A stretch of DNA of 25,162 nucleotides from a virus. Below the pieces are notes generated by a model, which did no database searches, was not told the origin of the DNA, and saw only the letters and a list, made by a program, of their open reading frames with translations. Where the stretch lies: the IMG/VR virus record IMGVR_UViG_3300031565_003193, positions 1 to 25,162 of that record. One strand, written 5' to 3'. Numbering within the stretch: position 1 is the stretch's first letter; each line of letters starts with the position of its first letter. Of the stretch, positions 1 to 25,162 are shown in pieces. The translations under genes were made by a program, and so were the position numbers.

Positions 1-161
1 TTGTAATCCGCTAGAGGGTCAACGTCACCAGCGGTGCCGTCGATCTGATTGCGGGTAATACGCTGCGGTTGGCGAGGCACGTTTGGATCAGCAGTACGCG
101 CGGCCACGTTAGGCGGCGGCGGTCTGTATCCGGCACCAAGTTTGTTGACGGGCTCTGTCAC
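1..161 (-). CDS. Unidentified phage protein, N-terminal fragment (cut by left edge)
   Basis: This is an open reading frame that leaves the window at its left edge. The start is a GTG at 159-161 whose GTGA overlaps the TGA stop of the upstream adaptor-like gene, the same junction style as its neighbours. The 53 visible residues begin MTEPVNKLGAGY and contain a run of four prolines followed by an Arg/Asn/Gln-rich, low-complexity stretch with no recognisable motif. Its place directly after the neck or adaptor gene suggests another virion protein (head-tail or tail component). That is context only, and I do not recognise the family. The frame has no internal stop as far as it can be read. Confidence 0.7.
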   Translation of the reverse strand, partial: MTEPVNKLGAGYRPPPPNVAARTADPNVPRQPQRITRNQIDGTAGDVDPLADY

Positions 162-1249
162 CCCACCACCATGCGCTGCCCTTTATAGTACCTACGCAAC
201 ACCGGAATTTGCAGCTTGATCTGTTTGAGGTACTGCAAGACGCGCGCCCCGTAACCTGAGTTTGTGGCACTCGACGTCGTGCCTATGGACTGCGACAGCC
301 CGTCAAGCGATAGGCTGAGAGTTGCGATACCAGCGCCAGCGATCAAGTCACCGAAAATGTTGAACGGGCCAAAGGATGCGAACATGCCGATCACGTCCAC
401 GATATTGCGAGGCACTTTACCCAACGCAAACCCAGCGGTGTACGACACTTGGAAAAGCTGCGGCAGATACGGCAGACCGCCGTACAACGCTGGCAAGAAA
501 CCGCCGCCCGTACCGATCAACACCTCGCTCAGTGTGCCCGCCGTGGGCACAACTTGTATGTGCCCCTCTGCTGCGTTCACTCGCAGCCATTCGTTAGGCC
601 ACACGATCACGTTCTGGCCAGACGGATACTGCACGCGAAACTCTTCCACGCTAAGTACCGGCGCGTTGTCGAGTTTCAGAAACGCGTACGCGCCAAAATC
701 GGCGCGGTAGTAGTCGTGGTTTTCGACAAACACGGTAGGCAGGATAGGTATATCCAGTTCGTGTTCTAGCCACCGAATTGCGGTCAGGATGTAGTGCGCG
801 AACGTCGCGTCCGAAAGTTCATTCCCACGATCGTCTCGCGTGTTGACTCCGAAAAGGTAGCGGGCTTTCAGTTGCGCGACAGTGAGCAAGTCGCGGATCG
901 CTAGCCCCGTGCCCTCAATCTCCACGCTCGGTTGCGTAAGTTCGCACTGCCCACCGATCACGCCCATGTAACGGAAGCGATAGAAGTACGACGGATCGCC
1001 ACGCCGATCGAAATACTCCATGCTCGGCTTGCTCGCCTCAAGTCGTACCCGCTCGCTTGGCGAAGTGACTTCGACGTACGCGATGCCGCCGTCTGTAGAC
1101 CGCTCCACGATCAAGTGCGTGTATCCGGCACGAATGACTTGCGCCACGTTGTCGTCAGTGGTCGTGAGTCTGATCACCGTGCCGAAACGCTCGGCATTGA
1201 TGCTCGGGTTTGCGCCTTCCGCAAGCGACACTTGCAGTTGATTGCTCAC
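158..1249 (-). CDS. Probable head-tail connector/adaptor-like virion protein (363 aa)
   Basis: This 363-residue protein starts at a GTG (1247-1249) overlapping the stop of the upstream gene by four bases. It has a beta-rich N-terminal part (about 1-115), then a helical segment (about 119-168) containing LLTVAQLKARYLFGV and AIRWLEHELDIPI, which resembles the N-terminal helices of phage gp6-like head-tail connectors. A beta-rich section follows, then a glycine-rich C-terminal stretch (about 302-325, GDLIAGAGIATLSLSLDGLSQ). There is no signal peptide and no convincing membrane helix. It lies downstream of the major capsid gene, where neck and head-completion proteins are usual. From family knowledge I place it with the neck or adaptor class, but the exact family is uncertain. 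It could also be a larger structural protein with an adaptor-like domain. Confidence 0.6.
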   Translation of the reverse strand: MSNQLQVSLAEGANPSINAERFGTVIRLTTTDDNVAQVIRAGYTHLIVERSTDGGIAYVEVTSPSERVRLEASKPSMEYFDRRGDPSYFYRFRYMGVIGGQCELTQPSVEIEGTGLAIRDLLTVAQLKARYLFGVNTRDDRGNELSDATFAHYILTAIRWLEHELDIPILPTVFVENHDYYRADFGAYAFLKLDNAPVLSVEEFRVQYPSGQNVIVWPNEWLRVNAAEGHIQVVPTAGTLSEVLIGTGGGFLPALYGGLPYLPQLFQVSYTAGFALGKVPRNIVDVIGMFASFGPFNIFGDLIAGAGIATLSLSLDGLSQSIGTTSSATNSGYGARVLQYLKQIKLQIPVLRRYYKGQRMVVG

Positions 1250-1746
1250 GGCACTTCCGCCAATCCGTTGCGCGGATCCAACCCCAATTGCAGGTTGCGC
1301 TTCACGCCGCTCTTAACAGATTGAAACTTTTCGATGCGCTGTCGCTGCGTCGTATTGCGAGGCAACTTGTCGATTGCGCGGTACGCTAAATCCTCTGCGC
1401 GTTGATCGTGAAAGCCATCCTGCACAGCCCTAATCGTGGCATCGGATACAGCGAGTGACGCCCCAACAGCGTCGACCTTGCGTTCAACGGATGCCGAAGA
1501 CGCTGTGATCAACTTCGACGTGTCGGCGCGATACGAGGCATGCGACAGTTGGTGCTCGTCGTGCGCGGCCATATCCGTTTTGGTCGCCAGCGACGTAGCA
1601 TATACCAGCGCAGCGATCACGATCGACACAACAGCCGTCAACGCCTTCCACGCGGTAGACCAGGACAAACTAACCCCGGTGCTATCGACGTTGACAGCCC
1701 GCCGCTTGGCGGGGCTGTCAGGCGGATATGATTCGTGCGCCGACAC
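1246..1746 (-). CDS. Membrane-anchored helical protein of unknown function (166 aa)
   Basis: A hydrophilic N-terminus (about 35 residues) is followed by one strong transmembrane helix at about residues 36-55 (ALTAVVSIVIAALVYATSLA). A polar helical C-terminal region of about 110 residues, rich in Ala, Ser, Asp, Gln and Arg, is probably coiled coil. The start is set by a GGAGG five bases before the GTG at 1744-1746. A GTG two codons upstream sits inside that Shine-Dalgarno and is unlikely to be used. The gene overlaps the downstream adaptor-like gene by four bases. The topology (one membrane anchor plus a long helical domain) would fit an inner-membrane spanin, a holin-associated protein or a virion-associated membrane protein. 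Nothing in the sequence decides between these, and it lies far from the endolysin. Confidence 0.6.
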   Translation of the reverse strand: MSAHESYPPDSPAKRRAVNVDSTGVSLSWSTAWKALTAVVSIVIAALVYATSLATKTDMAAHDEHQLSHASYRADTSKLITASSASVERKVDAVGASLAVSDATIRAVQDGFHDQRAEDLAYRAIDKLPRNTTQRQRIEKFQSVKSGVKRNLQLGLDPRNGLAEVP

Positions 1747-1759
1747 CAGCACCTCCGGT

Positions 1760-2146
1760 TTACGGATGCGAGATCCGTGTGATCACTACGGTCACAGTAC
1801 CAGCGTTCGTGATGAGGCTAAGGCCATCCGTCGCGATGCTTTGCCCGCCGCGATTGCCCGTCGCATCAGGCCGCACCATGAATGTCAGCTTCTGACGCGG
1901 CACCTCTGCCAAGTCGACAGGCGTGCACGGCGCAGCAGCAACCGCCGCTGGCAACACGCCGAAAGCGCCTTGCCGGATCCACAGCAGAGCAGCCCCTGCG
2001 ATAGTCTGCGTCGTGATCATGTACCTGCCCGGCACCAGCTTCGCGGGCAACGCCACAGCCACACCAGACCCGACAGCAGCCAGTACGACGCTCGGGCCAA
2101 TGTGCTCTGCGTAGTAATGCCGTAGGTCGTCTGCGTGCGCGCTCAC
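1760..2146 (-). CDS. Small probable virion protein (128 aa), unidentified
   Basis: The GTG start (2144-2146) overlaps the preceding stop by four bases. After a short N-terminal tyrosine/histidine-containing segment the protein is mostly alternating hydrophobic and small residues (for example PSVVLAAVGSGVAVALP, YMITTQTIAGAALLW, TVTVVITRIS), as in a beta-sandwich. There is no signal peptide and no clear membrane helix. Its position between the capsid gene and the adaptor-like gene suggests a head decoration, head-completion or neck protein, but I do not recognise the family. The reading frame is well formed and closely coupled to both neighbours, so the gene itself is likely real. Confidence 0.6.
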   Translation of the reverse strand: MSAHADDLRHYYAEHIGPSVVLAAVGSGVAVALPAKLVPGRYMITTQTIAGAALLWIRQGAFGVLPAAVAAAPCTPVDLAEVPRQKLTFMVRPDATGNRGGQSIATDGLSLITNAGTVTVVITRISHP

Positions 2147-2523
2147 GACACCACCTCGACTGCGCCGTAGATCGCAGCATCCACGATCGGTCGCAGTTCA
2201 TCGACCGACAACCTGCGTTGCGCGCTTGAAAGTTCGACGTTGTGCTGCGCTGCGACGCGAAGCATTTCAGCCTTGGTGACGATCGCTTGCAGGTCTGGCC
2301 CTTCCACCGCTTCTTCAGCAGCAGGCTCCGCTTCCACAGCGACCGGCGCAGCAGCGACGATCGGCTTGGCCGACTTGGTGGACGGCTTCGCCCACCCCTG
2401 CATCGTGAGCACCATCGCCGCGTGTTCATCGGCCATGTCGAACACGCCGTCTGCGTCACCGTCGTAACTGGCAGTACGTACGGATATTGCTGTACCCGCG
2501 TAAACTCGATTCTGAACGCGCAT
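2143..2523 (-). CDS. Small protein following the major capsid gene (126 aa), unidentified
   Basis: The start is the ATG at 2521-2523, preceded by GTGAGG at good spacing. An in-frame TTG two codons upstream overlaps poorly with that site. The N-terminal part (about 1-45) is mixed, the middle (about 48-78) is an Ala/Pro/Glu-rich linker, and the C-terminal part (about 80-126) is a helical domain with LQAIVTKAEMLRVAAQ and LSVDELRPIVDAAIYGAV, resembling the small helical HeH/SAP-like folds seen in some head-associated proteins. The gene is separated from the capsid gene by a terminator-like hairpin and is coupled to the next gene by a four-base overlap. Function is unknown. A head-associated structural role is inferred from position only. 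Confidence 0.55.
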   Translation of the reverse strand: MRVQNRVYAGTAISVRTASYDGDADGVFDMADEHAAMVLTMQGWAKPSTKSAKPIVAAAPVAVEAEPAAEEAVEGPDLQAIVTKAEMLRVAAQHNVELSSAQRRLSVDELRPIVDAAIYGAVEVVS

Positions 2524-2530
2524 GATCAAA

Positions 2531-2578
2531 CCTCACAAACAAGTTGGGGCGGCGAGCTTGCCGCCCGTCGCCCCAACT
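2531..2578 (-). terminator. Terminator-like hairpin downstream of the major capsid gene
   Basis: Between the capsid stop (2597) and the next start (2523) lies a perfect 10-base inverted repeat: AGTTGGGGCG at 2542-2551 and its reverse complement at 2569-2578. The 17-base loop is GC-rich and can itself pair in part. Read on the minus strand it is followed by TTGTTTG, a moderately U-rich tail. A partial terminator just after the major capsid gene is a common way for phages to make more capsid message than downstream message. The tail is not a clean U run, so termination would be incomplete or the hairpin may act in mRNA protection or processing. Confidence 0.6.
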
Positions 2579-2596
2579 CTACACCACAAGCAGTGG

Positions 2597-4006
2597 TTAC
2601 AGCGAACCAGCCGCGCGACCGATGTTTTTGATCACGAGGTTCTTGGCGGGCGTATACATTTTCACGCCTCCCATGAGGATCTGACTCCAACGAATCGACG
2701 TGTCGATCGCAGCCAGCGGGATGCGAGTCATGGGCAGAAGCTGCGCCCATGAGAAGCTGCGCTGATTCTGCATCAGCACGAATCCCTGCGACGTGCCGGG
2801 GATATCCGCGTTCAGGTCGGTGACAACCTGCGTTGCGCCCGTGCGCGCGATGCGAACCATCATGCGCGCCGTACCAGCCGCGCCGCCTGGGGTGCTGCGG
2901 TAGATTTCGTAGAACGTGGGAGCCTGCCCGTTGTCCTGAATCGTGAATGTCACGCCGTCGCCAGCGACCAACGCAACACCAGCAGATACGACCGGCGCGC
3001 TCAGACCGAAGCGGTTGCCCGCGACCACCTGATAGATGTACGTGCCTGCGTCACCCGCGATGAACTGCGAGGCAGGGTTCGCGCCAGCAGCCGGTGCGAC
3101 GATGATCGACGGTGCGTTGGGGCGGCGATCGGTCTTGCCGACGCCGGTCGCGGGCACGTCTGGTCCTTCTTGGATGAAAACGTGATCGTGCAAGTTGATC
3201 TTGCCGTGTTGGCCTTGAAACGCCGTGACGGTCGCGCCAAGCACGCCTGGTGCGGGAGCAATCTGGAAGCGCTGCCGGTCGTACACTTGCTTGCTCAGAT
3301 CCGAGAACGCGCCGGTCGAGAAGTACGCGTCCGTCGCCATGCCGAAGTTGTCGCGGATACGGAGCAGCATGTCGTTCAGGCGATCTTCGTTCAGCGATGC
3401 GCCGCGCAAGTCGACCACGTTGGCGGGTGCGCCGTCGCTGATCAGCTTGAAGAGCCCGTCGAACTGCTCGGGGATCATGGTGCTGTCACCGAAGAACAGC
3501 GCGTTCTCGCAGTTCTTCAGAAGCTCCATCGTCTTGTTCATCGTCTCAAGCGCAATGACAGATCCCGCGCTCGATCGGATAGTGTTCGCCTGCATCGTAA
3601 CTCGCCCGGTTACGCCGAGATATTTTATTAACATCGTCACGCGTTGATAGGTCGAGTCCTCTTCTTCTGGAAGGTCTCCCTCTCCAACGAAGCCGAGATT
3701 GAAGCGCCGCGTGCCGCCCTTGCCGTACGAGATCAAGCGATTAAATTCTTCGACGGTGTTCGTTGCAGGAACCTTGGCGATGCTCTTGAAGAGCTTGATC
3801 TCGTCCATCTCGAAAGTCAGATTCTTCATCTGACTTTCAAGTGATTCCGTTCGCAAAGGAAATCCAACGCCAGCGGCGACGCCGGGATCGTTGACGTCCG
3901 ATCCGGCGACAAGCGCCTTGCGCAGTTCCGCAACGTCGTCAGGGTTCGCGGTTCCGTATCCGCTGTAGTCTCGGTAGTCTTGGGCAGAAACAAAGTTGCC
4001 TAGCAT
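2597..4006 (-). CDS. Major capsid protein, HK97 fold, with inserted Ig/FN3-like domain (469 aa)
   Basis: This 469-residue protein forms the icosahedral shell. The N-terminal region (about 1-80) is helical and may be scaffold-like or a delta region. The central part has typical HK97-capsid features: an E-loop-like segment rich in Glu/Gly (about 95-125, FVGEGDLPEEEDS), a long helix (about 140-170, VIALETMNKTMELLKNCENALFFGD), IPEQFDGL, and the closing P-domain strands near the C-terminus (about 415-469). Residues about 296-405 (from PNAPS through AGTYIYQVVAGNRFG and FYEIYRSTPGG to VTDLNADIPG) look like an immunoglobulin or fibronectin-III-like insertion, probably exposed on the capsid surface. 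The start ATG has a clear GGAGAT ribosome site. The gene follows protease and scaffold genes and precedes a partial terminator. Confidence in the capsid assignment is high; the boundaries of the inserted domain are approximate. Confidence 0.9.
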   Translation of the reverse strand: MLGNFVSAQDYRDYSGYGTANPDDVAELRKALVAGSDVNDPGVAAGVGFPLRTESLESQMKNLTFEMDEIKLFKSIAKVPATNTVEEFNRLISYGKGGTRRFNLGFVGEGDLPEEEDSTYQRVTMLIKYLGVTGRVTMQANTIRSSAGSVIALETMNKTMELLKNCENALFFGDSTMIPEQFDGLFKLISDGAPANVVDLRGASLNEDRLNDMLLRIRDNFGMATDAYFSTGAFSDLSKQVYDRQRFQIAPAPGVLGATVTAFQGQHGKINLHDHVFIQEGPDVPATGVGKTDRRPNAPSIIVAPAAGANPASQFIAGDAGTYIYQVVAGNRFGLSAPVVSAGVALVAGDGVTFTIQDNGQAPTFYEIYRSTPGGAAGTARMMVRIARTGATQVVTDLNADIPGTSQGFVLMQNQRSFSWAQLLPMTRIPLAAIDTSIRWSQILMGGVKMYTPAKNLVIKNIGRAAGSL

Positions 4007-4047
4007 TGGGATCTCCTATTTCGATCGTGTGAGTGGGTTGTCGCGGC

Positions 4048-4983
4048 TCAGTGGTAGGCGCGAGCAACAGCGCTCTCGCTTGGGTTCTTGGCGTGGAAGT
4101 CTTCGACGGCTTGCAGCACGGCGGGCGCGCATACGTTGCCGCCCTCCAGCAAGCCGATGGCTTCGACGGTGCGTTGACCTTCGATATGCCGAATCCCCTT
4201 TTCGAGATTCATGTAGGACATGGTGGAGAGGATCTCAGACTTGCTGAGTTTGGCACCACCACCGCGACCGGCTTCGCCGGGCATCGACTTGTGCAGCGCT
4301 GCTGCGCCGGTCACGCCGCGCGGCGCGTTGGGGGTGCGCTCCACAAGGTTCAGACGCGTCCCAAGCGCCTGCACCACAGCAGCGTTGCTCTTCAGCAGAC
4401 TGCCCATTTGGTGCAACGCGCCTGCGAGTGCGCGGTTGACCGTCGCCTGCGAGCCGAAGCCCTTGCGCAACGAACCGTTCACCTTGTCGATCTGATCCGC
4501 AGTGCGCGCGGTGAACGATTCAAGGTATGCGCTGACGTCGATGGTATCCGCCAAGTCGGAGTCCGATCGGTACTCGTCCATCGACTTGCGCAGCGTGCGC
4601 TCCGACGCGGACTTCTTGGCCTTGCCGCGCATGCGACCACGCATGCCGCCCGACATTTCGCCGTCGCCGTCGTTGTCGTCGTCTTCGCCCTCTTCGTCGC
4701 CGTCAGGCTCTTCGTGATCCGCGAAGCCCAGCAGGCCGTCATTCATGGCACTGATCTGACTCGCGCTGAATCCGAGATCAGCGAGCTTGCCGATCATCAG
4801 GCGATCCAGAGCAACGTCACCCGGATACGAGCCGCGACCGCCGCCCTTCTTGCCGTCTTCATCAGTCGTACCAGAGTGCTCCACGCCGTTGCTGTCGCCC
4901 TTGATCAAGTCCACTGCGTCAGCAGCCTTGATCAGATCCTCAAGCGCAGAGTTCAAACCGTCCACGGTCACGTCGTTGTTCAT
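4048..4983 (-). CDS. Scaffold-like capsid assembly protein (311 aa)
   Basis: The start is the ATG at 4981-4983, preceded by GAAAGG. The frame is open further upstream but that part overlaps the protease gene. The protein has an N-terminal helix (about 1-28), a Gly/Lys linker, an extremely acidic run at about 90-109 (mostly Asp and Glu), then a basic Arg/Lys/Met-rich run at about 115-127. A long helical region follows (about 130-225), and a second helical C-terminal domain. Charge-segregated, helix-rich proteins lying between the prohead protease and the major capsid protein are typically internal scaffolds that the protease removes, which is how I read it. No catalytic motif is visible. The assignment rests on position and composition, not on a recognised family signature. 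Confidence 0.65.
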   Translation of the reverse strand: MNNDVTVDGLNSALEDLIKAADAVDLIKGDSNGVEHSGTTDEDGKKGGGRGSYPGDVALDRLMIGKLADLGFSASQISAMNDGLLGFADHEEPDGDEEGEDDDNDGDGEMSGGMRGRMRGKAKKSASERTLRKSMDEYRSDSDLADTIDVSAYLESFTARTADQIDKVNGSLRKGFGSQATVNRALAGALHQMGSLLKSNAAVVQALGTRLNLVERTPNAPRGVTGAAALHKSMPGEAGRGGGAKLSKSEILSTMSYMNLEKGIRHIEGQRTVEAIGLLEGGNVCAPAVLQAVEDFHAKNPSESAVARAYH

Positions 4984-4996
4984 CAGGTTTACCTTT

Positions 4997-5734
4997 CTAC
5001 AGTTCAGTCGCGGGGTAATGTTTCGCTGCATATCCGACCACGCGTTCTGCGAGTCGTACGGAAAGTTTCGGGTGGACCATGCGGAGAAAATGCACGGCTG
5101 CGCTCTTGCGCATTTTGCGCTGCTTGCGCTTCTTGGGCATGCGCGGCCCAGCGTTCGCAATGCCCTCCAGCGCCTCTGGCTCCAGCGCCGCTGCGCTGCC
5201 TGCCTCGCCACTGGGCGTGCCTACCGACAGGCTCTTCGCCAGCACGTCCAGCGACGTCTGCGTGTTGACCGGGCAACGCGTGATTGCGACTTCGCGGACC
5301 ACTGCCTTGCGAACCTTGCTCGGGTCGCGTGGGTCACGCTCGATAATGCCGCCCTCTACCGAGAAGCCGAGTCGACGCCCACTGCCGCCCTTCGCCAGAC
5401 CCTCTGCAATGCCCCACAGCTTGTCGGCCCGTGGGTTGCTACCTTCCGGCAGTAGCTCGCCCTCTACGTACCAGCCCGCGTGCCCGTCCGCGAGTGTGTC
5501 GAGTCGCGCCGCAGTCGGATACCCGACAAGCGAGTCAGAATCGCCAGAGTGATTGTCGTTGAACCAACCCTTTGCGAGAAAGTGACTGAAGTCCAAACCC
5601 TTTTGGATCAGTGTCTCGCCTTGGCGATCCATGTGATCGGTCGAAACGTATCCGCCGATGAAACGGCCAGACCGTCCATCGATCTTGGACTTCGACAGCG
5701 CGTCACACTCAATCTCGAAAGCGAAGTTGGGCAT
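4997..5734 (-). CDS. Prohead maturation protease, serine (HK97/U35-type) (245 aa)
   Basis: This is a caudoviral prohead protease that trims scaffold and capsid during head maturation. The sequence shows the family pattern: an N-terminal strand (IDGRSGRFIGGYVSTDHMDRQGE), a catalytic-type histidine at 62 in FNDNHSGD, a serine at 125 in GFSVEG, and the late strand VVREVAITRCPVN (about 146-157). The basic tail (MPKKRKQRKMRK) is probably removed or binds scaffold. I chose ATG 5732-5734 because the protein then begins MPNFAFEIEC as family members do, and because the upstream in-frame ATG at 5815 overlaps the -10 box of a predicted promoter and would force translation through a strong hairpin. No Shine-Dalgarno precedes this ATG; it comes directly after the hairpin's U-rich tail. 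Scaffold and capsid genes follow. Confidence 0.85.
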   Translation of the reverse strand: MPNFAFEIECDALSKSKIDGRSGRFIGGYVSTDHMDRQGETLIQKGLDFSHFLAKGWFNDNHSGDSDSLVGYPTAARLDTLADGHAGWYVEGELLPEGSNPRADKLWGIAEGLAKGGSGRRLGFSVEGGIIERDPRDPSKVRKAVVREVAITRCPVNTQTSLDVLAKSLSVGTPSGEAGSAAALEPEALEGIANAGPRMPKKRKQRKMRKSAAVHFLRMVHPKLSVRLAERVVGYAAKHYPATEL

Positions 5735-5780
5735 AAAATCAAAAAGGGACACGCCTGCACTAGCGGTGCAAGCATGTCCC
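5735..5780 (-). terminator. Rho-independent-terminator-like hairpin in the leader of the capsid operon
   Basis: On the minus strand, bases 5780 to 5766 pair with 5760 to 5746 as a 15-base-pair stem with two G-U wobbles and a five-base loop (5761-5765). TTTTTGATTTT follows immediately, then the protease ATG. The opposite strand lacks a T run after the hairpin, so it is directional. It looks like an intrinsic terminator and would either end transcripts from the accessory genes or attenuate transcripts from the promoter at 5814-5843. Confidence 0.75.
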
Positions 5781-5813
5781 TCTCTCTGCAACGCAGAACG
5801 GACCAGCAACGCC

Positions 5814-5843
5814 ATAATGGAACGGCGAACCGCGCACTGTCAA
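5814..5843 (-). promoter_or_regulatory. Sigma-70-type promoter with palindromic operator-like -35 region
   Basis: The minus strand carries TTGACA, a perfect -35 hexamer (5843-5838), an 18-base spacer, and CATTAT (5819-5814), four of six matches to TATAAT. The -35 box is the exact centre of a perfect inverted repeat with seven-base arms (5831-5837 and 5844-5850, CGCGCAC/GTGCGCG), as expected for a repressor or activator site. It lies in a 140-base non-coding gap (5735-5874), the largest in the window. It points at the protease-scaffold-capsid genes and would start transcription near 5807, about 27 bases before the terminator-like hairpin. Promoter use is predicted, not shown. Confidence 0.6.
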
Positions 5844-5850
5844 GTGCGCG
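5831..5850. repeat. Perfect 7+7 inverted repeat around the -35 box
   Basis: CGCGCAC (5831-5837) and its exact reverse complement (5844-5850) flank the six bases TTGACA (minus strand). This could bind a dimeric regulator that would block or recruit RNA polymerase at this promoter. I did not see the same palindrome elsewhere in the window. Confidence 0.6.
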
Positions 5851-5874
5851 TATCGCAATAGGCGAGAGTCGCGG

Positions 5875-6090
5875 CTACGTCCGCTCACGAATGACCAAAC
5901 GCGGCGGCGCGGCCTTGCGAAGCGCAGTGGCAGTCATGCTGCCGATGATCACGCCGCGCTTGCAGCGCGCACAGTTGATCTCCACGTCGCCGCCCTTGTG
6001 CAACACCACAATGCGCGTTGCGAGCTTGACCTTATCCGAGTTGGCAACGACGTGGCCAATCGACGCTTGGCAGTGTGGGCACGTTGGCAT
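5875..6090 (-). CDS. Small zinc-ribbon protein, Com-like (71 aa)
   Basis: This 71-residue protein has two CxxC knuckles: C4-P-H-C7 at the very N-terminus and C40-A-R-C43 in EINCARCKRG, separated by a basic hydrophobic stretch (VKLATRIVVLHKGG). This is the layout of a zinc ribbon and resembles the phage Mu Com family, whose founding member activates translation of the mom DNA-modification gene. The start ATG lies two bases after the upstream stop. The tail is basic (ALRKAAPPRLVIRERT), consistent with nucleic-acid binding. The gene is the last before the promoter and terminator region that precedes the capsid operon, so a regulatory role there is possible. That is inference, and other zinc-ribbon functions fit equally well. 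Confidence 0.65.
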   Translation of the reverse strand: MPTCPHCQASIGHVVANSDKVKLATRIVVLHKGGDVEINCARCKRGVIIGSMTATALRKAAPPRLVIRERT

Positions 6091-6092
6091 GC

Positions 6093-6386
6093 TCAGACTT
6101 CAGGCAACACGACACCCAGCACTTGCCCGTAGTGCATCACGTCGTGCGGCATGGGCACGTCGTGCGTGATGCACGCGCGTATCGTGCACAGCCACATGCG
6201 CTTGATCTCTGCTTGGCTGTGCTTCTTAACCAGTTCGATCTGATTCACGCCGTCAGTCAGAAACTCCAACGCCTTGCGCGCAACGTGCGCGTTGGGCTGA
6301 TCGCAGAAATATCCGACGTCCAGCTTCGTGCCGGGCTCCATGTAGTTCGTGCCCAGCGCGTCCAAAACATCCGTCGTCCTGCTCAT
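6093..6386 (-). CDS. Unidentified small protein (97 aa)
   Basis: The ATG overlaps the stop of the giant helicase gene by four bases (ATGA), and the next gene starts two bases after this one stops, so it is translationally coupled on both sides. The protein is soluble and mixed alpha/beta, with a helical middle (NAHVARKALEFLTDGVNQIELVKKHSQAEIKRMWLC) and a histidine/methionine-rich end (ACITHDVPMPHDVMHYG). It has three cysteines, not paired as a zinc site. I do not recognise a family. Tight coupling to the giant protein suggests a partner or chaperone, but nothing in the sequence proves this. Confidence 0.6.
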   Translation of the reverse strand: MSRTTDVLDALGTNYMEPGTKLDVGYFCDQPNAHVARKALEFLTDGVNQIELVKKHSQAEIKRMWLCTIRACITHDVPMPHDVMHYGQVLGVVLPEV

Positions 6387-9300
6387 CGCATCCCTCCAAC
6401 GTGAACCACGAACCGCCTCGCGTATCGCGCCGACTTGGCAACCAGTTCTTGCGCGTAGTGCACCGATTCATCCAGCATGCGATCCGCAAGCGGATCATCG
6501 TTTTTATTCAGCGTGGACGTTGTGCGTGCGCTGGCAACGCTCGCAGCCACGAAGTCATAATCCGTTGTCTCGGGCTGCGCGTTCTGCGCGATGTTCAGGA
6601 ACGCTTCGACGGCAGTCATTTTCGCACGGCTCTGCATCAGTTGCGAACGCTCTGCATTGCACGGCGATTCCATACTGTACTCGCCCGTCTGCACGGTCAC
6701 TTTCTTGCCCTTCTTTTTGCCTGCCACCGGGATCGTGATCTCTTCTGTAATGGGGATATCGACTGAGGTAGTGAAGCGCTTCACTTCAACCAAGAAGCGG
6801 CGGTCCTGCATCATCTTTCGCTCAAACGGCGAGAGGTGCTGCTGAATGATAGTGTTCACCACGTCGCTCTGTTGCACCGCTTCAGGTGGGATATACATGC
6901 GTTTGAGTTGCTGAAGGATGCGATTCCTAGTGGCACCATCGCCCGCCGCAGCAATCGCTTTCAAGCGTTCGCGCTCTTCCGGGTCGCCCCAGTAGCCGTG
7001 CGCTTTCAGATCAGCAAGCGTCGACTCTTGCAGACCCTGTATCCGCTCAAGTGAGCGCTTCGCAAAGTACGCCTCGATCAGTTGGTCCGGTGCGCCTTCG
7101 CCAAGTTCATCTAACTTCTTGCGGTCGCCTGGGTCCAACGTGTCGAGTGCATCGTTGATCGCGGCAAGCGCCGTCGTGTGATCGTAGTCCTTGATCGACG
7201 CGCCTTTTTTCTCTTCGTTGGCGCGAATGATTGCGTCGATCTTGTCTACGATCGGCTTGGCTTCACGCGACGTCGCAGCGGGCAACATGCGCGCGGCGCG
7301 CGTGATGCGCTGCCACTCATCTAGCGGCGAGAAAAGAGAGTCGTACATCGCCAAGTGCGCAGCGGGCCAATTCAAACCTACGTTCGCTGCATCCGACGCG
7401 CACATGAATTGCGTGTTGTTGAACACGTACTGCTGTTTATCCGACAGCGGCACAGTAGCCACCCAATACGGCTTCAGCAGACCGCGCAGTTCCGATTCAT
7501 GGCCTTTCATCGTCGTGCCGCTAGAGGTGCGGATAAGGCGCTCCAAGTCCTTCACACGTTTGCTAGTCTTCGCATCCAACGCGCTTTCGTAAACGTAGTT
7601 GGGCACCACAGTACCCTTCGGGCCAGCAACGCCCATAACACGCATGGGCACCTCCAACTCAAACGACTCTTTTTTACCCTTCGCCTTGTCGTGCTTGAGA
7701 TCCAACACAACGTCCGTGCGGAACGCTGCCGCAATGTTCTTGCGTTCGCTGCGGCCCCACCCCTCGGCAATGACACCAAGTCCAGGCGGCTTGCCGGTGG
7801 TGCCGTACAGCGTGCGGTGCACGAACATGCTCACGCCAGTGTCCTTGCCGAACTTGTCCTGCTTGTGCCGGAAGATTTCGCTGTTCAGGTTGCGCTCACC
7901 CAGCGTCGCGCCCTTGCCCATGTACGTCACAAAGTATTTTTTCGGCGTTTGCTTGCGGTCGCCTTCGCCGGATACGTCCGCGTTGCCCAGCGCTTCGTTG
8001 ACGTCTTGGAAACCCATTTGCCGCAGCTTGGCTTCCATCGTGCGCATGGATGAACCAATGCGGTTGCCGAACAGAATGAACTGCGTGTCGTTGCCGCCAG
8101 CGCCCGTGTGCTTCGCCAAGTTGTTCTTGATCCAACCTTCCAACGCATCCGTCTTCGCGTTGTTATGCGTGACCACTGCGTCGTACTGCGCTCGCTCGTG
8201 CCTACGCTCAAGACCACGTTGGATCGTGTGCTTTTCGTGACCGACCTTGGGTGCTTGATTACGAACGCCCTTGCCCTCATCCCACAGCTTAGGCTTCTTG
8301 CGTTCCTCGCCAGTATCCGGGTTCCAAATCCTGTCGTTGTCTTCCGGGTGCTCAGTCCAACCGGCAGCCTTCAATTGCTTGACTGTTTTCTTGTCGTCGC
8401 TGTCGCCAACGTCTTCGCCCTCTTCGCCAGACGTGTCCATGCGCCCGGTGTGATCCCAGTCAGACGACGCATAGAACATGCCCTTGGCTTTGGCTGTCGA
8501 GTCGCGCACGAACAGCGTGCCGTTGGGAACAACGCCAATGTGTTCGTGCCCATGCTCGTCTGTGAACTTGTATGGGATCGGTTCGATCACGCCGCCAGTT
8601 TCCGCCTGCGTGCCGCGCGCGATCATGCCCTCGGGACCGTAGTCCTGATTCAGAACCTTATCCGTCCACTTCTGCCCAGTCACTGTGGTGTACGTGCGCT
8701 CCTTGATCTGCTTCAGAATCGTTGGGTCGATCTTCGTGCCTGCAAGTGTCGAGTAGTCTACGCCAAACAAACGCTCAGAGTATTTTTGCAGCGCCTCAAA
8801 ATATCCGCCGTGGATTTTCTCGTCAGCCACGTCCTGAATAGACGGCCACTTGCCGTTCCACCCAGTTTTCTTGTCCATGATTTCTTCATAGCTGGGCAAC
8901 TTGAATGTGCGCGGCACTGTGGTGATCGTCACCTCACCGCGCTTATTCGTGAGCGCAACGGACGCGTCGTATTGCAATTCCTCGCTTGCGTCTGGGGCTT
9001 TGTACGCCGCGCAGTTCGCGATGCCACGCGCGCGTGCAACAGACGCCTTCGCCTCTTCGCTCAGTAGCTCTGTTTCATCCAACCCAAGGCTCGCGCTCGA
9101 TTCAAGCGAGGTGCGATCCTCGTCTGACATTTGCGCCATCGCAGCGCGGTACATCACCGCCTGCATGCCGGTCATGTGCGCGGGCTGGTTTTCGTCCAGC
9201 AACACCGCTGGCATGTTCTGGCCTTTGACGTCCGTGGTGTTTTTCACGTCGAAGTATTGAAACAGATAGCGTGCCAGCTTGCCCGCACGCATCGGATTCA

Positions 9301-12300
9301 AATCCAACTTGCGCGGATTCTTCACGCCCAACGCACGCTGCGTTGCACTCGCGACCAGATACTCGTTTTCAAACTGATCTTCGGTGCCGAGATCAACAGC
9401 GCCCGCCGTGATCAGACGCAGCAAGCGAGGCACCGTGTGCAGCGTGTTATTGACCGGCGTGCCTGTCATAGCCAGGAACAGCTTCATGTGCGGGTTCCAC
9501 CGCTCGACAGCTTTAGATACTTCGTTGTCGTTGGCGATCTTGTGCGCTTCGTCAACCACCATGCCGTCGAACAGACCAGTCGCGAGCAACGCTTCAGAGT
9601 GATCTCTGAAATACTCGTACGGGCAAACCAGTTCGTTGTTTGTGTCGTTGAACGGATCCCACATACCAGGACGCTTCTCTATTTGATCCTTCCAATGCTG
9701 AATCACTTTCTTGCGGAACGCCTCGTCAGTGTCCTTTGCACCGCGCGGCGGCAGCTTGGGTAGCTGCTGTGCGCCTGCAAGCGTCGCTGCGCCTGCAAGC
9801 GTAGGAACGTATCCGGCCCGTTGCTTGAATTCTTGAAACCAGTTCTCGGCAGTGTTCAGCGGCACTACAATGACCGTTTTCTTCGACGTGCGGTTGGGGT
9901 GCGGTGCTCCGTTGCCGTCCACCAAGTTGCGCATCATTGCGGACGCCATGATCGCAAGACCCGTCTTGCCTGTACCCATGAAGTGCGCAGCCATCATGCG
10001 CCCGCCGTTGTTTGCCAGTTTCTGCAAGGCTGTTATCCGGTGCTCGCCCGGCTGGAACCCGTCGTCGTCTGCGCGCATGCCGCGCAGCAGCCCGTCTGGG
10101 TTGATGTTGCCGTTAGGCTGGATGAAGTCCTCCGTCTTCGCGATGTTCTTGCGCCCGACTTGCTCGGACACACTGCGTTCAGCGACCATCGCGATATCGA
10201 GCATCGCCCGCACGCGATCCTCCATCATAAATCCGCCAAGTGCTTTTCGCAGTGCCGGTAGGTCGGATATGTTGATCCCGATCGGCGCGTCGTCTGCGTC
10301 CTGATCAGGATCGAGCGCGGGCTCGTACACGCCCTCCATTTGGAGGATGCGGTCACGCGTCATAGATCCGTCTTTAGGCAGCTTGATCCTGATTACGCCC
10401 GACCCTTCCTCGATAGCCGACCCTGTGACCACTTCGTCTGCGTACAGAAGTACGTGGCTCTGCAACGGCTCCACAAACCTACGCCGCACGTCCTTTTTGC
10501 CAGTCGCCGGAATGATGCCAGCTTCGCGCGGCGTCACTGCGTCAACGCGCAGCAGCACTTGTTTGATGCCCGCGCCTTGCCCTGCTTCGGGCATCACAGT
10601 CCAACCGTCCTTCGCTCGCTTGATCACGCGAGCAAGTATCCGCTTGTCGCTGCCGGGGTAAAGAATCCACCCGATCACACCGGGTTTGATCGGCACTTTC
10701 TTTTTTGCTTCGCCGCGACGATCGATCACACGCGGCAAACGGATCTCGTTATTCGCGTCGAGCAGTTCGTCAATGCGGATACTGGACTTGCCCAGTTGCC
10801 TTGCCCAGTAGTCGCCAACGACTTTCGGCGGTCCCTTGCCGTCCCACTCGACTTCGATATGCGCCAGACCGCGTTCCGCGCCTTGCTCTGCCTTGCCTGA
10901 AATAGACACCCATGTGCGGCGGGGCTCAGTGGCTTCTGCCGCCTTGCGCATCAGGTCAATCAAGTCGCCTGCGTTTTGAATGTCTACGCGCCCGCCTGGA
11001 TTCAGCAGCGACGCCAACACAGGGTCCATGATCTGCCCACGCCCGTAGCGATGGTTCTCGGCAAGGATCGACGCGCCAGTGCAGCCGCCGATCTGCTTCG
11101 CCAACTTGTGCGGGTCAGTCGGCATATCCTCCGTCAACACGGTCCAACGCCAGTTGCCGTTGCCATCCGGCAACTTAATTTTGTCGCCAGTCGCAAACGC
11201 GTTCGACGCGTTCACCCAAATTTTGGTCCACGTTCCATCAGGGTTGCGTTGCTCGTACAACTTCGCCGTCAGCACGGGCTCATGCTTCCCCGTGACCGGA
11301 TCATAGAACGTCTGCGCCATGCTCTTGCCGTCGACAGTCTCGCGCGCCTGCATCGTCTGTCGTTCAGGCGGCGCTAGTCGGATACCGTTGAATTTGAACG
11401 TGCCCGACTTCGCCATAAACTCTTCGGGCGAAATTTCGACAGGCGTCCATTCGTGGCGCTCTTGGATCGCATCCTCGCCCTTCGCGTGCAGCTTCGCCAC
11501 GCGTCTGCGCTCAAACTCTAACGTGCCTGGTATCTTCGCGCGCCCTTCCGGCGTGAGGTGCAAGCCAGCAGCCATTTGCTCATCAGTCGCGTTGCCGAGA
11601 TTGCCGCCTAGCGCATTGAAAATCTTGCGCCCAAGGTTCGTTTTTCCGCCCTCCCAGAGTTTGCCTTTTTTGTCGTACAGCTTCGTGTACGCAGCAATCG
11701 GATCGTCGCCCAACTCCGCGACGAACTTCTCGATCTTCGCGTCGCCCTGTCCGAGAAACAGAGTCGCCTGATCGGAGTCCAGCAGGTTGCCTTTTTCGTC
11801 GTAGATTTCCTTCATGTACTCGCGCGATCGAAACTTATTGAAGAGGCTGCCCTCGTAACGAGGCAACTGCGTCACTGGGTCGATCGTCGCGGGCATGCGG
11901 TCCCAGCCAGCCTCTTCGTCCTTGCTGGCAGGCCCAACACGCATCATCACCGTGCGACCGTTGACGGTCATTGTGTAGAACTGATCTTTGTCGCTGTAGT
12001 ATTGGCCCGCTGTAGATGCAGGTGATTCGTGCCTCGCACGATGCAGCAGCTTCGACACGGGCGTGACGGGCGCAGCGTTCCACCAGCGCAACTCTTCGTC
12101 CGGTGTCGCCAGCATTTCGGCCAACGGGCGCAACTCATGCAGCACGTTCTCGCGCATCCACTCGTAATGCTCGGGCGCGACCATCGCAAGTTCCTTCGGG
12201 TGCGTGTGCGCGCACGCAAAGGTTTCTGCGAAGTCCTCTTCGTATTTACTGTCTGGGCCACTTCTGGGATTGCCGACTTGCGCGTAGTTCGACACGAACT

Positions 12301-13417
12301 TCTGTTCCGTATCCCGCATGCGTTTCCAGTCGTCCCACAGACCAGGCTGCTGAATCTCTATGATGAAATGCCGCGCATGACCGATTTCGTGGAGCACAAC
12401 CTTTTCGGTGCGAGTCAGCGACCCATTGAAATTCGGATCCCCGATCGGCACTGTGACAATGTTCTGCCCTACTTGGATCTCGCCGGTATTTGGACGGTAG
12501 AACGCAGCAGCCCCGTATTTTTCCAGATACTTTTCCGGGTCGTCACCGTCTCCGACCATCCAAAACTTCGTGACGCCATGCGCCTTGTTTCCCCAAGAAC
12601 GAGTAGTGGCACCCCCTGCTGACTCGCCGTGGTCTTCGCCGTCCTGATCCGCTTCGGCTCGCGCCAACACCGCTTCAGCGCGCTTCAGCGCAGCGGTTTG
12701 CGATGCCACTGATTCTTCTGCGGCACTCAAGGCACGCGCGATATCGTTGTTTTCGTCGGCGGTCCTGTCGCCAGCCGCGTTGAACGATTCTTTAGCCGTA
12801 TCTAACGCTTTCTTCGCAGCCTCCAGCGCAGCTTTGAAGTCCGTCACCTTTGCTTGCGCGCGTGCCACAGCAGCCGCCAACGCGACTTCTTCAACGGCTG
12901 TGCGCTTGCCTTTTTTCTTCTTGCCGCCTTTCCCCAAACCCACGATGCGCCGGGTTTCCTCCGACATGAGATTCACGGCGGCGAGGATGCGCGCGTTGGG
13001 CGAACGCGTGCCTTCGCCAGACGCTTTCTCGGATTCGATGAAGGGCGCGACGTTTGCCTTGTTCCACGCGTCGCCAACGATCACGTTCCCCTTCAGAGTC
13101 TCGCCGCCGAACGCCTCTGAGATTGCGGTTGCCGTCGCCTCCGCAGCAGTAATGTTCTTAGACTTCAGGTGCGGATATAGCTTCACCAGATCAGCGATGA
13201 GGTGGTGGACGTGCTTCGCGTCTGGGTCGATCGAATCTTTATGCGCCTCGCGTTTCAGATCATCGGCGTACCAATAGATCCACACCAGCTTGCCGCCGAC
13301 CATCGAACGCTCACGACGGATATACTTGTGCGCCGCAGCAGGCGTGCCTGTGCTGCGCGAGAATGCCTTCAACAGCGAACCGCCGTAAGCGCGTGTCAGT
13401 GGGATTACGAAGCGCAT
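6383..13417 (-). CDS. Giant polyvalent virion-type protein: zincin peptidase plus SNF2/DarB-like helicase (2344 aa)
   Basis: I chose ATG 13415-13417, not the longer in-frame start at 13474, because it follows the upstream stop as TGATCATG with GAAAGG in front. Order (this numbering): HKY..GGK..YWYADD motif near 29-52; helical coiled-coil region (about 170-260, KKKKGKR followed by Ala/Glu helices); zinc-peptidase motif HEIGH at 343-347 with EDFAETFA at about 394-401, the arrangement of lethal-factor-like (ATLF) gluzincins; several linker domains; then a superfamily 2 helicase with Walker A GTGKT at 1148-1152, DEAH at 1289-1292, TGTP at 1318-1321, and the second RecA-like lobe with NVGLNW (2012-2017) and QRITRAAR (2036-2043), separated by a very long insertion. 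P1 DarB and the phage polyvalent proteins share this logic: they travel in the capsid and protect incoming DNA. Injection is inferred from the family and from the head-gene neighbourhood. Confidence 0.8.
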   Translation of the reverse strand: MRFVIPLTRAYGGSLLKAFSRSTGTPAAAHKYIRRERSMVGGKLVWIYWYADDLKREAHKDSIDPDAKHVHHLIADLVKLYPHLKSKNITAAEATATAISEAFGGETLKGNVIVGDAWNKANVAPFIESEKASGEGTRSPNARILAAVNLMSEETRRIVGLGKGGKKKKGKRTAVEEVALAAAVARAQAKVTDFKAALEAAKKALDTAKESFNAAGDRTADENNDIARALSAAEESVASQTAALKRAEAVLARAEADQDGEDHGESAGGATTRSWGNKAHGVTKFWMVGDGDDPEKYLEKYGAAAFYRPNTGEIQVGQNIVTVPIGDPNFNGSLTRTEKVVLHEIGHARHFIIEIQQPGLWDDWKRMRDTEQKFVSNYAQVGNPRSGPDSKYEEDFAETFACAHTHPKELAMVAPEHYEWMRENVLHELRPLAEMLATPDEELRWWNAAPVTPVSKLLHRARHESPASTAGQYYSDKDQFYTMTVNGRTVMMRVGPASKDEEAGWDRMPATIDPVTQLPRYEGSLFNKFRSREYMKEIYDEKGNLLDSDQATLFLGQGDAKIEKFVAELGDDPIAAYTKLYDKKGKLWEGGKTNLGRKIFNALGGNLGNATDEQMAAGLHLTPEGRAKIPGTLEFERRRVAKLHAKGEDAIQERHEWTPVEISPEEFMAKSGTFKFNGIRLAPPERQTMQARETVDGKSMAQTFYDPVTGKHEPVLTAKLYEQRNPDGTWTKIWVNASNAFATGDKIKLPDGNGNWRWTVLTEDMPTDPHKLAKQIGGCTGASILAENHRYGRGQIMDPVLASLLNPGGRVDIQNAGDLIDLMRKAAEATEPRRTWVSISGKAEQGAERGLAHIEVEWDGKGPPKVVGDYWARQLGKSSIRIDELLDANNEIRLPRVIDRRGEAKKKVPIKPGVIGWILYPGSDKRILARVIKRAKDGWTVMPEAGQGAGIKQVLLRVDAVTPREAGIIPATGKKDVRRRFVEPLQSHVLLYADEVVTGSAIEEGSGVIRIKLPKDGSMTRDRILQMEGVYEPALDPDQDADDAPIGINISDLPALRKALGGFMMEDRVRAMLDIAMVAERSVSEQVGRKNIAKTEDFIQPNGNINPDGLLRGMRADDDGFQPGEHRITALQKLANNGGRMMAAHFMGTGKTGLAIMASAMMRNLVDGNGAPHPNRTSKKTVIVVPLNTAENWFQEFKQRAGYVPTLAGAATLAGAQQLPKLPPRGAKDTDEAFRKKVIQHWKDQIEKRPGMWDPFNDTNNELVCPYEYFRDHSEALLATGLFDGMVVDEAHKIANDNEVSKAVERWNPHMKLFLAMTGTPVNNTLHTVPRLLRLITAGAVDLGTEDQFENEYLVASATQRALGVKNPRKLDLNPMRAGKLARYLFQYFDVKNTTDVKGQNMPAVLLDENQPAHMTGMQAVMYRAAMAQMSDEDRTSLESSASLGLDETELLSEEAKASVARARGIANCAAYKAPDASEELQYDASVALTNKRGEVTITTVPRTFKLPSYEEIMDKKTGWNGKWPSIQDVADEKIHGGYFEALQKYSERLFGVDYSTLAGTKIDPTILKQIKERTYTTVTGQKWTDKVLNQDYGPEGMIARGTQAETGGVIEPIPYKFTDEHGHEHIGVVPNGTLFVRDSTAKAKGMFYASSDWDHTGRMDTSGEEGEDVGDSDDKKTVKQLKAAGWTEHPEDNDRIWNPDTGEERKKPKLWDEGKGVRNQAPKVGHEKHTIQRGLERRHERAQYDAVVTHNNAKTDALEGWIKNNLAKHTGAGGNDTQFILFGNRIGSSMRTMEAKLRQMGFQDVNEALGNADVSGEGDRKQTPKKYFVTYMGKGATLGERNLNSEIFRHKQDKFGKDTGVSMFVHRTLYGTTGKPPGLGVIAEGWGRSERKNIAAAFRTDVVLDLKHDKAKGKKESFELEVPMRVMGVAGPKGTVVPNYVYESALDAKTSKRVKDLERLIRTSSGTTMKGHESELRGLLKPYWVATVPLSDKQQYVFNNTQFMCASDAANVGLNWPAAHLAMYDSLFSPLDEWQRITRAARMLPAATSREAKPIVDKIDAIIRANEEKKGASIKDYDHTTALAAINDALDTLDPGDRKKLDELGEGAPDQLIEAYFAKRSLERIQGLQESTLADLKAHGYWGDPEERERLKAIAAAGDGATRNRILQQLKRMYIPPEAVQQSDVVNTIIQQHLSPFERKMMQDRRFLVEVKRFTTSVDIPITEEITIPVAGKKKGKKVTVQTGEYSMESPCNAERSQLMQSRAKMTAVEAFLNIAQNAQPETTDYDFVAASVASARTTSTLNKNDDPLADRMLDESVHYAQELVAKSARYARRFVVHVGGMR

Positions 13418-13419
13418 GA

Positions 13420-13752
13420 TCAACCTTTCGGCGGGTGTCCGCTCAACATGAACGGGTGATGCAGGGTATGACACGTTACGCGAAAGTGCTGCTCTGTGCC
13501 GGGAGCGAACGTGACCATCGCGTCGACAATGGCGTATCCGGCTGGCGGCGCGGCGGGCGGCGCGTCTAGCGCAGTTACCGGGTTTTGAAACTGCGCCAGC
13601 AAAGCGCGGCGCTCGACTTCGCTTGGCCCGTGCACTGGGTCTATGCCCTCAAACGTGATCAGTCCGTTTGGGTGCCACACGATATAGCACGCTGGCAACG
13701 GTGCGCCGATGCGCCGTCGCCTACCAAGAAAGTACGAAACCTTATCCGCCAT
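13420..13752 (-). CDS. Unidentified small protein between the two giant genes (110 aa)
   Basis: This 110-residue protein starts two bases after the stop of the sigma-domain gene and ends two bases before the start of the helicase gene, through identical TGATCATG junctions. It is beta-rich in its first third (ACYIVWHPNGLITFEGIDPVHG), then has a helix (PSEVERRALLAQFQN), an Ala/Pro linker (LDAPPAAPPAG) and a last beta-like segment ending in histidines (HFRVTCHTLHHPFM). No known motif is recognised. Co-translation with two probable capsid-cargo proteins makes an assembly or packaging partner plausible, but that is only context. Confidence 0.6.
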   Translation of the reverse strand: MADKVSYFLGRRRRIGAPLPACYIVWHPNGLITFEGIDPVHGPSEVERRALLAQFQNPVTALDAPPAAPPAGYAIVDAMVTFAPGTEQHFRVTCHTLHHPFMLSGHPPKG

Positions 13753-13754
13753 GA

Positions 13755-16700
13755 TCAGAGCCCCATGAGTTTAAGCACGTCCGAACGTGCCTCGGTTGGT
13801 GCAAGCGCCAGTGCATCGTCACTGCCCCACATGACTTGCGACAAGCGTGGGAACTTCTCAATTAGGTCGAGCACGTACATATCGGGAGCGACCATATCAG
13901 TTCCCGCATCACTCTTGAAGGTAGACCCAACAGCATTGCGCAAGTCGCGTGTGGTGCGCACGTTCACCAAGCGGTTCCTGCCAGTGTGCAGATCGGTCAT
14001 AATCATTTGCATCGGAGCGTACCTGCCTTGCGCGCCTGTCACGTCTGTGACAACGCCGGTTGCGTTAGCGAACCACTCACGCGAACGCGGTTGCTGCATC
14101 ACGCGCTCTTCTGCAATGTGCCGCGCAGCTTCGCGTCGACCGATCTGCGACACGCGCCGCCACTGCTCACGCGCATACTCGGCCTTGTGTGTATCCGACC
14201 CGGCGCGGTCGAGCAGCGTGCGGAACCGCATGCGCTCGCGTGCACGCCACTCGCGCACGTCCGCAGTCGTGACCTTGCGGCTGTCCGCTTCGATTCGTTG
14301 ACGCACAGTCAGTCCACCGCGCACAACTTCCATTGGGATACGAAGCCGGTCCTGCGCACGCGACACCGTAGTCTCTGCTTCTTCGCGCCCACGCAGTGCA
14401 GTGCGCACAATACCCAGCGCCTCTTCGGTAGCGTGGTCCAGCACGTCGTATGCGGCGCGTGAACTGAGTTTGCGAAGCTCGCCATCCGACCCAAGGCGGT
14501 GCACTTCCAGATCCTCTGCAATCGCGCGCGTCGACTGTGGATCGGTGCCAAGGCCAAGCCGCCGTCGCAGTAGCTCTGCGCCATCCAAGCGGTACTCCAT
14601 GCGTCCGATCGCGACGTGCATCTTTTGGACGCTGTGCAACGCAAACTCGATATCGTGCCGCACTTGGATCCTGTCGTGCTCGCTCATACCAACGCCAACG
14701 CCCGCACCGGGCAATACATCGGCGGTGCCGCCGAACCAATCCGACCCAGTGCTCTTGCGCTGCCCGTCGATAAACTCGGCAAGCTCGCGCGCCAACTCAA
14801 TCTTGCCGGGGTAGTCCTTGCCCGACACGATCTCGCCAGCCTTCAGGCTGTAGCGGTGCAACGGAATATCATCGTCTCTGCCCGTCTGTAGCCCGTCGTG
14901 CATATCGCGTTTCTTCACGTTCCACACGCGAGCGATTGCATCCTCGGATACGTCGCCGCCACCGCCCTCGCGGTTCGCTGCGCCGCGCGCAGCAAGAAAG
15001 CCAGGCAGCATGCGTGTGACTCGTTTCGGCAAACTCACGCCTCCCGCAAACTCCCGCGCGCCATGCAATCGAGCGTACTGGCTTCCAACGGTGATGATCG
15101 CAGCGCGCAAACTATATCCGCCAGTGTAATCGTCAATCGCATGCAGCGCGCCCTCCATCGCCGCCGACTGCATGTCCTCGCGCGATTCATTCGTCAGGCG
15201 CACGCCCACCTTCGCAGCCGCTCGCTTGGCGACGCTCTTGATCGTGCTGCCCAACTCCGACAGCAGCCGCACCTTGTCGGCGTCTGGCATCGCCAGCACC
15301 TCGTCTTCGACAGCGTGCGACACGCCGTCTGCGTCAGCGCGGTACAGCACGCGCAGCTTGCGCGGGTATGCGCCGTTCTCGGCACCGTGCAGCACCGTGC
15401 CGGGCTTCGCCGTGCTGCCTTCGTATACCGGCGTCTTCTCGCCAGCGCCGCCCCTCCAGCCGGTCGTACGCTTGCTGCCGCCGCCAACCGTAATGTCAGG
15501 CCCACGCACACCAGGCGCAGCCTTCTTTGGCATGCCGTGCTCGACTGGGTAAATGCGGTCGTGCTTCACCAGCACGGGATCGATGTTGGCGGGCGCGTTC
15601 ACGTCGCGCAGCGACGCCCACCCGGCGTCTGCATCGGGATCGACAATCTCGTACAGCTTCGCAGGCTGGCCCGCGATCTTTACCGGATGCTTCGACTTCG
15701 GATCGATGCCGCCGCGCGTCCAAGGATCGATCGTAATGCCGCCGCCCTCACGCCGCACGTAGTCCCAGTACGCAGGCGTCTTGTCGTACCGACCCGCCAC
15801 GAAGTCGGCTTCAGTCAGCACAGCAGCTTCGTGCACAGCATCATGCGCCGCACTTGGACTGCGCCCCATGTCGGGATACCAGTAGTCCCAGCCGTCAGCA
15901 GTCTGCTTGTGGTAGCCGCCTTTCTTGCTGCCAGGGATCGGGAAGAATCCAGCAGGCACATGCGCTGTCGCGGACTTGCGCAGAATGGTGAGCCTCGGAA
16001 AGCGCATATCCGACTTCGCGACCTTGCCAAACACATGCGCCAACATCGTCAACGCGTTGATGCTCTGTTGCTGTTCGTCACGTTCGTCCGTGTGCCGCGC
16101 CGCAGACATAGCAGCAGAGATCAACTTGATCGGCATAGACACGAGTCTGTTCGCTGCTAACGACACAGCGTCTGCATGTATCTCTTGACGGATATCTTCG
16201 GCAGACGGCGGATCCTTCATGCCCTTCATTTCGCGAGCGACAAACTCCGCGCACACGTCGATCATGCGATCGACCTTTTCTTGCGGAGGGTTTTTGCCAA
16301 GCGCGTCCTTAAGCTCGTACAGCCCGACACCCACGGTGTAATCAGTGCCGTAGACAGTCTTGCCTGTGCTGTCGTGCCCAACAGACGCATGCCTTGTTTT
16401 CAGCCCAACGCTAGCTGCCAGCGGAGCCGCCACTTCTTCATAGTTGGAATCGGGACCGTACTCGACCGCAGCACGCTCTATCTTCGCAGGCACTGGTAGC
16501 GATGCCTTCGCCGCGCTCGCTTGCACAGCAGGCTTCGCAGCAGGTCCGTCCGCAGCTTTTATTTTGGCGACCATCGCATGCGCGTACGCACGCGCAGCCT
16601 CCAGCGTCTTATGCTGGATTGTACCGCCGACCGTGAATCCAAGATCCGTGTCGTGCAGCATCGAGCTATATCCGCGCGGCCCGTTGTCGAAAATCCGAAC

Positions 16701-17180
16701 CTCAGAGTCTTCTGTCGCTCGGATAACCTCGATAGGCTTTGCGCGCGGCGGTTCCTTCGCCCACTCGGGAACAGGCTTCGCAGTGGGCTTCGCCGCACTC
16801 GCATGAACAGCAGGCTTACGCTCATCCTCTGGTACAAACGTCCCAGCAGAATTAGCCCTGTGCCAACCCGCGCCCCACTCATCATAGAGCGCGATGAAGG
16901 CTTTCGTATTGCCCTTGTACTCGCTCACCAACTCGTTTTGAAAAGTAGCGTCTTGCCGCGCTATCGCCATTTTACCGGCGTTGAACGCAGCCTCGCCTAG
17001 TTGGCGTGCGCGTTGCGCGTGCTCTGCCGATATAGCAGGCGTCTTCTTCGCCGCGTGCACGTCGTCTGCGTACTCGTAAATGTATCCGCCCTTGCCGTCC
17101 GCGCGGCGCGACTTGTACTTGTGCCCCGCGCGCATGCCGCCGCGTGCTTTGATCAGATCGCGTGTTTGGTAGATCGCCAT
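13755..17180 (-). CDS. Large multidomain phage protein with sigma-70-like regions 2, 3 and 4 (1141 aa)
   Basis: An N-terminal HKY..GGYIYEYADD motif (about 20-40) is followed by Ala/Pro/Lys-rich linkers and small folded segments. A second copy of the motif (KKGGYHKQTADGWDYWYPD) lies at about 419-437. Residues about 664-725 (ESREDMQSAAMEGALHAIDD through QYARLHGA to SLPKRVTRML) match the pattern of sigma-70 region 2. Residues about 743-765 (VSEDAIARVWNVKKRDMHDGL) resemble the region 3 helix-turn-helix. Residues about 864-917 (RLDGAELLRRRLGLG, then TRAIAEDLEV, then LSSRAAYDVLDHA) match the region 4 helix-turn-helix. The C-terminal 200 residues are helical then mixed. The likely role is an RNA-polymerase-binding or promoter-binding module inside a capsid-cargo protein. 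The alternative is a non-transcriptional DNA-binding role. The gene follows an 82-base gap full of inverted repeats. Confidence 0.7.
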   Translation of the reverse strand: MAIYQTRDLIKARGGMRAGHKYKSRRADGKGGYIYEYADDVHAAKKTPAISAEHAQRARQLGEAAFNAGKMAIARQDATFQNELVSEYKGNTKAFIALYDEWGAGWHRANSAGTFVPEDERKPAVHASAAKPTAKPVPEWAKEPPRAKPIEVIRATEDSEVRIFDNGPRGYSSMLHDTDLGFTVGGTIQHKTLEAARAYAHAMVAKIKAADGPAAKPAVQASAAKASLPVPAKIERAAVEYGPDSNYEEVAAPLAASVGLKTRHASVGHDSTGKTVYGTDYTVGVGLYELKDALGKNPPQEKVDRMIDVCAEFVAREMKGMKDPPSAEDIRQEIHADAVSLAANRLVSMPIKLISAAMSAARHTDERDEQQQSINALTMLAHVFGKVAKSDMRFPRLTILRKSATAHVPAGFFPIPGSKKGGYHKQTADGWDYWYPDMGRSPSAAHDAVHEAAVLTEADFVAGRYDKTPAYWDYVRREGGGITIDPWTRGGIDPKSKHPVKIAGQPAKLYEIVDPDADAGWASLRDVNAPANIDPVLVKHDRIYPVEHGMPKKAAPGVRGPDITVGGGSKRTTGWRGGAGEKTPVYEGSTAKPGTVLHGAENGAYPRKLRVLYRADADGVSHAVEDEVLAMPDADKVRLLSELGSTIKSVAKRAAAKVGVRLTNESREDMQSAAMEGALHAIDDYTGGYSLRAAIITVGSQYARLHGAREFAGGVSLPKRVTRMLPGFLAARGAANREGGGGDVSEDAIARVWNVKKRDMHDGLQTGRDDDIPLHRYSLKAGEIVSGKDYPGKIELARELAEFIDGQRKSTGSDWFGGTADVLPGAGVGVGMSEHDRIQVRHDIEFALHSVQKMHVAIGRMEYRLDGAELLRRRLGLGTDPQSTRAIAEDLEVHRLGSDGELRKLSSRAAYDVLDHATEEALGIVRTALRGREEAETTVSRAQDRLRIPMEVVRGGLTVRQRIEADSRKVTTADVREWRARERMRFRTLLDRAGSDTHKAEYAREQWRRVSQIGRREAARHIAEERVMQQPRSREWFANATGVVTDVTGAQGRYAPMQMIMTDLHTGRNRLVNVRTTRDLRNAVGSTFKSDAGTDMVAPDMYVLDLIEKFPRLSQVMWGSDDALALAPTEARSDVLKLMGL

Positions 17181-17262
17181 AGCTCACCAACACAGTGCGG
17201 GCCGCACCGCGCGCACGCCGCATGGCGTACAGCACACACGCAGTGCGACCCGCAACACGAAA
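17181..17262. promoter_or_regulatory. Repeat-rich leader before the sigma-domain gene
   Basis: This 82-base non-coding gap holds three structures: a perfect 6+6 inverted repeat with a one-base centre (GTGCGG/CCGCAC, 17195-17207); a 5+5 hairpin with a four-base loop (ACGCC/GGCGT, 17215-17228); and a 17-base imperfect direct repeat, 14 of 17 identical (17190-17206 and 17238-17254, consensus ACRCAGTGCGRSCCGCA). There is no T run, so it is not an ordinary terminator. Tandem operator sites or an mRNA leader structure controlling the sigma-domain gene are possible. Confidence 0.45.
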
Positions 17263-17679
17263 CTACTGACTGCCGCCGACAGGACGGAAGCCCGTGCAAA
17301 CGATGGTGGCGACCGCAGCGTTCGCAATGTGCCCCACCGCGAATGTCACCTTCCACGTATTCGGCGCAGTGTCGGGCGCGATCACGAACGCGGTCGCTGC
17401 CGCAGCGCCAGTGATCAAGTTGACCTTGACGCGTGCACCAGCGACGCCCGGCAAGTCGCGCTGCATGACCGGCGCAGCGGGCTCGTACAAGTCCACAATC
17501 GCGGGCTCAAACGGAATGCCCGACAGCACGCCGCCCACGCCGCCTGCCCCCGTCACGGTGCCCACGAACACCTCTGCGGCATGGCGCATAGCCTCCGCAG
17601 ACTCCGCACGATCCGCGTAGGGAACGCCCGCCGTACCGCGCACTGAATTCTGTCTCTCTGCATACGTTGATCTAGCCAT
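17263..17679 (-). CDS. Probable virion structural protein (138 aa)
   Basis: The start is ATG 17677-17679, with GCGAGG eight to nine bases upstream. The open frame extends further upstream into the SpeD-like gene but without a better start. After a polar N-terminus (ARSTYAERQNSVRGTAG) the protein is Gly/Ala/Val-rich with alternating hydrophobic residues (VFVGTVTGAGGVGGVL, ARVKVNLITGAAAATAFVIA, KVTFAVGHIANAAVATIVCTGF), the look of a beta-sandwich decoration or fibre-type protein. There is no signal peptide, and no motif I can name. It sits just before the giant virion-type genes, which supports a structural role. This is inference from composition and position. Confidence 0.55.
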   Translation of the reverse strand: MARSTYAERQNSVRGTAGVPYADRAESAEAMRHAAEVFVGTVTGAGGVGGVLSGIPFEPAIVDLYEPAAPVMQRDLPGVAGARVKVNLITGAAAATAFVIAPDTAPNTWKVTFAVGHIANAAVATIVCTGFRPVGGSQ

Positions 17680-17692
17680 CACAATACCTCGC

Positions 17693-18118
17693 TCACTCAG
17701 TTGTCTCGACTCGCATTCCCAACATAGGCGCAGAGTCCTGCCCAAACACAAAACTCACGTCAGTGCCACGAATATCCGTCGCACCAAGTCGCAACGCTAG
17801 AACTGAATCGACCACAGCAGGATCGAACACTCTGCACGAATCAACGTCGAACCGCGCACCCTCTATTTCAGGCCATGTGTGAATAGCCGCATGCGACGTC
17901 GACAGCACCACCACAGCAGTCAGCCCGCCTTCGTCTACGTCTACGTCGTGCCCCATGCGCTTCAGTGTTTTGGGCACGTCGTAAATGTGCGTGCCCAGCG
18001 CAGTCATATCAATCGCAGCGATCAGCGCCGACATGCAATCGGATAGCAACCCTACGTTGCTAAGTTGCGCAGCAGGCGCACGAAACGTACCGGCGTATTT
18101 CGTACCTGATCGATACAT
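17693..18118 (-). CDS. S-adenosylmethionine decarboxylase-like (SpeD/SpeH family) pyruvoyl enzyme (141 aa)
   Basis: AdoMet decarboxylases make decarboxylated AdoMet for spermidine synthesis and cleave themselves at a serine to form the pyruvoyl group. Here the family core is intact: TSHAAIHTWPE at 74-84 and FDVDSCR at 90-96. Ser75 (self-cleavage), His80 (processing) and Cys95 (proton donor) have the same spacing (5 and 15 residues) as Ser63, His68 and Cys83 of the Thermotoga maritima enzyme. Thr74 replaces the usual Glu before the cleavage serine. The length is close to bacterial class 1b enzymes. The start is fixed by GGGAGGA eight bases before ATG 18116-18118. No spermidine synthase gene is in the window. 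Relatives of this family have switched to arginine or ornithine decarboxylation, so the substrate is open. Confidence 0.85.
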   Translation of the reverse strand: MYRSGTKYAGTFRAPAAQLSNVGLLSDCMSALIAAIDMTALGTHIYDVPKTLKRMGHDVDVDEGGLTAVVVLSTSHAAIHTWPEIEGARFDVDSCRVFDPAVVDSVLALRLGATDIRGTDVSFVFGQDSAPMLGMRVETTE

Positions 18119-18146
18119 GCGGCGGATCCTCCCACACGCTCGCAGG

Positions 18147-18857
18147 CTAGACAATACCAGCGGGCGACTGCGACGTTGCGTCCGCGATGAAATGCGTTTG
18201 CAGCGCAGCCAACACGCGCGGCCCCGCGTCGATCTTTTTGGCTGAAATGTTGCTGTGACAAACGTATCCGCTGAACGAACGCAGTTCGCTTAGCGTCAGC
18301 AACTCGCAGAACGGCGCACCTTGCGCGTCGGTTTGCACGCGCCGCGCAACGCTTGGCACCGCCGTGCTCATGGCGTCCACCAACTCTAGCAACGCGGTGT
18401 ACTGTGCCGGTCGGAAGTCCAGCAGCTTTCGATTCGCGCCGTGTATGCGCGCCGTGTACTTCTCACGATCCCTGCCACGCCACAGCGCCTTCGGGTTCAT
18501 AGGGGATACGCCGCTGCCAACGATCTCGATTCCCCACGAGAACCCGTTCACGCGGCCCGCGTCTGCCGTATCGCAAACCAAAGGATCAGCGAACTGCCAC
18601 ACCGTGCCGTCACCGCCGATCGCAAACTCGATTCCAAGTCCGCGCTTCACTAGCGTCCGAAACATCGTATCCGGTTCGTTCTCTGCGCCCGTCCAATGCA
18701 GCACGGCCAGCGTCAACTTCTGCACGCGCGCTTTGTTCGCGCCCATGCCCGGTTTGAACTGTAGCCCGTGATCGTCCCACGTCACCACGCGTGACGTGGC
18801 AAGCGCATACGGCATGCCACCCACGATGATACCGGGGCTTGACGTCGCGATCTTCAT
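18147..18857 (-). CDS. Endolysin: N-acetylmuramoyl-L-alanine amidase (Amidase_2/PGRP type) (236 aa)
   Basis: This enzyme cuts the amide bond between muramic acid and the peptide stem of peptidoglycan to release progeny. Visible family features are the first zinc histidine in TLAVLHWTG (H54), the strand IEFAIGGDGTVWQFADP (76-92), WGIEIVG (108-114) and the second zinc histidine in YVCHSNISAKKIDAGP (H201), with D210 a plausible third ligand. There is no signal peptide and no cell-wall-binding domain, so export needs a holin. An N-terminal extension of about 45 residues precedes the catalytic core, and the last 20 residues are polar. The ATG overlaps the upstream 41-aa gene by three bases. A SpeD-like gene follows after 28 bases. 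Confidence 0.9.
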   Translation of the reverse strand: MKIATSSPGIIVGGMPYALATSRVVTWDDHGLQFKPGMGANKARVQKLTLAVLHWTGAENEPDTMFRTLVKRGLGIEFAIGGDGTVWQFADPLVCDTADAGRVNGFSWGIEIVGSGVSPMNPKALWRGRDREKYTARIHGANRKLLDFRPAQYTALLELVDAMSTAVPSVARRVQTDAQGAPFCELLTLSELRSFSGYVCHSNISAKKIDAGPRVLAALQTHFIADATSQSPAGIV

Positions 18858-18979
18858 CGCTTCCCCAAGTCAGCAGGCGTGATCGGTTTCGGCACTGGCC
18901 GCTTGGCCTTGCCCTTAGACGCCCGCACGATATCCGCCACCAGCCTAACCGCGTCGACCAACGTGCTTAGAATGCTCAT
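18854..18979 (-). CDS. Tiny amphipathic/basic peptide in the lysis cluster (41 aa)
   Basis: This small gene is tiled exactly between the lipoprotein and the endolysin: its ATG overlaps the lipoprotein stop (ATGA) and its stop overlaps the endolysin start (ATGA). The first 20 residues (MSILSTLVDAVRLVADIVRA) would form an amphipathic helix. The rest is basic and proline-rich (KGKAKRPVPKPITPADLGKR). It may be a pinholin-like or accessory lysis peptide, or only a translational coupler for the endolysin. Function is not recognised. Confidence 0.55.
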   Translation of the reverse strand: MSILSTLVDAVRLVADIVRASKGKAKRPVPKPITPADLGKR

Positions 18980-19206
18980 GGCACCACCTCACTTACCACT
19001 GCGAACGCAGTCTGGTTCACGTCGTAAATTTCGAGCAGCACCTCGCACCGATCGGGCGGTAGCTTCGGAGGCTCGCGGCAAACGTCCACAGCGAAGTCTC
19101 TAAGCCGTTCCGTCGCGTCGCCCCACTTGTCTACGGCGGCAGACGCCCGTTCCAGCGGAACGCCCGCGCAGCCGGTCAGTAGCAGGCCCAGCAGTAAATG
19201 CTTCAT
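18976..19206 (-). CDS. Small lipoprotein in the lysis cluster, possible outer-membrane spanin (76 aa)
   Basis: The start is ATG 19204-19206, which puts a perfect lipoprotein signal at the N-terminus: basic MKH, hydrophobic LLLGLLLT and the lipobox LTGC with the lipidated Cys at residue 12. The mature protein of about 65 residues is helical (ERASAAVDKWGDATERLRDFAVDVC) with a proline-containing turn (REPPKLPPDRC) and a second helix. Two further cysteines at about 46 and 57 could pair. In phages such short lipoproteins beside the endolysin are usually outer-membrane spanin subunits (Rz1-like) that disrupt the outer membrane. No obvious inner-membrane partner overlaps it, so the spanin call is tentative; the lipoprotein call is firm. 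Confidence 0.7.
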   Translation of the reverse strand: MKHLLLGLLLTGCAGVPLERASAAVDKWGDATERLRDFAVDVCREPPKLPPDRCEVLLEIYDVNQTAFAVVSEVVP

Positions 19207-19237
19207 GGCCGCAGAGTACACCCGCTTGCCGTTGCCG

Positions 19238-19426
19238 TCACGTAGCCAGCGGCAAACGCTTCGGTCGCTTAGTCGTTGCGGGACGCGCGCCGTGCTGCAC
19301 GCCGTCACACCACAACTCATGCAGGTACAGGTACACGCCGTCAGGCATCACGCGCTTGTGATTCACAAGGTATCCGCGCTTAGTCAGCGCCGCGATGAAC
19401 GCCGCGTCTTGTGCCCACGCTTTCAT
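19238..19426 (-). CDS. Unidentified small protein in the lysis cluster (62 aa)
   Basis: The ATG at 19424-19426 overlaps the stop of the upstream membrane peptide (ATGA) and is preceded by CGAAGG. A longer in-frame extension upstream has no proper start and runs antiframe to the membrane peptide. The protein has a helical N-terminus (MKAWAQDAAFIAALTKRGYL), a short beta-like middle (NHKRVMPDGVYLYLHELWC) and a basic C-terminus (TTKRPKRLPLAT). It has no membrane helix. The fold may be a small winged or helix-hairpin domain that binds nucleic acid, but I do not recognise it. Confidence 0.55.
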   Translation of the reverse strand: MKAWAQDAAFIAALTKRGYLVNHKRVMPDGVYLYLHELWCDGVQHGARPATTKRPKRLPLAT

Positions 19427-19542
19427 CGCCTTCGCAGCAGACGCTCGACAGCAGTACCAAGCAACATGATCGACACCGCCCACACGACGGCTGCGACTAG
19501 AGGGTGCTGCGCAATCTGAAAAGCGTAACTTTGATAATCCAT
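19423..19542 (-). CDS. Single-helix membrane peptide, holin-like candidate (39 aa)
   Basis: This 39-residue peptide has one transmembrane helix at about residues 14-30 (PLVAAVVWAVSIMLLGT) and a positively charged C-terminus (ERLLRRR), so the C-terminus should face the cytoplasm. It begins at ATG 19540-19542, after the only sizeable gap in this gene cluster, and overlaps the next gene by four bases. Its position at the head of a cluster holding a lipoprotein and an endolysin makes a small holin or holin regulator reasonable, though most holins have more residues. No clear Shine-Dalgarno is visible. Confidence 0.55.
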   Translation of the reverse strand: MDYQSYAFQIAQHPLVAAVVWAVSIMLLGTAVERLLRRR

Positions 19543-19649
19543 AGATTAGTCTGTTCAACACTTTTCTAGTGCGCCCGGCAGCAACACAGACGAAGAGTAT
19601 AAGCCGTCCGAAAGCCATATCCGGGCTGTGCCCGCCTGCATGCAGGTGC
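19543..19649. promoter_or_regulatory. Gap upstream of the lysis-like cluster with palindrome and possible -10 box
   Basis: This 107-base non-coding stretch is locally richer in A+T than its surroundings. It contains a 12-base perfect palindrome CCTGCATGCAGG (19635-19646), a 5+5 hairpin CGGGC/GCCCG (19622-19634), and TATACT on the minus strand (19601-19596), five of six matches to the sigma-70 -10 box. No convincing -35 box sits at the right distance, so if it is a promoter it needs an activator or a different sigma factor. One TATCCG copy (19618) lies here. Confidence 0.35.
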
Positions 19650-19910
19650 TTACGAAGTGGCGCGTTCAACGACAAGGCCCAGCACGCCGGGCTTGTACTG
19701 CATCGGTGGCGGCATGCCTGCGACAGCCTTCTGCGCTTGCGCTCCGGTCACTAGGTAGCGTGCGCCGTCGATCAACACCGTGCTTCCGATCAACGTCAAC
19801 GGATATGCTTTGTCCAAGCGCACCAACGCAACATGCGGTTGCCCTCGCACCACAAGCCAACTCAGTGCGTCGAACGAAACAAGCACTTCGGGTTTGCGCG
19901 CAGCCTTCAT
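19650..19910 (-). CDS. Unidentified small protein (86 aa)
   Basis: The ATG overlaps the upstream MazG-like gene stop by four bases, so the two are coupled. The protein looks like a small beta-barrel: alternating strands PEVLVSFDALSWLVVRG, HVALVRLD, LTLIGSTVLIDGARYLVTGA and VLGLVVERA, with turns in between. It has no cysteines and no membrane helix. The family is not recognised. Its neighbours are nucleotide-metabolism-like and DNA-binding-like small genes. Confidence 0.6.
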   Translation of the reverse strand: MKAARKPEVLVSFDALSWLVVRGQPHVALVRLDKAYPLTLIGSTVLIDGARYLVTGAQAQKAVAGMPPPMQYKPGVLGLVVERATS

Positions 19911-20326
19911 CGCACTGCACTACCGTTAGCGACGGTACTGATTATCCGCAGCCTTTCCTCAAGCTCTTTCACGCGCGCAGTCCAGCGCTCGCACTCTTTT
20001 TCCAAGCGCAACACGTCAGCACGCATCGCATCCACGCCACCCGGATACGCAGGGAGCGCTGCGCCTTGGCTATACATCACGGCGGCAAGCATCGCAGCGA
20101 AGTTGGCAACGTCCGCGCATTCACGCACGATGGCTTCGGGACTCTCAATCGAAACCGCGTCCGCGAGTTCGCCCACTTCCACGCGCAGACCATCGAGCAG
20201 GACTTGCGGACGCAACGTCGACCAATGCCCCTTGTGCGTGTTCTCGCGCAGCTTCACCAGCATGTGTTCGCCAAACCATTGCACCAGTTCAGCTTCAGTG
20301 TTGGCGGTTCGTTCTGGCGTAGTCAT
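19907..20326 (-). CDS. MazG-type all-alpha NTP pyrophosphohydrolase-like protein (139 aa)
   Basis: This family hydrolyses (d)NTPs or related nucleotides to monophosphate and pyrophosphate, using acidic residues that hold Mg2+. The paired motifs are visible: E50-x-x-E53 in LRVEVGELADA and E69-x-x-D72 in VRECADVANFAAML, on successive helices as in MazG-like phage proteins. The N-terminal helix includes WFGEHMLVKLRENTHKGHW. After a Tyr/Pro/Gly turn the C-terminal 40 residues form a probable coiled coil (VLRLEKECERWTARVKELEERL). The start ATG 20324-20326 overlaps the upstream stop and has GGAACCGAG before it. In phages such enzymes may adjust nucleotide pools or alarmone levels. The substrate cannot be read from sequence. 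Confidence 0.75.
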   Translation of the reverse strand: MTTPERTANTEAELVQWFGEHMLVKLRENTHKGHWSTLRPQVLLDGLRVEVGELADAVSIESPEAIVRECADVANFAAMLAAVMYSQGAALPAYPGGVDAMRADVLRLEKECERWTARVKELEERLRIISTVANGSAVR

Positions 20327-20661
20327 TCGCTCGGTTCCTTTGCTGCGGGCTTGTACGTCAACACGCTCTTGCCGGTCACGCCACACTCACGCGTATCCGA
20401 CTCGACTGCGTAGCCAGCCTGCACAAGTTCGCCTACGCGCTTCCAGACGCAGCGCCCACCAGCCTTGCCCACGCGCTCCGCAATCTCGGTTGCGGTTTGT
20501 GGTCTGCCCGCCTCAGTGCATGCGAGACACATTGCAGCGTACACCGCAGCACGCGCTGGGCTTAGGTGCCTCTTCACGTCGTGCCACGCTCGCACGCTTG
20601 TCTGCCGCGCAGTCGCACGCGTATCGAACAACCCTAGTTGGCTATGGTGTGCTTTGCGCAT
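20323..20661 (-). CDS. Winged helix-turn-helix-like DNA-binding protein (112 aa)
   Basis: An N-terminal segment (MRKAHHSQLGLFDTRATARQ) precedes a three-helix plus wing pattern: helix about 37-50 (PARAAVYAAMCLACTE), TATEIAERVG as the turn-helix, GGRCVWKRVGELVQAGYA as the recognition helix, then a wing ending VLTYKP. This is the pattern of small phage winged-helix proteins that bind DNA. It may regulate genes in this cluster. The start is ATG 20659-20661 (a GTG directly before it is possible). It overlaps the MazG-like gene and directly follows a tiny ORF. It could equally be a replication-initiation or packaging accessory protein. Confidence 0.65.
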   Translation of the reverse strand: MRKAHHSQLGLFDTRATARQTSVRAWHDVKRHLSPARAAVYAAMCLACTEAGRPQTATEIAERVGKAGGRCVWKRVGELVQAGYAVESDTRECGVTGKSVLTYKPAAKEPSE

Positions 20662-20664
20662 CAC

Positions 20665-20757
20665 TCACCCTACCGGATATGCCGTCCCGCATTGCGACGC
20701 GATCACGATCAGCATCACGCAGCACCACGCGCGAAGGGCTAGGTCGATGGCGGTCAA
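20665..20757 (-). CDS. Tiny hydrophobic ORF filling a gap (30 aa), tentative
   Basis: A TTG codon (20755-20757) overlaps the stop of the upstream gene as TTGA. The frame then runs for 30 codons, ending just before the start of the winged-helix gene. The peptide has one hydrophobic stretch (WCCVMLIVIASQCG) long enough to enter a membrane. The exact fit between two genes and the junction style argue for a real gene; the rare start codon, very small size and lack of a ribosome site argue against. Confidence 0.35.
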   Translation of the reverse strand: MTAIDLALRAWCCVMLIVIASQCGTAYPVG

Positions 20758-20954
20758 AACGGCGCCCGCCCTTCTGGCGATCGAGCGTAGACTAACTCAG
20801 CCTTCAGCCACTCGACCGCCGCGCGGGCTTCGTCGCGTTCGCGTAGGTGTTGGTGCCCCACGCGTATCCGATTCGCGGCCCACTCCGGTTCGTTGCGCAC
20901 AAGCCATTCAAGCGTGCACGGCGTGCCGTCTGATTTTTCATAGTTCTCGCTCAT
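20754..20954 (-). CDS. Unidentified small helical protein (66 aa)
   Basis: The ATG overlaps the stop of the upstream zinc-finger-like gene (ATGA). The peptide is charged and helical: CTLEWLVRNEPEWAANRIRV, then RERDEARAAVEWLKAELVYA. It has a single cysteine, no membrane helix and no known motif. Proteins of this size and charge in phage early clusters are often host-takeover or accessory factors, but I see no evidence for a specific role. Confidence 0.6.
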   Translation of the reverse strand: MSENYEKSDGTPCTLEWLVRNEPEWAANRIRVGHQHLRERDEARAAVEWLKAELVYARSPEGRAPF

Positions 20955-21349
20955 GCCCCGTCGCCCCTTTTATCAACTCGGCACAGTGACGCTCGCACGC
21001 ACTCGCCTCTGTCAGTCAGCAACACCACTTGCACGTTACCGGATACCCAAACTTTGCTGCGCGTAGTCAGGTGCAATGTCTCGCCGTCGATTGCCACCGC
21101 GACAGCCGTACCGATCTCGTCTCCCGATCGCAGCGGTCGCGTAGGCAACGGCAACGGGCGGCGCGGCTTATCGATCGCAGCCTGCGTAGCAACGGGCGGG
21201 TTGACGTCGAAGCGCTCACCCACGCTGTCACGCAAGCAACGGGTCAAGTGTCTGCCGCAACGCATGCAGCCCGCGTCTGCCAGCGCCGGTCCACCGCGCC
21301 AATGCACCACCAGCGCGCACGATGCGCATCGCCCGCGTCGCTCGCGCAT
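20951..21349 (-). CDS. Small zinc-finger-like protein (132 aa)
   Basis: The start is ATG 21347-21349, five bases after the upstream stop. The frame is open further upstream but would overlap the neighbour heavily. The N-terminus carries CASC (8-11) and CMRC (28-31) plus C38, the spacing of a treble-clef or zinc ribbon, with HWRGG and basic residues around it. The C-terminal half (about 75-130) is beta-rich (EIGTAVAVAIDGETLHLTT, KVWVSGNVQVVLLTDRG), like a small barrel. A nucleic-acid-binding role is plausible. It is coupled by a four-base overlap to the next gene. I cannot name the family. Confidence 0.6.
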   Translation of the reverse strand: MRERRGRCASCALVVHWRGGPALADAGCMRCGRHLTRCLRDSVGERFDVNPPVATQAAIDKPRRPLPLPTRPLRSGDEIGTAVAVAIDGETLHLTTRSKVWVSGNVQVVLLTDRGECVRASLCRVDKRGDGA

Positions 21350-21354
21350 GTGCG

Positions 21355-22029
21355 TCACTGCGGCACCAGACGCCCCAACGCGGATACAAGTTCGTCTTGC
21401 GTTTCGTACACGCATGCGAGTTCTGCACGCAGCGATGCAATCTGCTTCATCGCTGTAGCGAGCGCGCCGCGAGTGTAGGCCAATTCGTCTGCCTCGCGGC
21501 CAGGGTCACGCGACCAGTCCTTGTCGTCAATGCGCACAGTCGTGTCTGCATGCTCCGGTGCGGTCACGGTCGCCGGTTGCTGCGCGGCCAAGTGCACACG
21601 CCGCGCTCTGATTCGTGCATATTCCGGCGTCCCTTGGGTCGGCCTATAGGCGCAGTCTCCGGGGTGGCAACCGTGCTCGCGATCCATCGGCCAGTCGCAT
21701 ACCTCGCAACGCTTGACGCTCTCATCCGCAGCGGCGAACGGTCGCGGCGGCACCCTGTTAGCCTCTAGCGCATCGAGGGCCGACTCAAGGCGCGGAAAGT
21801 GTGCGTTTGAGTAGCGCGCCGAGTTGTTGAGCGCTTCTTGAGCCGCCTCCGCGACTTCCAGCAACAGTGCGTGCTCGTGCACATGCAGCGCGCCAGCGGG
21901 ACGTTGCGACGGGTGCGTAGGTTCCAAGCACTGCCCGCCTTGCCCATGCCGGGTCCAACTACCGCACGCAGCACACCACCCCGTCACGCCCGGCGTCTCA
22001 AGCTGCTCTTCGTGTTTTCGATTGCGCAT
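21355..22029 (-). CDS. Cysteine-rich phage protein with two zinc-knuckle-like motifs (224 aa)
   Basis: I chose ATG 22027-22029, which overlaps the upstream gene by 32 bases. A TTG start at 22080 is possible but less likely. The protein has an N-terminal CAACGSW (19-22) with a later Cys, a helical middle (HALLLEVAEAAQEALNNSA), a second cysteine cluster (CEVCDWPMDREHGCHPGDC), then a linker and a C-terminal coiled coil (GALATAMKQIASLRAELACVYETQDELVSALGRL). Small phage proteins with this kind of EVCDWP..C..GDC knuckle are common, but their role is not known to me. Zinc binding is inferred from the cysteine spacing. Confidence 0.65.
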   Translation of the reverse strand: MRNRKHEEQLETPGVTGWCAACGSWTRHGQGGQCLEPTHPSQRPAGALHVHEHALLLEVAEAAQEALNNSARYSNAHFPRLESALDALEANRVPPRPFAAADESVKRCEVCDWPMDREHGCHPGDCAYRPTQGTPEYARIRARRVHLAAQQPATVTAPEHADTTVRIDDKDWSRDPGREADELAYTRGALATAMKQIASLRAELACVYETQDELVSALGRLVPQ

Positions 22030-22159
22030 GCGGCTTTGTACCGGATACGGCGGCGCGGTGCTTTTCGGCCACGTCGACAACGTGCACGATCAGCATGGCT
22101 TCTTCGGTCGTGTAGCCCTGTGCGACAAGGGCGGCTACGCGGGATGCAGTAGTGTCCAT
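21998..22159 (-). CDS. Unidentified small helical protein (53 aa)
   Basis: The start is ATG 22157-22159. The larger open frame to 22519 is a shadow of the minor-head gene. The peptide begins MDTTASRVAALVAQGYTTEE and continues AMLIVHVVDVAEKHRAA: two helices with a Gly-Tyr turn, resembling a small helix-turn-helix or UBA-like unit, followed by a basic tail (TKPHAQSKTRRAA). The ribosome site is weak (GAAG at long distance). A 41-base gap with one TATCCG copy (22181) separates it from the minor-head gene. Function is unknown. Confidence 0.5.
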   Translation of the reverse strand: MDTTASRVAALVAQGYTTEEAMLIVHVVDVAEKHRAAVSGTKPHAQSKTRRAA

Positions 22160-22200
22160 GCGCGGTAAGTAGCACTTCGGTATCCGTCGCGCAAATGCGG

Positions 22201-24282
22201 TCACAGTTTCGCGTGGTCGCGCCGCACCGCGTCCGCTTTGTCTCGCGCTTGTTTGAACGGCTCGCCGGGACGTATGGGGCGATCGTTGCGTGGTCGGAAT
22301 ATCTCTCTGTACGCGTCGTGCAGCATCGCGAACGCGAACGGGTGCTTTGTCATTAGCCGCATGCGGTCGTAGAGATACAGCCGCGTTAGCTCCGCTGCGT
22401 TCTCGATCGGGTTGGTGCTCGCGTACTTCGTGCAAAAGCCTTCGCCCCTGCTCTTCGCGTACAGCTTCGCTTGCCATGCGCGCACGGGTTCGACGCCGCC
22501 CAGTCGGTACATGAGCCACACGTTCAGGCTGTGCCCCAGTTCGTGACGCACAACGGCTTCGACGCGATCAAGCGGTATCGTGATCGCGAGCCTGATCTCG
22601 TTGCCAGTCCAGTAGCCCAAGTCGTGATCGTCCAACGCGTTGCCCACGCGCGGTTGATCCTCGCAGATCAGAGTCACGCCTACGCGCTTGTCGAATATCG
22701 CTTTCGGCGTCTCTGCAATCACACGGTCGATGATCGCTTTCTTGCGCGGGTCGCCTATGTGCACTGCGCAGCCTGTATCCGGTGACGTGCCTGCAAACGT
22801 CAGCAGCACACCACCGGCTTTGCGCAAGTCGCCGGGAAGCAGCGCGGCTCGCAGCATGCCAAGCGGCACAATGTCGCCGTCGTCATTCAGCCCCCAGCCG
22901 TGCGGTATGTGGATCAGTTCGCAGCTACACCACGGGTGCACTGGCCCGATCACAGGCTTCCACGAAGCGCGACGCACGCCCACGTTCGTACCGTTCGCCG
23001 TCAACGCGGATAACGGAAACACGCGCGGCTTGCTACCAGGCCCAGCCGTTAGATGCAGGCGCACGCAATCATCGCACGCACGCGGTGACGGCAACTTGTA
23101 GACCATGATCTGTTTTGGGTCGCCTTCGCGTGACACCAGCCCAGCGCTGATCCCAGCCTGCGATGCAGACTGCGTTTCGGTTGCTGCGATGCGCCCAAAG
23201 TCGCGCGACCAATCTTTTGTTTTGTGGCCCAGCTTGCTTGCTACTTCGCGCCACGCGTCACGCCTCGCAATGCTGTCGACAACCTCATCACGGATATCTT
23301 GCTCGTACGCGGCTTGCAGTGCTGCGTCAGCTTCAATCGCAATCGTACTGAAGTCGTCTGCAATGCGGTTGCCCAGCCCGACAATCTCATTCGCTGCGTG
23401 ATGCTCTGCCCATGCACGCGCCGCCTCTTGCTGCGCCGTCAGCGGGAACGATGCTGCCACTTCGTGCGTCACGCGCACACTAAACGGACCCGTATCCGGT
23501 TCGTCTTCGCCGGGCATGCCTAGCACACCGGGCATTGCGTTGCCTGCATGCGCTGGGATCGGGTGCCGGTGTTCGTGCACGGTGAACGGGTCGGCTGTCG
23601 TGTCTGCCGCCACGGGTTGCCTGCGTAGCGTGCGCCGCACCGCAGCCGCCGCTACGCCCGCTGCGCCGATGCCAGCCGCCACTACGCCCACCCCCAGCGC
23701 TGCCAGCCCCTGTGCAGCCGGTAGCGTCAACGTCTTGGCCCTTGCTCGCAACAGCGGGTCACGGCCCAGCAGCACCCCGTAGTTGTAGGCGTCCGCAATC
23801 ACGCGTGCCGCCTCGCTCGCAGTCTCGCCATGCTGCGCCACAAACGAGTAAGCGAGATCGCGCGGTAGCACTCCCTTGTCGATCAAGCGTTGCACCGTCT
23901 CCGCACTCACCACACCAGGCCCGATCATCGTGGCGATAAATGCCAAGTGCGCATCACCGATCAGAGTGCGTATGTGCTCCATGTGCTCTGGTGGGATCAA
24001 CGGCTTCGTCGCCGGATGTTCGTCAACGGCTTTGCGCAGCGTGTCTATGGCGTGGTGCTCTGCATGCGCGCGGATACGGTTCACAAGCATATCCAAGTGT
24101 CTCTGGTACGCCACCGTGAGCACTTCGCAGTTTTGCTCCATCGCCAAGTAGTGTCGGAACGTGCGTGCTGCGCCTCGCAGCGGCTCCGCTTTCAGCAGTA
24201 CGTGTTCGCCCACGATGGCTTGCGCCACGTCCAACGGATGCATGTCTGCCGGTGCTGTGTACGAGACTCGCGGCTTCACCAT
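22201..24282 (-). CDS. Minor head protein (Mu F/SPP1 gp7 type) fused to an ATLF-like zinc peptidase domain (693 aa)
   Basis: Helical N-terminal half (about 1-180), then a Gly/Ala-rich hydrophobic stretch (188-216) able to form a membrane-active helix, then helical linkers. Residues about 355-460 carry the head-morphogenesis signature: DWSRDFGRIAATETQSASQAG, then C403-D-D-C406 and H449-P-W-C452-S-C454, the cysteine/histidine set of Mu F-like and SPP1 gp7-like minor head proteins, which act with the portal and can enter the cell. The last 190 residues hold a metallopeptidase motif HELGH (580-584) with YASTNPIENAAELT (about 620-633), the HExxH plus distal Glu layout of lethal-factor-like gluzincins. 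The ATG overlaps the methyltransferase stop. It could cleave a host target after injection or act in head maturation. Fusion to a peptidase is uncommon as far as I know. Confidence 0.8.
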   Translation of the reverse strand: MVKPRVSYTAPADMHPLDVAQAIVGEHVLLKAEPLRGAARTFRHYLAMEQNCEVLTVAYQRHLDMLVNRIRAHAEHHAIDTLRKAVDEHPATKPLIPPEHMEHIRTLIGDAHLAFIATMIGPGVVSAETVQRLIDKGVLPRDLAYSFVAQHGETASEAARVIADAYNYGVLLGRDPLLRARAKTLTLPAAQGLAALGVGVVAAGIGAAGVAAAAVRRTLRRQPVAADTTADPFTVHEHRHPIPAHAGNAMPGVLGMPGEDEPDTGPFSVRVTHEVAASFPLTAQQEAARAWAEHHAANEIVGLGNRIADDFSTIAIEADAALQAAYEQDIRDEVVDSIARRDAWREVASKLGHKTKDWSRDFGRIAATETQSASQAGISAGLVSREGDPKQIMVYKLPSPRACDDCVRLHLTAGPGSKPRVFPLSALTANGTNVGVRRASWKPVIGPVHPWCSCELIHIPHGWGLNDDGDIVPLGMLRAALLPGDLRKAGGVLLTFAGTSPDTGCAVHIGDPRKKAIIDRVIAETPKAIFDKRVGVTLICEDQPRVGNALDDHDLGYWTGNEIRLAITIPLDRVEAVVRHELGHSLNVWLMYRLGGVEPVRAWQAKLYAKSRGEGFCTKYASTNPIENAAELTRLYLYDRMRLMTKHPFAFAMLHDAYREIFRPRNDRPIRPGEPFKQARDKADAVRRDHAKL

Positions 24283-25162
24283 AGCGACCCCTGCTCTGGG
24301 TTTGGTGGTGCCTTCCCGCGCTTGACAGATACGGTTGGCGCTTCGCCCGCTTCCGCGTTGTCGAACAGCGGCGCGTGCCCGGCGATGCGAGCGCGAGCGA
24401 TCTCTACATATCCCGCGTCACGATCAATGCCGATGAAGTTGCAGCCCTCTAGGCGCGCAGCCCAGCCGGTCGTGCCCGAACCCATGAACGGGTCAAGGCA
24501 CACGCCGCCCTTGCGCGTCACGAGTTTCACTAAGTACCTCATTAGGGCAAGCGGCTTCACTGTCGGATGGTGGTTCGCGCGTTGCTGCGCGCCACGGTTG
24601 CGCGGGTTGTCGCCGCCTGGATCGCCGTCGTTGCGCGTCTCGTCACGCTTGCGCTGCGCCATGCCGTCGAGTCCGCTCTCGCGTTCGGCGCGGCTGGACT
24701 TCGCTGTGTAGAAGAAGCGCGCGGCGCTGCCGGAGTCGCATTGCCCTTGAGTGTTGCCGCCACTAACCCCAAAAATACCAGCGCCTTTACCATTGCCCTT
24801 GCTTTCGCGCCAGTTGCTCGTAGTCGTCGGAAACGCCGCGAGCACTTCGGGGCTGCCGTCGTGGATGAGGTTGGCGGGCCAGCGGCCGAGCGTTTCGGCC
24901 TTGGCGACGTTGCCACGGACGCGCTCGGCATGCGCGGCCCTTGCCCCGTCGTCATGCTTCCACGGCCGATCCCACCCCTCATGGTTTGTAGAACAAACCG
25001 TGTCGGCCTGTTCTGCTCCTCCCCCCAGCTTGTCTCCAGTCCCAACGCGACACCCGTCAATGTTGATTGCACCTGTGCCGTGCTCTAACACGTTGGCGGC
25101 GACGGTGCCGATCAGCGGCTTGCGCGCCATCGTGATCGGTTCAAGCGCGGGCTTTAGCGCCG
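24276..25162 (-). CDS. DNA N6-adenine/N4-cytosine methyltransferase, beta class (5' end cut by right edge)
   Basis: The frame is open through the right edge. The ATG at 25130 is internal, since the family-typical ALKPALEPITMARKPL spans it. Visible: KPL..GTVAANVLEHGTGAINIDGCR, the middle target-recognition region, RFFYTAKSSRAERESGL, HHPTVKPLALMRYLVKLV, then the AdoMet-binding motif I DPFMGSGTTGWAARLEG followed by NFIGIDRD and YVEIARARI. Motif I comes late, and the catalytic DPPY motif should lie beyond the window, which is the order of beta-class enzymes. Phage solitary methyltransferases of this kind protect phage DNA from restriction or mark it for packaging or regulation. No restriction endonuclease gene is seen here. 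The stop overlaps the minor-head start. Confidence 0.88.
   Translation of the reverse strand, partial: ALKPALEPITMARKPLIGTVAANVLEHGTGAINIDGCRVGTGDKLGGGAEQADTVCSTNHEGWDRPWKHDDGARAAHAERVRGNVAKAETLGRWPANLIHDGSPEVLAAFPTTTSNWRESKGNGKGAGIFGVSGGNTQGQCDSGSAARFFYTAKSSRAERESGLDGMAQRKRDETRNDGDPGGDNPRNRGAQQRANHHPTVKPLALMRYLVKLVTRKGGVCLDPFMGSGTTGWAARLEGCNFIGIDRDAGYVEIARARIAGHAPLFDNAEAGEAPTVSVKRGKAPPNPEQGSLW

Follow-up and report, generated by a model that had tools for sequence, protein, structure and literature searches.

The window analysed here is the entire record IMGVR_UViG_3300031565_003193 (25,162 bases), in which every recognised gene lies on the minus strand. An open reading frame with an ATG start at 13755..17180 (minus strand) encodes a 1141-aa protein, P0001, which, together with its relatives, is predicted to be a polyvalent protein with a sigma-like core. 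Its N-terminal 400 residues gave zero matches in Pfam and PHROG. A short N-terminal motif, HKYKSRRADGKGGYIYEYADD (residues 19-40, 17061..17126), recurs in further large proteins encoded by related phages. The conserved core opens with an inter-domain motif, PAGFFPIPGSKKGGYHKQTADGWDYWYPD (residues 407-437, 15870..15962), and contains a sigma-70 region 2-like domain (residues 629-711, 15048..15296; profiles, AlphaFold2 and Foldseek), a region 3-like domain (residues 719-761, 14898..15026; profiles and AlphaFold2), an expanded conserved linker from region 3 to region 4 (residues 768-833, 14682..14879), and a region 4-like domain with a predicted beta-hairpin insert (residues 834-928, 14397..14681). 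The C-terminal domain (residues 965-1141, 13758..14288) had no known match, and its conservation is limited to near relatives. All of these features are on the minus strand.

Both short motifs recur elsewhere. Motifs of the HKYKSRRADGKGGYIYEYADD type are found many-fold in polyvalent proteins of 1413 aa and 1750 aa in one related phage (G008:C1:43094-52823), and a similar motif lies near the start of the SNF2 giant described below. The ~30-residue motif at 15870-15962 (PPGxGWxPIPGGKKGGYRKRxxxGWEYWYPD) was seen in 35 ORFs, a few of which may be duplicate fragments, with up to 3 copies per protein (e.g., L050:3266-8221, L061, L054 and L060). Copies of it separate the InPase, SAM-lyase and sigma domains of L050, as might be expected of a linker, targeting or processing tag.

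Relatives of P0001 were reached via the capsid gene (the capsid protein in the window has ~33% identity to its counterparts in cultured phages of the SPO1 type), from which longer IMG/VR contigs were identified and whole records searched. This yielded 15 relatives in IMG/VR, so that the family numbers at least 16 members, and the sigma-like core is embedded in proteins of 700-1650 aa. The relative in G003 shares 39% identity with P0001 over 751 residues and, within the sigma stretch (residues 601-960), 41% over 357 residues (E=3e-73), and those in G009 and G010 share 30-33% over about 830 residues. Further relatives were found in L043, L045 and L046, and in a distant clade (L047-L052, L056, L065, L072 and L074). 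No relative turned up when bacterial genome contigs were scanned twice, and tblastn of two distant members against phage records gave nothing for L056 and weak matches for L048 (best E 0.05).

The earlier note had described a multidomain protein among head genes, and this setting proved to be conserved. The window encodes a MuF-like minor head protein (22201..24282), a 2363-aa partner polyvalent protein combining a zincin motif (HEIGHARH) with an SNF2 ATPase (6383..13474), a head maturation protease (4997..5815) and a major capsid protein of the SPO1/SU10 type (2597..4006), all on the minus strand, the last two providing operon context. In most relatives a MuF homologue is directly upstream of the sigma-like gene, and the order MuF, sigma-like protein, SNF2/zincin giant, protease, scaffold and capsid is kept where capsids are 40-73% identical. 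The SNF2 giant was present in 12 of 12 related records with a sigma-like gene, and 7 related records (including records of 104, 81 and 72 kb) had neither gene. Several of these 7 are short fragments, so this computed coupling rests mainly on the 12 records and the three long ones. In two more records the SNF2 giant is located at the contig edge and the sigma position is missing.

Other features of these genomes were also observed. The MuF-like protein (22201-24282) ends in a C-terminal HELGH metallopeptidase-like motif, identified by eye. An S-adenosylmethionine decarboxylase-like ORF lies at 17693-18154 and a DNA methylase at 24276-25130; with the SAM-lyase found in related cargo proteins (L043:141-4004 and L050:3266-8221), the former ORF suggests repeated targeting of SAM. 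Outside the head module, G009 and G010 carry a sigma-like gene whose product ends in a long tail of low complexity (L035:911-4863; L036:802-5048), conserved as a pair with a neighbour that by eye is a von Willebrand-type protein. The 104-kb G008, which is without SNF2 giant and sigma-like cargo, encodes a free-standing 181-aa ORF (G008:C1:58675-59124) that matches Sigma70 r2 and r4 above the cut-off.

Sigma-70 homology of the protein family

Taken alone, P0001 is at noise level. Single-sequence searches of Pfam, PHROGs and PDB, tblastn against 50,697 phage records and a peptide-pattern search of IMG/VR returned no match, and when P0001 was compared with a profile built from four E. coli sigma factors it scored -0.6 bits, a value equalled or exceeded by 120 of 1600 shuffled controls. 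Several relatives outscored every shuffle against the same profile. Because P0001 alone scores like shuffled sequence against sigma profiles, its sigma identity rests on its clear homology to these relatives.

Family profiles searched against PDB were well above noise. A four-sequence core profile matched FliA in the right place (E=0.03), with a coiled-coil match alongside. With 13 sequences, SigA was matched at 1.6e-6, the r2-r3 and r4 stretches were collinear in the SigA matches, and the best 13 matches were sigma factors throughout. A 16-sequence profile of the sigma stretch matched SigA at E=1.2e-8 (26 matches, just two of them non-sigma), and sigma factors made up 53 of the 54 matches of an r2-r3 profile. 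Direct alignment of the family with E. coli RpoD, RpoS, FliA and RpoH by hhalign extended over 194 columns (E=2.9e-10). Evidence independent of the alignments made in this analysis was provided by NCBIfam, where single relatives matched PRK05949 (1.1e-7) and cyanobacterial RpoD (9.4e-7), and 9 of the 16 family members matched TIGR02937. Matches of single relatives to Pfam Sigma70_r2/r4 and to the PHROG sigma family were weak.

Based on these profile alignments and on AlphaFold2 helices, regions 2, 3 and 4 occur in order and collinear with sigma-70, and residues of about 629-930 of P0001 are homologous to these regions, although highly diverged. The earlier note had discerned the same order by eye, placing the regions at residues 664-725, 743-765 and 864-917; the order is upheld at family level, and the limits shift to about 629-711, 719-761 and 834-928. 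Its suggested profile comparison succeeds with the family and fails with P0001 alone.

The predicted fold points in the same direction. An AlphaFold2 model of residues 629-767 (r2-r3) had a pLDDT of 85.6, with region 2 helices at 633-642, 644-658, 664-683 and 691-711 and a helix order equal to that of sigma regions 2 and 3. In a Foldseek search of PDB, 50 of 50 among the matches listed were sigma factors or sigma-RNA polymerase complexes, including entries RPSB and RPSD, which we take from their codes and lengths to be B. subtilis sigma-B and sigma-D. Region 2 of sigma-E (2map) superposes on the model at 2.6 A over 86 columns. Individual E-values were weak (0.13-1.6), which we attribute to the domain being small and helical. 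Phage sigma factors were among the named best matches in the Foldseek viral library. The whole core gave a more ambiguous result (best E 0.036), with outer-membrane and acyl-CoA dehydrogenase proteins interspersed at similar E-values and low probability; this ambiguity was resolved by searching with the isolated r2-r3 module.

A chance helical resemblance, with no relationship to sigma factors, would account for the lack of profile matches to P0001 alone, its shuffle-like score and Foldseek E-values that are not significant on their own. It does not account for the collinear r2-r3 and r4 matches to SigA and the E-value of the family profile, the hhalign result, the NCBIfam matches of single relatives, or the sigma factors named as best matches in two structure libraries. 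We consider it extremely improbable and reject it in view of the profiles, the fold searches and the shuffles of relatives.

Altered functional surfaces

To locate functional residues, the 16 members were mapped to sigma-70 numbering by hhalign. In sigma-70, core polymerase is bound in region 2.2 by D403 (which contacts the beta-prime clamp), Q406, E407, N409 and M413, and aromatics of regions 2.3/2.4 serve promoter melting. Across the family, an acidic residue occupies the D403 position in 15 of 16 members, G411 and an aromatic at the F419 position are present in all 16, F427 is kept in 15, and 13 have an aromatic at the W434 position, but W433 is kept in none and Q406, E407, N409 and M413 are mostly changed. 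P0001 is further altered, having lost both F427 and the W434 aromatic (F427 -> L691, A431 -> I695, W433 -> T697, W434 -> V698), and retains D669 as its sole main core-binding residue. Where sigma-70 has its finger (region 3.2), the linker joining regions 3 and 4 is enlarged and has invariant residues P773, G792 and G806. Together, the residue pattern and the finger segment suggest that the fold has been kept and the working surfaces altered, with P0001 the most strongly affected. Given its loss of the F427 and W434 equivalents, P0001 could be either a sigma factor in modified form or a mimic of one, and without several melting and core-binding residues it could act in inhibition or in a non-transcriptional DNA role.

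In view of these alterations, a mimic that blocks host transcription has to be taken seriously as a rival, particularly in the case of P0001. An injected module of this kind would bind core polymerase or promoters without opening DNA, displacing host sigma and shutting down host transcription. The replaced melting aromatics of P0001, a core-binding helix in which Q406, E407 and N409 are not conserved across the family, and the unrelated conserved segment in place of the sigma finger are all consistent with such a role. Nonetheless, most relatives retain F427 and the W434-position aromatic, region 4 has been retained although a pure blocker would not need it, and FliA likewise has Ala at the E407 position. 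On balance, we regard a mimic as unlikely.

The poor conservation of core-binding residues could also reflect a domain repurposed for DNA binding, which would pack, condense or protect phage DNA (e.g., in anti-restriction with its SNF2 partner) and make no contact with polymerase. The strict pairing with the SNF2/zincin giant fits such a role, as does the precedent of SNF2-type polyvalent proteins such as DarB, which counter restriction (PMC5512222). A single helix-turn-helix would suffice for this purpose, however, whereas regions 2, 3 and 4 are all present in order, and the acidic residue at the clamp-contacting D403 position is also hard to reconcile with it. A repurposed DNA-binding domain is rather unlikely in our estimation.

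A putative virion cargo and its place among known systems

The relatives join the sigma-like core to InPase, ART-PolyVal, GNAT, SAM-lyase and TMEM65-type domains, and proteins matched by the InPase end in tblastn are annotated as 'portal' and 'minor head'. Both InPase and ART are commonly found as modules in the polyvalent proteins of phages. Such proteins have been argued to be packaged in the virion and injected, and their InPase versions are fused to portal proteins (PMC5512222). As judged from sequence, P0001 belongs to this injected-cargo type. The polyvalent fusions and the position in the head operon make it more likely that P0001 is an injected virion protein, and we infer that members of its family are packaged, injected and bind RNA polymerase.

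The sigma factors of phages generally serve middle or late promoters. Together with the location of the gene in the late region, this would fit an ordinary late sigma factor, made late from the head operon, left unpackaged and serving late promoters only. The fusions to InPase, ART, GNAT and SAM-lyase instead point to polyvalent cargo, as does a linker motif common to other cargo proteins. Moreover, a late sigma factor is normally made before the late operon and not within it, and ordinary sigma-like genes occur elsewhere in some of these genomes. We consider a late sigma factor more doubtful still than a DNA-binding role. The presence of an ordinary sigma gene elsewhere in some phages of the group also counts against an injected sigma.

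Our preferred reading, to which we assign somewhat less than an even chance, is that P0001 is polyvalent cargo whose diverged sigma core is packaged, injected and redirects host polymerase to phage early promoters. P0001 would be made late as multidomain cargo, packaged in the head, and enter the cell with the DNA and together with the SNF2 giant. Its sigma module would then bind host core RNA polymerase in competition with host sigma and steer it to phage early promoters. Of the co-delivered components, InPase would clear pyrophosphate, the SNF2 motor would recycle polymerase or clear DNA, and ART and GNAT would modify host proteins. The whole would amount to a virion-borne kit for transcription takeover, the most economical interpretation of the locus. 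More generally, and with a shade more reserve, we propose that a lineage of tailed phages may pack into its heads and inject a sigma factor that is joined to pyrophosphatase or to enzymes modifying the host and accompanied by an SNF2 motor, thereby reprogramming host RNA polymerase before any phage gene expression. If true, this would account for the association of sigma with pyrophosphatase, RNA-polymerase-modifying enzymes and an SNF2 ATPase, and with its 16 or more members the family offers material for testing the idea of an injected sigma.

The P0001 family resembles sigma-70 factors of groups 1, 2 and 3 (SigA, RpoS, FliA) in having regions 2, 3 and 4 collinear, in its r2-r3 fold, and in keeping the D403 (acidic), G411, F419 and F427 positions in nearly all members. 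It differs in being embedded in far larger proteins, in the replacement of region 3.2, and in its mostly changed core-binding residues. Large size, multiple domains, a location among virion genes, the InPase, ART-PolyVal, GNAT and SAM-lyase modules of the relatives and an SNF2/zincin partner are shared with the phage polyvalent proteins of Iyer et al. 2017 (PMC5512222), but that paper has 0 occurrences of 'sigma'. A sigma-70 homologue as a module of such proteins is a new domain class for them. Head-packaged precedents that act once injected are known in T4 Alt, which acts on host RNA polymerase, and P1 DarA/DarB, which protect DNA (PMC5512222), although neither has a sigma domain. The ECF sigma of phiEco32/SU10 and T4 gp55 are also phage-encoded members of the sigma family, but are small, free-standing and made during infection. 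Particle proteomics detected the SU10 sigma factor by a single peptide (PMC4281155), and a survey of jumbo phages handled sigma factors as expressed genes. The earlier note knew of no characterised injected sigma factor, and in agreement with this we found none in the open-access literature searched.

The usual view is that a phage transcribed by the host polymerase initially needs host sigma together with early promoters resembling those of the host. If true, a virion-borne sigma would add a third strategy to the two already recognised, host-like promoters and polymerases carried by the phage (N4, phiKZ-type). The proposed likeness to the N4 virion RNA polymerase lies in the delivery of a transcription component with the DNA for early genes; N4, however, carries a complete polymerase, whereas the P0001 family would bring no more than a domain that gives the host polymerase its specificity.

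What the first reader, a model, noticed from the sequence alone, without database searches (positions are those of the whole stretch)
22201..24282. Minor head protein fused to a second zinc peptidase
The Mu F/SPP1 gp7-type head domain (cysteine/histidine set at 403-454) continues into an HELGH domain whose distal Y..TN..EN.AE pattern resembles the one in the giant protein. Two separate ATLF-like peptidases in one head region suggest an injected proteolytic attack on host defence or regulatory proteins, or self-processing during head assembly. The Gly/Ala-rich hydrophobic stretch at 188-216 could help membrane passage.
Basis: partly seen in the sequence, partly recalled or inferred. Interest (0 to 1): 0.65.

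Follow-up and report, generated by a model that had tools for sequence, protein, structure and literature searches.

The report
Phage head protein carrying releasable protease
A virus of bacteria builds a small zinc protease, shaped like a known toxin protease, onto one of its head proteins behind what looks like a cutting site for the virus's own head-assembly protease, so the enzyme could be freed inside the particle and delivered with the DNA.

Summary
Window 22201-24282 (minus) encodes 693 aa: a Mu F/SPP1 gp7-like minor head domain followed by a zinc peptidase domain. HExxH, a Tyr and a Glu seven residues later are kept in every relative that reaches them. The predicted fold matches the M34 group (lethal factor Z 12.0; PPEP-1 Z 10.2). 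The giant neighbour's zincin is related. The Gly/Ala stretch is a window-only insertion, so membrane passage is not supported.

This motif crowds the SPO1-type scaffold and head protease and sits at the capsid-protein N-terminus. It matches the mature N-terminus of the related phage 812 capsid protein in PDB 9row (after V-V-K). It is nearly absent inside the folded MuF and zincin domains. More distant MuF proteins carry other enzymes (pyrophosphatase-like, C39 peptidase) behind such sites; short MuF proteins lack them.

Best reading: the head protease, not self-cleavage, frees the zincin inside the capsid as injectable cargo. The release site is strongly inferred; injection and target are inference. 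MuF-metallopeptidase fusions are published, so this is a new variant.

The parts
22201..24282 (-). MuF-zincin gene, 693 aa
   Evidence: 34 distinct relatives
24190..24282 (-). predicted N-terminal propeptide, residues 1-31, ending L-L-K31|A32
   Evidence: N-terminal LxK[ASG] in 32 of 35; the other three are contig-truncated
24028..24039 (-). second N-terminal LxK site, L-R-K84|A85
23635..23721 (-). Gly/Ala hydrophobic stretch 188-216, inside a window-specific insertion
22873..23430 (-). MuF/SPP1 gp7-like minor head core, residues 285-470, with Cys/His set 403-454
22816..22827 (-). linker processing site L-R-K488|A489 between head domain and zincin
   Evidence: 34 of 35 strict, 35 of 35 with F/V/M at P3 allowed
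22204..22818 (-). predicted released M34-like zincin, residues 489-693 (205 aa)
22531..22545 (-). HELGH, residues 580-584
22390..22425 (-). Y620 ... E627 ... E631 (Tyr-x6-Glu spacing of M34)
4997..5815 (-). SPO1-type head maturation protease, the proposed releasing enzyme; carries 5 LxK[ASG]
   Evidence: phrog_1028 E 7e-51; 42% to SPO1 gp3.2 over residues 26-218
4048..4983 (-). scaffold protein with 8 LxK[ASG] sites (longer ORF 4048-5211; start placed at the internal ATG)
2597..4006 (-). major capsid protein, leader site L-R-K30|A31 at 3914-3925
   Evidence: (11 of 11 at this column)
6383..13417 (-). giant SNF2 protein with the second zincin (HEIGH 12377-12391) and N-terminal leader ending L-L-K|A (13364-13375)
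13755..17180 (-). second giant protein (1141 aa), leader L-I-K|A at 17145-17156 and L-R-K|S at 15972-15983

Best explanation
The protein is a minor head protein that carries a protease as detachable cargo. (1) The MuF part joins the procapsid near the portal, so the C-terminal M34-like zincin sits inside the shell (inferred from SPP1 gp7/MuF biology and gene order). (2) During maturation the SPO1-type head protease cuts after Lys at L-x-K|[ASG]: at K31 and/or K84, shedding a propeptide, and at K488, freeing a 205-residue zincin (strong sequence inference; not shown biochemically here). (3) The freed zincin leaves with the DNA and (4) cleaves host proteins early in infection, most likely for counter-defence or takeover (inference; substrate unknown). 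The giant SNF2/zincin protein and its neighbour begin with short leaders ending in the same motif, like T4-type capsid-targeting sequences, so they are probably loaded and trimmed by the same route. My step estimates: zincin of M34 type 0.92; release by the head protease 0.75; injected effector 0.6.
For: Zincin: model confidence about 90-97 over most of residues 501-660; VIA-align 2 rows are lethal factor (4pku Z 12.0, rmsd 3.4, 154 aligned) and PPEP-1 (5a0x_A Z 10.2, rmsd 3.0, 141 aligned), against Z 7.0 for 3khi. Zinc and catalytic residues kept in every relative that reaches them. Motif enrichment after collapsing similar sequences: scaffold 45 observed vs 4.8 expected, protease 22 vs 3.2, MuF-zincin 78 vs 24.3, MCP 7 vs 3.2; phrog_772-like protein 0 vs 1.5, gene 1760 0 vs 0.6, gene 2143 3 vs 1.8. 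Placement in MuF-zincin proteins: N-terminal 1-110, 44 sites in 2669 residues; linker, 27 in 930; MuF core, 1 in 5032; zincin, 2 in 4550. Anchor: PDB 9row_B equals residues 25-463 of the phage 812 MCP, i.e. starts right after E-D-V-V-K24. MCP N-terminal site in 11 of 11. Cassettes: an extra ParB-like piece lies between two LxK sites in 4 of 35, and two others have the motif as a tandem L-R-K-A-L-R-K-A there. Slot with other enzymes behind LxK in 6 of 6 long non-intein MuF proteins lacking the zincin, using [LIVMF] at P3 (4 after pairing near-identical contigs); strict motif in 0 of 20 short ones.
Against: No cleavage, virion or activity data. The model draws a low-confidence helix (478-490, pLDDT about 60) over the linker site, so it is not plainly unstructured, and DLRKA could be a structural element. 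The giants are not enriched overall (4 observed vs 4.74 expected; 2 vs 1.84); only the N-terminal placement is striking. In the MCP set other patterns reach similar ratios (LxR 10 vs 4.8, LxD 10 vs 4.7, LxK before other residues 28 vs 7.9), so only the conserved site counts there. Relatives share ancestry, so shuffles overstate significance. In L018/L015 an AstE-like domain follows the zincin with no LxK[ASG] that I could see between them. 9row_B shows the deposited chain sequence; I did not see its paper. SPO1's own MCP is deposited full length (9vel_C), which says nothing on cleavage.
Confidence: 0.62

Rival explanations
1. Self-processing: the zincin cuts itself, the MuF protein or the giants, as Iyer et al. 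2017 propose for MPTase domains of polyvalent proteins.
For: Published proposal for the wider class (PMC5512222, passages); zincin intact and always in cis.
Against: The linker site has the same form as sites in scaffold, protease and MCP of phages whose MuF is short and lacks a zincin (Goe26, LysYB1, and the sites in SPO1). Giant L025 has no HExxH yet keeps the leader L-V-K|A. MuF proteins with non-zincin cargo have LxK sites too.
Confidence: 0.15
2. Structural or assembly role: the zincin stays attached and acts in head assembly (trimming scaffold or portal) or only as a fold.
For: Domain as conserved as the MuF core (mean pairwise identity 0.598 vs 0.593), unlike a fast-swapping toxin.
Against: Head modules of SPO1-type phages work without it, and 20 short MuF relatives lack it; the linker motif is a predicted cut site.
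Confidence: 0.13
3. MuF polymorphic toxin in the sense of Jamet et al. 2017: a toxin of temperate phages used against competitors or to steer lysogeny.
For: Same MuF + C-terminal enzyme plan; 20% of their 191 MuF toxins had a metallopeptidase domain (PMC5576092, passages).
Against: They report MuF toxins as restricted to temperate phages (passages). No tyrosine integrase or resolvase in 10 of 10 relatives' records, none known to be complete, three above 100 kb. No immunity gene was looked for.
Confidence: 0.1

Closest known systems
MuF polymorphic toxins (Jamet et al. 2017, PMC5576092)
   Same: MuF head domain with a C-terminal enzyme, metallopeptidases among them; proposed delivery with the DNA.
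   Different: Here an SPO1-type head module in apparently non-integrating phages, a zincin kept across the clade rather than swapped, and a conserved LxK site between the parts.
Phage polyvalent proteins with MPTase domains (Iyer et al. 2017, PMC5512222)
   Same: SNF2 + zincin giant next to virion genes; zincin compared with lethal factor in that paper too.
   Different: The paper gives processing to the MPTase; here the site pattern points to the head protease.
Peptidase family M34 (lethal factor, PPEP-1/2/3)
   Same: Fold, HExxH, Tyr and Glu seven residues on.
   Different: 14-20% identity in structural alignments; no significant sequence match (best 6fpc E 0.04); phage head context.
T4 internal-protein propeptides and the P1 DarB capsid-targeting sequence
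   Same: Short N-terminal leader on capsid cargo; in T4 it is cut by the head protease.
   Different: Cut pattern would be LxK rather than LxE; here it also lies between head domain and cargo. T4 consensus recalled; P1 from passages.
SPO1 / Herelleviridae head module
   Same: Protease 42%, MCP 32-33% identical; LxK[ASG] sites in portal, protease, scaffold.
   Different: Goe26 and LysYB1 MuF proteins end after the head domain (286 aa).

Membership tests
MuF / SPP1 gp7 minor head protein | Profile match | tested here: inconclusive
   PF04233 E 0.014, 16.6 bits against a 29.6 cut-off; phrog_115 minor head protein E 0.058; TIGR01641 phageSPP1_gp7 in 1 of 27 at 0.021
MuF / SPP1 gp7 minor head protein | Conserved Cys/His set of the head domain | tested here: met
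   C403, C406, H449, C452, C454 in 35 of 35
MuF / SPP1 gp7 minor head protein | Gene between portal and protease/scaffold/capsid genes | tested here: met
   L020: portal E 1.7e-24, one 262-aa ORF, MuF-zincin, protease, scaffold, MCP; the window itself is cut off before any portal
Peptidase family M34 | HExxH plus Tyr and Glu seven residues apart | tested here: met
   lethal factor and PPEP-1 spacing recalled, PPEP-1 E143/Y178 seen in PDB titles
Peptidase family M34 | M34 zincin fold | tested here: met
   Z 12.0 to 4pku, Z 10.2 to 5a0x_A, well above 7.0 for 3khi. Foldseek E-values alone are weak (best 0.022)
Peptidase family M34 | Significant sequence similarity | tested here: inconclusive
   6fpc E 0.04; Pfam hits only below cut-off, Peptidase_Mx1 in 6 of 7
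Peptidase family M34 | Zn-dependent proteolysis | not testable with these tools
   needs purified protein
MuF polymorphic toxin | MuF domain with C-terminal enzyme domain of 100 aa or more | tested here: met
   residues 489-693
MuF polymorphic toxin | Carried by a temperate phage | tested here: inconclusive
   PF00589 and PF00239 in 0 of 10 records, all possibly fragments
MuF polymorphic toxin | Small immunity ORF downstream | not tested
   no immunity search was made
SPO1-type head protease substrate | Site matching the [LIV]-x-K|[SAG] pattern of a mature capsid protein | tested here: met
   pattern from 9row_B; sites in 34 of 35 linkers strict
SPO1-type head protease substrate | Observed cleavage | not testable with these tools
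   needs virions or purified protease

The most novel reading that the evidence does not exclude
The head maturation protease of SPO1-type phages doubles as a polyprotein processor for injected effectors. L-x-K|[ASG] is its release code. The MuF minor head protein has a cargo slot behind such a site, into which phages plug zincins, pyrophosphatase-like domains, C39 peptidase, ParB-like and other enzymes, each bounded by its own cut sites; free giants are loaded with short leaders ending in the same code. If so, injected proteins can be found from sequence alone by the code.
Probability: 0.55. Interest if true: 0.75.

Novelty: new variant of a known kind. Interest (0 to 1): 0.6.

Why it matters
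It gives a way for a phage to hang an enzyme on a structural protein for packaging and still deliver it free, without the enzyme having to cut itself out. If the L-x-K|[ASG] code is right, propeptides, scaffolds and injected cargo of SPO1-type heads, including the therapeutic staphylococcal and listerial phages, become readable from sequence, and the question of who processes polyvalent proteins becomes directly testable.

Tried and rejected
Membrane-passage role of the Gly/Ala stretch: rejected, window-specific. Swapping toxin tip: not supported for the zincin clade, where the zincin is as conserved as the MuF core, although the slot does vary among more distant MuF proteins. Chance HExxH: rejected. 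Close relatives among named phages: zincin-only tblastn gave nothing significant (best E 4) and the giant gave no match; full-length matches are to the MuF part only (12 records). Pfam, PHROGs, NCBIfam and PDB sequence searches did not name the zincin; Foldseek on the two models had no match at E 0.001 or below, so the fold call rests on the consistency and Z of the M34 rows. The giant-zincin model is poor (pLDDT 65.7, five sequences), so its Z 8.1 is weak support. Literature on the cut code: ten searches listed no paper stating LxK for SPO1-type proteases; most older papers are not held, and two look-ups failed, so I do not claim it is unpublished. Selection of rows: one search kept 80 of 116 relatives; one search used 27 sequences, one search used 7; the set has near-identical rows, collapsed to 25. 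For the domain-boundary count in four multi-domain MuF proteins I computed by hand the domain fractions fed into (0-1 sites inside domains, 6.4 expected); it is descriptive only.

Full report
What is there. The window is a linear 25,162-base IMG/VR virus record. All main genes run on the minus strand: a DNA methylase (24276-25160), the MuF-zincin gene (22201-24282), several small genes, an amidase (18147-18857), two giant proteins (13755-17180 and 6383-13417), a head maturation protease (4997-5815), a scaffold (4048-4983), the major capsid protein (2597-4006) and a protein like phrog_772, which PHROGs labels tail fiber (158-1249). The protease and capsid protein are SPO1-like: 42% identity to SPO1 gp3.2 over residues 26-218, and 32-33% identity of the capsid protein to SBSphiC, Goe26 and SPO1.

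The observation. The 693-aa protein is as described. Pfam's Phage_Mu_F is seen only below its cut-off (E 0.014), but tblastn links residues 261-471 to proteins of SPO1-like phages (32-35%), and the Cys/His set is invariant in 35 of 35 sequences. Relatives with both domains are common in viral contigs: 24 loci with the whole alignment and 36 with the zincin alignment (overlapping sets), giving 35 distinct ORFs including the window. One further member lies on a contig of a gammaproteobacterial MAG (L003).

The zincin. H580, E581 and H584 are kept in 35 of 35; Y620 in 34 of 34 and E627 in 32 of 32 that reach the column. The full-length model, built on 27 sequences, is confident over most of residues 501-660. 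Structure comparison gives lethal factor entries (4pku Z 12.0, rmsd 3.4, 154 residues) and PPEP-1 (5a0x_A Z 10.2, rmsd 3.0, 141 residues) well ahead of 3khi (Z 7.0). Foldseek alone is weak (best E 0.022), and so is the sequence match to PPEP-2 (E 0.04). I file the domain as M34-like. The giant protein's zincin aligns to it (94.5%); its own poor model again returns lethal factor and PPEP rows. Of the giant's relatives, L012, L017, L018 and L035 keep HExxH, L025 has none, and L028 is cut short by its contig end.

The linker. Columns 485-489 read D-L-R-K-A. A site of the form [LI]-x-K-[ASG] lies between the two domains in 34 of 35, and the last (L050) has F-E-K-S. It persists although the linker varies from 32 to 204 residues. 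In L040, L046, L051 and L052 a ParB-like piece (phrog_1033 E 4e-4 for L040) is inserted between two such sites; in L042 and L043 the motif stands there as a tandem repeat L-R-K-A-L-R-K-A, and L019 has L-R-K-S twice.

Why this looks like the head protease's site. In the window, LxK[ASG] occurs 8 times in the scaffold (0.64 expected), 5 in the protease (0.58), 4 in MuF-zincin (0.89), 2 in the capsid protein (0.60) and once in 16 other ORFs tested apart from the two giants; the giants show no overall excess (4 vs 4.74 and 2 vs 1.84). Over relatives, collapsed for similarity: scaffold 45 vs 4.8, protease 22 vs 3.2, MuF-zincin 78 vs 24.3, against 0 vs 1.5, 0 vs 0.6 and 3 vs 1.8 in three other families; the same pattern with R, E or D for K is not raised in scaffold (0 vs 3.9, 6 vs 6.6, 2 vs 6.9). 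Some control patterns do rise in single families (for instance LK[ASG] 9 vs 1.2 in the phrog_772-like set, and LxR and LxD about twofold in MCP), as expected when few related sequences are counted. The capsid protein has one aligned site, in its N-terminal leader, in 11 of 11. The experimental anchor is phage 812: its capsid precursor reads E-D-V-V-K24-S25, and PDB 9row_B (3 entries, 48 chains) is exactly residues 25-463. SPO1, Goe26 and LysYB1 portal, protease or scaffold proteins carry many such sites, whereas the MuF proteins of Goe26 and LysYB1 are 286 aa, without the motif and without a zincin. The motif is therefore older than, and independent of, the zincin.

Placement. In the MuF-zincin family the sites are almost confined to boundaries: 44 in the N-terminal 110 residues (2669 residues counted), 27 in the linker (930), 4 in 111-284 (2362), 1 in the MuF core (5032) and 2 in the zincin (4550). 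The model puts a low-confidence helix over the linker site, which is a caveat.

A cargo slot. A scan with the MuF core found 116 relatives, 80 kept, giving 52 distinct MuF ORFs: 24 with the zincin and 28 without. Of the 28, one is truncated, one holds an intein, 20 are short (strict motif after the MuF core in 0 of 20), and 6 (four after pairing near-identical contigs) carry long extensions, all with an [LIVMF]xK[ASG] site within 40 residues after the MuF core. The extensions are InPase (L110, L124, L132; L123 matches L124), C39 peptidase + PAPS reductase + InPase + Mom-like (L127; L130 matches it), and S-AdoMet lyase in L110. L028 has a C-terminal extension after the zincin that looked ADP-ribosyltransferase-like to my eye, but neither Pfam nor PHROGs named it.

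Leaders on the giants. Window P0002, L007/L012, L017, L018, L025, L028 and L035 all have LxK[AS] shortly after the likely start, and most begin M-x-(F/Y/H)-V-(I/V)-(P/D). A pattern written from these found 7 of 2086 ORFs, against 1 in reversed and 0 in shuffled controls; since the pattern came from these proteins, only the extra hit (L053) is new. The window's start at 13417 has GAAAGG upstream. This resembles capsid-targeting leaders of T4 (recalled) and P1 DarB (PMC9024508, passages).

Mechanism and status. Shown by sequence or comparison: zincin type, linker motif and its distribution, capsid-protein anchor, variable cargo behind the motif. Inferred: cutting by the head protease, release, ejection, host target. 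SPN3US offers a precedent for prohead proteases trimming many head proteins at a short motif (PMC10052503, passages).

Against the known. MuF proteins with metallopeptidase tips are published (20% of 191 MuF toxins, PMC5576092, passages), and so are lethal-factor-like MPTases in polyvalent proteins (PMC5512222, passages). The fusion itself is thus a known kind. New here are the SPO1-type setting, no sign of integrase or resolvase in 10 of 10 partial records, and the evidence that the head protease separates head domain and cargo.

Noticed in passing
L003 3267-6371 and 4620-5516; L033 4209-5969: Inteins inserted in the MuF domain directly before the Cys of H-P-W-C (L003) and H-P-H-C (L033). L003 has a REase-like (MTES_1575/DUF559) plus HTH nuclease ORF on the antisense strand inside the intein; its tblastn relative in L033 (31%, E 5e-13) is also antisense within that intein.
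   Followed up: partly
L111 7536-9500: Another MuF intein, with a MTES_1575/DUF559 nuclease match in the sense frame.
   Followed up: no
L035 5888-8059: Portal protein with a weak intein-splicing match (E 5e-4).
   Followed up: no
L127 1594-8334: 2247-aa MuF polyprotein with C39 peptidase, PAPS reductase, InPase and Mom-like DNA modification matches, LxK sites lying between them.
   Followed up: partly
L110 7451-11395: MuF protein with InPase and an S-AdoMet lyase family match, a possible anti-restriction enzyme.
   Followed up: no
L018 2-2437, L015 4298-6745: AstE/AspA catalytic domain (a second kind of zinc enzyme) in the same ORF after the zincin (for L018; L015 has the same sequence there).
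   Followed up: no
window 24276-25160: N6/N4 DNA methylase directly upstream of the MuF-zincin gene, overlapping its start; L030 also has a methylase there.
   Followed up: no
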